A DNA stretch of 64,000 bases, from IMG/VR virus record IMGVR_UViG_3300021197_001787, positions 1 through 64,000 of that record; one strand, 5' to 3'. The DNA comes from a virus. Shown one piece after another: positions 1 through 64,000 of the stretch. Position numbers and translations under genes: made by a program. Position 1 is the first letter of the stretch. Each line of letters opens with the position of its first letter. Under the pieces are notes generated by a model. That model did no database searches and was not told where the DNA came from. It worked only from the letters and a program-made list of their open reading frames with translations.

Positions 1-98
1 ACCTGTTCGTGGTAACTGTCTTTCTCCTGCGCAAATGCGGGAGGTGGTTCTGCGGGAGGCAGAAAATCAAATTCGTTGTTGTCGTTTTCGTCTGACAT
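1..98 (-). CDS. Partial unknown protein (N-terminus only)
   Basis: Only the first 32 codons are in the window; the gene continues beyond position 1. The ATG at 98-96 is preceded by AAGGAA about 7 nt upstream, a good ribosome binding site, which supports the start. The visible peptide is acidic at the N-terminus (MSDENDNNEFDF) and then proline-rich (LPPAEPPPAF), so it looks like a flexible leader. The gene starts 11 bases after the stop of the leader-bearing gene at 110-478 and is probably co-transcribed with it. No family is recognised and no function is proposed. Confidence 0.6.
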   Translation of the reverse strand, partial: MSDENDNNEFDFLPPAEPPPAFAQEKDSYHEQ

Positions 99-109
99 TG
101 TTTATTCCT

Positions 110-478
110 TTATTCTGATACGCCGGGGATTGCATAGCCAGTGCCGCGGTCACCAGTGCCTCCGGGGAAACCCCAGTTTCGGCCGTGATTAGATGGTTTT
201 CTGTTTTTTCTTTTTTCATCGCGGATACTCTTTAGCGCCTGAAGTATTTCTGAAAGGCCGGCGTCCATAAGTCTGTGATACTTATCGTTCCAAGCTTTGT
301 CCTCTTCGTCAGTTTGTGGGTCGTATTTCAGAAGTTCTCGGTACTCATCATACAACTTTTCTTGTTCAACAGAAAGACTATTTATATATTCATCTTGTGT
401 TTGAGCGTTAGCTTCAGCCAATACAACCTCAATTTCTTCTTTAATAAGTTGTTTAAGTTGTGATTTGGTGATTTTCAT
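110..478 (-). CDS. Small hypothetical protein with shared MKITKSQLKQ leader
   Basis: A 122-residue protein of unknown function. Residues 1-21 (MKITKSQLKQLIKEEIEVVL, then AE) nearly match the N-terminus of the adjacent gene at 478-792 and resemble that of the gene at 4102-4998. The remainder is unrelated: a charged helical stretch (about 30-95), then a Gly-rich tail. The leader is a short amphipathic basic-then-acidic helix ending in L-A-E. T4 internal capsid proteins carry N-terminal targeting peptides cut after (L/I)xE by the prohead protease, so a capsid-delivered protein is one reading, by inference only. ATG 478 overlaps the previous stop as TGATG; a GTG directly before it is a less likely start. 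Confidence 0.75.
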   Translation of the reverse strand: MKITKSQLKQLIKEEIEVVLAEANAQTQDEYINSLSVEQEKLYDEYRELLKYDPQTDEEDKAWNDKYHRLMDAGLSEILQALKSIRDEKRKNRKPSNHGRNWGFPGGTGDRGTGYAIPGVSE

Positions 479-792
479 CACGACATACCCAAGTCGGCTT
501 TAATTTGTTCAAGATTTTTAGGTAGACGACCTGTATCATTTGAAACCTCGCCGGTTGGTTTGAATTGGCCGCGTTCACCACCAACTCTGTACATAAATTG
601 AGAACCGCCTGCTCCGCCGGACTGCATCGCAAATTCAATTTTGCCTTGACGAATTTGATTGCCAAACATTTTAAAAATTTCAGGGAAATACATGTCCATC
701 GTATTAGCATCATAAAATTGCGTGCGCTCGTTTAAGACACCTTCAATTTCTTCTTTGATAATTTGTTTAAGTTGCGACTTGGTAATTTTCAT
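478..792 (-). CDS. Small hypothetical protein with shared MKITKSQLKQ leader
   Basis: A 104-residue protein of unknown function. Its first 22 residues repeat the leader of the downstream neighbour almost exactly and end in L-N-E. The rest (about 25-104) contains a Gly/Ser-rich stretch and no family I recognise. AGGAG about 9 nt before ATG 792 is a strong ribosome binding site and lies right after the TAG stop of the recombination nuclease gene. The two genes are therefore translationally coupled to it and to each other (TGATG junction). Unrelated bodies with a common leader argue for a sorting tag or processing signal rather than a catalytic domain; this is inference. Confidence 0.75.
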   Translation of the reverse strand: MKITKSQLKQIIKEEIEGVLNERTQFYDANTMDMYFPEIFKMFGNQIRQGKIEFAMQSGGAGGSQFMYRVGGERGQFKPTGEVSNDTGRLPKNLEQIKADLGMS

Positions 793-803
793 TTTGTAAT
801 CTC

Positions 804-3800
804 CTATTGATTTACTCTTGCGTATCCGTCTTTCTTTTCAATCACGATTTGCATGTCAACACAATCTTTGAGCGAATCAAGGTGAGAGATCAACAAAACG
901 TTCTTAAAATACACTTTAATTAGTTCCAAGATCCGAATAAAACCCTCCATATTTTCTTCGTCCAAAGCGGTACCGGGTTCATCAAGGATAAATAAGTCAG
1001 ATTTTGGTAGTGAGGATACCGATAAGAGAGCCAAACGAATGGCCATGGCGGCCATTGTTTTCTCTGCTCCTGAAGCCATCTCAATAGGGCGCTCATCATA
1101 CTGTGGGTGTTTAATGAAAATATCAAATTTATTTCCAAGACTATCAAAAAATATTTCAAAATCTACGATGTTGGCTAATACTTTCGCTACCTCTTCATTA
1201 ATTACCGGCATTTTCTTTTTAATAATATCGTAAGCAATTCCGTTAGAGTGCATACATTGCATAAAAAGATCGTAAGCAGAAAACTCTTTTTGAAGCTTTA
1301 TAAGTTCTGCTTGTTGCTTTTGTGTGTCCTCAAGCTGCTGTTCATAAGAGCCGACGCGCTTATACAAACTCAACGTTTTTTCCTTTTCCATTTCTATAGT
1401 TTTCTTAATCTTTGTTACTAAAATCTCATGCTCTTCTTTATTGTTTAATAGTTTTTCTAGATTTTCAATTGCTTCTTTATTTTGCTCATAAGCTATCTTT
1501 TTATCCATTAGCTGTGAAACCGAATTATTAATTCTTTCTAAAGCAATATTGTTTCTCTCAATAGACATCTTTAAATCTCTAATCAAAAATTCAGTTTCTT
1601 GCTTCTTTTCATTTAACTTTTTGTACTTTTCAATGTGATCTCTTACAATATCAGGCGCCAATGTAGAAAGGGTGTCCTCTAGTGAATTAATTTCAGTTTC
1701 AAACTCGGGAATTGTGGCCACAGCAACATGCGCATCCTTAATAAATTTACATGTAGGAAACGATGTGCCACACGGGATATCATCTAGAAGTTTTTCCTTA
1801 CCAATAGCAGAATCAAGCAAGGCAGCAAAATCTGATAGTTTATTATTTATCTCTGAAATTTCACCTTGTTGGGTCAGAAGGGAATCGTAATCCAATTGGC
1901 CCATTAATACCATTATTTTATCATACCGAGATTTTTCATTCTTAAGTGTGGAAGCATCTTCAATAACTTTGTTTGATAACAGACTAATTTGTTTTTGATT
2001 CTTTTCAAGGGTTCGATAAATGTCAAAAATATCAATCGCTTCCGCAGGTATATCAGAAATTTGCTTATCTATTTCAACAAGTTTGTTGAGCTTGTCTTGG
2101 AGAAGGGCTTCATTAGAAAACACGCTCTTCTCATGTGCTGCGATTTCGGTTCTACAGGTTTTTAGGTTTATTTCAGACTGTTCAAGCTCTTGTTTATAAT
2201 CCCTGTCTCCTAACTTTTTTAGGTAAACTTTTGCTTCAATTGACTCTTCTTTCGCTAATTTAAACTTCTGATCAAATATTTCTAAGTCCAAGAATTTAGC
2301 AATAATTTCTTTACGACGAGTTGAGCCTTCATCAATAAATGCTAGCGAGCCATGTTGCGATGCTAGTGATGATACATTAAAATCCTCTATAGTCCCGAAG
2401 TGTTTCCGAATGTTAGCATCAGTATTATTCCGCGTAAGGCCATTTAAAGATGTTGTCTCACCAGTAGCATAATTAAGAACTTCAAAATTTAATTCAGTTT
2501 TAGCTTCTTGTGTCTTCTCACCCTTTAACTTTTTAATATATTTTGTAGCTTTCCTTTCAATTGTATATAAGTTGTCGTTAATTTGAATTTCTAACTTGCC
2601 GCGGCCGACTTCTTTGTTCTGATTAATTACATTAAGATTTTTGCGTTCATTCTTTGAAGTTGTGTTAAACATCGTCCACAAAGCTGCATCAACAACAGAG
2701 CTTTTACCTGAAAAGTTTTTGCCAAATATTCCGACAATCCCGTCAAGCGTATCAAAGCAGACATTGTTGTCTTCACCATAATTAAATAAATTATCGAACT
2801 CAAAGTTTATTAGTTTCCAATTTATATTACGTGATACATCTTCTTCCTTCTCAATAATTACATTGTATTTTCTATTTAATTCGTACACGCTCTCTAAGAT
2901 ATCATCTGAGATGTGGTAATCTTTTAAGTATTCGCTGATAAGCTCTTCTTGTACCTTGATATCTCGTAAATTTTCAGTTTTAAGGCCATCTGTTAATTCT
3001 TCTACATTGCCACGTTCACCAGATGCCCTGTTAAGAAATGAAATACTCTCAGGTTTAAACCTGTGCTTCGCAATGTCTACTGCTCGCTTCATCACATCTA
3101 ACGGCAAGTTGTTGTTACTAACCAATCTTAGACGGGCGCCAGTAGGTATTTGAGTATTCTTCGGCATACGACCCTTGCGCGTAAGCTCTATTGTGATAAA
3201 CGCTTTGGGATTTACAAGAGATACATGACGAGTATCAAAATTGTTTTTATCTTTAATATCCCAAATCAAATATCCTTTGTCATTACTTTCACCGTGATTT
3301 TGCTGCACTAATGAGCCAGGATACCTTGCCTTACCATCGTTGTCGATCTTTTGATTAGTCTTGTGGATGTCACCCAAGAGTGCGTAGTCGTACTTCTCAA
3401 GGGTCTCCATATCAATATCACCGTGAGTCATCATCCAGCCGCTGTCAGTGACTGAACCGACGACTGAACCATGATAGAGAGCAATGTTTGTGCGATCTTC
3501 CGGTAAGTTCTCTTGCCAGTTTTCCGGATCCACAATAGACAATACATGCAAATCAATCCCATCAGCTACTTCAATAACTTCTGAATACTTATGGAAGTGC
3601 AAGTTAGGGTGTTTCAAATTGTCAACAATCGGACTAATCGCATCTAGTCGGCCGCTATTCTTTAAATTCATGTCATGGTTGCCGAGAATCATATAATAAG
3701 GTGCGATGTCTGCTAGATTAACAAACAAATCACTCATCATACGAATCGCCTCGGGACTCAAATCAAGTTTGGTGTGGAAGGTGTCCCCAGTATTGACTAT

Positions 3801-3917
3801 GATATCTGGTTTTTCTTCCTTCAGCTTTTCATAAAGCTGCTCAAATACTGCACGGTATTCCTTGTGGTACTTTAATTTTCGGACATGGATATCCGATACG
3901 TGTGCTATTTTGATCAC
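804..3917 (-). CDS. Fused Mre11-Rad50 type recombination nuclease (SbcD-SbcC; T4 gp47-gp46 in one chain)
   Basis: A 1037-residue protein that appears to join both subunits of the Mre11/Rad50 complex, which processes DNA ends for recombination-dependent replication. Residues 1-190 hold the calcineurin-like nuclease motifs: D9-x-H11, GD45, GNH81D, H149G and GD183-x-H185. A Rad50-type ATPase follows. It has Walker A (FGKNFSGKSS, about residue 398), a long coiled coil (about 540-900), a central cysteine pair about residues 712-719 (C-x6-C rather than the usual zinc-hook CxxC), signature ASGAEK, Walker B FILDEP and a final SH motif. In T4 and most bacteria these are two adjacent genes. No internal stop or frameshift separates the halves. 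Start is GTG 3917 with AGGAG 7 nt upstream. Confidence 0.93.
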   Translation of the reverse strand: MIKIAHVSDIHVRKLKYHKEYRAVFEQLYEKLKEEKPDIIVNTGDTFHTKLDLSPEAIRMMSDLFVNLADIAPYYMILGNHDMNLKNSGRLDAISPIVDNLKHPNLHFHKYSEVIEVADGIDLHVLSIVDPENWQENLPEDRTNIALYHGSVVGSVTDSGWMMTHGDIDMETLEKYDYALLGDIHKTNQKIDNDGKARYPGSLVQQNHGESNDKGYLIWDIKDKNNFDTRHVSLVNPKAFITIELTRKGRMPKNTQIPTGARLRLVSNNNLPLDVMKRAVDIAKHRFKPESISFLNRASGERGNVEELTDGLKTENLRDIKVQEELISEYLKDYHISDDILESVYELNRKYNVIIEKEEDVSRNINWKLINFEFDNLFNYGEDNNVCFDTLDGIVGIFGKNFSGKSSVVDAALWTMFNTTSKNERKNLNVINQNKEVGRGKLEIQINDNLYTIERKATKYIKKLKGEKTQEAKTELNFEVLNYATGETTSLNGLTRNNTDANIRKHFGTIEDFNVSSLASQHGSLAFIDEGSTRRKEIIAKFLDLEIFDQKFKLAKEESIEAKVYLKKLGDRDYKQELEQSEINLKTCRTEIAAHEKSVFSNEALLQDKLNKLVEIDKQISDIPAEAIDIFDIYRTLEKNQKQISLLSNKVIEDASTLKNEKSRYDKIMVLMGQLDYDSLLTQQGEISEINNKLSDFAALLDSAIGKEKLLDDIPCGTSFPTCKFIKDAHVAVATIPEFETEINSLEDTLSTLAPDIVRDHIEKYKKLNEKKQETEFLIRDLKMSIERNNIALERINNSVSQLMDKKIAYEQNKEAIENLEKLLNNKEEHEILVTKIKKTIEMEKEKTLSLYKRVGSYEQQLEDTQKQQAELIKLQKEFSAYDLFMQCMHSNGIAYDIIKKKMPVINEEVAKVLANIVDFEIFFDSLGNKFDIFIKHPQYDERPIEMASGAEKTMAAMAIRLALLSVSSLPKSDLFILDEPGTALDEENMEGFIRILELIKVYFKNVLLISHLDSLKDCVDMQIVIEKKDGYARVNQ

Positions 3918-3928
3918 ACATTCTCCTA

Positions 3929-4030
3929 TTAATTAATAGCTTTGAGTAAAAACAGGGTACTGTAGTATGCAGTGGCCAAAACAGTGGCGTCCAGAAGTGT
4001 TTTGAAAATAAAGAAAACAACTTTGTTCAT
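3929..4030 (-). CDS. 33-residue membrane miniprotein
   Basis: A short ORF starting at ATG 4030, with a strong ribosome binding site (GGGAGG about 8 nt upstream) and a stop at 3929-3931, just before the ribosome binding site of the nuclease gene. The peptide (MNKVVFFIFKTLLDATVLAT, then a second hydrophobic half) is almost wholly hydrophobic with a Lys near each end, as expected for one membrane-spanning helix. It is the first gene after the promoter at 4056-4083. The function is unknown. The good start signals, tight placement and membrane-like composition make it more credible than a random ORF, but no homologue is recognised. Confidence 0.55.
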   Translation of the reverse strand: MNKVVFFIFKTLLDATVLATAYYSTLFLLKAIN

Positions 4031-4055
4031 AGTACAGCCCTCCCAAGCTACTATT

Positions 4056-4083
4056 ATTATATCATGTCTGTGGATAAATGCAA
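4056..4083 (-). promoter_or_regulatory. Sigma-70-like promoter for the miniprotein-nuclease operon
   Basis: On the minus strand, TTGCAT (4083-4078) and a perfect TATAAT (4061-4056) are separated by 16 nt. Transcription would start near 4049, about 20 bases before the miniprotein start. The promoter lies in the largest gap of the window (3918-4101) and would drive the miniprotein, the fused nuclease and the two leader-bearing small genes. A DnaA-box-like 9-mer lies in the spacer. Confidence 0.7.
4069..4077 (-). promoter_or_regulatory. DnaA-box-like 9-mer in promoter spacer
   Basis: TTATCCACA on the minus strand matches the E. coli DnaA-box consensus TTATNCACA exactly. It occupies nine of the sixteen bases between the -35 and -10 elements, so a protein bound here would block RNA polymerase. 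A single 9-mer can occur by chance about once in a window of this size, so the reading rests on its position. Confidence 0.35.
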
Positions 4084-4101
4084 GCTTTTTCTGTTAATAA
4101 T

Positions 4102-4998
4102 TTACTTGCCGATGTCTTGACCAGTAATTTTGTTAAACATTTGCATGTAATATTGAGAAGCAGACATGCCTGCATTTGGAAGTTCAGGATTGACCATATC
4201 TAATAGAGGATAAGATTCATATCCGAAAGATTCACCCTTGCCTTTAAGGAACTTTATACCACCTTGAGATGCTTTTTGCATCTGTGCTTGGTTCCCACCA
4301 ATATCGCTTTTACTTACTTTTGCTGGATTAAAGTCTGGTAAGTTATACAGTTGTTTATACTGCTGCGCATATTTTTCTTTGGACATGTCAGCTCCTCTAA
4401 CAGTGTTAGGGTCAATGCCTGGTTTTAAATCTGCCTTGCTGGTTACGCCCTTGGCAATTTGGTTTTTAATGTCTTGCTGTAGTTTTAGTAAAACGCCGTA
4501 CTCTTGTGAAAACATTTGTGTACGGCCGCCATCGTAGTCTTGAAAAATAGGAAAGTTTTGCATCTGGGAAACTCTATCACTAAAATCTTGACCTGCTTCA
4601 CCGCCTACAGAGCCCTTATCAGCATCCGGATTGATATTCCACATAAAGTTGGCCGATGAGCCTAACAGATCATTAACTGATTCTAATGCATGGCCGGACA
4701 ATTGCTTTTCAGCTTCTACGCTAGCTTCAGCGGCCGCGCGTTCTGCGGCTTTAATATCAGATAAATCGGAACTTTCGGATCCCAGAACACCCAATAAGCC
4801 ACCAACAACCGCTAAAGGGAGTAACCCTTTTTTGATTCTAGAAACCAAGTCGCGCCGGCGGTCTTTTTTGTATGCTTGTAGATCTTCATCGTTTTCAATA
4901 AGAAATTTGTCTAATTCTTCTTCAATTACTTGTTCTAAAAAATTATCAACTATTTCTTCTAAAATAATTTGTTTAAGTTTTGACTCAGTGATGTTCAC
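4102..4998 (-). CDS. Leader-bearing hypothetical protein with one hydrophobic segment
   Basis: A 298-residue protein of unknown function. Its N-terminus (MNITESKLKQIILEEI) is a diverged copy of the leader found at 110-478 and 478-792. It is followed by an acidic helical stretch (to about 45), a basic patch (KKDRRRDLVSRIKKG region) and a hydrophobic Gly-rich segment (LLPLAVVGGLLGVLG, about 58-72) that could insert in or touch a membrane. The C-terminal 200 residues are Gln/Ser/Asn-rich and not recognised. The start is GTG 4998, one base after the primase stop, with only a weak ribosome binding site, so coupling to primase translation is likely. A packaged internal protein is one possibility. 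Confidence 0.7.
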   Translation of the reverse strand: MNITESKLKQIILEEIVDNFLEQVIEEELDKFLIENDEDLQAYKKDRRRDLVSRIKKGLLPLAVVGGLLGVLGSESSDLSDIKAAERAAAEASVEAEKQLSGHALESVNDLLGSSANFMWNINPDADKGSVGGEAGQDFSDRVSQMQNFPIFQDYDGGRTQMFSQEYGVLLKLQQDIKNQIAKGVTSKADLKPGIDPNTVRGADMSKEKYAQQYKQLYNLPDFNPAKVSKSDIGGNQAQMQKASQGGIKFLKGKGESFGYESYPLLDMVNPELPNAGMSASQYYMQMFNKITGQDIGK

Positions 4999-4999
4999 G

Positions 5000-5938
5000 C
5001 TATACCGCCGATAGTAAATCTAGCAGTAAATAGTTATCTCTATCGATAAAGGAGGCTTTATTTTTTCTTTCAACAAACACTTTTTTAGGCATGGAGCCTA
5101 CGTCTTCGTATCCCGAGACATCAATCTTATAAAGTTCAATATCGTATTCCAGTAACATCTTAATAATCCGCCTTTCTTTGGCGGCTGCGTCTGGATCAAG
5201 TGCGACGTAGATAGGGGTGTCATTTCTGACGATTTTGCGTAAGAGATCTGATCCTTTACGTAAAGTTGAGCCAAGTATCGGTACGGCATTCCCGGCAACC
5301 AATGCATCAAATACTCCTTCGACTATGGTTAAGTCTTTGTTCCAATCAATAAACAACTCATTAAACACTACATCCTTGGACGCTCTTGGATTTTTATACT
5401 TATATGAGTCACCAGTATAGGATCTAGCGATAAAGTAGCTACAATCGCCATCCTCGTCAAAGGAAGGGATAATAATACGATTGCGGTATTCCCCGCTAAA
5501 ACAATATCCAATCTTCCACTTAATGATGTCTTGTTTAGTTAATCCTCTTTTCTGTAAGTACTTGAGTGCATAGGCGCCAGTGGCTGGGACTTTTTTTGAG
5601 CATAATGTTGTGAATTCCTCTGGTAGTTGTACTTTTTCCTTGCCTGCTTTAAACTCTGTGTCCATAAAGAGTTCAGCGAATCTTTCCAAATCTGTGCGGT
5701 TTGTAATTTCGTCCCATTTCTGTAGTTGTACAAAGGAACCAAAACGGCGAACAATGCGCCTAATATTACGACCCCGATAATCACAAACCCAACACTTAAA
5801 AGCGTTTTTATCCAGGTTAACAGAGAACTTACGTTTGTGGTGGCCGCATGAAGGGCACGTAAAAAGAAGTTCGTTTCCTTTGTCTGCGTAGTTTCCAAGC
5901 GTTTCATATAAAATCTTCTTTGCTTCTTTCTTGTTCAT
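5000..5938 (-). CDS. DNA primase (DnaG/T4 gp61-type)
   Basis: A 312-residue primase that would make RNA primers for lagging-strand synthesis alongside the phage helicase. The N-terminus has a CHC2-like zinc ribbon (C28-x2-C31 and C49-x2-C52). The middle has the DnaG-type catalytic core element RIIIPSFDEDGD (about 154-165). A TOPRIM fold follows, with E207 in VEGVFDAL and the DxD pair D248/D250 in ALDPDA for metal binding. Its length is close to T4 gp61 (about 340 residues) and well below bacterial DnaG, so the helicase-binding C-terminal domain is absent. It is the first gene after the promoter at 5954-5982. GAGGG lies close to the ATG. Confidence 0.9.
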   Translation of the reverse strand: MNKKEAKKILYETLGNYADKGNELLFTCPSCGHHKRKFSVNLDKNAFKCWVCDYRGRNIRRIVRRFGSFVQLQKWDEITNRTDLERFAELFMDTEFKAGKEKVQLPEEFTTLCSKKVPATGAYALKYLQKRGLTKQDIIKWKIGYCFSGEYRNRIIIPSFDEDGDCSYFIARSYTGDSYKYKNPRASKDVVFNELFIDWNKDLTIVEGVFDALVAGNAVPILGSTLRKGSDLLRKIVRNDTPIYVALDPDAAAKERRIIKMLLEYDIELYKIDVSGYEDVGSMPKKVFVERKNKASFIDRDNYLLLDLLSAV

Positions 5939-5953
5939 GCGCCCTCAAACTAT

Positions 5954-5982
5954 AATCTATCACGATTCACCAACAATGTCAA
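5954..5982 (-). promoter_or_regulatory. Sigma-70-like promoter for primase
   Basis: On the minus strand, a perfect TTGACA (5982-5977) is followed after 17 nt by TAGATT (5959-5954), with the predicted start near 5947, leaving a leader of about 10 bases before the primase ATG. It abuts the terminator of the upstream gene, so primase transcription is re-initiated immediately after termination. Confidence 0.65.
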
Positions 5983-5983
5983 T

Positions 5984-6007
5984 AAAAAACCCCGCCGGGG
6001 CGGGGTT
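5984..6007 (-). terminator. Rho-independent terminator after the FKBP gene
   Basis: On the minus strand the sequence reads AACCCCGC, loop CCCG, GCGGGGTT and then a run of T. This is an 8-bp GC-rich stem with a four-base loop and a T tract, lying 10 bases past the FKBP stop. It is the clearest terminator in the window. Read on the plus strand it lacks the T tract, so it acts on minus-strand transcription. Confidence 0.92.
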
Positions 6008-6017
6008 AGTTATGATA

Positions 6018-6590
6018 TTATAGAGTTTGCAAAGCTTCTATAATTTGTGCCTTGGTCGACTTTGTATTGACCGGCAAGCCTTGTGCTTTAGCAACATTGA
6101 GAAGTTCAGCCTTCTTCATGCTTGCACTCCAGTCAGCCATAGTTACGTCACTTTGCTCGTCAGTTCCGTGAATCTCCATAAGGCTGATTTCAAAAGTCAA
6201 TTGCTCACCAGCTAGTGGGTGATTTAAATTCAATGTGACTGTATCTTCGCTTACCTCATGAATTTTTGCAAGAAATTGCCCCTCTGGACTGTTGCCTTGC
6301 ACCAACTCTCCAATCACAAACTCAAAGTCTGGTCCGAATGCTTCCTTCGGGGCAGGCTTAAAAGCTTCAGGGTTGATAGGCCCGTATGCCTCATCAGGCT
6401 CAAGAGTAATACTCTTAGTCTCACCAATAGTCATGCCGACTACCGCGTTGTTGAATCCTTCGATCATGGCTCCGGTACCAAGTTCAAAATCCAAAGTTTG
6501 TCCGCGGGTGCGGGAATTGTCAAATTCGGTACCATCTATTAAGGTACCTCTGTAATGAACACTTACAGTGTGTCCGTTTGTTGCTTTCAT
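6018..6590 (-). CDS. SlyD-like FKBP peptidyl-prolyl isomerase with C-terminal HeH/SAP-like motif
   Basis: A 190-residue FKBP of the SlyD type. These enzymes catalyse prolyl cis-trans isomerisation and act as folding helpers. Visible features are the V-x-VHYRGTLIDGTEFDNS strand-loop, the GTGAMIEGFNNAVVGM segment and an inserted flap between EAYGP and the closing LTFEISLMEIHG strand. SlyD's metal-binding His-rich tail is missing. In its place, residues about 153-190 form two predicted helices of the HeH/SAP type (MKKAELLNVAKAQGL, then KSTKAQIIEAL), a fold often found in nucleic-acid-binding proteins. The gene is monocistronic: a promoter at 6627-6655 and a terminator at 5984-6007 flank it. It may fold phage structural proteins or act near DNA/RNA; the latter is inference from the tail. 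Confidence 0.9.
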   Translation of the reverse strand: MKATNGHTVSVHYRGTLIDGTEFDNSRTRGQTLDFELGTGAMIEGFNNAVVGMTIGETKSITLEPDEAYGPINPEAFKPAPKEAFGPDFEFVIGELVQGNSPEGQFLAKIHEVSEDTVTLNLNHPLAGEQLTFEISLMEIHGTDEQSDVTMADWSASMKKAELLNVAKAQGLPVNTKSTKAQIIEALQTL

Positions 6591-6606
6591 TTTTATCTCC
6601 TAGGTT

Positions 6607-6620
6607 GATGAAAGTTCATC
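6607..6620. promoter_or_regulatory. Short inverted repeat in FKBP leader
   Basis: GATGAA and TTCATC are separated by two bases and lie between the -10 element and the ribosome binding site of the FKBP gene. It could be a dyad operator or a small leader hairpin; the sequence alone cannot decide. Confidence 0.3.
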
Positions 6621-6626
6621 TTGTGT

Positions 6627-6655
6627 AAGATAACACATAATGTTAATATTGTCAA
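6627..6655 (-). promoter_or_regulatory. Sigma-70-like promoter for the FKBP gene
   Basis: On the minus strand, TTGACA (6655-6650) and TATCTT (6632-6627) are separated by 17 nt. The -35 overlaps the last codons of the RuvC-like gene. The predicted start near 6620 gives a leader of about 30 bases containing a short dyad and the ribosome binding site AGGAGA. Confidence 0.68.
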
Positions 6656-7209
6656 GCAGATTCTATGCTAAAACCGGCTTTAGCAATTATGATTGCGTCA
6701 GCTCTGTCATAAGATTCTGGTTTGGGATTTCCGTGCTTTGTATACTCAATTTTAAAGGCAGGTTCGTTTTCAAGTAAATGTTCAAGCACTACTACTTTTG
6801 CTTTTTGTCCTCTTGGGACTTTAATACCGGCTTGCTTTCTAGCCGAAGATGCACCAATGAATTTTGGTTTGATTTCAAATATTTCGTATAAAAGCCACGA
6901 AACTATTCCGTTAAAACGTGTCAGGGTTGAAAGAGTTTTTGCAGACGATTTGCCGCCCATAAACATATGAAGTGACTGTTCAATATAGATATGTTCTATT
7001 GGGTACTCTGAATTGCCGAAAGCCAATTTATCTTCGTTATTGCATTGATACATCTCAAATAAATCTAATAGCTTCTCTTTTATGGCTATAGTTTTATCAA
7101 AAACATCTTTATATTTGCGCAAATCAATTGAATCATAATTGACTATTTGGCCATCTGCCACAATTGCAAACCCAGTAATACTGGTACTAATATCTACGCC
7201 CAAAACCAT
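6652..7209 (-). CDS. RuvC-like Holliday junction resolvase
   Basis: A 185-residue RNase H-fold nuclease of the RuvC/phage resolvase type, expected to cleave branched DNA during recombination and before packaging. Acidic metal ligands are visible: D6 in VLGVDIST, E77 in IYIEQSL and D168/D171 in the closing YDRADAIIIA helix. This matches the D-E-D-D layout of the family. Its length is typical (about 160-190). The start ATG 7209 follows the previous stop by one base; the ribosome binding site is weak (AAGG), so coupling is likely. With the fused Mre11-Rad50 protein nearby it completes a recombination set. Confidence 0.87.
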   Translation of the reverse strand: MVLGVDISTSITGFAIVADGQIVNYDSIDLRKYKDVFDKTIAIKEKLLDLFEMYQCNNEDKLAFGNSEYPIEHIYIEQSLHMFMGGKSSAKTLSTLTRFNGIVSWLLYEIFEIKPKFIGASSARKQAGIKVPRGQKAKVVVLEHLLENEPAFKIEYTKHGNPKPESYDRADAIIIAKAGFSIESA

Positions 7210-7212
7210 TTT

Positions 7213-7557
7213 CTAAACCTTGTATTTTCGCCAGCTATATGATTTTCTATTATCTAAATAATTCGTGTTAAACATATGCGAGTAAGCCTCTTGTTCAAAG
7301 CGAATCCTACGATATGCTAATTCTTTATTTCGGAATTTTATATACCCTTTCAAGTAATCCCAACCATATAACATATAAAAGAATACCACAAAAAGTTCTT
7401 TTTGTTGAGCAATATGTATACTTTCGTGATTTAAGACATCCTCTGACATCTCCTCCCTACTAATGATGAAGGGGTATAAGGTTATGGCAACAATGTCCAC
7501 GACCCATGAGATGGTTTTGAGAAACTTCGGTGCGATTAATAATATAGGTACTTTCAT
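7213..7557 (-). CDS. Small putative zinc metallopeptidase-like protein (HExxH)
   Basis: A 114-residue protein with the zinc-protease motif H44-E45-S-I-H48 followed about 40 residues later by E88/E90 in RFEQEAY, which could supply the third ligand. Two hydrophobic stretches flank the motif (about 4-32 and 56-66), so it may be membrane-associated. Small proteins of this layout occur in many phages and are uncharacterised. Candidate roles are local proteolysis of tail or host envelope proteins, but activity is not shown by the motif alone. ATG 7557 overlaps the previous stop as ATGA. Confidence 0.65.
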   Translation of the reverse strand: MKVPILLIAPKFLKTISWVVDIVAITLYPFIISREEMSEDVLNHESIHIAQQKELFVVFFYMLYGWDYLKGYIKFRNKELAYRRIRFEQEAYSHMFNTNYLDNRKSYSWRKYKV

Positions 7558-8843
7558 ATATCCAGCTTTAATTTAAAAGAAATATCCTCTCCCTCTTCTT
7601 TAAGAATAGGGTTAGAGAGTGTTGCCACGCCCATCAAATTTTGATGCTCATCGTAAATGGCGACTCTAGAAATATATACTTGTCTTTTAAAATCAGAATT
7701 ATATCCCATATAACTCGATGATACCACATTAGCAATTAATTTGTTATTATTTTCTTGGTAAATAGTGGATGAAGAGATTGCCATTTTATCTTGACCATAC
7801 TTAATATACGTTGGGTTGTTGGAATAATTGACCTCACCTTTTTTTGCGTGAGCAAACATGGTTACAACTTGTGTGTCTGTTTGCCCTCTAAACGATAAAT
7901 TAAACGAAGCTGACACAAAGTTTCCGCCAGCAGTAGTTTGATTAACACCGTCTAGTGCACCAGCACCAAAATATACCCATCTAGGGTAATCGCTTGTTGA
8001 GTCATCTTTGATTGGTATGCTGTCCCCTTCAAGTTGCCAAGAACCAGTAAGCATTACAAAGCCCTCATCGTACATTATAACGCCGCCAACAGAACCAGAA
8101 CCAGTAGAGCCGGCCGGGGCAACCTGAATAAGCTCGCCATTTTGTTTAATATCTCTAAGCTCTCCTACCAGTGAGCCTGTGAAATACCACTTTAGCGAAA
8201 CTGTGCCGGGTTGAATTTTTGTGCCGTAAAATATGGATGGGATTGAAACAAGATTTATAATTTGATTGTCTTTGTCCCAATTCCACGCTAATGTTGGGTC
8301 AGGGTGCGAACCACTAGCGCGAACAAGATAGTGTTTACTAAGAGTAGAACCGTAAAAGTTTAATCTATTTTTGAGCGCAAAGTAAAAAGGGTGCAGTGGT
8401 GAACCGGTTGCAGTTCTAGTGCCGGTGTTGTCGTCAACAACAGTATCTCTTTGGCTTGGGTTAGCCATATAATAACGATGAATGGAGGCAGACATAGGAT
8501 AACTGCTCGTTATAATATCCCCATACACGAATTCATTGCTATAACTAGCGGGGCTAGCTGTTCGGAAACTAGCTTTCGCTGAATCTTTTGTTATGAATGG
8601 ATATATTGATTTTGCGGTAGAGGGTTTGCCAGGTGTTCCTCGATCTATGACACGATCAATATTGTACTCATATAAACTTATGTGGCCTTCTGGGACATTA
8701 TATACATCATGAGAAATAACGCCTGACTGTTCAGGGATGTTATTGTAAAACACGCGGCTATCAAAAACTAAGAACTCTACCCTAGGGTGAGCCCTCATAG
8801 TATTGATTATAATGTCTTTGTCCGTGAACTTCTTGAGGGACAT
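7554..8843 (-). CDS. Putative virion/tail protein, paralogue of the next upstream gene
   Basis: A 429-residue protein rich in Ser, Thr, Gly and Tyr, typical of phage fibre or baseplate decoration proteins. No enzyme motif is visible. The last 45 residues (VYISRVAIYDEHQNLMGVAT, then KLKLDI at the end) align with the last 45 of the gene at 8856-9971 (TVGMYSAAGELLATAKVSEP, then RVRLDY), so the two share a C-terminal domain. It is the last gene of the long tail module. ATG 8843 follows a GGAGGGG ribosome binding site. Confidence 0.7.
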   Translation of the reverse strand: MSLKKFTDKDIIINTMRAHPRVEFLVFDSRVFYNNIPEQSGVISHDVYNVPEGHISLYEYNIDRVIDRGTPGKPSTAKSIYPFITKDSAKASFRTASPASYSNEFVYGDIITSSYPMSASIHRYYMANPSQRDTVVDDNTGTRTATGSPLHPFYFALKNRLNFYGSTLSKHYLVRASGSHPDPTLAWNWDKDNQIINLVSIPSIFYGTKIQPGTVSLKWYFTGSLVGELRDIKQNGELIQVAPAGSTGSGSVGGVIMYDEGFVMLTGSWQLEGDSIPIKDDSTSDYPRWVYFGAGALDGVNQTTAGGNFVSASFNLSFRGQTDTQVVTMFAHAKKGEVNYSNNPTYIKYGQDKMAISSSTIYQENNNKLIANVVSSSYMGYNSDFKRQVYISRVAIYDEHQNLMGVATLSNPILKEEGEDISFKLKLDI

Positions 8844-8855
8844 AACCGCCCCTCC

Positions 8856-9971
8856 TTAGTAGTCCAACCTAACGCGGAGGGTTAATTCATTTGTTGGGTC
8901 TTTACGAAGGGGTTCAGACACCTTGGCAGTTGCAAGCAACTCGCCGGCGGCGCTATACATGCCAACTGTTGTAACATAGGAAATTGGAATATCGCTTCCA
9001 ATATTTTTAACCACAACTGCTCCACCAGATACATAGGTGGGGTTTGTACTATAGTTAAATTTGTTCCAAGGAACACGGCAGAAGAATATGTTTGAGTTAA
9101 TCTCTGTTGTGTTATTGAAAGCAATGTTCGTGATTCTATGACGTAATGCGTTACATGCGCCTGAGATAGAAGAGCCTGTAAGAGTCTGGCTGACCCCCTT
9201 AAGGTTCTGTACCAAATCGCCAATTTGTTGAGAAAAGATACCTTCTTCTGTAAGATCAACACCTGACGTTGATGTCTCAAGGCTATTCTTGAATATAGAA
9301 GCAGTTATAACAGCAATTCCAGCTTGATAGAAAATATTGCCCACACCGTTACCAGCAGGATCTTCCATCCCAACAGAACTTGTATAAAGAATACCATAGT
9401 CTCCGCCCAAAGCAGATGCGACTCCACCGGTAGAAGTAGCGTTGGAATCAGCCAGTGTCTTAACGGCGCCGGCGGTTACTGCATCTTCAATAGAGCCAGT
9501 AGCCAAAGTCATGCTAAAAGAGCCTTTCTTGATTTGATCTTTCGTCAACAATCTAGAAAAGTTTACGAAAAACACTTCAAGCATTTGATTACTGTTATCT
9601 GAGATATTTAAGTCAGCTTCAAATCTTTCGACGAACTCGCCGGTACCTTTACTATAGCCAAGTAAAACTTGCGTCATAGAATTGTACATGTTGATTTTCT
9701 TTGAATTTTGGATTGAATTGGAAGATGATAAAGGCGAAGCTTCGTCGTATCCCACTGTTAAATCAAAAATGTGGTTTGCAGAAGAACTTAAATATGGATA
9801 GTCATAAACAGACTGAAACTGGCCGTGGCTAAAGTTTTTAATATTCTCTTCAATGTACGAGCCTGTCTGGAACTTGTAAATTGTTCCAGTTATAGGAAGT
9901 GCTTCGTGAAGTAAAGTTTTAGTCGTGATGACGTCCGTACTTAAATTAAACGGTTGAAATTGATTAGGCAT
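8856..9971 (-). CDS. Putative virion/tail protein, paralogue of the gene at 7554-8843
   Basis: A 371-residue predicted structural protein. The N-terminal third is rich in Tyr, Ser and Asn; the middle (about 150-265) is Ala/Gly/Ser-rich; the C-terminal 45 residues match the neighbouring paralogue. The shared end domain may be the attachment or oligomerisation module, with the diverged front exposed. No catalytic motif is seen. GGAG lies about 8 nt before ATG 9971. Position directly after the 343-residue tail protein suggests a role at the outer tail, by inference. Confidence 0.7.
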   Translation of the reverse strand: MPNQFQPFNLSTDVITTKTLLHEALPITGTIYKFQTGSYIEENIKNFSHGQFQSVYDYPYLSSSANHIFDLTVGYDEASPLSSSNSIQNSKKINMYNSMTQVLLGYSKGTGEFVERFEADLNISDNSNQMLEVFFVNFSRLLTKDQIKKGSFSMTLATGSIEDAVTAGAVKTLADSNATSTGGVASALGGDYGILYTSSVGMEDPAGNGVGNIFYQAGIAVITASIFKNSLETSTSGVDLTEEGIFSQQIGDLVQNLKGVSQTLTGSSISGACNALRHRITNIAFNNTTEINSNIFFCRVPWNKFNYSTNPTYVSGGAVVVKNIGSDIPISYVTTVGMYSAAGELLATAKVSEPLRKDPTNELTLRVRLDY

Positions 9972-9983
9972 TAGGGAACTCCA

Positions 9984-11015
9984 TTATACTTTCCTTGTTA
10001 TTCTAATTGGGATGTGAACGGTGACGCCCGATGTTTTTCCAACAGCGTACACTGTCGTGTCTATATAATCGTAGGTGTTACCATCACCAAATAAATCTTG
10101 GCCGGTCTTTCCATGAAGGGCGTATTTGGCCGAACTTGAAATTAAATCTGTGTGTACATGAAAGTGCAAAAGTGCAATGACGCCGCTAGGTCCATTGATC
10201 ATAGAATAAACGTCGTTGCTGCTAGCACCGTCTTTCAGCGCCGAAACTTGTGTAACAATAGAGGGTACGATGGCTGTGCCATAATTTGCAACTCCAATCC
10301 TGTTAACACCGGGTCGTGCGACCTCACCTCGGGCGACCTGCAGGGTGGCTTCACCAGTTTCTGTAACACTCCACATGGAGGTACCCGGGTTAATACCGCC
10401 GACTCCTATTAAAAATCTTGTGTCCATTGATATGTCAAAGTTTGAGTCTAGGAGGCCCTGATCGGTTAGGAACGTTTGCTTGTTTGTACGGCCGACTGTA
10501 CGAGGTGGATCAGCATTAATAGAATCGATACCAGTTTCAATATAAATCGCGGTGGTCGCACTACCGGGAGTTTGATAATAAGTAGAGCCGGCATCACTGC
10601 CAAAATCTGTGTTGAGTGCACTCAATAGCGCAGCGCCCGTAGTGTCGCTAGAACCAATATAATAAACACTGCCGCTGGTTCTTTGAATGGAAGGACCTTC
10701 TACATCAATTGTCTTGTTCCACACTTTTAACGATGGCATATAAAGTAAATTCATATTACCGTTAAAACTAACCAAGCCATAATTGATATTGGCGTTTGAC
10801 GAAGCAAATGCCTCCAATACCGGTGTTTGTAAAATCTCTAAATCATAATATGCCGACCCCGAAGGGTGGTTTTTATTATAAATTCTATAATCAATCTCGT
10901 CGTCGCCCAATGCAAATTGAGTAATTCTAAAATTACCCTCTGCCATTCTCTTACGACCCAAATCTGTTAAAACAGCGTCAAGTACTATGTCGCCGCTATT
11001 GTCTAAAAAAGCCAT
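9984..11015 (-). CDS. Putative tail/fibre protein with LTxxGxxxLxxGNF N-terminal motif
   Basis: A 343-residue predicted structural protein. The N-terminus (VLTDLGRKRMAEGNFRITQF, then ALGDDEIDY) aligns with that of the gene at 19667-20701 (KLTSYGKHMLGRGNFKPTYY, then AFFDDNVVYD). Both therefore begin with the same module, probably an attachment domain to the baseplate or tail. The rest is beta-rich (alternating Ser/Thr/Gly/hydrophobic), ending in a VHIPIRITRKV strand. I know this N-terminal pattern from uncharacterised phage structural proteins only. AGAGGAAAATAG precedes ATG 11015. Confidence 0.72.
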   Translation of the reverse strand: MAFLDNSGDIVLDAVLTDLGRKRMAEGNFRITQFALGDDEIDYRIYNKNHPSGSAYYDLEILQTPVLEAFASSNANINYGLVSFNGNMNLLYMPSLKVWNKTIDVEGPSIQRTSGSVYYIGSSDTTGAALLSALNTDFGSDAGSTYYQTPGSATTAIYIETGIDSINADPPRTVGRTNKQTFLTDQGLLDSNFDISMDTRFLIGVGGINPGTSMWSVTETGEATLQVARGEVARPGVNRIGVANYGTAIVPSIVTQVSALKDGASSNDVYSMINGPSGVIALLHFHVHTDLISSSAKYALHGKTGQDLFGDGNTYDYIDTTVYAVGKTSGVTVHIPIRITRKV

Positions 11016-11031
11016 CTATTTTCCTCTCTCC

Positions 11032-11060
11032 TGATAAATAGTAGTGAAAATTGTTTATCA
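11032..11060. other. Intergenic hairpin overlapping a stop codon
   Basis: TGATAAA and TTTATCA form a 7-bp inverted repeat with a 15-base loop in the 42-base gap before the gene at 9984-11015. The outer arm includes the stop codon of the upstream gene. No T tract follows, so it is not a classical terminator; a processing or translation-control site is possible. Confidence 0.3.
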
Positions 11061-13766
11061 CCTTGTCAATTTGTAAGTAATGTTTAAATCAAATTTTTTG
11101 CCAGTCTTTTTGGAAGTCAATCTAATTTTAAACCTTTTGTCCCATAAATTCTCGTCGGCCAAGCCAACTTTAATCTTTTCTTTTTGACTATAAGCCGGTA
11201 AAGAATAATCAACCTCGCCATCATCAAATAACAAGTGTTGTAAATTAGGAACAATATTAATTAGTTTTTTAAACGATTTAGTTGTGTTAATAAATTTATC
11301 TTCAACTAAATTATATGGATATATAATATCAAAAATTGGATACAAATATCCGCCATCATTAATTAATTCAGCAACATATATAGGGCTGAAGTGGCCCGGC
11401 TCGTAACGTTCACTTAAAAATCTCATAGCGTAATAGTATTTTTTATTAGTTTTAATTGTATCATAATAAATAAAGTCTGTGAAGACCGGCATGTCTTTTA
11501 ATATTGCGCTTTGCTCACTGAGGCCTTCTCTATGTACAGCTATATCGGCTTTTCCTAAGTTATTGGCTAAATCTTGCATAAAAATATTTTTGTTTTCAAA
11601 GTCAGAATAACTTGTTGGTCTAATATCAGTTCGATAAATTTCAACATATCTGGCGCTCGCCACAGATTCAGATTCAACTTCTGAATTCTCTAAAAGGCTG
11701 TTGGAGACTAGGTATTCATTCTTGCCTTGCGTTTCTACAATAGTCATTGTGTTCGGGTAGGGCAAGTTTTCAAAAGTTCGATATTCTATATCAAAACCGA
11801 TGCGTTGTGAATTATCTTTAACACCAAACGGCTGCGCTGCAGCAGCATTGGCTGGATGATCCATGATTCTGATAGTTTTACTACCAATTGGTATTTCAAT
11901 AAGTTTTACTGATGGTTGTATAGACAGATTCATATCCGCAAGGTACTTATAGTTTTCGCTTGCGACTTGAGCATCAGTTGCAAAATCATTTTCAAGGGCG
12001 CGAGCAGCGCGACTGTCCTTTACTAATTTATTTTTGCGTTCATTTGTCTCAGGATCATAAAATTCAAGGCAATATAAAGCGTTTTGACCTTCAACGGTGA
12101 GATCTGATATTACTTTCGTAATTCTTAAATCACTAGCTTGGTATCTGAATCCATTAACAATAGTATATGCATAGATGTTATACGTGTATTCTTCTCCATA
12201 TTTAACTTGGGTGTCTAGGAATTCACTCATATTAAAATTAGTTGAATTAAATATATAGAAATTTTGCAGCACGTTCTGGGTATTGGAATCCCCAAGGGTC
12301 GGCCCACCAATTTTTTCAATACGAAACGCAATTGTTTCGGTATTTTTGGGTATTCTGGCGGATTCGTAATATGGGCTTTTAATTTGCTCTAAGTAAGTAT
12401 CATCATCAACGTAGTCGATGTAACTAGCTAAAGCATTTGTGCTGGCAATAGTGTTTAAGTGGCGATAATCACCCACCTTGTCGTACAGCGCTCGGCGGGA
12501 TAAAGTGTTCATGTTACCAACACAATAAAAATCATCAGTTTTACTAATATAATTTGTTCGCATATCGTTCAGAATGTCTCCCATATCAACTAAATTTAAA
12601 TCTAAATTATAAAATTTATTTGTTTCTTGTTGTGGGTTTATATGTTCAGTCTCTTGAACATTAAATGTAGCCATAGTCGGTGTTATATCAGATAAATTAT
12701 CAACAAAAACTTCTTTTAACGTTAATAAAAGCTTGCCAGAAGCATCATTCTCGGCAACATTGTCAGTAATATGGCCGCCGCCTAATGGCGGAAGTTTGAT
12801 TTTTGCGTACATAGGTAAAGCAGCTTTGTTTTTTTGCAACTCAGTAAACTGTTCTGACATTGATTCTTTATCAAACAAGATGTTCTTAAGTTTATTTTTA
12901 ACAGACGAGATTGTTGAAGAAGACAAGTTGGTTCTACCTATCCAATTGTGATATTTTTTTATGCCAAATGTTTCTGTCATAAACGAAAAAGTTGCAGGAG
13001 TAGAAGACATCATTTCAAGATAATCTTGATTGGTATTGAACAGATTTGTATATACATTTGCACCCCAATAACTTTCACGACTTACAAAATTAACCATGTC
13101 AGGGTTGCACTGTGAATATGCATACTCGTTTAAATCAACAGCTGGTTGTTCTTCAGAAGAATTGTATAAATCGTCGATTGAACTTACTGTTTGTAATATA
13201 TAACCGTTAGGAAGCAATAAGACATCATCTACATTAGCAGTCCAATCTTCATAATCTTTATAATAGTGGTTGTAGTCATAACTAATATCAAATTTTGAAA
13301 ACGAATCATAATTTTCAAGATTTGCTTGTCTCAATCTTAAAATATCAAACGGGATTTCATAGTTAAACCAATGATCAGCAAATTCTTCGCCAGTGTAAAT
13401 GCCACCATACGTTTGATTGTTAAATTCACCACCGGAAAGATACTTTTTCCAATGTTCGTCATTTTTAATTAATGCATTGTTCCCATATAATCTTATTGGA
13501 TATTTTATTATCGGCTGTACAACTTTAGAAGAATAAACTACATCTCTAATTACATTTTCGTCAAACTGATCTTTATGAACAAAATCAATGTATGGGTTTA
13601 AATCACTTGGATTTAATGAATCTGATTCTTGAATCTCATATTGCTGACCTCTTTGAGAAGAGCTAACGTTGTGCCAAGCACCCCCCAGGGCAGATTTTAA
13701 TGTATCGGATGAACCCGAAATAAGATTTGGATCTAAGATCTTAAGTTTTCTAGAATAATAACTCAT
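11058..13766 (-). CDS. Large putative tail protein with fibronectin-like stretches
   Basis: A 902-residue protein, Asn/Tyr/Asp-rich and probably structural. Two stretches (about 515-545, YGEEYTYNIYAYTIVNGFRY; and about 770-800, KKYYYAMRFLSERYEPGHFS) have the alternating Tyr-hydrophobic pattern of fibronectin type III or similar beta-sandwich strands. The C-terminus (KIRLTSKKTGKKFDLNITYK) is a basic beta strand. No enzyme motif and no assignable T4 homologue were seen. It overlaps the stop of the upstream gene (TGATG), consistent with coupled synthesis of stoichiometric tail parts. Confidence 0.72.
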   Translation of the reverse strand: MSYYSRKLKILDPNLISGSSDTLKSALGGAWHNVSSSQRGQQYEIQESDSLNPSDLNPYIDFVHKDQFDENVIRDVVYSSKVVQPIIKYPIRLYGNNALIKNDEHWKKYLSGGEFNNQTYGGIYTGEEFADHWFNYEIPFDILRLRQANLENYDSFSKFDISYDYNHYYKDYEDWTANVDDVLLLPNGYILQTVSSIDDLYNSSEEQPAVDLNEYAYSQCNPDMVNFVSRESYWGANVYTNLFNTNQDYLEMMSSTPATFSFMTETFGIKKYHNWIGRTNLSSSTISSVKNKLKNILFDKESMSEQFTELQKNKAALPMYAKIKLPPLGGGHITDNVAENDASGKLLLTLKEVFVDNLSDITPTMATFNVQETEHINPQQETNKFYNLDLNLVDMGDILNDMRTNYISKTDDFYCVGNMNTLSRRALYDKVGDYRHLNTIASTNALASYIDYVDDDTYLEQIKSPYYESARIPKNTETIAFRIEKIGGPTLGDSNTQNVLQNFYIFNSTNFNMSEFLDTQVKYGEEYTYNIYAYTIVNGFRYQASDLRITKVISDLTVEGQNALYCLEFYDPETNERKNKLVKDSRAARALENDFATDAQVASENYKYLADMNLSIQPSVKLIEIPIGSKTIRIMDHPANAAAAQPFGVKDNSQRIGFDIEYRTFENLPYPNTMTIVETQGKNEYLVSNSLLENSEVESESVASARYVEIYRTDIRPTSYSDFENKNIFMQDLANNLGKADIAVHREGLSEQSAILKDMPVFTDFIYYDTIKTNKKYYYAMRFLSERYEPGHFSPIYVAELINDGGYLYPIFDIIYPYNLVEDKFINTTKSFKKLINIVPNLQHLLFDDGEVDYSLPAYSQKEKIKVGLADENLWDKRFKIRLTSKKTGKKFDLNITYKLTR

Positions 13767-15202
13767 CAGTAACTACCTCCGCCACCGCCGCCGCCACCGC
13801 CGCCTGTGGTGCTACCGCCCATGCCACCACCCGTGGCGCCGCCGGTGTCGCCTGAAAAGGGCACTGATGTTACCGAGGTGTCACCGCCGTAACCAGTGTA
13901 ACGATCATCAACAAAACCACCCGATGGAAGCGAGGGGTCGGTGTACGACTCTCCTGAAAATGGGTCAACATGGCCCGATGGATAATAACCAGAAGTAGCG
14001 CGTTCTTCAGTAGTTGTGTCAAGCAATCTTTTGGTTACAACAGTGCTTTGTTGTACAGCAAGGTTAGTAGGAGTTATTTGTTCATTCGATAATTGATTCA
14101 TTTTAACAGTTTTGAATGTATACGCGCTCTCAATATAAGTTGACGTTAGAAATTGTGCCATTCCCATATAAATATTATTTAAAACAGTTCCCAAAAGAGG
14201 TGAAGAAGGAGATTTTCCAAATCGTCTCAAAAGGCCTTCTCGTTCTAGAATATTGTAGCTAATTTCAAACTCGTTTTCTCTAGCAACCTGTCTTGCTTTG
14301 TATACGGAAACTAATCTTGACTCATGATATTTGCTGAAAAGGCCTTGACTCTCGGTTAAGGAATCATCCTCAAAAAGTGTATATTCTTCTAAATCAATTT
14401 TTAATTTATCAATCATATATGAATCCCAGACAACCTCAAGAGAAAGTACTTCGCTAGCCTGACTGACTCGTTGGATCATCTCTTCTGTGTTTAATACAGC
14501 AATTACCGGAGTAAGGTTCGTCTCTCTAATTTCTCCGTAAAGTGGATCATAATAAGACCACCCAAAGTTGGTGGCCGATTCCACATAGTAGTGCCTATAA
14601 TCTTCGCCGTATTTTTCTATAAAATCGCGGCGTAAGGATAGGCCGCGGTTACCGTCTTGGGCTGCAGCTTTAGAAAATGGCATACAATATCTCACACCAT
14701 CTCTTGAGACGACTACAACACTTTTTTGTGTTGTGGGAGTGCCACCATCGGCTGTGTCATAGCCTGAATAGTTTTTGTGTTCACATTTCCAATATTCTCC
14801 GTATGGATCGGCATCGTTTGTTGATACTGAAACCATAATAGGTGGGTTTCCGATGGGGTAATAGGTTATAGCCATTTTAACATCGTTATTGGCCAGACTA
14901 TTATAGACTGTATTTTTAGTTGAGCCAATGGCAACCGAGCTATTTGTCCGGACGTCAAAAACTCCTAACAAGTCATCTGTTGACATTGCTACAAGTGGCG
15001 TAAATGTTTCAGTATTGTATCCAGTAATTGCATATGAACCTTGGCCCATTATATTTGTTGAAGACGGATCAGTCGTCATAACACCGGCCGCGGCACCGTA
15101 TTGAGCTTCGGCGACAGTCATTTCAGGACTGCTATCAATATCACCTGTTTGTAAGGTTAATGTTGCAAATGCTAAGCCGGTGTCTGTTGCTTCATCACCC
15201 AT
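13766..15202 (-). CDS. Putative tail protein with poly-glycine C-terminus
   Basis: A 478-residue predicted structural protein. Residues 1-150 are Ser/Thr-rich and beta-like, 180-370 contain charged helical stretches, and the last 25 residues are almost entirely glycine (about ten in a row before the final SY). Poly-Gly runs occur in some phage adhesins and fibre tips, where they pack as polyglycine II helices, or they can be flexible linkers; which applies here is unknown. The codons (GGC/GGT) form a simple-sequence tract that could vary in length. Start ATG 15202 has AGGG upstream. Confidence 0.72.
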   Translation of the reverse strand: MGDEATDTGLAFATLTLQTGDIDSSPEMTVAEAQYGAAAGVMTTDPSSTNIMGQGSYAITGYNTETFTPLVAMSTDDLLGVFDVRTNSSVAIGSTKNTVYNSLANNDVKMAITYYPIGNPPIMVSVSTNDADPYGEYWKCEHKNYSGYDTADGGTPTTQKSVVVVSRDGVRYCMPFSKAAAQDGNRGLSLRRDFIEKYGEDYRHYYVESATNFGWSYYDPLYGEIRETNLTPVIAVLNTEEMIQRVSQASEVLSLEVVWDSYMIDKLKIDLEEYTLFEDDSLTESQGLFSKYHESRLVSVYKARQVARENEFEISYNILEREGLLRRFGKSPSSPLLGTVLNNIYMGMAQFLTSTYIESAYTFKTVKMNQLSNEQITPTNLAVQQSTVVTKRLLDTTTEERATSGYYPSGHVDPFSGESYTDPSLPSGGFVDDRYTGYGGDTSVTSVPFSGDTGGATGGGMGGSTTGGGGGGGGGGSY

Positions 15203-15203
15203 A

Positions 15204-15857
15204 TTAAATACCCTGCTTGTTCATAATAATTTTAAACTGCGGATCCATGATCCTTGTGGAAATCATTTTTTGTTGTTTGATTATTTCATTTGTAAGTTTT
15301 ACAACATTTTTCTTGGAGACTTTTTCATTTCTTATCTTATGACCTCTTTCAAAATCCGTCATTCTATCATCAGGTTTAAAAATATTTGAAACTCCTCCTG
15401 ATATTTTAGATGGAGATAAATACATCTCATCTATTCTTACAAATTTTGTACTAGTGAGTTTTATATCTTGACTTTTTTTATCAAATATTTTAGCATTAGG
15501 TATCCTTGTCATGTCTGTTTCTACTTTTAATAAAGAAAAGTCAGCTTGTATTTTTGATCTGTTCATATCAGGCGAGCGAGGATTTGGCTGAACCATGACA
15601 TCCTGAATAACCCCAACTCCTAATGATGAAAGTATATCCATAGCATCATCTTTGGGCGAGTTGTCCAAGGAGGCAACACCTAAAATGCCTTTATCGGCGA
15701 ATAAATTGCGTGAATCTTTCAAATTTTGAACATTTTGATTTGCGCCGCCAGTTCTTTTGCAACCCGGAACATACGTTTTATTATAAGTTGCACCGGTGGT
15801 ACTGCCCACGTTTTTTTGGGCGCTTGAGAGTTGTTTCGCTGTTACTTGTCTTGGCAT
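15204..15857 (-). CDS. Hypothetical virion-associated protein
   Basis: A 217-residue basic protein of unknown function. The N-terminal half (to about 60) is Asn/Gln/Lys-rich and probably extended; the C-terminal half ends in a helical lysine-rich segment (about 165-217). It lies within the tail module between the 1259- and 478-residue genes, so a small connector or chaperone for tail proteins is plausible, but no homologue is recognised. AAGGA lies 6 nt before ATG 15857. Confidence 0.65.
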   Translation of the reverse strand: MPRQVTAKQLSSAQKNVGSTTGATYNKTYVPGCKRTGGANQNVQNLKDSRNLFADKGILGVASLDNSPKDDAMDILSSLGVGVIQDVMVQPNPRSPDMNRSKIQADFSLLKVETDMTRIPNAKIFDKKSQDIKLTSTKFVRIDEMYLSPSKISGGVSNIFKPDDRMTDFERGHKIRNEKVSKKNVVKLTNEIIKQQKMISTRIMDPQFKIIMNKQGI

Positions 15858-15899
15858 AATAATCCTTATTTAATTAGTAGTCTGTAAGGTTTCTGTGTC

Positions 15900-18800
15900 T
15901 TATGACCCGATATCCGATTCTCTAGTGGTTGAACCTTCCGTAAATGCGTCCATTTCACTCTCAGTTTCTTGTGCTGCGGTGTCACTAGTGTTATAGCCTC
16001 TCTTAAATTGTTCATAAGCTGAAACTTCAGCTTGGTCGCCACCTTGGTAAGCGCTGTCTCTGGGCCCACCACCACCACCTGATCGAGCGTCTGATAACCA
16101 ATCGTTATAAGTTTTATATCCTCTAATAGTATCAAAACCGGGGAGACGTTGTTCATAACCCTCATCTGGTGCATGCTCGTATCTTAATCTATCTTTTAGC
16201 TCAGTCTGGCGTTCCCTATATAGTTTGCCGGCGCCGCTGGGCGAGCCGGCATAACCACCGTATTCGCGTCGTCCTGTATCCAGTTCAACGTACTCCATGT
16301 GCGCTTGGCCGTATCCTGTATGAACCTCGGTGTCCGCGGCCTGCAATTCCTCGTCCGGATCCCATCTGAAATCACTTTCTCTGAACCTGTATGCTCTTTT
16401 AATATATCTACAATAACCTTTGCTTTTTTCTTTATCGCGTCTATAATTGGAAAAATATGTTGGTTCGCCGTATTTTTCAACGTCATACCAGCCAACAACA
16501 TCGTCTTCTTTGTAAGGGTCGACCCAAACATATCCGTATTTGAAATTTGCTATCCCCATGGGATCAATATCACTAAATTCTTCATCTACAACGTCATAAT
16601 CCTGTTCTTGTAACGATTCCTGACCGTGTGCGGAAAAATCTACCTTACCCGCCCAAGCATCCCACCACCATACATATTGGCAGCCCGAACTATATTTTAC
16701 TCTATCATATTCGTATTGAATTTTTTCTTCGTAAAGCGCTGAACGTTCAGCAAACAATTTTTTAATGTCTTCTTCAGTCTGAGCCTTGGCCGCGGCTACA
16801 GCTTCAGCATATGCATCTGACGCAGATTGGTATCTGCTCCTTTCCGAATTTATTGTACTTATAAACGCATCGCGAGATGATTCACTTTGATTAGCAAAGG
16901 TCATCTCTGTTACCTTGTGACTTATTTTTTGCGTTATCGGCATAGGCGTGGCAAAGCGATAATCACCATCGACACTAAAGCCATAGGTGGCTAATCTATT
17001 ACCAATAACTGATGATTGTGAATAATAGTTAGAGTACAAATCTACAAAATTGTTGTAAAAAGCTTTTAATTGTTCAAGGGTGCCGGTGCGTGGAGAGATT
17101 TTTTGTACTAGATCTCTAGCTGCCAACAACATTTGAGTTTGATCTCCATTATATTTATTAGTCAGAAAGTCAATGTGTTTAATATACACTGTCGGGCAGA
17201 AGACATATGGAGCGCCGGCCGGATTTGCAGAGTATCTTGCTTCCATAGATTCGGCAAAAAAATCATTGAAAACTCCATCAATATTGTTATAGCTACACTC
17301 AAGTTCTGCATCAACAATATAATCACGTAAGGCTATAGCTAGATAATAATAATGACCGATAAGGTTGACTAAAGACATTTTGGTATTGTCTACAACAGTG
17401 ACTTCATACTCGTACGTATCAATAACACCCTTATCGTGATCAGTCAAAGTTGCTTGTTGATCAATATTTTGAAACTCAAAGGCCATCATCCTGTTATTGG
17501 TGTCAGAAACAGCTTGAGGGCCAAGATAATCCATATTTCTTTCAGTTAGGTAGTGTTGAAAAAGATGGCCAACTTTGTCTGTAATTTTTTCAGGGTACGA
17601 CGCTAATGTTATTTCTTGACCTTCCGGGCCAGATCGGCGTTCAACTGTACCAAGCCTGTAGTCTGGGTTGTACGTAAGATTTGTGCCGGCCGGACTATCA
17701 CTAGTCGCCATATTTTTTGTGTATATCAGTATAGGCGACGAATCATCAGCATGGGTGGCAGCAACTTTATCAATAGGGTCATCGTCGCCCACTGTTACTG
17801 GCATATATTTTTGTAAAATTGCTTTTTTGGGAATAAAATATCTTTGCACCAAATCATACCCAAAGTGTTTTAAAAATCTTTTAACATCAACAAATTGAGC
17901 TAAGAAAGAATTATTAATGACATGTGATTCCCAATCATATAAGAAGTATCCAAATGAAATACTATATTCTTCTTTCGCGAAATAGTTTGTTGATAATAAG
18001 CCATTCCACTCTTCATTCTCAAGGACAACAGTTTGTCGACCTAAAATAGAATCAACGTAGATAATAAACTGACCATCCTCATTCACTTCAAAATTATATT
18101 CTAAATTACCAGCAGCTGTATTTCTTCCTTCAATCGCCCTTAGATCATCCATTTCCCCCAAACCAATGGTGCTAAAGCCAGCAAAACCATCAACTCCCAA
18201 GACATCTTCTAAAGATTGTCTGTATGAGGGTTCGTTGGTCCACTGTATTGTTCTCCCAAGATTGAAATTCTTTAATAAAAGATCTCCACTGAGTGGAGTA
18301 TACGTTGGCAAGGTATAAGAACCAATTGCAAATTCTCTCATATCAATTATTTTTGCATTAATTGTAAGTTTTCTTGTTAAAGCAGTTCCACTATTAACAA
18401 CTTCGTCTGCCCTTTTTAAAAGTTGGCCAACATCGTTGTAAAAAGCACCAGTAATTGTGCCACTTGAGCGGTTCATTATTGTATTTCTTGCAGATTTTAA
18501 TTGAGGTAAAATATCAATTTTTTCTTTATACTCTTGCAATGCGTATGAAAAAGTGTCTATTGAAGCAGACAGTTCCGGATTCATTCCGTCATCATCTTCA
18601 CGACCGGGCGGCCGCAAAGCCGCATATTTATCAATTAGCTGGGTAAACTTACTAACAATATCAGAATGTGTCGTAGCATCTGCTTTATGATAAGAGCCAT
18701 CTAAAGCTTGCAGGGGAGTTTCTGAATATATCTCACTGTTATTATCAAAATAACTATATTCTAATTGTGAACTTACGTCGCCTTCACTTAACACTTTTTC

Positions 18801-19679
18801 ATAAGCTACATCACCAAACATCAGAGAAAGTGCACTATTGGTTTTTAAACTTGATTCGGCTAATTGTTCGGGAGTCAAAAGACTAGAAAACGCTAATAAG
18901 TTAATGTCCGGATTTGTCACCTTTTTTAACTCATATTGTATAAGGTGTGCATATTCTTCTGGGTACCTTTCATACATCAGCTTTTCACCAGATGTTAAAG
19001 GAACAAGGGCCGGAGTCCTAACAACTGTGTTGTGAGACATTACATTTTGAACTTTCAAGATTTTTTGACCGCTTTTTGAATAAAATGTCACAAAGTTATT
19101 GGCGTTCAATGATTCAATAATTGATTGTCTATCAATGTGCAGTAAGTCATAAGAGATCCCTCTATTGGCATCTAATACATTATAGGCGTTGTCAGTTGTA
19201 TTTTCTAATGTACCAGAAGGGTTTTTTAAAAATTCTATTAATATAGAACTATCATACATTAATAAAGATAATTCGTCAACTGGGTTTTCGGCAGCGCTAA
19301 AATCCACACCGGTGGAATCTTTGTACTCTTGCATTTTTTGTAAGTGTTGTTCTCTTGGTGCTGCCATGGCAGTGGGCAAACTAGTATCAGTAGTAGCCAG
19401 TTTATCATATAATAACGCGGCATCTTTCGTAGATTTTGTAACAATAAAATAAAACTGCAGTCTATCTACAATTTCTTTTACAAAATCTTTATCATTATTA
19501 GGCAGCGCTGGATCATGTTCTGGAACGGTAAAAAGCAGAGAATACTGGATCTCCATTTCCAATCCTTCCTCATAGCCATCAACCAATTTATCAGTTAATA
19601 TCACTTTATCAATATATGGTGTAGGAAAAAACTCACCAAAGTTTTTATTTAAGTTACCTTGATATATTAATCTAGACAT
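15900..19679 (-). CDS. Very large putative tail/baseplate protein
   Basis: A 1259-residue predicted structural protein with no recognised enzyme. The N-terminus (NLNKNFGEFFPTPYIDKVIL) is followed by mixed alpha/beta segments. Residues about 930-985 form a strong Ala/Glu/Lys coiled coil (AYAEAVAAAKAQTEEDIKKL). After this the last 270 residues are Tyr/Asp/Gly-rich and look disordered or repetitive (many DxGY and YGGY-like groups, a Gly5 run). Its place between the 344- and 217-residue tail genes makes a wedge-periphery or fibre role likely. ATG 19679 overlaps the stop of the upstream gene by 13 bases. Confidence 0.72.
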   Translation of the reverse strand: MSRLIYQGNLNKNFGEFFPTPYIDKVILTDKLVDGYEEGLEMEIQYSLLFTVPEHDPALPNNDKDFVKEIVDRLQFYFIVTKSTKDAALLYDKLATTDTSLPTAMAAPREQHLQKMQEYKDSTGVDFSAAENPVDELSLLMYDSSILIEFLKNPSGTLENTTDNAYNVLDANRGISYDLLHIDRQSIIESLNANNFVTFYSKSGQKILKVQNVMSHNTVVRTPALVPLTSGEKLMYERYPEEYAHLIQYELKKVTNPDINLLAFSSLLTPEQLAESSLKTNSALSLMFGDVAYEKVLSEGDVSSQLEYSYFDNNSEIYSETPLQALDGSYHKADATTHSDIVSKFTQLIDKYAALRPPGREDDDGMNPELSASIDTFSYALQEYKEKIDILPQLKSARNTIMNRSSGTITGAFYNDVGQLLKRADEVVNSGTALTRKLTINAKIIDMREFAIGSYTLPTYTPLSGDLLLKNFNLGRTIQWTNEPSYRQSLEDVLGVDGFAGFSTIGLGEMDDLRAIEGRNTAAGNLEYNFEVNEDGQFIIYVDSILGRQTVVLENEEWNGLLSTNYFAKEEYSISFGYFLYDWESHVINNSFLAQFVDVKRFLKHFGYDLVQRYFIPKKAILQKYMPVTVGDDDPIDKVAATHADDSSPILIYTKNMATSDSPAGTNLTYNPDYRLGTVERRSGPEGQEITLASYPEKITDKVGHLFQHYLTERNMDYLGPQAVSDTNNRMMAFEFQNIDQQATLTDHDKGVIDTYEYEVTVVDNTKMSLVNLIGHYYYLAIALRDYIVDAELECSYNNIDGVFNDFFAESMEARYSANPAGAPYVFCPTVYIKHIDFLTNKYNGDQTQMLLAARDLVQKISPRTGTLEQLKAFYNNFVDLYSNYYSQSSVIGNRLATYGFSVDGDYRFATPMPITQKISHKVTEMTFANQSESSRDAFISTINSERSRYQSASDAYAEAVAAAKAQTEEDIKKLFAERSALYEEKIQYEYDRVKYSSGCQYVWWWDAWAGKVDFSAHGQESLQEQDYDVVDEEFSDIDPMGIANFKYGYVWVDPYKEDDVVGWYDVEKYGEPTYFSNYRRDKEKSKGYCRYIKRAYRFRESDFRWDPDEELQAADTEVHTGYGQAHMEYVELDTGRREYGGYAGSPSGAGKLYRERQTELKDRLRYEHAPDEGYEQRLPGFDTIRGYKTYNDWLSDARSGGGGGPRDSAYQGGDQAEVSAYEQFKRGYNTSDTAAQETESEMDAFTEGSTTRESDIGS

Positions 19680-20701
19680 ATTTCAGCCTCCGTAGCACTT
19701 CCATAAATATCAAACATTAAATCATCCTCGTCTTCCATTGTAGAGCAGTCAAAGTCCAAATCAATATAATAAGAATCTTTATTAAATTCTTCAGCCGCCC
19801 TGCATGCTTGTTTTTTAGGTATGTCTTCATCTATCACTAAATCAAAATAATATTTAACAGTTTGTGGGCTTAATTTTTCAGAGGCCTCCGCATATAAAAA
19901 CTCAGTGTCTTCGGCAGGGTTATTTTGTTCTTGCATAAAACCATTTACAATTTGGGGCTTTGTTCTTTCAAAATATTTTCTTTTAAGATGCTCAAATTCT
20001 TCACCGCTGGTAGTGTCGATAAATTCAAATACTTCAATATCAAAGTTTTTTACTAATAATTCAGTGTTCATTTCTTCAAAATAAAATAATGGGTCTTGTC
20101 TTTGAAGAAATATTATTTCGTCATCGACAAATTGATTGGTCGCCAATTCATATTTTCTTGGCTCAAGGCTATTAAAAGACTCTTCGTAATAAATATCAGC
20201 TTTGACCGTTTGTAAAGAATAACTTGCTGTTAAATGAATCTGTGGCACACGTGAATTATTTTGTGCGTCCATAAAACTACTAGAAAGAATCCTGTTTTCT
20301 AGTGAGACTGCTTTCCAAGCTGGAGCGACCTGAGTGCCTCCTTGAAGAAAAGCATCTCCGAGCACCTGATCAAAGCGAAACATATCTTTTCTTGGGCTTT
20401 CTTGAGTAGGCTCAATATCCACAGCAAAGAAATTTATTTCTCCAACGCCTTCTCTATTAATATTTTTTTCTAAATCTTCAAATAAAATTAAACCTTCCAA
20501 ATATTGAGTTTCATCTTTAATTCTCTTACGCGCCTCATTCTGGACTTCTACTCTGCCAAAGTATTGAGAATCATAAACAACATTATCATCAAAGAATGCA
20601 TAATAGGTTGGCTTAAAATTGCCGCGGCCTAACATATGTTTACCATATGAGGTTAACTTCAAATCAATAACTTCTTCTTTTTTATTTAAAAAACGTGACA
20701 T
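19667..20701 (-). CDS. Putative tail/fibre protein, N-terminal paralogue of the gene at 9984-11015
   Basis: A 344-residue predicted structural protein. Its start (LKLTSYGKHMLGRGNFKPTY) shares the LTxxGxxxLxxGNF...DD pattern with the gene at 9984-11015. The bodies differ: this one is acidic (many Glu/Asp) and ends in a DDLMFDIYGSATEAEICLD tail. Two proteins with a common attachment module and different bodies suggest two components docking to related sites. A short AT-rich leader with AGAGA precedes ATG 20701. Function beyond 'virion' is not supported. Confidence 0.7.
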   Translation of the reverse strand: MSRFLNKKEEVIDLKLTSYGKHMLGRGNFKPTYYAFFDDNVVYDSQYFGRVEVQNEARKRIKDETQYLEGLILFEDLEKNINREGVGEINFFAVDIEPTQESPRKDMFRFDQVLGDAFLQGGTQVAPAWKAVSLENRILSSSFMDAQNNSRVPQIHLTASYSLQTVKADIYYEESFNSLEPRKYELATNQFVDDEIIFLQRQDPLFYFEEMNTELLVKNFDIEVFEFIDTTSGEEFEHLKRKYFERTKPQIVNGFMQEQNNPAEDTEFLYAEASEKLSPQTVKYYFDLVIDEDIPKKQACRAAEEFNKDSYYIDLDFDCSTMEDEDDLMFDIYGSATEAEICLD

Positions 20702-20733
20702 ATTTTTTCTCTAGTAATTAGCATATATAAGTT

Positions 20734-23700
20734 TTATTCAAGCAAATCCAGTACACTCATTCCTTCTGACGAATCAGAAGAAGAGCCATCACCAAGCATA
20801 TCTAGAACTCTTTGGGCATTTCCACTAGGTGCGAATGGACCTCCACCGCCGCGCTGGATGTCGGCTGCTATATCAGCGTCTACTCGGCGTACAGTTGTGT
20901 TAACTAGTTTGGATGCATTTTCTCTAACTAAAGAGCGATTTCTGTTTGATTCATCGTCATACAATACTTCAATATCAATTTTGATTCCTTCAACGATGGA
21001 AACAAAGTCATAAGGCCAGTTATATTGAACTTCGTATGCCTGCACTGGAGGTTGTGGTGGTGCTAGTTCCCCGGGCGCTTGTGTATCGTCTGCCGTGTTT
21101 CCACCGCCGTCAGGGGTACCACTACCACCGCCTCCGCCGTAAAGCGAGGCCGGCGGGCCGTCATCGCCGACGACAACACCGTTGCCCGGATAATTTGTTC
21201 TGGCGCCAACAGAGCCGACAAATTGTAAGCCTGTTATTTTGCCAAGTGATTCGCCGGCTTGCTCAAGAACGTGATTATAATAATCACCAACAGCTTTTTG
21301 TTTAACCTTGAAAGCCATAAACCTTATGTCTTCTTTAATACCTACAAAGTGAGTGCCAGTCAATAATTCACTATTATTTAGCTCATGTGCGATTGATTGC
21401 TCTTCAAAATTAATTGTTTTGAAATCTCTTGGTGCAAGATTTTGCCACATGTAAGACATATCATCTTTATCAAAAGTGTGAGAAAACTCAAATATGTACA
21501 TTACAATTGGTGTAGTTTCGGGGTTTCTTACAAAATCAAATTCGGGAGGTAAAATGTACTTGTCCATTTTAGTAATTAATTTTCTAATTGATTCGCCGGC
21601 TGCATCAAGCGATTGGCCTTCTGGTGAAAAGGCATTTTGCATAATAGCAGCCTGCACACGTTCAGGAGGAATACGAATAAATTGTTTAGCTGCCTCTAGC
21701 GCATTGTCATCTGCCAATTCTGGATGTGACGAAAGTTTAGCGTCGTACTCTGAGGTTGTTATGTAAGGAACAAGAACTACTGCTTCTTTAATAGTACGTT
21801 TTGCGGCAAGTTCACCAAGGCGCGCACGTTTCTTTGTTGTGTTGAAGCCAAAAAGATCTGTGAGTGATTTCATTCTATTTTTGACTTGGTTACCAAAAGA
21901 GTTTGGATCATCGGGGCAGCCGCCGGTGTCGGCGGGCGTGTTCGCAGAGCTGGAAGCGCGCATTTTATTATATACAGACGGTTCATTAACAACTTTATAG
22001 TGATTTGCTAGCCATTGCTTTGGAATATCATCAATTTCAATAAATATTCCTTTACGTTTATCCGGCTCAATAATCCCAAACTGATGCCACATTCCGCGCG
22101 GTACAGAGCCTGAGCCAAATGTGGGCAATGTGAGGCTTCCGGAAGCAGCCGAAACATTTCTAACTGGGGAATTAAAGTTTAGCATTGGGGTTTCATATTT
22201 AGGCTTAATGACCCAACGCTGACCTTTGGTTTCATTTCTCGTTTCACCAAGCATCCCAAGAGCGTCACTAGCTTGGAAAGGTATTCTTTCAATACCAAAC
22301 AGGTTCAGACTAGCTGTGATCTGCATTGCGTGATCGTTAATAACACGGCCGCCAAAAATATAACTACGATCAGTACCACCGCCTTTATAATCATCAATAA
22401 TAGCCGGGACGACGCGCGAGGTCGACAATGAAGTATAAACATTTGGGCCCGGGTCAACACGCCAATAAACAACTTCTGATTTTCTTAAAATCTCATCTGC
22501 TGTATATTTTTTTGTTTCATCTGGATAGAACAATATATCGGCCCAAGCTTCTCCGTGGTAATAAGGTGGAGTAAATGACCAGTTGTGGCCGGTCCAGCAA
22601 TCTAAATTACCTGACATAGTACCACTCATTGCGTCGAGCGTAGAAGGAACTCCACTGGAACCATCACGGTCGGTGGCGATAGGGGGTCCAAATGCTGTTG
22701 TGCGGCTATACATAGTAAAGCTTTCGCGTTGTTGTGAACCACTAGTGTTGTAGGGATCTTGGGGGAGAGGATAGGTCGGTGCACCGAATCTTACATCCAA
22801 GTTTCCGGAATTCCATATCAAGCGACGGCCACCATTTGTTCCCAAAGAACAGGAAATAAGACGGTCATTTGAATAACCTGCTGCGGCGCCGCCTTGGCCG
22901 GCGACTCCCCAGCGATAACCGAATGAGGTAAAGTTAAAACTGTAATCCCTACTTCCAGACATAGAACGACGCATTCTGACGCGCGCGCTATACATCGAGC
23001 CACTTTGTATACTAATTCCGTCTTGGGGGATTTCTCGCGATTTTAGTGATGTGTAGTCGCCGCCTTGAAGATAAAAGTTAGCAGTCTCTCCAAAGAAGTT
23101 TCTAGCCATTAATTCATACTGCGGGTTTCCATTAACCGTAGCCAGCGATGCTGTGTAGGGTAAGGTACCAGACGGGTGAGGGTTATTGTCTGCAATTGTT
23201 TTGCCTAATAAATATTTTTCCGGGGAAAGAACTGTTTCAAAAGGTAAGCGCTCATCCCAAAAAGTTGTCCCAGGTGCCCACGATGAACTATCTAATTGAT
23301 CCTCATCAAACATTTCAGAATCTTGAAAGCCAGCATAAACATGGCAGGCTTCACCATATGTAGAATGGTTTTCACCAGCCGCTAAAAGCGAAAACGACTT
23401 GCGCATATTCGGTTTTCTGATTCCACCATGCAAAATAGGATAGTCAACGGCCATGCCAGACTTGATTGCGTTGTGAACTATTCCAGGGCTGAACATTGCT
23501 TGCATAATTGGGCGCGTCAAACCACCTACAGCAGTGCGGTCCAAATTACTTAAATCAATTGCGACAATTTGTCCGCCAGCAACATATTCATAAGTTGTAG
23601 TAATACTAGGGAAATAAGTTTCTGCAAATTGAGCAGTAAGATCAACCGTACGCTGGGCAGGATAGAAACCCTTATATGGATTAAATTTCTTCACAGCACT

Positions 23701-26700
23701 AACAGTAATACGTATTTCTTTTGGCTGCATAGTTGATTTAGCAAATGTTGTTCTAAAATATTTTAATTTTTCAGAGTTCGTATAATCTCTGTAGAATGAA
23801 GAAGTCTGCGCTGTCACTGCTGTTCCAGGAAATTCAAGATAATCTTTGAATTTACTAAGGGGCTGTGTTAATAATTCCCCAACATGTTCACTCATTCTGA
23901 ATTCTGGGACAATTGCATAATCTTTTGCCATAAGACGGATATCTTCTCTGAAATCTTCGTAATTATCATACCAAGGTTTAGATTTGTAAGACTTAAACTG
24001 AGGATGTTTCCTGCCGTCAAGCGAACTTGAAATTTCAATTATACCAGCTTGCTCATCAGCTTCCCAAAATGCCTCACCGCAACCAACGTCAACCACACCA
24101 TCGTTCCAGGGGCCCGGGGCTGCAGGGCCCGTTGATGCCGCATAAGGTGAGATGGAACCAGTTTCAGGGATCAACATTCCCGATGGGCCTACAACAGACT
24201 TTACGTGCGCTAGCATGTGTTTTCTTGCGTATAGCGCGCCGGGAGCATTTGTATTCGGCGCGGAGAGCCATGTCAAAAAACCGTTTGGCACTGTTCTGCG
24301 GATTGCATCGTAGTAAAATTGAGTATAATTATTTTGAAGTTCGCCGGCTTTTCCTAATGAGCGCAAACCGCCGTAGAAAGTTCCAATCACTGTGGTTGGG
24401 CCGTGGTTGGGCTGATATTGAGACGCGGTGTACTCGTTGATCTGATTGGCAACTGATGCCGTTCTAGTCAAAAAGTCTTCTTGAGCATCCAATGGCCATG
24501 CGCTTTGGCTAACAATTGCCAGACACGAGTTTAACATTGTATTACCAAGTGTTACGCGTTCGGTTATAAGATCTCTCCAGAACAAGTTATCAAAGCCTGT
24601 TCTTCTTCTAGAAGATGACACAAATTCCATACGTTGCGATGGAAAAATATTTTCAGTGTAAATCATGTAGTTCTGGTCTACCCAGCGCGCTGTTGTTCGG
24701 TCGACTGCTGCCAAAATGTAATCGAATGGTGTAAGAACGTTGTATGGATCAATGCCAGAATAGGTGTTCAGACCGTTAGAGTTAAAGAAAATCTTATTAT
24801 TGTTGTCAGTAGCCTTGAGGGTTATTGAACCACCATCTGGATCTGCGCCGGTACCACAATCATCTGTTGCTACGAGTGGGCTAAAGTTAATAATTGCTGG
24901 GCGACCCCTCATTGAAACAGGCGGTAACGTGAAGTTTGTAAGAGCAGTCGTTGTTGCTTGACCGATAAGTGTATGTTCAGGATCCCAATGTGGTGGAGAA
25001 AGTACGAAAACACCTTGATAAACGTCTCTTTCAGCCGTTGTTATAATTGAAAGTTCACTTGATGAACGCTCGTTGCGAAGAACGGGATGGTATCGCGCCC
25101 TAGAAGAGGCATATGTGCTATACCCATAAGGGCCGTTTCTCTTAAGCATCAGAGCGTTAAAGAGATAGCCAGGCGCCTGTGCCTCTGCAAAGTGTTTAAA
25201 GCCAGGCACAGAGGCACTAGGAGTGCCGCGGAACCAATCTACATACCCAACGAAACGTTGATTTCTGTATTGGTATACATTTGCGTCGTTGCCTATATTA
25301 AATAATGGTACCGTTTGAGGCCAACCAAGTGTATTTGAAGAAGCTGATATCGGCTCATAAATTAATGTATTAAGCCCAACAAAATCTTGAGGAACAAAAT
25401 CTGAACCTTGTTTGTTTTCCGATGCCCAGCTAGCTACAGCGCCCAAGGCCGACTTCGGCATCCAAGCCGTACCGTTATTGAACGCACCAAAATCACTGGA
25501 GCTTATCATCGTCATCCAAGGAACATATCCTGTGGAGCCTGAATAATATCCCGCTTGCTCGCCGTGCATCGGCATAAAGCCAGCATAACGGTAATTGCAA
25601 GGATCTGTGTCGGACATAGCACCTGTCATCCAAGCATACTGGCGGTCTCCTCTTGGAATTTGGTGGTAATGATTGAGGTTGTCATAGAAGTTACTGCATG
25701 AGTACACTATCGATGAGGAATATCCTATCACTACTGGTGTGCAGCCAGCCAATGGCGCAGGAAAAAGGCCGGAGGCTGGGCCGGCACCAAGTATGAACGC
25801 ATTGTTTGTTGTGACGGTGTGGAAGGCTACTGGGAAGAAATGATTTTCTGCTGTATGTGAATTCCAGATTGCGTTTGCGCCGGATACAAAGACCTTCGGG
25901 TTGGTTGCTTTAATAACGTCAGTTTGATTACCTTCACCAAGCTTGTACCAACCAAATAAATATGAACCACTATTACTGTATACTGAAGACGCTGTAATAT
26001 TACAAGGTATACCTCCATTGTACAGCGCTTGTACCTCAGAAGAACTTAACGCGACATCCCACAATGTTAATTGATCCATAGCGCCAGAAAAAGCATCTGA
26101 TTGAATGGCTGTTACTGTGGAATCTCCCCCAAACGTCATAATTGAATCGCCAGTACGTGGAACAGAGCCTAAATAAGAATACTCGCTAGTCGTGTTTTTA
26201 TTAGAAAAATAAGTGTATGGGCTTGTGGATTCTGTTACTGATTGTGTTACACCATTAATATATATTGCGGGGAAGGATGGTGCTTGAGTGCTACCACCCG
26301 ACACAGGAAGTACAACTGCGAGGTGAAACCATGAACCGCTATTTATCGTGGCAGCTTGGGCGGAGGCGTTGGCGTGCGTTGTATTGACGGTGTATTTGCC
26401 GCGTCGGCCTGAGCCTGCGGTATAATCCGAATTCGGAGAAGTGCGACTTTCTACGTAAAAATTTAAACTTGCTGAAACTTTTGAAATTTCAATCATTGGG
26501 CTGGCGCCGGAGGCGCCTTTGCCAACACAGAAGAAGTTTGTATAACCAACAGTATTGCCGCGAGCACACCTAAGCCAACCAGAATATGTCATACCCCTAC
26601 TTCGTGCACCAGTAAGGAAGTTTCTTGCAGATGCTGATTCAGCATTGATAAGAGAGTGCCCATAATTTTCTGAATCAGTGAAATATAATGATTTATCATT

Positions 26701-29700
26701 AATCAGTTCAGAATCTGTTAACGTTGGCACAAATCTTTCGGTTGCCTCTTTTGGTCTAGGAAGATTGTTTCTGTGGACTCTATGGAATGATGGTTTCTCA
26801 TCATATGTAGCACCTTGGTTGTTTGGTACCAGAATAGAATCTCGGAAGAACCTTGCTGCATGGCGGGCGGCATGGACATAGAGACCGTAATCGTTTCCAT
26901 GGATATCATATACTCTGATACCATTAGACTCAGCGGCGCCCGAGACAATTGGTGGACTCTGGAATGGACGTCTAACTGTAAGGTTTCTGTTATTCAAAGT
27001 ATTATAAACAGAGAATTCTCCAGCACGGAAGTCTTGATAACCTCTCGTCATGACTTCAATTCCACCGCGGTGGCTGAACTTAGAAATTATTACCGAATTG
27101 TTAGTAGTTGCTTGACCACCCAATGGTGTAGTAGCGTAACCAAGGCCGCCTTGCAGGTAATCAGTAGAATAATCTCCACTAAAATCTGTGTGCAAACCTT
27201 CAGCCGCTGCTGCGGCGCCGGTCAGTAGGAGCGGGCCGGGGGTGCCACGCGTGTACAACCCGTCCCTTGAGCCACGATGAATATCAAGCAACGTTCTTAC
27301 GGAGGTGGGGTTTGAGCCGGTGTTCCCAACATAGTTATTATAAATTTTTCGCGGAAGATTCGGCTGTTTCTCGATGAACTGCCTTGGATTTGAATTACCT
27401 CCGGGTGCTTGTACAACTTGATAATTGTGTTCATAATTACCAAGTATAGTGGAGCCAGTGGTGTGTCGGATATTCCTAATGTTGACAGGACGTTTAGCCG
27501 TAAACCCTCTGTAGTATACCGCTTTTTGAGATGCCGTGTGTGGGTATTGACCCAGTTCTTCCGGTGCGTTGGCCAAAGGATAATCAGGACCCACCATACC
27601 AATAGCGCCAGATATGGGCGGATCATCGGCCTTACCAAGAAGTATCTTCCATGCTTCCGGCCTGGTGTCCCATCGATCAAGGCCGCCTACTCCGCCAGCC
27701 ATCCCACTTATAGCATACATCCATGTACCCGTAGAGGTAATTGCAATATTACCGACTGAGTAATCAGGTGAATTAACATAATTTATTAAGCTAGCAGTAG
27801 CCGATGATTTTATTGCTGCTTTAATTGTAAAGCCCGGATACGAATTGATAGCGGCCACAAGATTTTCCATTGTTGTCTCTGTATCGCCATCAATATCAAC
27901 ATCTTCCGGGTTGCTGGGGGAAGAAGTAAACAGGAACTCTACAGACGTACCGCCGTCACTTATGGTTACAGTTCTATTAGTAATTGAGGTAATAGTGTTC
28001 ATTGATATTTCCCCAGTTGGGAAATTTGAACCAACGGCAACTTTATTGACACCTACGTGTCTTGATTGGTGGCCACCTACAGCATAATTGGTGAATGGAC
28101 CTTGTATGGGGCTTTCCATATCTGGTCCATATACATCATTGTGTAAGTTGGTGAGAATAACACCGGACATAACACGATCAACAACTTTTTTGTTATAGCC
28201 GGCTGGAATGGCGCCACTAATAATATTAAACGGGAACGAGATATCAGATTTTATATTTTGGTAACCTATACCTTCTTCCCAATCTCTACCAAATTGTACT
28301 TTTACATGTCTTCTGACCTTATCACTAGGTTTAGAAAGCGGGTCTTGTGTATTTTTAAGTCTTACAGTTTCGTCTTCTTCCCCGCTAGTGCCGTATACTG
28401 ATGAATATAACACGTTTTCCGGAACGTAAGCAGACCCATCTTGGTTGACAGGTCCATCAGGACGTAATGCGTTATAAGTTAAATCAATTTTCTTGTTTCT
28501 TTCAAAGTTTACACCACCTTTGATTGGCATTACTGGTGATGCTGTACGATATGCTGTGAATTTATAAGGCTTTGCTAATTTTCTAATAACGAAGATAGAA
28601 CCACTGTGAACACCATCAGAAATGGTTGATAGTGTATTAAGTTTTTGATTATTATCATTTTCTGCATTGGTTCTGATGATATCTCTCTGAGTATCAATAA
28701 CTTCATCACCCGTAGATATATCAGAGTTTCGTCTCTCGGCACGGTCGCGCCACCAATCACTATTCATTGATTGTTTTGCTGAGCCACTAAGTGGGCCGCC
28801 AACGCCCTCCACAAACACACTTTGACTTATTGGGGCATGATTGTATTTCCAATTATAAAGCCTCTCGTTGATTCCCATTATTGGTGTAATTGGGTCATCT
28901 AATCTAAACTCGATAGTTGGAAATTGAGACTTATACTTGTTTCTCTCAAGAACGTGACTTTCAACAACATTCATTACATCATCGGTAAACTTACCGGATG
29001 CTGGCATAAGCTGTTCAATAATTCGTGCTAAGGTATCATCAAGCCACTGATAGTACTCAATAAATTTTTCTACATCAGATGTGGTGCTGACTCGGCGGAA
29101 GAACGCTTCTCTTAATTTTTCAATTTTCTTGTATCTTGAGCGATACCTATTAACTGGTTCACCAATGATATTATTGAAATCAATGGCGCCGGCAAAGAAG
29201 TTAAGCATCTCATCAGATATTGACGCATACATACTTTTTTCAAGTGTATGATGAAAATTAGGAACTGTTTCGGTGAATCCAAAAGCGCGGTCATCAGATG
29301 TTAATATGTTAATCATATCTGAAGAGATCGGTTGCTCGGGATCAATGAATTTGAAAGTGTTTAAAACAAATTCTTTTGAAGCATCAGAAGAGTTTGCCTT
29401 AAATCCATGGCCGCGACCGGTATGTAAGTAGCCCGAAAGGCCACCCAGCCACCCTATCGCACTACGAATTTGTGCTGAACCTGACGACATGTCTTTGGTA
29501 AGAAATTGTCCGGATGCATCAGAGCCAGTAACATCACTGAAGTTCCAATCAAGGGCTAATGTGTCGCGATTTAAAAGGTCTAAGTTCTTTGAATTTGGGT
29601 CCAAAGGTGACAAATGTTGGAACGAGCCGGAGATACCAGAGTTATCTAAATCATAAATATGTTGTTTGATAGAATCATCATCAAGATATTTACCCCAGAA

Positions 29701-32316
29701 TCGTGTGTTAAACATCCGTACATCAGTCGGGTATTGAACTGTACCAGAGAAGTTTAATCTGTTTGCACCCACATACAATCTTTTTGAGCCGGATAAGAAG
29801 TGTTCGCCGGCCGTCTTACTGATTGAAGCTGTTAAGTAAAACTCATTTTCAATAGATCCAAGCTTGGTATTAATACCTTGAAATACTAAATCGTAAGTTA
29901 AACCTATGTCAGAACCAGACACAGTTTTTGCCATAGGATAATTGCTTGGTTTAAGCCTAACAGAAATGTTCCAATCATTATTATCGTACGCACCAAAATA
30001 TACACTACTTGTTAAAATTGGAAAGGGGCCGGCATTAGGGTTTAGCCATGGAGTATCACCGGACGTGTCATTTGGGTAATACGACGACGAAAGCATGAAG
30101 AAAGCATTTTTAGAAAACTTTTCTTCTCTGATAACGTAGACTTGGAAGTTGGCACTATCGTAGCCTTGCCAGCTAGTATTTGTATCAGGTGTGTGCGCTG
30201 AGGCGCTGTACATACCGAAAATTGAGGACTGATTAAAGTTGCGATCAACACTATCGTAATCAGTTTGAAAAGAAGGCAGAGTAAAATCTGTTTCGGCTGT
30301 AAATCCATAGACATTCTGGAATCCGCCATGGCCAGATCCCGAGATATAGCCTCTACTATTCGTTGTATCGTCCGGGTCTTGATACTGGAAACAAGTTCCA
30401 TTAATATGACTAGACGTATTAAAGTACAGAGCTTTCTTATTTGCCAGAGTTTGTTCAAGCCTTGGAGTACGACTGTCTAAATCATAAACAGTATTGTCGG
30501 CATAAGTTCTTAATTTTATTATTGTGTCATCTAGATTGAAACACCTAAAGACATTCCGAATGGTCTTTTCCGTACCTTTGGTTTTGTAAATACTGGTTAA
30601 ATTGTTATATAAGTTTTGATAAATAAGATTTTTTGTCTCACTCAAATCATTTTGAAAAGCAAAATCTTCTGTTTTATTCATGAATCTGCTTATGACATCA
30701 GCATCTACAAAAAGCTGTGGAGTGTAAAGCCCCAAGGACTGCGGTAAGTGTTCAGCAAATGGCAGTGGAGTGTTGGAGGCACTTGTATACTGCATTTGCT
30801 TAAATGTCGGTATTGCTTCAATCTGATTGTAGATCTTATCAAAATAAGAACCCATAATGTGTGTCAGAAGTTCAACATTAGTATTCCCAAGAGCTTCGTG
30901 TTCTTCTAAAACCCAGCTAGGGATTAAAGTTTTTAAATTAGAGGTATTGTTTCTATCGTGAAAAGAACCAGAGTTAAAAAGCCCTTGGCGCACATTGACT
31001 ACATCTGGGTGTAAAGAATATATAATTGGGTCTTTGTATTCGGATGCGGCCGCGGAGGCTTCAACGATAGCGGAGCTAATAGTCCTTGAAGGTGTGCCGG
31101 TCCATGTTCCGTTAGTTAAGCGCCCTGAATAATCAAGGACGTTGCTATCAAGATACCCATATCCAGAATTTCCTTCATTGAATTTGTAATATACACCAAG
31201 TGTGGTATTATTAATATCTGTGTTGGTTCCGCCGCGGACTTGACTGAACCAATTTTTTCCAATATCGTCCGCGGTTCTTGCTGCTTTCCAATATCTAAAT
31301 TCATCGATAGAGCCAGTAAAGGTGTGAGTATTAGCTGCACGTGTGGAGGCTACGCCGTCCGCGCGGAATGGAGCCGTAATAAGCGCTCCAATTTTACCAG
31401 CCATGTCAATTGACGGTAATTCGCCGAATGTTATGCCAGAATTGATTACGGTGTGGTTTAAGTAACCATTAAGATAGAAGTTGGTTCTAAAATCAGAGCC
31501 AGAATTTTCAAAAACAAAAGAATAATGATTCCAATCGTCTAGCGCCGTGGATATTATATTCTGCCCAATTGTTTGTCTAAAGAGTGTGTTGGTCGAACCT
31601 GATGAAACTGTAAACAAGAACGGACTCGTAGATGAGCCGCTTTGTATTTCAATTGTCATACGGCCCATGTCGTGTGAGCCGGATGCGTTATTGTTCCACA
31701 TGTCAAAAATAATTGAGTTTGCGTTTGTGGCCAAGTTTACACTTTTTAACCAAAACTCAATTGAAACACCGCTATTAAAGTTTGCTCTTAAATTTGATTC
31801 TCGGGATCCTGTACCATATGAGTCAGGAAGGCCAGCACTTTCATAAATGTTCTTATCGTAAACATTTGCATGCATTCTTTTACTATCTAAGGGGTTGTCA
31901 AAAAGCTCTGAGGCTTTATCGTAGGTTACTCCGTGGGGGCCACCCTTCAGGTCTATGTAAGAACTAGAGTTAAAGTTAGCATAACCGTTGGTCCTAGGAA
32001 ATAAATTATTGAAAATATACTTCTCTACATCTAACGACTTGTTGTAAAATTCGTTTTGTTCGTAATATGAACCATCATATGGATAATAATCAATAATACG
32101 GCCGAAGGCACCACTATAATAATAATAAGCAGAACCAAATTTAGCAAAGTTGTCCGGTTGGGAATAATCTATCTGGGGTACAAAGGTTTCTTGCTTTGTA
32201 GCAAGCTGCTCAATGTTCTTGGAAGATTCAACATCTTTAAAAAGATTTTTTTGATTTGTTTCCGCTAAATAATTTCGTGAACCATCTGCTGAACCAAAAA
32301 GTTTTTTAATACTCAT
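20734..32316 (-). CDS. Giant 3860-residue baseplate/tail protein with two LamG-like domains
   Basis: One uninterrupted frame of 11.6 kb. Residues about 112-380 form a LamG/concanavalin-like jelly roll (VSIEFWLKS, YLNGYLNH, GSIDEFRYWK strands) and about 1870-2130 form a second (GWLRCARG, AIYINGVTQ, GAMDQLTLWDVALSSSEVQA). Such domains usually bind carbohydrates. Residues about 470-610 (LLTHIMGSYFDKIYNQIEAI ... KGTEKTIRNVFRCF) resemble the P2 gpI / T4 gp7 type baseplate segment, so it may be an enlarged wedge protein; this is a weak match by eye. A helical section (1060-1150), a flagellin- or Ig-like beta module (about 1430-1530) and a Gly-rich linker near the C-terminus are also visible. T4 gp7 has about 1030 residues. 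It follows the gp6- and DNRLRE-like genes, matching a wedge role. Confidence 0.8.
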   Translation of the reverse strand: MSIKKLFGSADGSRNYLAETNQKNLFKDVESSKNIEQLATKQETFVPQIDYSQPDNFAKFGSAYYYYSGAFGRIIDYYPYDGSYYEQNEFYNKSLDVEKYIFNNLFPRTNGYANFNSSSYIDLKGGPHGVTYDKASELFDNPLDSKRMHANVYDKNIYESAGLPDSYGTGSRESNLRANFNSGVSIEFWLKSVNLATNANSIIFDMWNNNASGSHDMGRMTIEIQSGSSTSPFLFTVSSGSTNTLFRQTIGQNIISTALDDWNHYSFVFENSGSDFRTNFYLNGYLNHTVINSGITFGELPSIDMAGKIGALITAPFRADGVASTRAANTHTFTGSIDEFRYWKAARTADDIGKNWFSQVRGGTNTDINNTTLGVYYKFNEGNSGYGYLDSNVLDYSGRLTNGTWTGTPSRTISSAIVEASAAASEYKDPIIYSLHPDVVNVRQGLFNSGSFHDRNNTSNLKTLIPSWVLEEHEALGNTNVELLTHIMGSYFDKIYNQIEAIPTFKQMQYTSASNTPLPFAEHLPQSLGLYTPQLFVDADVISRFMNKTEDFAFQNDLSETKNLIYQNLYNNLTSIYKTKGTEKTIRNVFRCFNLDDTIIKLRTYADNTVYDLDSRTPRLEQTLANKKALYFNTSSHINGTCFQYQDPDDTTNSRGYISGSGHGGFQNVYGFTAETDFTLPSFQTDYDSVDRNFNQSSIFGMYSASAHTPDTNTSWQGYDSANFQVYVIREEKFSKNAFFMLSSSYYPNDTSGDTPWLNPNAGPFPILTSSVYFGAYDNNDWNISVRLKPSNYPMAKTVSGSDIGLTYDLVFQGINTKLGSIENEFYLTASISKTAGEHFLSGSKRLYVGANRLNFSGTVQYPTDVRMFNTRFWGKYLDDDSIKQHIYDLDNSGISGSFQHLSPLDPNSKNLDLLNRDTLALDWNFSDVTGSDASGQFLTKDMSSGSAQIRSAIGWLGGLSGYLHTGRGHGFKANSSDASKEFVLNTFKFIDPEQPISSDMINILTSDDRAFGFTETVPNFHHTLEKSMYASISDEMLNFFAGAIDFNNIIGEPVNRYRSRYKKIEKLREAFFRRVSTTSDVEKFIEYYQWLDDTLARIIEQLMPASGKFTDDVMNVVESHVLERNKYKSQFPTIEFRLDDPITPIMGINERLYNWKYNHAPISQSVFVEGVGGPLSGSAKQSMNSDWWRDRAERRNSDISTGDEVIDTQRDIIRTNAENDNNQKLNTLSTISDGVHSGSIFVIRKLAKPYKFTAYRTASPVMPIKGGVNFERNKKIDLTYNALRPDGPVNQDGSAYVPENVLYSSVYGTSGEEDETVRLKNTQDPLSKPSDKVRRHVKVQFGRDWEEGIGYQNIKSDISFPFNIISGAIPAGYNKKVVDRVMSGVILTNLHNDVYGPDMESPIQGPFTNYAVGGHQSRHVGVNKVAVGSNFPTGEISMNTITSITNRTVTISDGGTSVEFLFTSSPSNPEDVDIDGDTETTMENLVAAINSYPGFTIKAAIKSSATASLINYVNSPDYSVGNIAITSTGTWMYAISGMAGGVGGLDRWDTRPEAWKILLGKADDPPISGAIGMVGPDYPLANAPEELGQYPHTASQKAVYYRGFTAKRPVNIRNIRHTTGSTILGNYEHNYQVVQAPGGNSNPRQFIEKQPNLPRKIYNNYVGNTGSNPTSVRTLLDIHRGSRDGLYTRGTPGPLLLTGAAAAAEGLHTDFSGDYSTDYLQGGLGYATTPLGGQATTNNSVIISKFSHRGGIEVMTRGYQDFRAGEFSVYNTLNNRNLTVRRPFQSPPIVSGAAESNGIRVYDIHGNDYGLYVHAARHAARFFRDSILVPNNQGATYDEKPSFHRVHRNNLPRPKEATERFVPTLTDSELINDKSLYFTDSENYGHSLINAESASARNFLTGARSRGMTYSGWLRCARGNTVGYTNFFCVGKGASGASPMIEISKVSASLNFYVESRTSPNSDYTAGSGRRGKYTVNTTHANASAQAATINSGSWFHLAVVLPVSGGSTQAPSFPAIYINGVTQSVTESTSPYTYFSNKNTTSEYSYLGSVPRTGDSIMTFGGDSTVTAIQSDAFSGAMDQLTLWDVALSSSEVQALYNGGIPCNITASSVYSNSGSYLFGWYKLGEGNQTDVIKATNPKVFVSGANAIWNSHTAENHFFPVAFHTVTTNNAFILGAGPASGLFPAPLAGCTPVVIGYSSSIVYSCSNFYDNLNHYHQIPRGDRQYAWMTGAMSDTDPCNYRYAGFMPMHGEQAGYYSGSTGYVPWMTMISSSDFGAFNNGTAWMPKSALGAVASWASENKQGSDFVPQDFVGLNTLIYEPISASSNTLGWPQTVPLFNIGNDANVYQYRNQRFVGYVDWFRGTPSASVPGFKHFAEAQAPGYLFNALMLKRNGPYGYSTYASSRARYHPVLRNERSSSELSIITTAERDVYQGVFVLSPPHWDPEHTLIGQATTTALTNFTLPPVSMRGRPAIINFSPLVATDDCGTGADPDGGSITLKATDNNNKIFFNSNGLNTYSGIDPYNVLTPFDYILAAVDRTTARWVDQNYMIYTENIFPSQRMEFVSSSRRRTGFDNLFWRDLITERVTLGNTMLNSCLAIVSQSAWPLDAQEDFLTRTASVANQINEYTASQYQPNHGPTTVIGTFYGGLRSLGKAGELQNNYTQFYYDAIRRTVPNGFLTWLSAPNTNAPGALYARKHMLAHVKSVVGPSGMLIPETGSISPYAASTGPAAPGPWNDGVVDVGCGEAFWEADEQAGIIEISSSLDGRKHPQFKSYKSKPWYDNYEDFREDIRLMAKDYAIVPEFRMSEHVGELLTQPLSKFKDYLEFPGTAVTAQTSSFYRDYTNSEKLKYFRTTFAKSTMQPKEIRITVSAVKKFNPYKGFYPAQRTVDLTAQFAETYFPSITTTYEYVAGGQIVAIDLSNLDRTAVGGLTRPIMQAMFSPGIVHNAIKSGMAVDYPILHGGIRKPNMRKSFSLLAAGENHSTYGEACHVYAGFQDSEMFDEDQLDSSSWAPGTTFWDERLPFETVLSPEKYLLGKTIADNNPHPSGTLPYTASLATVNGNPQYELMARNFFGETANFYLQGGDYTSLKSREIPQDGISIQSGSMYSARVRMRRSMSGSRDYSFNFTSFGYRWGVAGQGGAAAGYSNDRLISCSLGTNGGRRLIWNSGNLDVRFGAPTYPLPQDPYNTSGSQQRESFTMYSRTTAFGPPIATDRDGSSGVPSTLDAMSGTMSGNLDCWTGHNWSFTPPYYHGEAWADILFYPDETKKYTADEILRKSEVVYWRVDPGPNVYTSLSTSRVVPAIIDDYKGGGTDRSYIFGGRVINDHAMQITASLNLFGIERIPFQASDALGMLGETRNETKGQRWVIKPKYETPMLNFNSPVRNVSAASGSLTLPTFGSGSVPRGMWHQFGIIEPDKRKGIFIEIDDIPKQWLANHYKVVNEPSVYNKMRASSSANTPADTGGCPDDPNSFGNQVKNRMKSLTDLFGFNTTKKRARLGELAAKRTIKEAVVLVPYITTSEYDAKLSSHPELADDNALEAAKQFIRIPPERVQAAIMQNAFSPEGQSLDAAGESIRKLITKMDKYILPPEFDFVRNPETTPIVMYIFEFSHTFDKDDMSYMWQNLAPRDFKTINFEEQSIAHELNNSELLTGTHFVGIKEDIRFMAFKVKQKAVGDYYNHVLEQAGESLGKITGLQFVGSVGARTNYPGNGVVVGDDGPPASLYGGGGGSGTPDGGGNTADDTQAPGELAPPQPPVQAYEVQYNWPYDFVSIVEGIKIDIEVLYDDESNRNRSLVRENASKLVNTTVRRVDADIAADIQRGGGGPFAPSGNAQRVLDMLGDGSSSDSSEGMSVLDLLE

Positions 32317-33844
32317 AACTCTCTACTCTAAATCTGAATGCCTCATCTTGCTCAACCCAGTCATTCAAACTTGAATCATAAAAAGCAAATTTAAATGCAT
32401 ATTCATATCCGGGATCTAAAAGTGACATATCAAAATCAAAATAATTACCTGATATATCATGTGACAATACCGTATGCATATCACTGCCTGTGCCATGTGC
32501 GATAGCATCATAGCTATCAATTATTCTAAAGACTCTATAGGACGCACTCTCGATGGTGGTTGTCTCAATATCATCATTTGCTTTTGTATAAATTGTTGGT
32601 GACCAGTACTTTTCTCTAACATAAAGATTAAATCTTGCGTTTTCTTTAGAACGATATTTTTGTTTTAAATTAGTTATATTCAAGTAATAACTAGGCCTAA
32701 TAGATATTTGATTACCTTCAAACGATTCTGGTTCAATTGAGCCGGTGAAGTATCTTGTACTACCGCTATACCAAACATCAAATATATCTGTAAGTCGGTT
32801 ACGGGCAGTGCCAGTCAATGCTACACTACAACTGTATATCCCGGTTGAAACATGTCCTGCAGTGGCGTACAAGGCCGAATCAGCAGTAACATAGGTATCG
32901 TCTTGGACAAGTGTTAAAGCGCTGCCAGAGGGCTCTGTATTGTCAACAGAACCGGAATGAAGGCGTACTCTTAACAATCCAGTGCCCACACCTGGGATAT
33001 TTTGCAAATTACCGCGCACATAGTTATAGAAATACAAAGTATTCATATTTTGGCCGGCTGTAGCTAAGGAACTACTGTAATAAAAATTAGCCCTATCATC
33101 TTTAATACTAGAGTTCCAGCGTGCCTCAATGACTGGTTTTTTAAAGAAATATTGAGTACCTCTTGCAAAAAATCGTTTTGTATAGAATGAATCGGCTGCT
33201 CCAGTTAAGTTATACGATGCTGTAATTTCTTGTGACGCTGATAAACTAATGCCAAATCCATAATTTGAATATGTGCTTGCCATCCATTCTTCCATAAGAA
33301 TAGTAACGTCAACTTCAAGGTCTTCCAGTCCACTTTCAAAAACTTGTTCAAAGTTAGAAGCAGTTAAATAATCGCCACCTTCTTCAACCCAATTAGAAAT
33401 TGAGCCGTTATCGTTTTTTTGTCTTTGGATCCAATTTGAACCAGTATTGCCCACTGTATAGTCTAGATAATTTTCTAAATCTAATCCAGAACCTTCTTGC
33501 CAAGATTGTGAAACAGGTCTTACCGTTAACGTATAGTTTTTTGGTACTGTCTTAGACGTCTCTGCATTATAGAGTTTTAAATAAAAGTTTACACTGCCAC
33601 TGGCTGGTATGTTGCCAGCAGTACGATCAGAAGAAATACTGGTCACCGGGAATTGAACCAAAACTCTAGACAGCTCTACTTGTTTATTTTCTGCAGAAGA
33701 AGTGTAGGCACGTCCAAAAATTGAATAGACTTCCAGTACATCTGCTGCGCCCATATTAGATCCGGTGGCGCGCTTGGTCAGATTTGATTGCCAAGCATTA
33801 GAGATTGTATTATCGGCAGTTGCAGTGTAACGCTTTATGGCCAT
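32306..33844 (-). CDS. DNRLRE-domain-like baseplate/tail protein
   Basis: A 512-residue protein. Residues about 1-190 show the DNRLRE-like pattern: a TADNTIS start, LVQFPVTSI, SGSVNFYLKLYNAET and then VRPVSQSWQEGSG. This is a beta-sandwich found in extracellular and surface adhesion proteins. The C-terminal part (about 330-512) contains further beta strands and ends in a VEQDEAFRFRVESYEY strand. It lies directly between the gp6-like wedge gene (1-base overlap upstream) and the giant LamG gene (11-base overlap downstream), so it is probably a baseplate component. No enzymatic residues are visible. The domain assignment is by pattern and should be tested by profile search. Confidence 0.72.
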   Translation of the reverse strand: MAIKRYTATADNTISNAWQSNLTKRATGSNMGAADVLEVYSIFGRAYTSSAENKQVELSRVLVQFPVTSISSDRTAGNIPASGSVNFYLKLYNAETSKTVPKNYTLTVRPVSQSWQEGSGLDLENYLDYTVGNTGSNWIQRQKNDNGSISNWVEEGGDYLTASNFEQVFESGLEDLEVDVTILMEEWMASTYSNYGFGISLSASQEITASYNLTGAADSFYTKRFFARGTQYFFKKPVIEARWNSSIKDDRANFYYSSSLATAGQNMNTLYFYNYVRGNLQNIPGVGTGLLRVRLHSGSVDNTEPSGSALTLVQDDTYVTADSALYATAGHVSTGIYSCSVALTGTARNRLTDIFDVWYSGSTRYFTGSIEPESFEGNQISIRPSYYLNITNLKQKYRSKENARFNLYVREKYWSPTIYTKANDDIETTTIESASYRVFRIIDSYDAIAHGTGSDMHTVLSHDISGNYFDFDMSLLDPGYEYAFKFAFYDSSLNDWVEQDEAFRFRVESYEY

Positions 33845-35640
33845 TATCTAACCTTTCCTTTAATGTCAATCTCCGGAAATTTTATTTCAACAATTGCATT
33901 TTTAGGTACAATCAAATAATTCCCATCTGGTGATAAATTATCATTCATATTAATACTAGCTTGATTATATTCCGAGCTTGTTTTTGGTACTAACTTAACT
34001 TTTAGCACATCCAAAACACCGGGAAGCTCTTTCAAGTATGAGTATACATCACTAATTGAAAATTGTTCACCAATATAATTTGTATCTGTGTATTTTGAGC
34101 GTAAGGCTGTAATTGCTCTATCTAAAACAACAAACTTATTTGCTGAAGGCATGGGCTTAATAATAAACTCAATACCAATATTAAGAATAAACGGTTCTAA
34201 GATATCAATTGTATCGCTAAGCATTCTATAATTGTTTAACCAAGTTTTTAGATTATTCTTTATAGTATCGTTGGTAGCCGTTAATTTGCCAAATCTGTCT
34301 TCGGACACAACATACATATTTAAATTTCGTTTTTGTGAATCAGCATCTCGTTGTACTGAAACTCTTTTTACAGAACCAAATTTAGCGGGCATTCTATATG
34401 CCATGTTTTCGTAATCAGCTTGAGTTACTGCCCTGTTCTGTGTTGGGAATGTGTCAAATACCCTTCTTTTAAGTTCTGCAGCAGATAAGTACGAAGTGTC
34501 ACCCAGAATTGGTTTTTCATTGCTAACTTCTAAAGATTCGTTGACTTCTTGTACAGTAATATTAGATAATGCAGAGCGATTTTTATAATCAAATGTGCGG
34601 CTAGAAACATTTGTCAAAGCATGAACGGCAACATTAGAGTTTGTAGGATTAGTAACTCGGTATATGATTGTTAGTGTAGTATTTGTCGGTACAATACCAA
34701 AGTTTTGATTATTGGTTAATTTAGTTGGATCAAATGTTCTATCAGTTGTATATGTTTTGCCATATACATCCATTGCCACAGATTGGGGATTTGCAATCAC
34801 ATTCGATTCGCCAGGATTGCCACTACCAAATTGTAGCACTGTCCTATCTTGTAAATGATCAACTAAAAATTTTCTTGATACAAGATAGGGCTTTATAATA
34901 GAGGGAACGTTGTCATTTTTATAATTTTGATTTGAAAGTTCTTTAAACACGATGTCTTGTGCAAGATAATCAACTTCAAAATATTCGTTACCTTGTGAAT
35001 CAAAAACTGATATAATCTCGGATATGTTAGGCGATGCGATTTCAAGCGTTTTGAACCTTTCAAAAGCACCCGTCTCAATTTCAATTTGTTGTAATTGGCC
35101 GGAGACTACATTACCGTGGGCCCTGACAGCAAAGTGTGTAGGGGCGCCTGTAGTAGTATCGTTGCGAGCAATGGCTACCTCGTTTTTTGGATCAGCAAAG
35201 TCCACGTTTTCTGTCAGCATAAAGGTAAGGCCTGAAGTTGAGGTAAAGCGCGCACCTCTTCGTAAAATTGGTAGATAATTCTCGTCAGGACCAAGAGCCA
35301 CAGTCGATGCCGGTACGATAAGATACATGGCGACTTCGCCAAATGTAGATGGTCTACCTTGAGATTTATAACCTAAGATTCTTCCGTGCCTTAAGATATT
35401 ATTATATTGAAAAGCAGTGTCTAAAAATGTCTCATTTACATTGTAATCTAGATAAAAGTTTAATTGGTCACCCACGTATGCGGCTGCATCTAATACAATT
35501 GCACCGAATGAGGCTTCGCTAAAATCTTGAAAGGTATCGGGATAAAACCTTTCTGCCATATCTAACAGATCTTCTCTTATACTAGAAAATTCTCTGTTAG
35601 TATAATTTATTGGTAATATTTTCTTTTGTTCGTCCGCCAT
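33844..35640 (-). CDS. Baseplate wedge protein, T4 gp6 / baseplate J-like
   Basis: A 598-residue protein matching the gp6/J family that forms the iris-like inner ring of contractile-tail baseplates. The N-terminus is diagnostic: NYTNREFSSIREDLLDMAER followed by the FQDFSEASFGAIVLDAAAYVGDQLNFYLD block. The J-type core follows in the middle (ADYENMAYRMPAKFGSVKRV) and a C-terminal segment covers about 480-598. Its length is near T4 gp6 (660). Neighbouring gp25 upstream fits the conserved gp25-gp6 wedge pair. AAGGAA precedes ATG 35640. Confidence 0.92.
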   Translation of the reverse strand: MADEQKKILPINYTNREFSSIREDLLDMAERFYPDTFQDFSEASFGAIVLDAAAYVGDQLNFYLDYNVNETFLDTAFQYNNILRHGRILGYKSQGRPSTFGEVAMYLIVPASTVALGPDENYLPILRRGARFTSTSGLTFMLTENVDFADPKNEVAIARNDTTTGAPTHFAVRAHGNVVSGQLQQIEIETGAFERFKTLEIASPNISEIISVFDSQGNEYFEVDYLAQDIVFKELSNQNYKNDNVPSIIKPYLVSRKFLVDHLQDRTVLQFGSGNPGESNVIANPQSVAMDVYGKTYTTDRTFDPTKLTNNQNFGIVPTNTTLTIIYRVTNPTNSNVAVHALTNVSSRTFDYKNRSALSNITVQEVNESLEVSNEKPILGDTSYLSAAELKRRVFDTFPTQNRAVTQADYENMAYRMPAKFGSVKRVSVQRDADSQKRNLNMYVVSEDRFGKLTATNDTIKNNLKTWLNNYRMLSDTIDILEPFILNIGIEFIIKPMPSANKFVVLDRAITALRSKYTDTNYIGEQFSISDVYSYLKELPGVLDVLKVKLVPKTSSEYNQASINMNDNLSPDGNYLIVPKNAIVEIKFPEIDIKGKVR

Positions 35641-35663
35641 TAAAAATAGGTTCCTTAGTTACA

Positions 35664-36032
35664 CTAAATAGTAAATTGTAGTAAATCTGATACCGCAATA
35701 CCGGGTAAATAATAAGAAATGCTTACTGCTAAACTATTTCTATCTTGGTTTGACTCAGCAAAAGCTATTTCATTTATCTGTATAGCTGGCATATAGATAG
35801 CTATCTGCTCTCTAATCTTGCTGTCTATTTCACTATATGTATTTTGTGAAAAATTATTAAATAAGTATCTTTTAAGTCCGACCCCATAGTCAGGGTCCAT
35901 CACCCTTTCGCCAGGATTTGTTAATAACAGCATTTTAAAATTTTGTTTTGCTGCACGTGTGATTTTCTTTAGCATTGTGAAACCATCAATATCACTTCGT
36001 GTTAATGGTAGTGCTACACCGATTGAAGCCAT
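35664..36032 (-). CDS. Baseplate wedge protein, T4 gp25-like
   Basis: A 122-residue protein of the GPW/gp25 family, a core wedge subunit that contacts gp6 and helps start sheath assembly. Diagnostic pattern: MLLLTNPGERVMDPDYGVGL, followed by RYLFNNFSQNTYSEIDSKI and a helical C-terminal half. Length equals T4 gp25 (132) closely. The family resembles lysozymes only by historical name; no lytic residues are implied. AGAGG lies upstream of ATG 36032. Confidence 0.94.
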   Translation of the reverse strand: MASIGVALPLTRSDIDGFTMLKKITRAAKQNFKMLLLTNPGERVMDPDYGVGLKRYLFNNFSQNTYSEIDSKIREQIAIYMPAIQINEIAFAESNQDRNSLAVSISYYLPGIAVSDLLQFTI

Positions 36033-36075
36033 TTTGTTACCTCTTACTTAAATATTCACTAAAATTATTTACCGT

Positions 36076-39000
36076 TCATGATTTTTTACAAATATTGCCA
36101 TTTGCGTCATAAGGGTTTGACCGCAACATCTTTTGTTTCCACCATGGAAGATGGCGAAGGAACGAAGAAGAAGCAAATATAGACTTGCCTGGGCCGCGGC
36201 TGGAAACTTTGCTGAACTCCTGGAGTCCGAAGCCACCATTTTTAACATCTTTGCTAGGATCAAATCTTCTGACAAAGTAATTTCCTTTAAACAGACCTTT
36301 TAATTTTGCTTTGGTTTTACTTAACTCGGAGCGATTCCATCTATCAAAGTGTAGATAACCATAACCATAGCCTCGGGCGTAGCCGGGATATCTTTGTTTC
36401 TTGGTCGCCCAGCCATCTGCTCCATCAAAAGCTGTGTAATTTACTCTGTTTTCTTCATCGCGGTATGTTGTGACATACCGTCCAGGTTTTTGACTTATAT
36501 CTTCTTGATTGATACTGTTTTGGATTTCTCCAATTGAAGAAACAAATCCTAATGAAGAATAAATTGCCATTGTTGATAATATTTTTGGTAAAGATAAAGC
36601 ATATTCGGTTAAAAGTTTAAAAGACGGCTCATCTATTAGGTTATTAATAAGACAAAACATTAATTTACTATCAGGTTCTAGCGGCTGAATACGGCCGAGA
36701 GGAATGTCAAGAGTATCAACTTCTGTTCTGACCACAACACTGCGAGATCGGCCACGAATTATACTTAATTTAAGGCCATATCTGACCCCCATGTGACCTT
36801 TGGTGCCAATTGCCTGACCTTTGTTCGGGCCATCTTCAGCAATAATCAATTCCATAGTCCCGGGATAAACATCTGATATATTTTTATCTTGATATGGGTT
36901 AGCTCGCAGTTTTGCCATGCCCGCTTCCACAGAGTATTCTTGACCATTGATGTTTAAATAAGTTTCAGCTAAAAATGGCAGAGTAGTATCGAGGCCGCGC
37001 GGAACAAGGCTGTTTATTGTCCCAATTGGCAATTTTATGCGGTTAGCTAGCGGATGTAAAACTTCGTGCTCTCGTAAGTCAGAGTGTTCTTCCCCTTCCA
37101 TAAAGACAATTTTTCCTTCTTCATTACGGTGTGAGTGATAGTAACCAATGTACGGCACCCCATCTTCATAGATTAATTCTCCACCGTTGGTATAAAAGCT
37201 GCTTCCCTCTTCAGTTGGAAAGTCAATTAATTCTTCTTTAATTTCTTTGTTAAGTTGTAGATTTGTATTCAAAGATAAATTTTGCAAAACATAGTAACCT
37301 AAATTACGATGTATAGAATTAATATCTTCCATTTGTGCTTTCTCAAGACAAGTAATCAAATTATTACCCAAAGATTCAAGTTCAATTGATACGAACTCAG
37401 CTAAAATTATTTTTGCGTCGTCTTCTGTAGCTAGTACAGCTTCTAATACTTTTTCATACCTATAATTTTTAAATGTCTCTTTTGGTGAAGTGTCACCAAT
37501 AGCTTTTCCGTTAATAAAGTCTAGTCTACTTGGTACACTATAAGCTTGCTCAAAATTCTCAAGCCTTTGCAAAGCAGCTATTATAGAATCCGAAGGTTCT
37601 CTTATATCTCCAGTTTCCAACAATCTTGCATAAGTTTGGACCGCTTGCTCTAAGAATGCATACCAAAATTCGTCATCTTTAAACGGAGTAAATAATTCTA
37701 AAACATCATTTTGCGCGTCTTTTAGTTCTTCTTCCATCACTTCAACAATATAAGCTGCATACAGGTTGCTATAGTTGTTTTTAAAGTCTGGGTAAAATTT
37801 GCTAAATACTGGGAATCCCTTTAACATTTCCATCCCAGCAAATACCTTACACGCTGCTTTTACGACGCCTTCAATATTAGATTTCGGGCCGCGGTGTAAG
37901 ATTCTATTATATGGCTTTTCAGATGTGCAATTTGGATCTTTTTGCAACCTTTTATCTTCTGCAATTTTAGAATATGAGGCTTCTACGCTGTCTTTGACAT
38001 CTTCAAAATCTATAAATGATTTGCCGCGCGGCTCACAAGGAGATGATTCAGGGAACAAGGCTTGAGCAACGCCTACCCATCCAGACGCTGGTGGTGGCTT
38101 AACGTAAAAAGGAGGATTCCAATTTTTCCCACCATATTCAGCAGGATTTAAGTATACAACACGATTTGTAGGGCCGTCTAATTCTTCTTCATCATATTGC
38201 ATTCGGCTAATTCCAAAAGGCAGTGAACTCATTTTCCAATTACCGTCCCGGGATCTTTCGCGTGCAATGTAATCAAACAATGGAATAAATTCTGCTCCTT
38301 CTTTAAAGCCGTATTCTAATTGTTTCTTTGTTATAGTGTCTAAAGGAGCACCATATGTAAAGGCTGGTTTGTTTGCAGCTATATCTGCTGCTACGACAGT
38401 AAAAATCTTATTCATAACTTCGTTATAAACTGATTCAAGTTGGCCTGTAGCAATCAAATCTCCACTTTCTTTATAAATCATATCATTAAGGAGAGTAACT
38501 TGAGGTGTAACAACTCCAACAGGGTCAACCAAAGAGCGATCAAAATTAGGGTATACTCCACTATTCACAAGTGGGTTTTCCAGTGTCCGGTCTTTTGCTA
38601 TAAATTCGTATTCTTGCCACTGCATTGATTTAGTATCAGAACCAGCGCCGCCTTCGTCATCTGTTTCGCCGGCGGCAAAGGCTGAATCTCCCATACTTGA
38701 AAAAGCTAAATTAACAGTCTTATCTACGATCATTCTAGTTGTGTCACCAGAACGTTGGAAAAAGCTACCATCTTGTTTTTTAATATCACTGGTAAATAAT
38801 TGCAAGTCAAATCCATAAGAATACATGGTGTGGTTATTGGCTGTCTCTGGGGTACCAAAGGGGCCACCATCTCTATATGATAAAAACAAATCTGGAGATT
38901 TTTTACGAGCGTATTTAATAAACTTGACTCTTGATGATGCCCATTCTACCACTGGCTTAACATTGTAACCATAATCAGGCAAGATGGTCAATTCAACATC

Positions 39001-42000
39001 AACTTCAGTGGCACTACCAAGCCCGAAAAAACCTCCGGAATTCCCAATAAAGCCAAGTTCCTCATAAGAGCGATAGAAAGTTTCTGTGTCTTGGATATCG
39101 TTCGTAGACTTAAAGGTATGGTTTGCCGGCACATTCTCAATTTCATTTTTCAATTGCATTGCAATGGTTTTTGGATAGGCGCCATACTGTACGAGGTGCG
39201 GTGCATAAATACTATTTTCATCAGGATTGGTTGGGCTATAGGGTACATAAAAATCAACGTAGCGGGCTGCAGTAAAGATTCCACTTACTATAGTGTTTGT
39301 CCTATGACTTGTATAAGGGCGCCCCATAGTGTCAGACAACACCATATTTAACCAACCCCAGTCGCTAGCACGCTTGGTACCATCACCAAGCATATCGTTT
39401 TTGAAAGAACCTTCTAGTCCCATAAATGTGGTCTTTGCAGCAGCCGTTATAGAATCTCTGATTTGAGGAGGCTCGTAAGGTAAAATGCCATCGTCACATG
39501 TAGGATCGGGTGACATGATGGGTGGCATCTGCTCTTCAATGTGAGCTGCTAATCCTTTTTGGAAGATATCTCCAATGTCTTGCAATTCAGCCTTTAAAGT
39601 GTCACGGCCGGTGTCACACAAGCCTTGAATTTGTGCAGGTGTTGCTCTACCTTCAAGTAGTGCAGCGCGCTGATTACAAAACTCTTCAACTTCTTCAGGA
39701 GTTGCACAAATTGATGGATTAGCTGGCATCATATCATTGGGGTCTAAACGATTTCTAAAATCATTAAGCAGGTCCCTTGCTTCAAGGGGCATTAATTTAC
39801 CGATGTTACCAAAGAATGCACTAGCTTTTGCACGATTTCCAAAAGTACCTGCATATTCAGGATATTCAAACTCAATCAGACTTTCAATAACACCTAAGAA
39901 CGTACCAGAAGGTTCGCCGGCAATTGCGTCAACAAGTTCTTTTCGAGAAACAGCCGACGAAAGATCTTCTGCAAAGCTAAGCACCTTTTCTTTGTCCGCA
40001 AAAGCTTCTGCATCTTGACCAAAACTTTGGAAGATTCCTTGAATAGTCTCATTAACTTGTTCTTCATCGGCTTCAGGGCCACAGATAGACTCTTTTATTA
40101 CATCTCCAAACGTTTTATCTCCGCGGATCATAGCAGGAAGCGCCATGGCTATGTCACCGACAGTTTCCAAAGCTTTACAAATTGCATCTGCTAATAATTC
40201 ACACAGCCAAACCATTAAGCGCATAATAATTATAATAATAATTTGTTGTAAAATATACATTGCCAACCAAAATAAAAACGCTAAGATGTCACTTATTTTC
40301 GGTATCCATGCAAACAAGTTGTCTATTCTTGGCCACGCGATGGGATATGTATTTTTACAGAAAGGTAATGCTAGATCGCCCAAGAATTCAGCTAATGTTG
40401 GGTTGAATAAAGGAGGACGAGGGCAGTCAAGCGTAGCAATAATATAACCGATGATTGGGGCGCCCGGAAGCTTATCAAGCATTTTTACTAAATCAGTAAG
40501 GTTATCAGAGTATTCTTCTATTAAAGCGGCAACATAAGCCTGTAAAATGATGTTTGGGTCTAAATCAGCACCAACATTTTTAATTTGGCTGACCGCTGTG
40601 GCTCTAGAGAGTTGTGACTCAGCGCCGCCTTTAGGAGGTACGCCAGTAGGCGACATACCTGAAAGGGGTCCTTCTCTCATATAATTTCTTTTTTGTTCTT
40701 CAACCAGTCCCTTGTTTTCCCAAGGCTTTTCAATTTTTATACTTTTTGCAAAAAATGGTGCATTTTGTGGAACGGAGGAGCTGCCATCCCTGTTCCTTGT
40801 TTCAATAGAATCAGAAAGTCTTTGACCCGATGAACCTTCACTAAAAATATCACCGGAGGCTAGTTTCTGCTTAACCATAGCATCCATCTTTGCTTGTTTA
40901 TCAGGTGGAAGACCTATAAACAAAAAACCGAAATCTTCAATAGACATTGCCCTCAGCGCTGATCTGACAGCGGCCGCTAAGATTTCTTCAAAAGACAGAC
41001 CTTTAAATAAACATTCAATGACGTCAAGCATCATGTTATAAAGACCACAAAGCATTGTGGGGTCAAGGCCATCGCGGTGGATCTTATCTAACATATTCTG
41101 TTGGCTACCGCCAAAAATACTACTCATTCTGGCGCAGAGGCCCGCAAACAAGACGTCCTTTTCTTTAATTTCTAAAAAGGCTTGCTCTTGAGCATATTGA
41201 AAAATATTCTTTTCTCTTTTTTCGCGCGATAAATTAGGGTTAGCCCCAGGATCATCTATTTTCCCAATATTGAATTCTTCATCTAAAAAGTCTTTGTAAT
41301 CTCCCAAGCACAAAGACTTGTGAAATTGGGAAGCCAATGCATCAGCCATCCCAAAAATATCATCTTTAATATCTTCTCCAAGCTGTTTAAATTCTCCTTC
41401 TAGGGCATCTCCGATACAGCCCACGATTGTTCTTTCGCTTTCTGTATCATCAGAGTTAGAGATTTTAATTGGATCATGTGTTTTAGAACTTTTAACTGTT
41501 GGGTATGTATGATCAATTATGAAGTCAAGCCAAGGTCTTGGTTGACGTGCCAGAATATCTCTAATCATATCATTTTGTTTAGCAAAATATGCAACTGCTG
41601 TTGGATCACTCCACGCTTGCCTGTTGGTTAATGATGATAACCTATCTTGTTTAAAAATAACCGGTGGGCAGCCGCTTTCAGCATGCACTCTCATAATTTT
41701 TAATTTATAATCATGCGAGAAAACAAAATCTATTTTAGAAGCCACATCCCAATTTGAATTAAAAAAGGTTACTATTGGAAAAAGAGTAATGTTATATCTG
41801 TCTAGGAAATCAGTAAGTTCAGGTATAAGTCGTTCAGTTATAGAATTACCGAATGGGGCTGAATCACCATATAGGTCCAGGTTGAATACCCCACCTTTCA
41901 CAAACAACACATTCTTGCCTTCAAGAGCGCGGTAGACTTTTAAATTACTAGAATAAAAATCTAATGTTCTTCGGATTCTTTTCATATTAGACATAATCTT

Positions 42001-42549
42001 TGGACCTATTACGGTCACTTCAACATCAGATTCGTCCATAGCCTCATCTTCTTGAGGGGGAGCATCTGCTAGTTTATCAATTACATCAAAAGGCACAGAA
42101 TATAAAAACTTAAGGTGGGACATTGGGCGGACATCTAAATCCCAGTCAGTCCATTCCATAGAATCTACTATTTTTTCAATCGTAGCTTTCGTTATATCCT
42201 TGTTATAGTAACGAGCAAGAGCTTCCGCGGCGTTATCTTTAAACGCGTCAGAGCGTTCTTTTAGGGCTATTTCGGCTTGCTCATCCGTGGCGTTTGGGCC
42301 ATATTTTTCAAAAGCGCCAGTATCAGTGAACGGAGTAGCATATGAAATTTGATATAAGCATCTTCTTTCATTTAAAAAAGGGTCATTCTTGCCTCTTGAA
42401 CGCCATCGTGGTACCAAGGCAGTTGGCTTTGGTAAACACGAAGGACATTTAGCCTCTTCTATCGGCTTTTCAGGCTCACAAACATCTGACAACCCGTCAT
42501 TGTTTTTATCTTGAAATTTTAAATATTTTGATACTTCCCATTCAGACAT
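36076..42549 (-). CDS. 2157-residue virion protein with long hydrophobic segment
   Basis: One open frame of 6.5 kb between the spike/hub genes and gp25. Near the N-terminus is an EF-hand/dockerin-like calcium loop (D14-x-N16-x-D18-G-x-x-D22), followed by CPSC. Residues about 745-800 hold a very hydrophobic run (FLFWLAMYILQQIIIIIIMR and onward), long enough for two membrane helices. A YHSH module near residue 1800 (PYIGYYHSH ... MEGEEH) resembles a motif I associate with phage structural proteins. Cysteine content is unusually high for a tail protein. Its size and hydrophobic segment are compatible with a tape-measure or membrane-penetrating hub component, but no family is recognised. Start ATG 42549 has AAAGG upstream. 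Confidence 0.72.
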   Translation of the reverse strand: MSEWEVSKYLKFQDKNNDGLSDVCEPEKPIEEAKCPSCLPKPTALVPRWRSRGKNDPFLNERRCLYQISYATPFTDTGAFEKYGPNATDEQAEIALKERSDAFKDNAAEALARYYNKDITKATIEKIVDSMEWTDWDLDVRPMSHLKFLYSVPFDVIDKLADAPPQEDEAMDESDVEVTVIGPKIMSNMKRIRRTLDFYSSNLKVYRALEGKNVLFVKGGVFNLDLYGDSAPFGNSITERLIPELTDFLDRYNITLFPIVTFFNSNWDVASKIDFVFSHDYKLKIMRVHAESGCPPVIFKQDRLSSLTNRQAWSDPTAVAYFAKQNDMIRDILARQPRPWLDFIIDHTYPTVKSSKTHDPIKISNSDDTESERTIVGCIGDALEGEFKQLGEDIKDDIFGMADALASQFHKSLCLGDYKDFLDEEFNIGKIDDPGANPNLSREKREKNIFQYAQEQAFLEIKEKDVLFAGLCARMSSIFGGSQQNMLDKIHRDGLDPTMLCGLYNMMLDVIECLFKGLSFEEILAAAVRSALRAMSIEDFGFLFIGLPPDKQAKMDAMVKQKLASGDIFSEGSSGQRLSDSIETRNRDGSSSVPQNAPFFAKSIKIEKPWENKGLVEEQKRNYMREGPLSGMSPTGVPPKGGAESQLSRATAVSQIKNVGADLDPNIILQAYVAALIEEYSDNLTDLVKMLDKLPGAPIIGYIIATLDCPRPPLFNPTLAEFLGDLALPFCKNTYPIAWPRIDNLFAWIPKISDILAFLFWLAMYILQQIIIIIIMRLMVWLCELLADAICKALETVGDIAMALPAMIRGDKTFGDVIKESICGPEADEEQVNETIQGIFQSFGQDAEAFADKEKVLSFAEDLSSAVSRKELVDAIAGEPSGTFLGVIESLIEFEYPEYAGTFGNRAKASAFFGNIGKLMPLEARDLLNDFRNRLDPNDMMPANPSICATPEEVEEFCNQRAALLEGRATPAQIQGLCDTGRDTLKAELQDIGDIFQKGLAAHIEEQMPPIMSPDPTCDDGILPYEPPQIRDSITAAAKTTFMGLEGSFKNDMLGDGTKRASDWGWLNMVLSDTMGRPYTSHRTNTIVSGIFTAARYVDFYVPYSPTNPDENSIYAPHLVQYGAYPKTIAMQLKNEIENVPANHTFKSTNDIQDTETFYRSYEELGFIGNSGGFFGLGSATEVDVELTILPDYGYNVKPVVEWASSRVKFIKYARKKSPDLFLSYRDGGPFGTPETANNHTMYSYGFDLQLFTSDIKKQDGSFFQRSGDTTRMIVDKTVNLAFSSMGDSAFAAGETDDEGGAGSDTKSMQWQEYEFIAKDRTLENPLVNSGVYPNFDRSLVDPVGVVTPQVTLLNDMIYKESGDLIATGQLESVYNEVMNKIFTVVAADIAANKPAFTYGAPLDTITKKQLEYGFKEGAEFIPLFDYIARERSRDGNWKMSSLPFGISRMQYDEEELDGPTNRVVYLNPAEYGGKNWNPPFYVKPPPASGWVGVAQALFPESSPCEPRGKSFIDFEDVKDSVEASYSKIAEDKRLQKDPNCTSEKPYNRILHRGPKSNIEGVVKAACKVFAGMEMLKGFPVFSKFYPDFKNNYSNLYAAYIVEVMEEELKDAQNDVLELFTPFKDDEFWYAFLEQAVQTYARLLETGDIREPSDSIIAALQRLENFEQAYSVPSRLDFINGKAIGDTSPKETFKNYRYEKVLEAVLATEDDAKIILAEFVSIELESLGNNLITCLEKAQMEDINSIHRNLGYYVLQNLSLNTNLQLNKEIKEELIDFPTEEGSSFYTNGGELIYEDGVPYIGYYHSHRNEEGKIVFMEGEEHSDLREHEVLHPLANRIKLPIGTINSLVPRGLDTTLPFLAETYLNINGQEYSVEAGMAKLRANPYQDKNISDVYPGTMELIIAEDGPNKGQAIGTKGHMGVRYGLKLSIIRGRSRSVVVRTEVDTLDIPLGRIQPLEPDSKLMFCLINNLIDEPSFKLLTEYALSLPKILSTMAIYSSLGFVSSIGEIQNSINQEDISQKPGRYVTTYRDEENRVNYTAFDGADGWATKKQRYPGYARGYGYGYLHFDRWNRSELSKTKAKLKGLFKGNYFVRRFDPSKDVKNGGFGLQEFSKVSSRGPGKSIFASSSFLRHLPWWKQKMLRSNPYDANGNICKKS

Positions 42550-42559
42550 TATAATACCT

Positions 42560-43588
42560 TTAAGTGCTTCTCACGCTGCGGCTTCCAATAAATTTGTAAC
42601 CTGCGTGATCTAAGTAATCAAATTCGACTGGCATTTTTTGAGCACGAGATTGATAAATTGGGTTATCAACTAAAAAGCCAATAAAGCTAAGTACCAAAGA
42701 CGCCATCATTGCGCCTAAAGAAGCCTGCCCAGTAGCTGCTGGGTTACCCAATAAAATTGTGTATGTGCTAGGTAACGTTACGATTACACCGGCCAAACCC
42801 TTGACCAACATACTTAAATTTAAAACAGCAGAATAAACGTCATCTAGGAGTGCGCTTGATTCTTTGAGATAGTCGCGAATGTTGTACGCTTTTACGATAG
42901 GTTGTAGATCTAAAATAGTCTCCGGCATATCCCAAGGGTTCCAAGTTACACGATCTCCGTTAACATTACCACATATAATGTCAACTCCGCCGGCCACCGG
43001 GAGTTTGCCACCTTTAGAGGTTTTTTCTACTGGTTTCCAGTTTTGGCCCGGGCCAGTACATATTTTTATACCTGAACGGCCGATGATTCTTGTTTGATCT
43101 GATTTAATAGCAACTGTAGAAACACCCTTTGGATTGCCTACAATGCCTTCTGATAAGCCAAAGTTTAGGTCAACATCGGTTGTCTCACATATATAAATTC
43201 TTGCAGCGTCACCTTGAAAGTTATTGTCGACATAAGTGCCAGGACGTACACCATCACCATCATTTGCGGACGCTAGACGGCCCACTACTAAATCAATACG
43301 GCTTGAGCCAATACTCTTGTCCTGAAGCCCAACCAAGCCTCTAGCACCATATCCAGACCCTCTAGAATCCGGACGGTCAAGACCCAGCGTAATGGAGGCG
43401 CCACCGGGATTGGCAAAAATTGTTTCGTTTGAGGCATATTTATAAATGACTTTTGGAGATCCTTTTGGATCAGAATTCAAAATTCCTGCTTCTGCGAGGC
43501 CTTCATTAATTAATTTTTCTAATTCTTTGCGGGGCTTACCATTTCTTTTTGTGTAAGAACTGCTACCTTTCGGATTTGCTTTTTTCAT
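42560..43588 (-). CDS. Putative spike/hub-associated protein with beta-prism-like repeat
   Basis: A 342-residue protein. A basic N-terminal tail (about 1-30) precedes a Gly-rich region. Residues about 160-180 (VAIKSDQTRIIGRSGIKI) have the alternating pattern seen in gp5/VgrG-type C-terminal beta-helices that form membrane-piercing spikes. A C-terminal segment (about 260-315) has two hydrophobic helices (LSMLVKGLAGVIVTLPSTYT; MMASLVLSFIGFLVD). It lies directly after the M23-containing hub gene. Assignment as spike-like is tentative because only one or two repeat-like strands can be recognised. AAGGAA precedes ATG 43588. Confidence 0.6.
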   Translation of the reverse strand: MKKANPKGSSSYTKRNGKPRKELEKLINEGLAEAGILNSDPKGSPKVIYKYASNETIFANPGGASITLGLDRPDSRGSGYGARGLVGLQDKSIGSSRIDLVVGRLASANDGDGVRPGTYVDNNFQGDAARIYICETTDVDLNFGLSEGIVGNPKGVSTVAIKSDQTRIIGRSGIKICTGPGQNWKPVEKTSKGGKLPVAGGVDIICGNVNGDRVTWNPWDMPETILDLQPIVKAYNIRDYLKESSALLDDVYSAVLNLSMLVKGLAGVIVTLPSTYTILLGNPAATGQASLGAMMASLVLSFIGFLVDNPIYQSRAQKMPVEFDYLDHAGYKFIGSRSVRST

Positions 43589-43600
43589 TAAATTTCCTTT

Positions 43601-44710
43601 TTATGTGGTTTGCTGTTGACCTGCTGGGCTGGCGCCTGCAGCAATGTTTTTTTCAATATACTGCACTGGATCTACTTTCTTGCCATTTTGCGTAACTGTT
43701 AAGTGAAGATGAACGCCGGTGCTAGAGCCTGTAGTACCCATACGGCCAATTAATTGACCTGCAGTTACCTGATTGCCGGGTTGAACTTCAGGTTTAACAA
43801 GGTGAGCATAAATTGATTTGTCGCCATTCGCATGTTTTATTTCAACAAAATTACCATAGCCGGCACCACACTTCATGTCACCAGCAACACAGCCGGTCTT
43901 TGTACGAGTGATTGTGCCTGCGGCAATAGCGTATATCGGGGCGCCGCGGGGGCCACTATAGTCAGTGCCACCGTGAAATTGATCACCTTTTTTCTTACCA
44001 TGCGGATCAGTTCTATAACCAAAATTACTAGTAATATTATTGGAGCGGGTTGCATATCCAACTTTGTCTAAAGCTTGAGTAATCTCTACAGCAGTTAACT
44101 CGCCTAAAGTAGCACCGAAATCTAAGCCGGCGTCGGCCAGACATTTGTTGTTTAACAAAGTCTTTTCATTAAAATATTGATCTGGCTTAGTGATAACAGA
44201 AATAAATTTTCCAACCTCAAGATTATAACCAAATTGATTCTGCTCAAGTTCTACTAAAACTACACTGCCTTTTGTTGGCAAATCTTTTTTTGTTGAGCCG
44301 AAATCATCTGTCGACATGAAAAGTGTGTGCATAGAAATTAATTTAAAAACAGAGTCTGCCGGCAAATCAGCAGAAATCTCATCTGTACAAGGATCTGGCA
44401 AAAATGAATGGGGCGAATTTGCTCCAATAATTCTAGCTCTGAAAGCAATAATCCCAATTTTATTTAGTGCTCCATCTTTGCCACTTTGTTCATCTTCCGA
44501 CTTCGAACTGGGTGTGTCAGGCTTTGGGACACCGGTAAATAAACCTGCTTGCGCGGTATTGTAAGGGACAGGGGCACTTAATACAATTGCCGGGAATTGA
44601 TTCTTACCAGCATATGCATCGTATTGAAAAATGCTACGCATCGCTTGAGACCATATCTCATCTGCTGACGTTAATAAATCATCAAAGTCAAAAAGGTCTC
44701 GTAAACTCAC
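43601..44710 (-). CDS. Baseplate hub protein with M23 (LytM) endopeptidase domain
   Basis: A 369-residue protein. Residues about 85-175 look like an OB-fold hub domain (FRARIIGANSPHSFLPDPCT ... PTKGSVVLVELEQNQ). Residues about 225-350 form a zinc metallo-endopeptidase of family M23, with H246-x3-D250 in FHGGTDYSG, H303 in YAHLV and H334-x-H336 in TGVHLHLTV. It should cut peptidoglycan cross-links during DNA entry. T4 gp5 uses a lysozyme at this position, so this looks like a functional replacement. A short insertion with C274 and C281 interrupts the M23 core. The start is GTG 44710 in a GTGA overlap with the gene upstream, with GAGG 7 nt before it. Confidence 0.88.
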   Translation of the reverse strand: MSLRDLFDFDDLLTSADEIWSQAMRSIFQYDAYAGKNQFPAIVLSAPVPYNTAQAGLFTGVPKPDTPSSKSEDEQSGKDGALNKIGIIAFRARIIGANSPHSFLPDPCTDEISADLPADSVFKLISMHTLFMSTDDFGSTKKDLPTKGSVVLVELEQNQFGYNLEVGKFISVITKPDQYFNEKTLLNNKCLADAGLDFGATLGELTAVEITQALDKVGYATRSNNITSNFGYRTDPHGKKKGDQFHGGTDYSGPRGAPIYAIAAGTITRTKTGCVAGDMKCGAGYGNFVEIKHANGDKSIYAHLVKPEVQPGNQVTAGQLIGRMGTTGSSTGVHLHLTVTQNGKKVDPVQYIEKNIAAGASPAGQQQTT

Positions 44711-45000
44711 GCTGTATCCTCTTGAATCATATCAAATAAGCTTGCCTTGTCTTCTTCGCTTAGGCCTATATCTTGCGAAGTTTGCTTTTGTTTAATTGAG
44801 ATTATTTTTACTAATTGCTCATTTGAGCGCTGCATAGTCTCTACATGCTTTGCTGCGACTGGGGAAAGAGAACGATTGTTATCGGAATCCCGGGCAATTT
44901 CGTTTGCAAGTTCATTTAAAAATTCTCTGGCAAGTTTCCGATCATTACGGATATTATCCAGAGCCTCATCAACTAAATTATTTAAATCTCTTTCGCTCAC
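44707..45000 (-). CDS. Small helical protein next to the late sigma factor (possible gp33-like co-activator)
   Basis: A 97-residue, fully helical, charged protein (SERDLNNLVDEALDNIRNDR; later AAKHVETMQRSNEQLVKI; acidic end FDMIQEDTA). The best start is GTG 45000. It forms a GTGA overlap with the sigma gene stop and has GGGAGAG about 9 nt upstream; a TTG further upstream lacks such support. T4 late transcription needs gp55 (sigma) and gp33 (a small co-activator of about 110 residues). Position and size make a gp33-like role possible, but sequence similarity was not recognised. Alternatively it is a small packaging or structural helper. Confidence 0.6.
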   Translation of the reverse strand: MSERDLNNLVDEALDNIRNDRKLAREFLNELANEIARDSDNNRSLSPVAAKHVETMQRSNEQLVKIISIKQKQTSQDIGLSEEDKASLFDMIQEDTA

Positions 45001-45755
45001 AGCGCGCCACTCTCCCAATCTTTTTTAAAGCCTCTATACAAAACACGAAATTTGTTAAGTGAACTAACAACCTGTTTGGTATTAAGACCGGTGATTTCTC
45101 GCAGATATAAATAAATAGCTTTTTTATTAAAAATTTCAATTTCATCTTTTGATTCAAAAAGAATTATTATTGCTTGATGAACTTTTTGGTCGTTAGCTCT
45201 CATCTTTGAGACATCCCAAGTTTTTAATTGATTGTAGAAAGAGTCCCAAAATTCTTTTTCTAATTTATCAGTTAGCCATGATTGCTGTGTTGAGAGATAT
45301 TCTTCTTCGTAGTTCTTTGGTACTGCGTCATAATCAACCTCTCTTTTTTGTCGCTTTTGTTGTTTCTTAACTTTATGAATAAACCAATTCTTGGTAATAA
45401 CACTAAAGTATGAGAAAGCTTTATAGCCTTTATCAGGATCGTACTTATCTAGAATGGTCATGAGCCACACTTTACACTCATCTCTTAAGTAATCAATGTT
45501 TGGTAATGTTGTAAATTTATATGTGAAAACAATTTTATCAACCATTTCATCAAATGCTGGCTCTAAATACTGAATGTATAATTCAGTCCTTATGCGAACA
45601 CAATTTGTTTTGCAGTATTTCACAACCGCATCTTCGTGCTCTTTGGTAAAGTAATATTTTTTTGGCTTTGCGGCCTTCTTCTTTGTTTTCTTATTCGTCT
45701 GCTTGTTCGTCGTCTGTGTTTTCAAAATCTGGTTCCTCTGTTTCTTTTTCTTCAC
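44997..45755 (-). CDS. Late-transcription sigma factor, T4 gp55-like
   Basis: A protein of up to 252 residues resembling the minimal phage sigma factors that direct host RNA polymerase to late promoters. Residues about 60-130 match sigma region 2: LRDECKVWLMTILDKYDPDK, then GYKAFSYFSVITKNWFIHKV, containing the conserved aromatic face used for promoter melting. A Lys/Arg-rich N-terminal tail (1-35) and a C-terminal helix (about 200-245) follow the gp55 plan; no region 4 is seen. The start is uncertain. GTG 45755 has no clear ribosome binding site, whereas TTG 45722 has GAGG 9 nt upstream. Both lie inside the end of the upstream gene. It precedes all tail genes, fitting control of the late block. 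Confidence 0.8.
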   Translation of the reverse strand: MKKKKQRNQILKTQTTNKQTNKKTKKKAAKPKKYYFTKEHEDAVVKYCKTNCVRIRTELYIQYLEPAFDEMVDKIVFTYKFTTLPNIDYLRDECKVWLMTILDKYDPDKGYKAFSYFSVITKNWFIHKVKKQQKRQKREVDYDAVPKNYEEEYLSTQQSWLTDKLEKEFWDSFYNQLKTWDVSKMRANDQKVHQAIIILFESKDEIEIFNKKAIYLYLREITGLNTKQVVSSLNKFRVLYRGFKKDWESGAL

Positions 45756-46035
45756 TGGTTAGCGAATAAATCACTTCAAACGTCTCAAGCTGCTCGTTAA
45801 AAGAGACAGCATGGTCCATCAGACTTTGTAAAGTCTGATCTCCATAAAACATTTCTAAATTATAAACTTCACTAATATGTTTGGAAAAATTATTTACCAT
45901 ATCTTGTAAATCTCCCAGCTCATCAGATACAAACAACAATCGTGATAAAACGTTGCGTACATATGTGAATAGGCCAATGTTTCCTATTATTGATAAAGTT
46001 AATATCAATGTTAATATAATTTCAAGACGGGTCAT
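45691..46035 (-). CDS. Small membrane-anchored coiled-coil protein
   Basis: A 114-residue protein with one N-terminal transmembrane helix (LEIILTLILTLSIIGNIGLF). A heptad-like helical section (about 30-85) and a strongly acidic tail ending DDEQADE follow. ATG 46035 is preferred over an in-frame GTG three codons earlier because GAG lies about 9 nt upstream. The topology (short N-in or signal anchor, long soluble coil) resembles phage spanins or holin-associated proteins as well as many uncharacterised phage inner-membrane proteins. Nothing further distinguishes these. It overlaps the sigma gene by about 60 bases. Confidence 0.62.
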   Translation of the reverse strand: MTRLEIILTLILTLSIIGNIGLFTYVRNVLSRLLFVSDELGDLQDMVNNFSKHISEVYNLEMFYGDQTLQSLMDHAVSFNEQLETFEVIYSLTSEEKETEEPDFENTDDEQADE

Positions 46036-46282
46036 AATTTTCACTCTTTGAAGATTCTTTTAAATCTTCTAATATTTCTTTGTTAGCTTCAATATATTCT
46101 TTTGTAATATTGCCAACAGATTCTTTTTGTTTCTTTTTGCTACTAATTTTAAAAGGTTTAGTCAAAAGCTTTGATATTTCATATGATTCACAAGAAGTGC
46201 AAGTTTCTTGTTTTTCACTAAAAGGGTGAATAACCATAAATTCATGCATACAAGTGTGGCACATATAGCGATATCTGGGCAT
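46022..46282 (-). CDS. FmdB-type zinc-ribbon protein
   Basis: An 86-residue protein with the FmdB-family zinc ribbon: PRYRYMCHTCMHEF (C8, C11), then C28-x2-C31 in CTSC, followed by a charged, probably disordered tail. Small zinc ribbons of this family often occur near translation or transcription genes, and their biochemical role is poorly known. Here it lies one gene from the sigma factor, so a nucleic-acid or RNA-polymerase contact is possible (inference). Start ATG 46282 overlaps the previous stop by one base (TAATG). Confidence 0.8.
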   Translation of the reverse strand: MPRYRYMCHTCMHEFMVIHPFSEKQETCTSCESYEISKLLTKPFKISSKKKQKESVGNITKEYIEANKEILEDLKESSKSENYDPS

Positions 46283-46500
46283 TACTTAACCATTTTTAAT
46301 AGGTCATCTTCAGTGATTGCGGAATCGTTAGACATTCTAACTGTAGGCGGGTTTGATACGATAAGCCCGTCTTCTCCGTCAATCAACTCAAAGCCTTTAA
46401 GAATTGGTACAATGTCCAATTCATTTAGTAATGACTCTTGAAGAGCCATCATCACGGCTCCGAGGGCCTGATTTGATAGTTTGTGTGTAGGTGTGTTCAT
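46282..46500 (-). CDS. Small conserved-looking hypothetical protein
   Basis: A 72-residue protein, unrecognised. Residues 8-30 form a helix (LSNQALGAVMMALQESLLNE). A beta-like stretch around a GFELIDGEDGLIV turn and an acidic helix (ITEDDLLKMV) follow. Short proteins of this pattern occur in phage genomes next to structural genes, but no function is known to me. It sits one base after the sugar dehydrogenase stop and so is probably read from the same transcript as the glycan block. Confidence 0.6.
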   Translation of the reverse strand: MNTPTHKLSNQALGAVMMALQESLLNELDIVPILKGFELIDGEDGLIVSNPPTVRMSNDSAITEDDLLKMVK

Positions 46501-46501
46501 T

Positions 46502-47347
46502 TTAATTTTCCTCCGAAATTGCTCTACCTTTTAGTTGTTCCCAGTCTCTCTCTGGGCGTACTTCTAAATTCTTTTTCCATGCAGCCGACAAGACATCGGC
46601 TGACACCCCAAGTTGTGATGCAAAAAATATTAATGCATTTATGTCTTTAGGGAAACAGGAGCCGCCAAAGCCTGAACGTCCGTCCGGGCCTGGGGTTGTA
46701 AAGTGGGATTTACCAAGTCGTTCATCATACAATGCGTATTCAACCACTTTGTCATAATCAACGTCAGCTTGGTCACAAATTTGTTTAAACTCGTTTGCGA
46801 AACTTACCTTAGTGGCCAGGAAGCAATTAGTAAAATACTTAACTGATTCCGCGGTGTTAGAACCGGTTTTAATAATTGGTACATCTTGAAAAACTTTAAT
46901 AAACATGTTTTTAACGATAGTTGAAGCTGGCCGCGGCCCACCAATAATTATTCTATTTTGATTTTTAAAATCTTCGATATAATTAGCTTCTGTTAGGAAC
47001 TCAGGGTTGAACACAACTTGGATATTATTACATGTTTTATTAAACGCCCTAGTGGTGCCGGGGGGTACAGTAGATTTAATAACAACTATGTTTTCAAGTT
47101 TGTAAGAATTTATTTCATTGACTACAGATTCTAAAATTGTTAAGTCGCAGGATCCGTCTTTTTTCATAGGCGTGGGGAGGCAAACAAAAACAATTTTAGC
47201 ATATTCGCAAACTTGTAGCATGTTAACACAATTAGATTTTTTATCTAAAAATTTATCATAAGTATACACCTGAAAGTGTTCTTTTAAACCTTCAGATGTA
47301 GCAGTTCCTACAAAGCCTTGTCCAATGATTCCTATATTATTGTTCAT
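46502..47347 (-). CDS. UDP-glucose/GDP-mannose dehydrogenase family protein lacking the C-terminal domain
   Basis: A 281-residue enzyme of the nucleotide-sugar 6-dehydrogenase family, which oxidises NDP-hexoses to NDP-uronic acids. The Rossmann motif GIIGQGFVG opens the protein. STVPPGTT and NPEFLTEA mark the NAD domain, and GFGGSC231FPKD carries the catalytic cysteine. Family members usually have 390-450 residues; this one ends right after the central helical domain and lacks the C-terminal UDP-binding domain. The end is clean and the next gene follows directly, so this looks like a domain-level shortening rather than a frameshift. Substrate binding must be altered or supplied by another protein, or the activity may be lost. 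Confidence 0.85.
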   Translation of the reverse strand: MNNNIGIIGQGFVGTATSEGLKEHFQVYTYDKFLDKKSNCVNMLQVCEYAKIVFVCLPTPMKKDGSCDLTILESVVNEINSYKLENIVVIKSTVPPGTTRAFNKTCNNIQVVFNPEFLTEANYIEDFKNQNRIIIGGPRPASTIVKNMFIKVFQDVPIIKTGSNTAESVKYFTNCFLATKVSFANEFKQICDQADVDYDKVVEYALYDERLGKSHFTTPGPDGRSGFGGSCFPKDINALIFFASQLGVSADVLSAAWKKNLEVRPERDWEQLKGRAISEEN

Positions 47348-48221
47348 CTTTTATCCTTTTGAAACAATCCTCAATTCCTTCAAAGATATCAACACTGGCA
47401 GTCCAGCCCATACCCTTAAGAGCGGCGATCTTGGCCTTTGTTTCTCTAACATCTCCGGGTCGTGGCTTTCTATATTCAAAGTTTACCTCGGGAAAGTGTT
47501 TATTAACCAATTCTTTAATCTGATTTAACGAAATGTTTGTTCCGGTACCGACCTCAAGCACATCGCCATGAAAGTCAGATTCACGCTCCATGCAAAACAT
47601 ATTTGCTCTAACTACATCTTCGACATTAACCATATCTCTACGCTGCTCACCATCGCCACTTATATGAGGTACAATGTTATTTCGTATAGCATGCATCCAA
47701 TTAGATATTGCTGTAGCATATGGGCCGTTAATTGTCTGGTCGTGCGAATAAACATTAAAATACCGCAAACTAACCGTGTCTAAGCCGTATAGCTTAGAGT
47801 ACAATGAGGTTTCTATCTCAGTTGTGTACTTTTGCAGCGCGTAAGGGCTCTCAGGGCCGGCTCCATTACCCATAACGGATGAAGAGCTGGAGTAGATAAC
47901 GCGCTTAACAGAACCCACTTTACGGGCGAAATTAAGTAATACTGTACCGGCAAGTATATTATTACGGCTAGTCTCTACTGGATTTTCAACACTATATCCA
48001 ACACGAGGCCAGCACGCCATGTGAAAAACGTATTCAGGTTTGAAACTATAATAATGCGGATGAAATTTGCCGTCAGTACCTTCAGCTAACATTGAAATAA
48101 TATCTTTGCGAGGGTCTTCTTCCAAATCAATACCCAGAACAGTGTGGCCAGCATCCTGCAAAGCCTTACAAAGTCTTGAACCGATATAACCTTTGTGCCC
48201 TGTTACTAAACATCTAGCCAT
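47337..48221 (-). CDS. NAD-dependent sugar epimerase/dehydratase (SDR)
   Basis: A 294-residue extended SDR. GHKGYIGS is the NAD-binding glycine motif, and the catalytic pair is in SPYALQK (YxxxK) with the preceding SSSSS strand. RYFNVYSHD and RRDMVNVEDV are the usual substrate-side motifs of UDP-hexose 4-epimerases and related enzymes. The start is ATG 48221: GGAGG lies 7 nt upstream and the codon overlaps the previous stop by 8 bases, while the longer frame has no support. With the neighbouring dehydrogenase it probably shapes a UDP-linked hexose or uronic acid. The exact substrate cannot be told. Confidence 0.82.
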   Translation of the reverse strand: MARCLVTGHKGYIGSRLCKALQDAGHTVLGIDLEEDPRKDIISMLAEGTDGKFHPHYYSFKPEYVFHMACWPRVGYSVENPVETSRNNILAGTVLLNFARKVGSVKRVIYSSSSSVMGNGAGPESPYALQKYTTEIETSLYSKLYGLDTVSLRYFNVYSHDQTINGPYATAISNWMHAIRNNIVPHISGDGEQRRDMVNVEDVVRANMFCMERESDFHGDVLEVGTGTNISLNQIKELVNKHFPEVNFEYRKPRPGDVRETKAKIAALKGMGWTASVDIFEGIEDCFKRIKDEQ

Positions 48222-48432
48222 TTCGGGCCTCCAAAGGCTCAATATTGTGATCCATAAATGATTTCACATCTGAAGATTTAAAACGGTATACATCATATAT
48301 CGTGTTTTCATATGAACCATCATGATAATTTATTTCTCTCTTGTTCATAATAACGCCGCTTCCGGCATCTTTTACAATAGCATCAGCGTATAATTCGTAC
48401 CACTTCACCAAGTCACCCACCTTTGCCGACAT
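48214..48432 (-). CDS. Small hypothetical protein
   Basis: A 72-residue protein starting [20 protein letters not shown], with a beta-rich pattern ([22 protein letters not shown]) and no catalytic motif. The repeated beta strands and small size resemble small SH3-like barrel proteins found in phages. It is translationally coupled on both sides: it overlaps the dehydratase gene end by 20 bases and the epimerase start by 8. Its function is unknown, and its place inside the sugar operon may be incidental. Confidence 0.6.
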
Positions 48433-49405
48433 TAAAGAGTCTCCTCAAGTCTTCATCATACATCATTTGAGCCAATTCTTTAAATTTAACTTTAGGTTCC
48501 CACTTGAGCTTTTTCTTTGCTTTGGCAGCATCACCCAAAAGTAGTGGTACTTCGTGTGGTCTAAAAAGCCTCTTATCTGTCTCAAGATATTTCTTAACAC
48601 TCAAACCTGCATATTCAAATACTTCATGGAGAAATTCTTCTACTGTATGAGTTTCACCCGTAGCTATGACATAATCATCTGGGTTGTCCTGCTGTAACAT
48701 CATCCACATGGCTTCGACATAATCACCTGCGAATCCCCAATCCCTTTTAGCGTGAAGATTACCTAACTGAATCTTATCTTGAAGACCCATTTTAATTTTG
48801 GCCGCGGCCATTGTAATCTTTCTTGTTACAAATGTTTCGCCTCTTCTTGGAGACTCATGATTAAACAAAATTCCGCAAGATGCATGCAGCCCATAACTTT
48901 GTCTGTAATTTCTAACTAAGTTGTGTGCAAACACCTTAGAGCAAGCATATGGTGAGGCTGGCATTAGTACTGATTCTTCGTTAAATGGAACGTTTGGGTT
49001 GTCCCCATACATTTCGGAGGAAGATGCCTGATACAATTTTGTTTCTGGGCAAATATTTCTAATCGCTTCTAATAATTTTAGCGTGCCCATTCCTACTGCC
49101 TCAGCTGTCTCTTGAGGTGTGTCAAAAGATACACGTACATGCGATTGAGCCGCAAGATTATAAATTTCATCTGGTTGGTAATCTGATAATATTCGGTGTA
49201 GCTGGCCGGAATCGTTCATGTTTCCGTAAACCAAGGAAAAATCTACAATCTTGTCAACATCACTGAAGATATGGTCAATACGGTCAGTGGCCAAAATTGA
49301 GGTTCTTCTCTTAACACCTATAACATGGTAACCTTTACTAAATAATAAATCTGCCAAATAAGAGCCGTCTTGGCCAGTAATTCCTGTAATCAAAGCTTTC
49401 TTCAT
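48413..49405 (-). CDS. gmd: GDP-mannose 4,6-dehydratase
   Basis: A 330-residue enzyme converting GDP-mannose to GDP-4-keto-6-deoxymannose, the branch point to GDP-fucose, GDP-rhamnose and GDP-perosamine. Family hallmarks are all present: [16 protein letters not shown] at the N-terminus, ASSSEMYG, the catalytic SPY153ACSK157 and [17 protein letters not shown]. Its length is slightly below the usual 345-375. The adjacent gene is a GDP-fucose synthase, so the GDP-L-fucose route is complete from GDP-mannose. GDP-mannose itself must come from the host or from genes outside the window. Confidence 0.95.
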
Positions 49406-50340
49406 TTGATACCTCTAATATTTGGGTAGTTTTGTTCATACCATTCACAAGTCATTTTTAATCCTTCTTCAAAAGTTGTGTACTCGTCTTTTTTCCAACC
49501 AAGATTCAAAAGTTTACTATTTGAACTTGGCTTCCTAAATTGACCACTTGGTCTTGTCTCATCCCATTTAACAGGGCCGGTATACTTTAAATTTTGACAG
49601 ACTAAATCAACAACAGATGTGATACTTCTCTCTTCAGTAGTACCAATGTTTACCGGATGTTCTTCATTATAATTTTCTAACAAAAAAAGTAATATTCTAG
49701 AAATATCAGAAGCAAATGTGAATTCTCTTAAATTCTGCCCATCGCCCCAAAATATTGGAGCTTTATTGGTCAATTTGGCATTATGAACTTTCCTAATGAT
49801 TGCTGGTATAACATGACCATCTTCTAGGTGGAAATTATCATGAAGACCATATAAATTATTTGGTACAGCACATATAAAATTACAACCATATTGTTGCCTT
49901 AAAGCTCTAGAATAAACATCGACCATTCTTTTAGCATAGGCATAGCCAAAATTGCTGCTATGTGGGCGGCCATCATGAAACTGGTCGGGGGTTAGAGGGT
50001 ATTTTGCAGAATCTGGGTATACACATGTTGACAAAAGCGATACTACTTTTTTGATTCCATGCTTTCTTGAGGCGTCTAGAACATTCGTATTAATCAATAT
50101 ATTGTCTTTAAAAAAATCAGCAATATATTCAGAATTGCTATGTACACCGCCGACTCTAGCCGCTAGGTGTATAATAGCGTCAGGGTCATGGTCCCTAATC
50201 ATAAAATCTGTCTCAGCAGCATTACATAAATCATAATCATTGGAACCAACAAAGGTAAAATCGTAATCGTCATTTACATTTTGAAATGATTTTCCGACCA
50301 TGCCTGTGCCTCCAGTAACTAAAATTTTGTTCATTACCAT
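49402..50340 (-). CDS. fcl: GDP-L-fucose synthase (3,5-epimerase/4-reductase)
   Basis: A 312-residue SDR that turns the dehydratase product into GDP-L-fucose with [14 protein letters not shown] is the nucleotide motif. SLLSTC106VYPD carries the catalytic cysteine region and FGY133AYAK137R the Tyr/Lys pair. RPHSSNFG and PNNLYG are further family marks. ATG 50340 has GGAAGAG 7 nt upstream; an ATG two codons later gives a TAATG junction and is also possible. The upstream fucosyltransferase-like gene would use its product. Confidence 0.93.
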
Positions 50341-50627
50341 ATTTTAACTCTTCCCATCAGAACATCGCGGAACATCAACCAATCAGAGATTTTTGCTTTG
50401 ATTGGGGCCGAGAATGCTGCTGGCTCATTCTTTTCGAAAAAATAATGCCCAGACCATGCAAAAGGGTAAACTACAAATGGAGCTGCTAACAAGAACAGCC
50501 AAGCTTGATTGTAAACAACGATTGCTATATATGTTATTGTAACACATTGCCCTAAAAAGTGTAGTGCTCTGCATCTTTTATTTTGATGCAGTGTCAGATA
50601 ATATTCATAATATTCTTTTAAATCCAT
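50334..50627 (-). CDS. Mpo1/DUF962-like integral membrane protein
   Basis: A 97-residue protein of the Mpo1-like (DUF962) family. It shows YYLTLHQNKRCRALHFLGQC, two central hydrophobic helices, then WSGHYFFEKNEPAAF and a SDWLMFRDVLMG end. The three conserved His positions (in TLHQN, ALHFLG and SGHYF) are kept. Yeast Mpo1 is an iron-dependent dioxygenase that alpha-oxidises 2-hydroxy fatty acids; bacterial and viral members are uncharacterised. Its position between the fucose synthase and a fucosyltransferase is striking. It may act on a lipid carrier or host lipid-linked glycan, which is inference only. Confidence 0.85.
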   Translation of the reverse strand: MDLKEYYEYYLTLHQNKRCRALHFLGQCVTITYIAIVVYNQAWLFLLAAPFVVYPFAWSGHYFFEKNEPAAFSAPIKAKISDWLMFRDVLMGRVKIW

Positions 50628-51445
50628 TTAAACCATCCCTCTAGATTAATATCACTTAAATTTTTATTGGAGGGTCCTTTCCATGGGCGCCATGGCCCAT
50701 AAACACCTACTTTATCAGCGTTACCAAGGACGGCTGCCCACCAAGCTAATGTGCCATGTTGAAAGAGAACATTATTAAAACCCCTAATAAAGCTAAAATC
50801 TTCCGCAACTGAGTTTTTACTGTGAATAGGTGAAAATTGTGATAAGCCTTCAACAAGGGAATTAAAATAATCTACTGATTGCTGAGGAGATACTCTCTGA
50901 TCTTCTGGAACACTGACATGGAACTTCATATCTTGTAACTGCTCAACTGTAATATTATCCCACTCAGGCATGTCTGTCACAATATACAACTTGTCAAAAT
51001 CAAATCTGCTGATAGCATCAATATAATTTTGCGCTCGGGGTTTGCTATCATATTCATTAGCATAGAATAGCCTGTCGCCGGCGCGAAGGTGCAGAATGAG
51101 ATCATCTGTATTATGTTTCTGTACCTCTGGGTACCATGATTTTATTAAATCTATGTTGTTTTTGAAGAATTTATAATTTTCAAAGTAGCCCGTTATCAAA
51201 AGGTCGCTATTTTTGTATTGTGTGTTAAAATAATGCGTAAAATTTGTCTCGTTAACATTTTCACACTCGGGCAACTCAACCGTTTTTAGTTCAATACCTA
51301 TTTTTTTAAATTCTTCAATTCCGTAATAGGTAGGGGTCGGTGGTAAAGCCACAAGTTCTTGTTCATGAAAAGTTGCAAGAAGACGGGCAGCATTATATTG
51401 AAATAAATTATTACCAAAGCCGTTAGTTAACTGAACAAAAATCAT
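50618..51445 (-). CDS. Fucosyltransferase-like glycosyltransferase (GT11 type)
   Basis: A 275-residue enzyme with the two marks of the GT11 alpha-1,2-fucosyltransferase group. These are an N-terminal TNGFGNNLFQYNAARLLA (compare GGLGNQMFQYA) and the HxRxGD motif H119LRAGD124 that binds GDP-fucose. A C-terminal element, NNVLFQHGTLAWWAAVLG, corresponds to the conserved S/T-x-ALLG strand-loop. The neighbouring gmd and fcl genes provide the donor. It probably adds L-fucose to the glycan built by this locus. The acceptor is unknown. GGAG lies 8 nt before ATG 51445. Confidence 0.8.
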   Translation of the reverse strand: MIFVQLTNGFGNNLFQYNAARLLATFHEQELVALPPTPTYYGIEEFKKIGIELKTVELPECENVNETNFTHYFNTQYKNSDLLITGYFENYKFFKNNIDLIKSWYPEVQKHNTDDLILHLRAGDRLFYANEYDSKPRAQNYIDAISRFDFDKLYIVTDMPEWDNITVEQLQDMKFHVSVPEDQRVSPQQSVDYFNSLVEGLSQFSPIHSKNSVAEDFSFIRGFNNVLFQHGTLAWWAAVLGNADKVGVYGPWRPWKGPSNKNLSDINLEGWFKWI

Positions 51446-52230
51446 GTTTTTTGCTCCACTAGATTACCATCGGCATCTATTAGTTTTGCATCTGCTTGCC
51501 TAAACGGAAATTCAGTCACAGGCTGTGTTTTGTCGTATTGATAAAACGGCAGGCATATACTCTGCGCAAAGTAAACCTTCATGTTACTTTGATACAAATA
51601 TTTTTCTAATGCGATTTCGGGACACTCAAAGTTGTTATCTGTTCGTGATTCATCGGCATGTTCTTGATAGACAAAGGAACAATATTTATCAAATGTTTCT
51701 GGTTCAGAGAAGGAAAAGAACCATGGGTCTTTGTGACCGCTAGGATAGATAGTCGTATATATTTCGTTAGGTTGAACATCAAACGCAGACAAATTCACTA
51801 ATTTTAAAAACATAGAGTTATCAGGGCGGCATCTTACTATGACATCATAGTTAAATTCGTTAGCTGTCGCATAATCTTTAGCCATAAGGTAGCCATTACG
51901 AATATTCTGCATTTGATTATTCATTCTTTTCTTGAAGTAACCCAAAGTGCCAAAATTATTATCATTTAATTCTTCGCCCTCGTCTACAATAACACCTTTT
52001 AAAAAATCTCCATATATTTCTTTTACTTGAGATTCGATTTCTTCTTTTGTACTTGTTGTAGTTACTTTGTAATTTTGAGTAATATTATTGCCAGTCGTAT
52101 GCAGAGTATTTTTGCTACATGCATAAACAAATACATCTGCATTATTAGGCTCAATTATATGTTTTAAATGATTAATACAATTAATTTTATAATCTCGTAA
52201 TTGTCCAGTTATTAAGACCGCGATTTTCAT
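51442..52230 (-). CDS. Putative glycosyltransferase-like protein
   Basis: A 262-residue protein whose start (KIAVLITGQLRDYKINCINH) and FNYDVIVRCRPDNSMF segment (about 138-153) match a group of uncharacterised GT-A-like proteins found in surface-polysaccharide loci and large viruses. The RxRPD element takes the place of a DxD donor site in these proteins. No confident CAZy family can be given. It overlaps its neighbours by 4 bases on both sides and is surely part of the glycan operon. Confidence 0.62.
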   Translation of the reverse strand: MKIAVLITGQLRDYKINCINHLKHIIEPNNADVFVYACSKNTLHTTGNNITQNYKVTTTSTKEEIESQVKEIYGDFLKGVIVDEGEELNDNNFGTLGYFKKRMNNQMQNIRNGYLMAKDYATANEFNYDVIVRCRPDNSMFLKLVNLSAFDVQPNEIYTTIYPSGHKDPWFFSFSEPETFDKYCSFVYQEHADESRTDNNFECPEIALEKYLYQSNMKVYFAQSICLPFYQYDKTQPVTEFPFRQADAKLIDADGNLVEQKT

Positions 52231-53423
52231 ACGACTCGTACCTCTGGGAAATATCTAATAAACGATAATTCAGAATCGGTGATATCGTTGGCTTTTTCAC
52301 TAATTTCTTTGAAAAAGTTCCAAGCAAGGGGCACCACAACTAATTTTTCAGGATCCTCTTCCGAAAGACATTGTGGATTTTTAATCATTATATCTCGGCC
52401 CGGGGTCATCAGTTCCCATTTAAGTTCGTTGTCATCAACAATATAATCCAAATCAGCTTCTGCAAAATTTAAAAATGTGTTGCCTTTCGCAGCAGCACCA
52501 TAGCCTACAATTTTATAATCTTTATCTTTAAACTTTTGTAATTCATTTTTAAAGTCTATCGCAACTTTTTTACACTTTTTAGCATATTCAACATATGTTT
52601 CAAGATTGTAAAGGCCGGCGTCAGTTTCTTCTTTGATTTTATTTTCTGCTTTTGTTTCATCATGCTGACCCATCCTGAGAATAAACACATAGCTTCCCCC
52701 ATGAATATCCGCCTTTAAGACATTTACAAGCGAAAAACCATTCAGATTAGCGCATGTCTTCATAGATTTTGTATTAAAGAAGGATAAGTGTTCATGGTAA
52801 ATTGTGTCAAATTCATTATTCACTATCATGTCTGCTTGTGAGGTTTGGATAAAGATATTTGTTTTTTCATCGGAAACAATCTTACATGCTTTCAAGAATG
52901 AATGTATATCGTGAGTGTGAGCAAAAACATTTTGTGCAATAATGGCGTCGTAAGTGTCATGTAATTGTCCAGCAACATCTTCACTCCAATAATCACAAGC
53001 AATATTGTGATTTTTGCTACTTAAATGATAAAGATTGACTGCTGGATCAACACCGGTTGTCTTCCATCCTAATTCTTTGAATTTATCTAACTGTGTACCA
53101 TCGTTGCAAGCAATGTCAAGAACACGACGTCTGCCGCGGCTGTAGTGCTCACAAATCTTAGCAAATTCTGTGAAATACTCGTGCAATGTTTTACTAGTAC
53201 CACTGACATATAGATAATCTTTAAACATTAAATCAGGGTCGACTACAACACTGAGTTGCACATGATAACAGGATGAACAAACATTTATCTTTAGTGGATA
53301 TTCCTCTTGTTCTTCCCCTTCATGATAATTGTTCGCTAGAGGTTGATTATTTAAATCAAGTACTTCTACTAATTCTTCACAACCGCAAGCGCGACATTGA
53401 GTGATTTCAGTATAATTTGGCAT
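52227..53423 (-). CDS. Sugar C-methyltransferase (TylC3/NovU type)
   Basis: A 398-residue SAM-dependent methyltransferase with the three-part layout of the sugar C-methyltransferases. It has an N-terminal zinc-binding domain (C10, C13, C49, C52; followed by VDPDLMFKDYLYVSGTSKT) and a SAM domain (VLDIACNDGT at 101-110). The C-terminal Methyltransf_14 domain has KIVGYGAAAKGNTFLNFA. Known members add a methyl group to C3 of an NDP-4-keto-6-deoxy sugar. It may act on the product of the dehydratase here. The start at ATG 53423 is chosen because the zinc domain begins there and AAGGAA precedes it; the longer frame is an overlap artefact. Confidence 0.87.
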   Translation of the reverse strand: MPNYTEITQCRACGCEELVEVLDLNNQPLANNYHEGEEQEEYPLKINVCSSCYHVQLSVVVDPDLMFKDYLYVSGTSKTLHEYFTEFAKICEHYSRGRRRVLDIACNDGTQLDKFKELGWKTTGVDPAVNLYHLSSKNHNIACDYWSEDVAGQLHDTYDAIIAQNVFAHTHDIHSFLKACKIVSDEKTNIFIQTSQADMIVNNEFDTIYHEHLSFFNTKSMKTCANLNGFSLVNVLKADIHGGSYVFILRMGQHDETKAENKIKEETDAGLYNLETYVEYAKKCKKVAIDFKNELQKFKDKDYKIVGYGAAAKGNTFLNFAEADLDYIVDDNELKWELMTPGRDIMIKNPQCLSEEDPEKLVVVPLAWNFFKEISEKANDITDSELSFIRYFPEVRVV

Positions 53424-54339
53424 CTGATCTGTTTCCTTTGTTAATTTTATCAAATTGTTCAACGATTGATTGAACAATTGTTGTTGGTGTTTCTTTAAAT
53501 TCAAAATCAAAGACTTCTTCAAATTTTGTTGAATCAATTAAAAAATTGTATGCTTTAGTTTGTAACTTTACGTTTGTTATTGTTTCTGGCAGTGTGTCGA
53601 CTATTTCAAGTTCGGCACCGGTTGTTTTAGCGACTGCTTCTGATATCTGTCTCGCTGTTGAATTAAATGAAGCCACATTGTAAAGGCCACTATTCTCATG
53701 GGTACCTTTCTCAATGACAACTTTCATAGCACGACAGAGGTCTTCAATGCCTAATATTGGACGGTGTACCTCTGGATTAAAGCAGAATACTTTACCATTT
53801 TGTAAAGCATTATATGTCATAGCATTAATCATGATGTCATTTCTTAAGTTTGGGGAAGCTCCGTTAACTGTTCCGAACCTTAAGCCAAAGTATTTTTTGT
53901 CTGATAGCACAGCATATGAATCAATTTCATGCTTTGATAAATCATAATAATTATTTGGTTCAAAACGATTGTATTCTTCGTTGACCACATAGCTCTTAGT
54001 ATCGCCATAGACTGACGATGAACTAGCATAAATAAACGTTTGCTCGGGGTTTAAAAGTTCTAATAGGTGAGCGAAATTCAATACATTATTTTTCAATGTA
54101 GGAACCATGTTGTCCACACACATTTTAACGCTTGAGTGGCCGGCTAACAAAATTACAACATCATAAAATTCAACTTCTTCCTTTGTTAATTGTCCAAAGT
54201 CTTTTACAATATTAAATCTGCTAGTAAAATTACCATACCATTCAATATCTACAGAATCAACTGCATGTTCTTCATTTAATACTTGAAACAGCCGGCTGCC
54301 GATGTAGCCGCAGCCTCCAATTAATAATATGTTAGCCAT
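53407..54339 (-). CDS. NAD-dependent sugar epimerase/reductase (SDR)
   Basis: A 310-residue extended SDR: GGCGYIGSRL nucleotide motif, ILLAGHSSV, the ASSSSVYGD strand and the catalytic NYYDLSKHE (YxxxK). The sequence around RFGTVNGASPNLRND is typical of epimerases that act on NDP-deoxyhexoses. It lies between two methyltransferases, so it probably handles the same branched or modified sugar, for instance by reducing C4 after C-methylation. The substrate cannot be decided from the sequence. It overlaps the next methyltransferase start by 17 bases. Confidence 0.8.
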   Translation of the reverse strand: MANILLIGGCGYIGSRLFQVLNEEHAVDSVDIEWYGNFTSRFNIVKDFGQLTKEEVEFYDVVILLAGHSSVKMCVDNMVPTLKNNVLNFAHLLELLNPEQTFIYASSSSVYGDTKSYVVNEEYNRFEPNNYYDLSKHEIDSYAVLSDKKYFGLRFGTVNGASPNLRNDIMINAMTYNALQNGKVFCFNPEVHRPILGIEDLCRAMKVVIEKGTHENSGLYNVASFNSTARQISEAVAKTTGAELEIVDTLPETITNVKLQTKAYNFLIDSTKFEEVFDFEFKETPTTIVQSIVEQFDKINKGNRSDAKLY

Positions 54340-55213
54340 CTATAGTTTTCACCTTATCAATATAAAATATATCTGCAAAAGCCGAAGGAAGTGGAACATC
54401 GTTCCTTTCTTCATCGTTCATTTTTAACAGCTGGTCTGAGTATTGCTCGGGAATTTTATTATTGGAAAACGAATAATTAATCTTATACTCCGTGTTATTT
54501 TCTTTCTCTATAGATTTAATATTCGCGTATAATTTATGAATATCATAATAATGGTGTATAAGAATTGGGTTACCTTGTTCATCTTTTCTTGCATGTTTAT
54601 AGAAACCAAATGGAGAAGCATAAGTTTTTTCTTTTACCACTGTTTGTATATAATTAGAGTGTAGCGTGCGGCCCGGGTAAAACCCGAGCTTGGGACAAGT
54701 GATCGGCATATTACCACGATCCCATTTGCCAGGGTACCAACCAATAACTATTGGTTTCTGCTCCGGAGAAATATATTTTAGTTCTTGAACAGAACTTTTA
54801 AATGTAGTGAACACAACACTTTTCTTAGCTACCCTAAGCATTTCCCTCAAAGCTGGTCGATAATCGTAAAGGTGGGTTATAACATCTGTGGCCACAACCA
54901 TATCATAACTTTCGTCTTTAAACTGAAGTTGTTCAATATCACCATATTCTATGTCGATCATATTTTTTTGGGCATCGGCAACAAGCTTTTGAGTTAAATC
55001 AATGCCTTTATATTTGATATCAAGGTTAAACGCCTTCAACACTTTGTATAAAGCCCCATTGCCGGCACCGCAATCAAGGACACTGCTGGATTTTTTATCA
55101 TACATATATCTCGCTAGCAATCTTAATTTGTAGGTATGCTCTGGGGTAGAGTGCCAGTTAGTAAATTCTTCAACGTTAACGCTACTTTCCCAATATGATA
55201 AATACTTATCCAT
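54332..55213 (-). CDS. SAM-dependent methyltransferase, class I
   Basis: A 293-residue methyltransferase. Motif I is SVLDCGAGNGALYKVLK (about 44-60), followed by YKGIDLT (acidic residue after strand 2) and YGDIEQLQFKDESYDMVVAT (motifs II-III). The C-terminal 110 residues are an added domain of unknown role. With a sugar epimerase on each side, an O- or N-methyltransferase acting on a sugar is likely. Overlaps of 8 bases on both sides show tight coupling. Confidence 0.78.
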   Translation of the reverse strand: MDKYLSYWESSVNVEEFTNWHSTPEHTYKLRLLARYMYDKKSSSVLDCGAGNGALYKVLKAFNLDIKYKGIDLTQKLVADAQKNMIDIEYGDIEQLQFKDESYDMVVATDVITHLYDYRPALREMLRVAKKSVVFTTFKSSVQELKYISPEQKPIVIGWYPGKWDRGNMPITCPKLGFYPGRTLHSNYIQTVVKEKTYASPFGFYKHARKDEQGNPILIHHYYDIHKLYANIKSIEKENNTEYKINYSFSNNKIPEQYSDQLLKMNDEERNDVPLPSAFADIFYIDKVKTIDG

Positions 55214-56138
55214 TCTTATACTTCTTATTATCCATTTGTACGATAGGAAACACCCTCAGAAGCTCGTCAATGCCTTCGTCAACACTAATTGTGGTATCAT
55301 AGCCTAAACCGTTAATCTTGTCATAGGAGACAACGTAGTCGCGTTTATCAGCGTCACCATCAAAGTCAGCATAATGTACGTAGCAATCAGTCTTTTCTTG
55401 GATTAGTTTGCAAACATCACCCTTTGAGTGGTTCATTGAATTAGAGCCAACGTTGTATACTTCTCCGGACATCTCTTCTGGATGTTCAATAGCAAACATA
55501 AACACTTTGGCGATGTCTTTAACATGAATAAAAGTTCTCATAAAGTGAGATTCATAAACAGCAATATACTTTTGATTGTAAGCTGAATATGACAAATCAT
55601 TTACAAGTAAATCTAACCGTAAACGAGGGCTTACACCAAATGCAGTCGCAAATCTAAATGCGATACCTTTCGGGTACTTCATCACTTCCTCTTCACCAAG
55701 TGTTTTACTTCTTCCATAAATACTCAAAGGATTCAACGGCGTTTCTTCGGTACAGACACCATCTACAGTTCCGTAGTTAGAACCTGTGGAACCATAAAGC
55801 AGCATTTGTTTTCCATCCACTCCGGTAACAACATTGATTGTTCCTTGGTGGTTGACTCTATATGAGTTTTGTTCATCAATTCTACAAGCGGTATACCCTA
55901 CAATAGCTGCAAGGTGTACAATAACATCGTGACCCTTCATTGACTGGTGTAAGAACTCTTTATTCAAAACGTCACCTTTAATAAATGTGAAGTTGGGGTG
56001 TGAGAAGTTGTGGATCAAACCATGGCCTCCATACATAAGACTATCATACACAGTCACTTCATAATCGTTTTCTAATAACATTGGTACTAATGTACAGCCA
56101 ATGTAGCCAGCTCCGCCGGTAATAAACACTTTTTTCAT
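55206..56138 (-). CDS. NAD-dependent UDP-sugar 4-epimerase-like SDR
   Basis: A 310-residue extended SDR. It shows FITGGAGYIGCTLVPMLLEN, the VYDSLMYGG loop, HLAAIVGYTAC, the catalytic SIYGRSKTLGEE (YxxxK) and a RTFIHVKDIAKV segment as in NDP-hexose epimerases. It is the first gene downstream of the consensus promoter at 56163-56191 and so heads the second half of the glycan block. The ribosome binding site AGGAG is 12 nt from ATG 56138, slightly long. The substrate is unknown. Confidence 0.83.
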   Translation of the reverse strand: MKKVFITGGAGYIGCTLVPMLLENDYEVTVYDSLMYGGHGLIHNFSHPNFTFIKGDVLNKEFLHQSMKGHDVIVHLAAIVGYTACRIDEQNSYRVNHQGTINVVTGVDGKQMLLYGSTGSNYGTVDGVCTEETPLNPLSIYGRSKTLGEEEVMKYPKGIAFRFATAFGVSPRLRLDLLVNDLSYSAYNQKYIAVYESHFMRTFIHVKDIAKVFMFAIEHPEEMSGEVYNVGSNSMNHSKGDVCKLIQEKTDCYVHYADFDGDADKRDYVVSYDKINGLGYDTTISVDEGIDELLRVFPIVQMDNKKYKNG

Positions 56139-56162
56139 AATTTTTACATACTCCTATTACGT

Positions 56163-56191
56163 ATTATAATCTCAAATGATTGTTTTGTCAA
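56163..56191 (-). promoter_or_regulatory. Consensus sigma-70-like promoter inside the glycan locus
   Basis: On the minus strand, a perfect TTGACA (56191-56186) and a perfect TATAAT (56168-56163) are separated by exactly 17 nt, in the 54-base gap before the epimerase gene. It is the strongest promoter match in the window and is expected to be read by unmodified host RNA polymerase early in infection. Confidence 0.85.
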
Positions 56192-56192
56192 G

Positions 56193-57140
56193 TTAAACTT
56201 TGTCTTCATAATATTTTACAGTATTACGAATCCCTTCTTCGTGATCAAAAAACTTAAAATGAGGCATTATATCATTTAATTTGCTATTGCCTAGAATTTT
56301 AGTAGGGTCACCGTCTGTGTATTTAGTATCAAAGACAATTTCGCCTTCAAACCCACATGCTTTTTTAATTAATTGTGCAGATTCAGCAATAGAGTAACCT
56401 TTTTCCTGACCAATATTGATAGGATATTCCATACTCTCAAGTTTTGCTGCCTGGATAAGCGCCTCAATAAAATCGTCGACATAACACCATTCTCTTATTG
56501 GAGAGCCTGTCCCCCAAACAACAAATTCCGAATCTCCTGCTTTTTTAGCCTTAAGCATCCTGATTACCATTCCGTTGAGCGCATGTGTATGATTTGGGTC
56601 TATAGAGTCGCCCGGGCCATAAGTATTTGGTAAAAGAAGATTAATAGTGTTAACACCGTGTTGTTCTTTGTAACATTCTGCTAAATAATATAATGATCTT
56701 TTTGAATTCCCAAATGAGAAAATAGAGGGATGAACAGCACCAGCAAGCCACTCATTTTCATTTTGAACTGCGCTGTGACCTGGGTACGAACAGTTAGAAA
56801 ATGGTTGAATAACCGTGGCTTTGGACTTATTTTCTACAATAGCTCGGTAAAGATTCAGTCCCATTTGAACATTATCCGAATATACTGAGGCTGCATATTC
56901 TTTTACATAATGTAAGCTACCCCCATGAGAGGCAACATTATAAATATAATCAGGTTGTGATTCAAGAATACAATCAGAAATAGCCTTATAATCTAGGATA
57001 TCTAATCCAGTGGTCAAAGAAACACCCGTTACTTTTGGTTTATCGTCCATAGCACCATCACCAATCGTTTCTACAGTTTTTAATTTGTTAACGAGATTCT
57101 TACCAATAAATCCGGTAGATCCCAATACTAATACATTCAT
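56193..57140 (-). CDS. GDP-fucose-synthase-like SDR with Phe at the catalytic Tyr
   Basis: A 315-residue SDR: VLGSTGFIGKNL nucleotide motif, IYNVASHGGSLHYV, the QPFSNCSYPG strand (as SSC-YP in GDP-fucose synthases) and a substrate segment REWCYVDDF. Where the family has YxxxK, this protein has F143-GNS-K147 (codon TTT), so the general-acid Tyr is missing while the Lys stays. A nearby Tyr pair (Y151-Y152) might substitute. The protein may still act as a binding, epimerase-only or regulatory form, or use another residue. It ends two bases before the -35 of the internal promoter. Confidence 0.8.
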   Translation of the reverse strand: MNVLVLGSTGFIGKNLVNKLKTVETIGDGAMDDKPKVTGVSLTTGLDILDYKAISDCILESQPDYIYNVASHGGSLHYVKEYAASVYSDNVQMGLNLYRAIVENKSKATVIQPFSNCSYPGHSAVQNENEWLAGAVHPSIFSFGNSKRSLYYLAECYKEQHGVNTINLLLPNTYGPGDSIDPNHTHALNGMVIRMLKAKKAGDSEFVVWGTGSPIREWCYVDDFIEALIQAAKLESMEYPINIGQEKGYSIAESAQLIKKACGFEGEIVFDTKYTDGDPTKILGNSKLNDIMPHFKFFDHEEGIRNTVKYYEDKV

Positions 57141-57829
57141 TTTTTCTCCTTGTAATATCTAAATTCATGTCCGTGCAACTTAAGCCTTGGGCCAAATTTA
57201 CCTATAGCTGTTGCTCTTATAACTCTTTCTAATTGTTGTCGTGATATTTGATTATTAATCACTTGTAAGTTGTCAATGTGTTTAATTCTTCCGACTTTTT
57301 TTGACCACTTTATATTTTTATTTAACTCAACATATTGCTTTAAGATAATTGGGTCATATCTTGTAATAGTGGTGACCAAATCATAAAAAGCTACCAGTTG
57401 TTTCATATGTACTCTAGGTAATAGAGTTTCAATTGAATCACCGGGCATTATTGGTATTTCATAAACTTTAATTATTTCACCATTATCAATAAATTCATTT
57501 AAGAAGTGTATGGTAATACCAGTTGTTTTCTCATTATTGTAGAGTGCCCAATTGACACATCCGGACCCCGGGTAGCTAGGTGAGCCGGGATGCAGGTTAA
57601 TGGCAGCGATAGAGGCATTGTCTAATAAACTTTTTGGAAGAATATAATAAGATTTCATGTGAATGATATAATCGCCTTTCCAATTGAGATACTCAAGCGG
57701 TAATTTATCGCGCCTATTTTTAGAAGACTTGAGCCAACTAACGTCAAAGCCACACACATTTAAAAACTCATTGGCCTTTTGACAGTATTCACAATCCTCA
57801 AAACCAATAAACAAAACTTGTTGTTTCAT
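57137..57829 (-). CDS. Sugar N-formyltransferase
   Basis: A 230-residue enzyme of the formyltransferase fold, which moves a formyl group from N10-formyl-tetrahydrofolate to an amino sugar. The catalytic triad is visible: N78 and H80 in AAINLHPGSP and D115 in FIDNGEII. The SYPGSGCVNWALYN segment is typical of the GDP-perosamine/NDP-amino-sugar group. It has a shortened C-terminal part. The next gene is a small PLP aminotransferase, giving the expected pair 'aminate, then formylate'. ATG 57829 overlaps the aminotransferase stop (4 bases). Confidence 0.88.
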   Translation of the reverse strand: MKQQVLFIGFEDCEYCQKANEFLNVCGFDVSWLKSSKNRRDKLPLEYLNWKGDYIIHMKSYYILPKSLLDNASIAAINLHPGSPSYPGSGCVNWALYNNEKTTGITIHFLNEFIDNGEIIKVYEIPIMPGDSIETLLPRVHMKQLVAFYDLVTTITRYDPIILKQYVELNKNIKWSKKVGRIKHIDNLQVINNQISRQQLERVIRATAIGKFGPRLKLHGHEFRYYKEKK

Positions 57830-58434
57830 TCTCTCTTAAATCTTCCTTGCTTAAAAACATCCAAAGTGGTCAAATCGACCCAATCAGTATAAACCCATTT
57901 CTTGGGAGGAGTTTCAATAGCAGCAGGAAGTTTTTGTAAACCCAATTCAGCAGTCTCCGGGGTCATATAATAATGATAACCAATCGTTTGTATATTTTGC
58001 ACAGACCATGATTCATCAGGGCTTCTACCATCATACGACATTTTCTTTAGAATGTCGTAATCTTCTTTATTATCAAATAAAATAATCCCGCCGCGGCCAA
58101 GACTTAGGTGCTTCCTAAATTGAAAACTAACACACATATACGTGCCGGGAATATAACTACCTGCCTGCCAATATACAGCAGCATCAACAATGTCATCAGT
58201 CATATAATAGTAATCCTGCCACTCGTCATCAGTCCATTCAATCTCTAAATCTAATTTCTCTGCTAACATGGGAACAGAAAGATAAGTGTGCTTTGGCACA
58301 GTAATCTTTTGTGCACCTTTCATTCGTAAACAAAGTTCCAAACCATGTGTACAACAATCTACTGCGACCGCGTATGGGGCCCCGAAGAACTTTGCTATCT
58401 CTTTCTCAAAATCGGCGATTACTTCAAATGACAT
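57826..58434 (-). CDS. Miniature DegT/DnrJ-type sugar aminotransferase
   Basis: A 202-residue PLP enzyme of the DegT/DnrJ/EryC1 family, normally 360-400 residues. It keeps the main cofactor residues: D84-A85 (pyridine contact), the SFQFRK108HLSLGRGG segment with the PLP lysine, and the NH2-terminal FEKEIAKFFGAPYAVAVD entry. It lacks the block between strands that usually holds the 'TkAi..VH..G' motif, and the whole C-terminal domain after TAELGLQKLP. No frameshift is visible, and both neighbours join without gap. It probably makes the amino sugar used by the formyltransferase, if the compact form is active; it may need a partner chain. Confidence 0.78.
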   Translation of the reverse strand: MSFEVIADFEKEIAKFFGAPYAVAVDCCTHGLELCLRMKGAQKITVPKHTYLSVPMLAEKLDLEIEWTDDEWQDYYYMTDDIVDAAVYWQAGSYIPGTYMCVSFQFRKHLSLGRGGIILFDNKEDYDILKKMSYDGRSPDESWSVQNIQTIGYHYYMTPETAELGLQKLPAAIETPPKKWVYTDWVDLTTLDVFKQGRFKRE

Positions 58435-59390
58435 TATAGCTCCTTAATATATTCTATAAGTTTCTTAGCCATATGGTGCCATGTATAGTTGTTGATGGCT
58501 GTATCATAGGCTGTTTCAATGACCCGGTTCATTTCGCTTTCATTATTCAAATAATAATCAAGCTTTTCATCAAAATCACTTAAATCATTATTAAATATAA
58601 CACAATTCACACCATCTGTAAAGTAATCTTCGTACTGCTCGGGCATATTGTTGCAAAGCAGTAGAGTCTTTGAGAGCATAACCTCAAAGTATCGAGGACT
58701 AACATCTAAAACCGGGCCAGTTGTACCGAGCCACATTTTACACTCATTAATTTTCGTAGCATATTCTTCTGTAGAATTAATCCTATATTCCATTGTGTTG
58801 CTTGAGTTCCAGAAGATATTCCGTTCTCGTTGAATTAATTTATTGTAGACTCTTTCACGTAAGTTAGCAGTGGGTCCTTGAATCTTCTGGCGGCCGTCAT
58901 TCTCTTTACCATGTAATGCACCGCTAAAACCTATATCATATTTCTTTTCCACTTCACGTGGGTAAAATAATTTTGGAGCTGCGGTAAAGGGGAGTCTGAT
59001 TGATTTAATTCCTGTTTTAGCTTGAAACTCTTTGTATGTACATTGAGAATCGACAATTAAATCAACTTCATTATCCTCACAAAAATCTAGTTTTTTATTC
59101 AGCATAGTTTGAGGTTTGTGAATCATACATACAACAGGAATGTCAACTGTATTCAATCCTTCAATTACATTGAAAAAATCAGGATGACTTTGTGCAAAAT
59201 ATCCAAGTCCAAATATTATACAGTCAACACCTCCATCAATTTGAGATAATATATCATTAATATTTGTCGGTACACCCTGCAATAAATAAACCTGTGCTAA
59301 TAATTTTAGCTCTCTAAATAAATCTCCATAATATTGGTACGTGTGGTCATCAGATACAACGTTGCCATAATCTATATAGAGGATCTTCAT
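58434..59390 (-). CDS. CgeB-like glycosyltransferase
   Basis: A 318-residue GT-B-type protein resembling the CgeB/Glyco_trans_1_2 group. The N-terminal half has the IDGGVDCIIFGLG element. The C-terminal donor half has YDIGFSGALHGKEND and then CKMWLGTTGPVLDVSPRYFE with MLSKTLLLCN, typical of the family's nucleotide-sugar site. It transfers a sugar from an NDP donor; linkage and acceptor are unknown. AGGAG precedes ATG 58434 of the next gene, which overlaps by one base. Confidence 0.78.
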   Translation of the reverse strand: MKILYIDYGNVVSDDHTYQYYGDLFRELKLLAQVYLLQGVPTNINDILSQIDGGVDCIIFGLGYFAQSHPDFFNVIEGLNTVDIPVVCMIHKPQTMLNKKLDFCEDNEVDLIVDSQCTYKEFQAKTGIKSIRLPFTAAPKLFYPREVEKKYDIGFSGALHGKENDGRQKIQGPTANLRERVYNKLIQRERNIFWNSSNTMEYRINSTEEYATKINECKMWLGTTGPVLDVSPRYFEVMLSKTLLLCNNMPEQYEDYFTDGVNCVIFNNDLSDFDEKLDYYLNNESEMNRVIETAYDTAINNYTWHHMAKKLIEYIKEL

Positions 59391-60280
59391 CTAGAGTTAT
59401 CCTTAACACCCGGTGCGTAGTCTTGTAGGTGCCGTAGAGCACCTTGAGCATGGTAGCCCTCATCAACGGTCTTAAAGTCGTAGATATCGTCAGCATAGTG
59501 GATTAAATAGAACAAACTGTTAACGTCATTATCTCCCCAACGGTACTTGTAGATTCCTCCATATTTATTGACTGCATTAATCCATTGTTTCCACTCCGGA
59601 GTCTCAAACATACTGAGTCTTATAATATATGAATCCGCACATGGGTAAAAATGAAAATTCGTGTCGGCATCAGGATCGGTCATCAAGTCTTGCATAAATT
59701 TAGACTTTGGTGTCACATTATAATGCTTAAGATAAACTTTAATAAAATTCCAAAGGTTAATACGTGTATCAAAGTTTCCTTGATGCGGCTTTTTAACAGT
59801 TTGATCGTAGACTTTCATAGCCGCCATATCAACATCTTTCATATCTTCCATTCTTTCAAAAAAGTCGTAGGGCATATCATCTGTAAATTGTGATTCGTCA
59901 TCAATATGTAATGAATAATCGTAAAGATGGTAATCAGTGTTTGGGTACCCATGAAAATTACACATAAAATGACACATATGCAAGTAGCCTTTGCGACTAA
60001 TTGGGAATTGTGTGCGCGCGTACCATACATCGCTCCTGTTATAGAACATTTCATCTTCTTTAATAAAACTTGGAGTTTCATATGGAATTGATCTAAAAAT
60101 AACATTTTGGCCCGTTGTACCTACAACTTCTTTTTGTAATTCTTCCGAGTCATAAATATCGTCAAAATAATATACATACACAGGGTAATCGTATTTATGA
60201 TTATATCTCTCCCACACAGATTGTAAACAAGGTTTCAGGCATACAGCCCTTGACGAGATTACGTTAATACAAGCTTTCAT
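59387..60280 (-). CDS. Glycosyltransferase, resembling eukaryotic GT15 mannosyltransferases
   Basis: A 297-residue protein. INVISSRAVCLKPCLQSVWE is the start of a GT-A fold, and the DYSLHIDDESQFTDDMPYDF segment (about 125-145) holds a DDES element in the place of the donor/metal site. The end, RWGDNDVNSLFYLIHYADDI, resembles the WGD...YF element of the GT15 KRE2/MNT1 family, common in fungi. GT15 enzymes add mannose from GDP-mannose, the same nucleotide sugar that feeds the neighbouring GMD. The family call is by eye and should be tested by profile search. ATG 60280 follows AAGGAG. Confidence 0.65.
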   Translation of the reverse strand: MKACINVISSRAVCLKPCLQSVWERYNHKYDYPVYVYYFDDIYDSEELQKEVVGTTGQNVIFRSIPYETPSFIKEDEMFYNRSDVWYARTQFPISRKGYLHMCHFMCNFHGYPNTDYHLYDYSLHIDDESQFTDDMPYDFFERMEDMKDVDMAAMKVYDQTVKKPHQGNFDTRINLWNFIKVYLKHYNVTPKSKFMQDLMTDPDADTNFHFYPCADSYIIRLSMFETPEWKQWINAVNKYGGIYKYRWGDNDVNSLFYLIHYADDIYDFKTVDEGYHAQGALRHLQDYAPGVKDNSR

Positions 60281-61191
60281 TATTCTACTCCTTCTACATA
60301 ACTTAAAGCAATGGCGCCATCGTTAGCACTACAAAGTGTACCAATGTCGCCGGTTTTTATATATTTTACAAATGATTTTAATTGAAGTTCAAGGGCATCA
60401 GTTCTATCAATATCAAGTGACTGAATGCTGTACCCCTCAAAATTTTCATTATTGGTAAACATATCAACTTTCTTCTTAAGAAGGTCGATAGCAAAATATC
60501 TTTCATTTGTTAATATTTTTATTTTTCTTTCTCTGAAAGGGAACAACCATGAAGTTCTTACAGTCGCAAGGGCCCCATCAAAAAATTTAATTATGAATAC
60601 TGCATCGTCATCGTTGTCATTAATATTATTAGAATCAAGACTATAGCATTCTTTTATTTTTGATTTGCTAATCAAATTCATTAAATCAATATCATGTATA
60701 CTCAAATCTAATTTAACACCGACGTCTGTTATTCTTGAGGGGTACCCACTAAATCTGGATGCTTCAATATGAATGATTTTCTCATTCTTCAAGAAGGGTA
60801 ATAACGCTTGGATTGCAGGGTTAAATCTTTCAATATGGCCTACAACTAATTTGCAGTTATTCTTATGAGCTAACAAATACAAACTTCTTGCTTCTTGACT
60901 GTTTTTAGCTATGGGTTTCTCAACCAATAGATTAATTTTTTCATTTAACAATCTCTCTGCAACTTCAAAATGAGTTGAAGTTGGGGTTGCTATTATGGCA
61001 GCATCAAGGGTGTGGTTTTTTATTAAGTCTTCAATATTATCATATTGCTGAATACTAGACAATTCATCTAAATTATTATTTACTGGGTCTACAATTGCCA
61101 CTAATTCAACTTCAGGTGTATTTCTTATTGTTTTAAGGTGGTTGCGGCCCATAGAACCTAAACCTATTAATGCAATTTTAAGTTTATTCAT
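60280..61191 (-). CDS. Gfo/Idh/MocA-family sugar oxidoreductase
   Basis: A 303-residue NAD(P)-dependent oxidoreductase. IALIGLGSMGRNHL is the Rossmann motif, ATPTSTHFEV and the catalytic E91-K92-P motif (LLVEKPIAKN) follow, and the second domain holds the DLSIHDIDLM helix. In O-antigen loci such enzymes (WlbA/WbpB) make the C3-ketone of UDP-GlcNAcA or a similar sugar, and a DegT aminotransferase directly adjacent then aminates it. That partner is the next upstream gene here, with a 4-base overlap. Confidence 0.88.
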   Translation of the reverse strand: MNKLKIALIGLGSMGRNHLKTIRNTPEVELVAIVDPVNNNLDELSSIQQYDNIEDLIKNHTLDAAIIATPTSTHFEVAERLLNEKINLLVEKPIAKNSQEARSLYLLAHKNNCKLVVGHIERFNPAIQALLPFLKNEKIIHIEASRFSGYPSRITDVGVKLDLSIHDIDLMNLISKSKIKECYSLDSNNINDNDDDAVFIIKFFDGALATVRTSWLFPFRERKIKILTNERYFAIDLLKKKVDMFTNNENFEGYSIQSLDIDRTDALELQLKSFVKYIKTGDIGTLCSANDGAIALSYVEGVE

Positions 61192-62321
61192 TTTATTTCC
61201 ATAACGTCTACGACACGATGTATCTCTTCGTTTGTTAATTCAGGATATATTGGCAAAGCCAAGACTTCTTTGCATGCTTTCTCAGTAACGGGAAAATCTC
61301 CCTCACTATAACCGAAGTGTGATATACATCCTTGAGTGTGTATTGGATACGGGTAATAAACATTACAACCAATTTTAGAGTTATTTAATCTTTTTCTAAT
61401 ATTGTCTCTTTTAGAACTTCTAATAACATACTGATTGAAAACGTGGTAACCTTCTGATAAAACAAATGGGGGCAAAGGGCCTTCAGCCAGCGGTTCAAGA
61501 TTTTTATTTAAACGCGAATTATATTCTTGAGCATTTTCGTTTCTTTGTCGTGACCACCACTCAATATATCTTAACTTAACATTTAATACGCCGGCCTGTA
61601 AAGCATCAAGCCTAAAATTACCACCGATATGTTCATAATGATAAGGATTCTTCATGTCAATACCGTGCTGACGGGTTCTGAGCATCTTTTGATATAGTTC
61701 TTCACTATTAGTGGTTACCATACCTCCATCCCCATACGCGCCTAGATTTTTAGCAGGGAAAAAACTAAAGCAGCCTGTATCACCCATCGAACCTGCACGT
61801 TTGCCCTTCCACTCGGCCGCCACTGCTTGAGCAGCATCTTCAATAACTTTAAGATTATATTTTTTTGCAATACGATTAATTTCATCCATATTTGAACACT
61901 GACCAAAAAGATGGACAGGAATAATAGCTTTTGTTTTTTCTGTTATTGCTTCTTCAATTTTAGATGTGTCAATATTGAAGGTTTTTTCGTCAATATCAAC
62001 AAACACCGGTGTACCACCCATCCGTATGATCGCCTCTGCAGTTGCAAAAAAAGTAAATGGGGTTGTGATTACTTCGTCGCCGCAGCCGATCTGCAGAGCG
62101 ATTAAGGACATTATAAGTGCATCAGTGCCTGAACTACAACCAACTGCAAATTTAGTACCGCAAAAATTAGCAAAATTTTCTTCAAATTGCTGTACAACAG
62201 GGCCATTCACAAAACGCTGTGAATCAATAATTGATTCAACTACCGGTTTTATTTCGTGTTTAATAATCTCATGTTGACGTGTGAGATCTAATAATTTAAT
62301 TTCATCCATTAATTTTACCAT
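61188..62321 (-). CDS. DegT/DnrJ/EryC1-family sugar aminotransferase
   Basis: A full-length (377-residue) PLP aminotransferase. It has VGCSSGTDALIMSL (phosphate cup), IPVHLFGQ, VIED162AAQA, the PLP lysine K191 in FSFFPAKNLGAYGDGG, and HIGGNFRLDALQAGVL. It most resembles WlbC/WbpE-type enzymes that aminate 3-keto UDP-sugars, and it overlaps the matching oxidoreductase. Together they would give a 3-amino sugar. ATG 62309 is an alternative start; it overlaps the upstream stop by 8 bases, as is usual in this operon. Confidence 0.92.
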   Translation of the reverse strand: MVKLMDEIKLLDLTRQHEIIKHEIKPVVESIIDSQRFVNGPVVQQFEENFANFCGTKFAVGCSSGTDALIMSLIALQIGCGDEVITTPFTFFATAEAIIRMGGTPVFVDIDEKTFNIDTSKIEEAITEKTKAIIPVHLFGQCSNMDEINRIAKKYNLKVIEDAAQAVAAEWKGKRAGSMGDTGCFSFFPAKNLGAYGDGGMVTTNSEELYQKMLRTRQHGIDMKNPYHYEHIGGNFRLDALQAGVLNVKLRYIEWWSRQRNENAQEYNSRLNKNLEPLAEGPLPPFVLSEGYHVFNQYVIRSSKRDNIRKRLNNSKIGCNVYYPYPIHTQGCISHFGYSEGDFPVTEKACKEVLALPIYPELTNEEIHRVVDVMEIK

Positions 62322-63198
62322 CTATAAAGTTATAATATTTTTGACATACTGAATTCATGTCAAACTGTTCATTTTTGTGCCATGTATTTTGGGTCTTGAG
62401 TGAGAAGTCCATCGGCGGTGGATTATATAGCTCAACGGGGCTATAATCCCAAGTTTTCTCTTCAACAATTATAGCATTTTTACCAGCAATTTCTTTAGTA
62501 CCGCCGGCACTAGAGCATATAATTTGACAACCACTGGCCATGGCATCTACTACTACATTCGGACAATGATCCAACCACGCTAAATGAATAAAATATTTAG
62601 ACGCTTTATACAGTGAGAACAATTTCTCTGTTGATAACTCACCGACATAATGAACTCTATTATGAGCTTGCTTGTCTTCTACCGTGCCGGCTACTATGAG
62701 TCCATCGTTTGGCCCAGAATGTTCTATAAAATACCTAATATTTTCATTTAGTCTTTTGTGTGGGCGCCATGATGAGGCACAAGACCAGATATTTTCATAT
62801 TTGTCAATTTTAATTTTTTCAACAGAATTAATTAATTCTAAATCGGCACCATTATGGATAATCGCATAATTATTATGTGGCCCAAAATATTTAAAAGTCA
62901 ATTCTTTATTGAAATTAGATTGAAATATTACACCGGCTGCTGATTCATAAGTTCTTTTAATATTTGAATTTTGGGCAGCGTAGTCAAAGGCGCTGTTAAA
63001 GTATATGCCGTCGAGCCTTTGGAATAGGGGGGCATTGTGTGTGGTCCTACCAGACTCAATAAAACATAGGTAGGCATCCGGCTCGGGGGTGTTATTGATC
63101 GTGACCCCACAAGACGGCATATACTTAAACAGCTTCTGACCAAACGAATTTGGGCCAGAGTTCGAATTTAAATTAACATTTTCTAAAACTAAATTCAA
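62302..63198 (-). CDS. Glycosyltransferase family 4-like protein
   Basis: A 298-residue GT-B enzyme. The C-terminal half is clear: SCASSWRPHKRLNEN, LIVAGTVED, NRVHYVGELSTEKLFSLYKA and IHLAWLDHCPNVVVDAMASG, followed by CSSAGGTKEIAG. This matches the GT4 donor domain with its E/D-x7-E type loop. The N-terminal acceptor domain is short (about 110 residues against 180 in most GT4 enzymes), so it is a compact form. The linkage is unknown. Start is ATG 63198; the sulfotransferase stop overlaps by 4 bases. Confidence 0.83.
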   Translation of the reverse strand: MNLVLENVNLNSNSGPNSFGQKLFKYMPSCGVTINNTPEPDAYLCFIESGRTTHNAPLFQRLDGIYFNSAFDYAAQNSNIKRTYESAAGVIFQSNFNKELTFKYFGPHNNYAIIHNGADLELINSVEKIKIDKYENIWSCASSWRPHKRLNENIRYFIEHSGPNDGLIVAGTVEDKQAHNRVHYVGELSTEKLFSLYKASKYFIHLAWLDHCPNVVVDAMASGCQIICSSAGGTKEIAGKNAIIVEEKTWDYSPVELYNPPPMDFSLKTQNTWHKNEQFDMNSVCQKYYNFIDGKING

Positions 63199-63857
63199 AA
63201 TTCATATCCGTATAATTCAATTTCATCGCGATATATTTCATGAACAATAGACTTCATAACACCATTGCCAATATTATAATAATTATTATATTCCGGAAAA
63301 CGATCATTGCTCTTATTGATTGACGGTACATCTATATTTTTTAAGTCAAACTCGCACATTTTACTTAAAGTTTTTAAATCTTCTGTCATATTTTCATAGC
63401 GACCACAAAAATCTATTATTTGCTCACCATTTTTATGTGTGTAATAAGCTTGTGGTCTTAAATGTCCATCAAGTTCGTAATTGAGCAAATCTTCTTCCCA
63501 CAGCCACTTGATTAAGCTTATAAAAAATCTAAATTTAGTTATTTTATCGTCACCTTGTAACATGTGACCACAATTATTAATCTGATGTTCAAAAATTGAC
63601 ACGATTCTATCCCACGGATTTCTAACAAACGTAAAAGTCAACAGATCATCTTTGGACAGTTGATATTCATCTAAAGTGGCATGTTGTAAACTAATGCCTT
63701 TATTTGTAGCAAATTTTGAGTCAGAAAAGTGAGGTATTCTTTGGCCACTAGAAATTGATTTTTTTAATTGAGCATCGGTAGTTCTTCCTGCTGGTAAAAC
63801 ATCGGTGATTGACGTGCCACCAGTTCGCGGAATGTGAAGAAATAGGTAAGGTTTCAT
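63195..63857 (-). CDS. Carbohydrate sulfotransferase (sulfotransferase family 2 type)
   Basis: A 220-residue PAPS-dependent sulfotransferase. FLHIPRTGGTS (about 6-16) is the 5'-phosphosulfate loop and TFVRNPWDRIVSIFEH (R79) the 3'-phosphate-binding motif, both typical of the group that sulfates glycans. A LQHATLDEY segment and CGRYENMTEDL follow as in other short bacterial and viral members. It could sulfate the glycan made by the locus, using the host PAPS pool. ATG 63857 overlaps the previous stop as ATGA. The host must make PAPS for activity. Confidence 0.87.
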   Translation of the reverse strand: MKPYLFLHIPRTGGTSITDVLPAGRTTDAQLKKSISSGQRIPHFSDSKFATNKGISLQHATLDEYQLSKDDLLTFTFVRNPWDRIVSIFEHQINNCGHMLQGDDKITKFRFFISLIKWLWEEDLLNYELDGHLRPQAYYTHKNGEQIIDFCGRYENMTEDLKTLSKMCEFDLKNIDVPSINKSNDRFPEYNNYYNIGNGVMKSIVHEIYRDEIELYGYEF

Positions 63858-64000
63858 AATTCTATTCTCTTATATGGAGTTTTATTTCTAACTTCTTGAG
63901 CAGTATTAAACTGTTCTTCTTGTTTAATTTTATCAACATTCAAAGGATTGACTCTGTTATAGACATGCATAACCTCTGGAATATAGATTGCTCTTTCTGC
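63854..64000 (-). CDS. Partial glycosyltransferase-like protein (C-terminus only)
   Basis: The last 48 residues of a gene that starts beyond position 64000. The visible end (AERAIYIPEVMHVYNRVNPL, then a charged tail) resembles the C-terminal 'YIPEVLYVYN..NP' segment of many GT2-like glycosyltransferases, but the catalytic part is outside the window. It ends in an ATGA overlap with the sulfotransferase gene, so the glycan operon continues to the right. Confidence 0.5.
   Translation of the reverse strand, partial: AERAIYIPEVMHVYNRVNPLNVDKIKQEEQFNTAQEVRNKTPYKRIEL

Follow-up and report, generated by a model that had tools for sequence, protein, structure and literature searches.

Candidate capsid-targeting leaders on unrelated proteins of an uncultured virus with a T4 gp21-type prohead protease

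Three minus-strand genes at the start of the window (the whole stretch analysed, bases 1-64000 of a 194,231-base virus record) encode unrelated proteins behind a common N-terminal leader. We read this leader as a capsid-targeting propeptide like those on T4 internal proteins, feeding a hypervariable set of internal proteins, with a probability of about 0.8. The observations behind this reading are the leaders themselves, a prohead protease gene in the same record, conservation that stops at (L/I)xE, the genomic linkage of leader and protease, and the swapping of both cargo and leader. A sequence-only reading of the window had already proposed such a propeptide, and leader statistics, linkage to gp21, closeness to the head genes and exchange of leader and cargo argue for it as a prediction from sequence. 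The principle of a head-loading propeptide is already known from T4. Relative to the sources that we searched, the leader sequences are new, as are the presence of two classes in one genome, how many proteins are tagged, a cargo rich in enzymes and the spread across uncultured viruses.

For all but a few model phages, little is known of which proteins are carried in the head and delivered to the host. Should the leaders prove to be head-loading tags, candidate injected effectors of a widespread uncultured group could be listed by motif search straight from sequence, and hundreds of small uncharacterised proteins would become a testable class. As address labels, the tags would also be candidates for directing proteins of choice into phage heads.

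Two leader classes in one record

The consensus N-terminus common to the three window genes is MKITK(S/Q)xLKQIIKEE... (leader A; Table 1). The coordinates and strand of the three genes were confirmed, and the leader is beyond chance, since a 22-aa leader query recovers all three window copies and others in the record with E-values down to 9e-10. An (L/I)xE lies at residue 14 in every window copy (LIKE, IIKE, IILE). The candidate cut sites are LIKE14 before E and VLAE22 before A in gene 110-478, and IIKE14 before E and VLNE22 before R in gene 478-792; gene 4102-4998 has IILE14 before E and no LxE at residue 22. The L-A-E and L-N-E that the sequence-only reading placed after the leader of the two small genes both end exactly at residue 22. 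Its description of the leader held for the three copies and missed both the earlier site at residue 14 and the second leader class described below. The claim that the bodies diverge completely was borne out: they are mutually unrelated after the leader, with zero Pfam matches above cut-off and zero PHROG matches. Homologues of the 4102-4998 body were found in near-identical strains only, and 478-792 has one full-length match at 97%, its other homologues matching mainly the leader. An AlphaFold model of the 298-aa window protein had a pLDDT of 36 and was unusable.

Table 1. Tagged genes, leaders and head-module genes; the window is the first part of the record.
Feature	Coordinates	Strand	Details
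Tagged gene 1	window 110-478	minus	leader A copy 1
Leader A copy 1	window 413..478	minus	MKITKSQLKQLIKEEIEVVLAE, 22 residues
Body 1 and stop	window 110..412	minus	after residue 22; pI 5.2; family not found
Tagged gene 2	window 478-792	minus	leader A copy 2
Leader A copy 2	window 727..792	minus	MKITKSQLKQIIKEEIEGVLNE
Body 2 and stop	window 478..726	minus	family not found
Tagged gene 3	window 4102-4998	minus	GTG start, N-terminus MNITESKLKQIILEEIVDNFLE
Leader A diverged copy 3	window 4957..4998	minus	MNITESKLKQIILE, 14 residues
Body 3 and stop	window 4102..4956	minus	hydrophobic stretch LLPLAVVGGLLGVLG; family not found
Leader A copies	record 192486-192536 and 193127-193180		22-residue leader query
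Weaker leader A matches	record 93575; 89343 (internal)		22-residue leader query
Leader A gene	record 188240-189073		ORF scan; internal GTG start, MQITESRLKQIILEE
Leader A gene	record 189551-190156		ORF scan; MKITKNDIRQAILE
Leader B genes	record 82525, 83195, 83599, 87881		MKLLLENWRQY(L/I)NE
Leader B, diverged forms	record 182664, 192568		
Leader B by motif	record 79865, 117467, 179725		
gp21-type prohead protease	record 181682-182287		PF03420 E 4e-29, 102 bits vs cut-off 27; phrog_207 E 3e-55
gp23-type capsid	record 169619-171538		homologue
gp20-type portal	record 184645-186651		homologue
Large terminase (TerL)	record 186660-188243		homologue

Searched for across the full 194-kb record, leader A occurs on five further genes. 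A second leader of 14 residues, MKLLLENWRxY(L/I)NE (leader B), is found on six to nine other record genes. Position-specific scoring matrices built from public leaders placed 15 record ORFs above zero (8 in class A, 7 in class B) and all others below. Both leaders end at (L/I)xE, the motif cut by T4 gp21. Compared directly as profiles, A and B gave a positive score in no register; offset 0 was among the best and +4 slightly better per column. On account of their length, K2, (I/L)12 and E14, and not of overall similarity, the two are read as putative versions of one 14-residue design, M-K-(I/L)-x(4)-(L/W)-(K/R)-x-(I/Y)-(I/L)-x-E. Most tagged bodies are acidic (pI 4.2-5.2), which counts against a likeness to T4 internal proteins; the exceptions are 478, 79865, 83195 and 93356 (pI 7.0-9.2).

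The sequence-only reading also took the leader DNA to be similar, as if the tag moved as a cassette. Identical codons at shared residues are in excess for 110 vs 478 (10/14, expected 6.5, sd 1.8) and 110 vs 4102 (8/10, expected 4.2, sd 1.5), but not for 478 vs 4102 (6/11, expected 4.6), and most other leader pairs are near expectation. These counts weakly suggest that the leader may move as a DNA cassette. A 28-bp repeat, TATGAATGGATTAGCAACATAGGAGATT, lies on the minus strand at record 191822, 192154, 192540 and 193184, exact before three genes and degenerate before the fourth. The exact copies (~192-193 kb) are upstream of two leader-A genes and of one leaderless gene, and the repeat was set aside as cassette evidence because of the latter. 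Related copies precede ~10% of leader-A genes on other contigs, and the repeat is possibly a shared promoter or ribosome site, or a recombination target.

Protease, conservation boundary and genome linkage

The sequence-only reading depended on a gp21-type protease gene, and the record encodes one (Table 1). Its GELDHP and GISSRGMGS segments align with the T4 gp21 His and Ser positions of structure 5jbl. The 5jbl chain has Ala at these catalytic positions, where wild-type T4 gp21 has His and Ser. The record protease is thus predicted to be a member of Peptidase S77 (T4 gp21) with both residues conserved. The HK97-type prohead protease (Peptidase S78, PF04586) had no match in the record at E<=10. 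By eye, the capsid N-terminus has an (L/I)xE at about residue 60, with ARLLENQAKELLRE before and ATAMNAGDVQGF after the candidate cut; T4 gp23 is cut at about the same position. Leader-B proteins adjoin gp21 on the record (179725-181689 and 182664-183251). The record ends are adjacent in relatives, and the leader genes at 188-194 kb and 0-5 kb therefore form one cluster beside the terminase.

Both leaders are common in public viral contigs, ahead of unrelated proteins; the scan for leader A returned at least 120 stretches. Among 157 leader-A proteins, conservation drops to background past residue 22. In 67/156 (43%) the E of an (L/I)xE falls on residue 21 or 22, against ~1% per position downstream; that the second site is present in just 43% of leader-A proteins counts against the propeptide reading. 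A second leader-A scan, whose pattern was the first nine residues only and did not require the cut site, found (L/I)xE14 in 81/106 and the 21/22 site in 32/106 over a background of 0.5% per position. The leader-B search pattern ended at residue 12, yet E14 is present in 127/144 proteins although it lies outside the pattern, and conservation stops there. Leaders A and B, different in sequence, therefore both halt at the same protease motif. In a bacterial/archaeal collection of 257 Gb, leader A was found in 6 stretches only, on four contigs. Two bacterial/archaeal bins with leader A contain gp21 as well, and appear to be phage sequence binned in error. No close match to either leader was found in 50,697 GenBank phage records, which gave a single weak leader-A match (an uncultured 484-kb phage) and a leader-B hit at chance level. 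A literature search for the leader strings found nothing relevant.

The gp21 gene is present in 30/45 leader-A contigs (Fisher p 4e-9) and 12/38 leader-B contigs (p 0.002) vs 1/32 random contigs of 29 kb or more. For contigs over 125 kb, the counts are 10/11 (leader A), 9/9 (leader B) and 1/9 (random). Leader A occurs in 20/20 leader-bearing records of this size, with up to 21 copies each, and leader B in 17/20; nine of the 20 had been picked for leader B alone. Neither leader was found in nine controls over 125 kb, one of which (G049) has gp21. A gp21-positive control without either leader counts against the tag reading. Of 17 contigs, 13 have leader-A genes no further than 20 kb from gp21, against 4.8 expected at random (p 5e-5). 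One phage lineage could be behind part of the link between gp21 and the leaders.

Cargo exchange and competing explanations

If the leaders are propeptides, the amphipathic N-terminal leader, once made in the infected cell, would bind the prohead's scaffold core during assembly, and any protein carrying it would thereby be loaded. The gp21-type protease would then cut after the (L/I)xE of residue 14, and many leaders would be cut a second time near residue 22. Leader A would be read as MKITKxQLKQIIKE/E and leader B as MKLLLENWRxYLNE/, with the slash marking the cut. The cut would leave the body free within the head, to be packaged alongside the DNA and then probably delivered by ejection to the next host. 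Core binding, cleavage, packaging and ejection of the tagged proteins are steps that we infer, and the internal proteins behind the leaders are probably injected.

The cargo is varied. Body matches among 110 leader-B proteins scanned include HAD, NUDIX, P-loop kinase, Zeta-toxin-like, GNAT, M23 peptidase, amidase, exonuclease, GDSL and other families. Leader-A bodies are mostly without a known family and gave single matches to DnaJ, LRR and FliG_C. A ~550-residue body is found behind leader B in L345 and behind an A-like leader (MKLTLEAIEKLINE) in L034; the two are 54% identical. In G120, a near-identical sister phage, genes of the head and replication regions are 95-100% identical, most of them 97-100%. 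Its counterpart of gene 110 has the same leader on a 41%-identical protein, its match to 192183 is confined to the first 40 residues, and genes 192568 and 192947 are absent from it. At the 478 locus, G121 has another leader-A protein whose body differs, and in G035 the 478 and 4102 loci have leader-type N-termini and diverged bodies; the 478-792 body is 97% identical in one sister phage. Cargo is hypervariable between close relatives while the leader stays (G120 and G121 vs G000; G035).

One alternative accepts loading into the head and differs in what follows: most of the proteins would be retained as scaffold or core and then destroyed or expelled at maturation, without injection. The leader-B proteins adjoining gp21 favor this fate, as this is where the T4 genome has its core genes (gp22/67/68). 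The T4 core products gp22/67/68 are chopped by gp21 (PMC9026906). Many of the cargoes, however, are single-domain enzymes with one N-terminal leader, like T4 Alt and the internal proteins, and we consider such a fate unlikely.

It is quite improbable that the leader is an uncut N-terminal helix docking to some other phage-made structure (a replication factory, a tubulin-like filament or a membrane), with the (L/I)xE ending a by-product of an amphipathic, Glu-rich helix. The leaders do resemble amphipathic helices rich in Lys and Glu, a tubulin/FtsZ-like protein is encoded beside the leader cluster (PF00091 E 3.5e-8), and kinase, NUDIX and nuclease cargo could work in the producing cell. A docking helix fits poorly with conservation that stops at (L/I)xE in two different leaders, including a leader-B E14 outside the search pattern, with the tight linkage to gp21 and the head module, and with a register that is the same as that of the T4 CTS. 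Ordinary paralogy by recent duplication, the leader being kept for folding or oligomerising with a fast-diverging body, would draw on the tandem neighbours 110-478/478-792 and 192183/192947, their mild excess of identical codons and the exact upstream repeat at 192-193 kb, and is barely plausible given unrelated body folds (NUDIX, amidase, M23, kinase, HAD, DnaJ, LRR), a single body behind two different leaders, and a sister with 97-100% identical flanks that has exchanged, not gradually diverged, its bodies.

A broader form of the propeptide reading, to which we give slightly less than even odds, is that an abundant uncultured T4-like group uses two parallel head-loading tags to pack a large and rapidly exchanged arsenal, over a dozen proteins in each phage, including enzymes and cleavable lysine-rich polyproteins. 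Here we see the leaders on environmental contigs only. If true, the arsenal would include kinases, NUDIX proteins, amidases, nucleases and Zeta-toxin-like kinases, and the tag would be an address label for injected effectors across a virus group.

Record 88332-89723 (L009:5832-7223; minus strand) encodes a 463-aa Lys-rich protein with a pI of 9.9, in which basic modules are linked by leader-like segments ending LxE ahead of Lys runs. At its junctions DLEQIIKEELEAVLDE is followed by KRKKKKKKKKK, GPLDE by KKKKRKK, and DSLEE by KKKKK. In L300, L401 and L319, leader A or B precedes related modules. From its sequence, the protein looks like a polyprotein that the head protease could cut into basic peptides; in the arsenal reading these would be DNA-binding.

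Comparison with T4 and other systems

T4 internal proteins carry capsid-targeting propeptides of 10-19 residues that gp21 cuts after L/I-x-E; in IPIII, residues 4 and 7 weigh most in targeting and residues 8 and 10 in processing, and the proteins are basic (PMC9026906). T-even internal proteins show wide variation downstream of the CTS, which is itself conserved (PMC3012670). The leaders described here are likewise short N-terminal segments ending (L/I)xE on otherwise unrelated proteins, in a genome with a gp21-family protease and with bodies swapped between close relatives. Slid along the leaders, the T4 CTS MKTYQEFIAE has its best register at +4 for both, with E10 on E14. In this register W8/Y11 of leader B fall on T4 Y4/F7 and L12/E14 on I8/E10, so that leader B has the aromatic-x-x-aromatic-(I/L)-x-E spacing of the T4 CTS. 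Leader A has aliphatic L8/I11 where the T4 targeting residues are aromatic, which counts against the likeness. The best-register scores against MKTYQEFIAE are below zero (B -3.0, A -13.0). As these scores are low in absolute terms, the likeness is one of design, with no demonstrable homology. The leaders differ from the T4 CTS in their sequence, in their length of 14 or 22 residues and in forming two classes in one genome, and leader A reaches 21 detectable copies per genome vs three internal proteins in T4. Unlike T4 internal proteins, the cargo is mostly acidic and often enzyme-like, and both host and phage are uncultured.

T4 Ip1, Ip2 and Ip3, which have only the leader in common, are injected proteins that block three different GmrSD type IV restriction enzymes, one each (PMC12373910). 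It is therefore reasonable to seek new anti-defence proteins among the tagged cargo, and by this analogy an anti-defence function of the small tagged proteins is our first guess. T4 Alt, an injected ADP-ribosyltransferase, is carried in the head and is a gp21 substrate (PMC9026906). No Alt family members were identified among the proteins here. In a leader-B family (L309:4765-5892, L379:3363-3908, L403:4622-5803) the pattern VVYHYT...FMASGGF...DYW...EAEDRI, found by eye, suggests an ADP-ribosyltransferase-like fold as in T4 Alt. An AlphaFold model of the family (pLDDT 49; no Foldseek match at E<=0.001) was unusable.

The ejection proteins and gp21-like proteases of phiKZ and SPN3US are similar in that propeptides are cut after x-x-E. 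SPN3US gp53 and gp54 are diverged paralogues with an identical N-terminus, MANFVKSKLARESVE (PMC5694885). SPN3US differs in cutting at AxE and in having several propeptides of more than 100 residues, where we find (L/I)xE and a short leader. In phage P1, the first 30 residues of DarB are enough for a foreign protein to reach the capsid (PMC9024508). We liken this signal, described on one large protein, by description and not by sequence, and P1 appears to be without a separate T4-like scaffold.

Several other features of the record were observed. The tubulin/FtsZ-like gene is split by the record ends (window 1-108 and record 193190-194212; PF00091 E 3.5e-8), and relatives have intact 380-aa copies (L486:9824-10966, L576:8652-9794). 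At window 804-3917 one 1037-aa chain joins gp47- and gp46-like recombination functions (Metallophos and SMC_N), and window 6018-6590 is a phage-encoded FKBP-type peptidyl-prolyl isomerase (PF00254 E 1e-21). ORFs of 3860 and 2157 aa (window 20734-32316 and 36076-42549) stand among presumed structural genes. From ~46500 to 64000 the window holds a long gene run with N-termini that, by eye, resemble sugar-nucleotide epimerases/dehydratases and glycosyltransferases.
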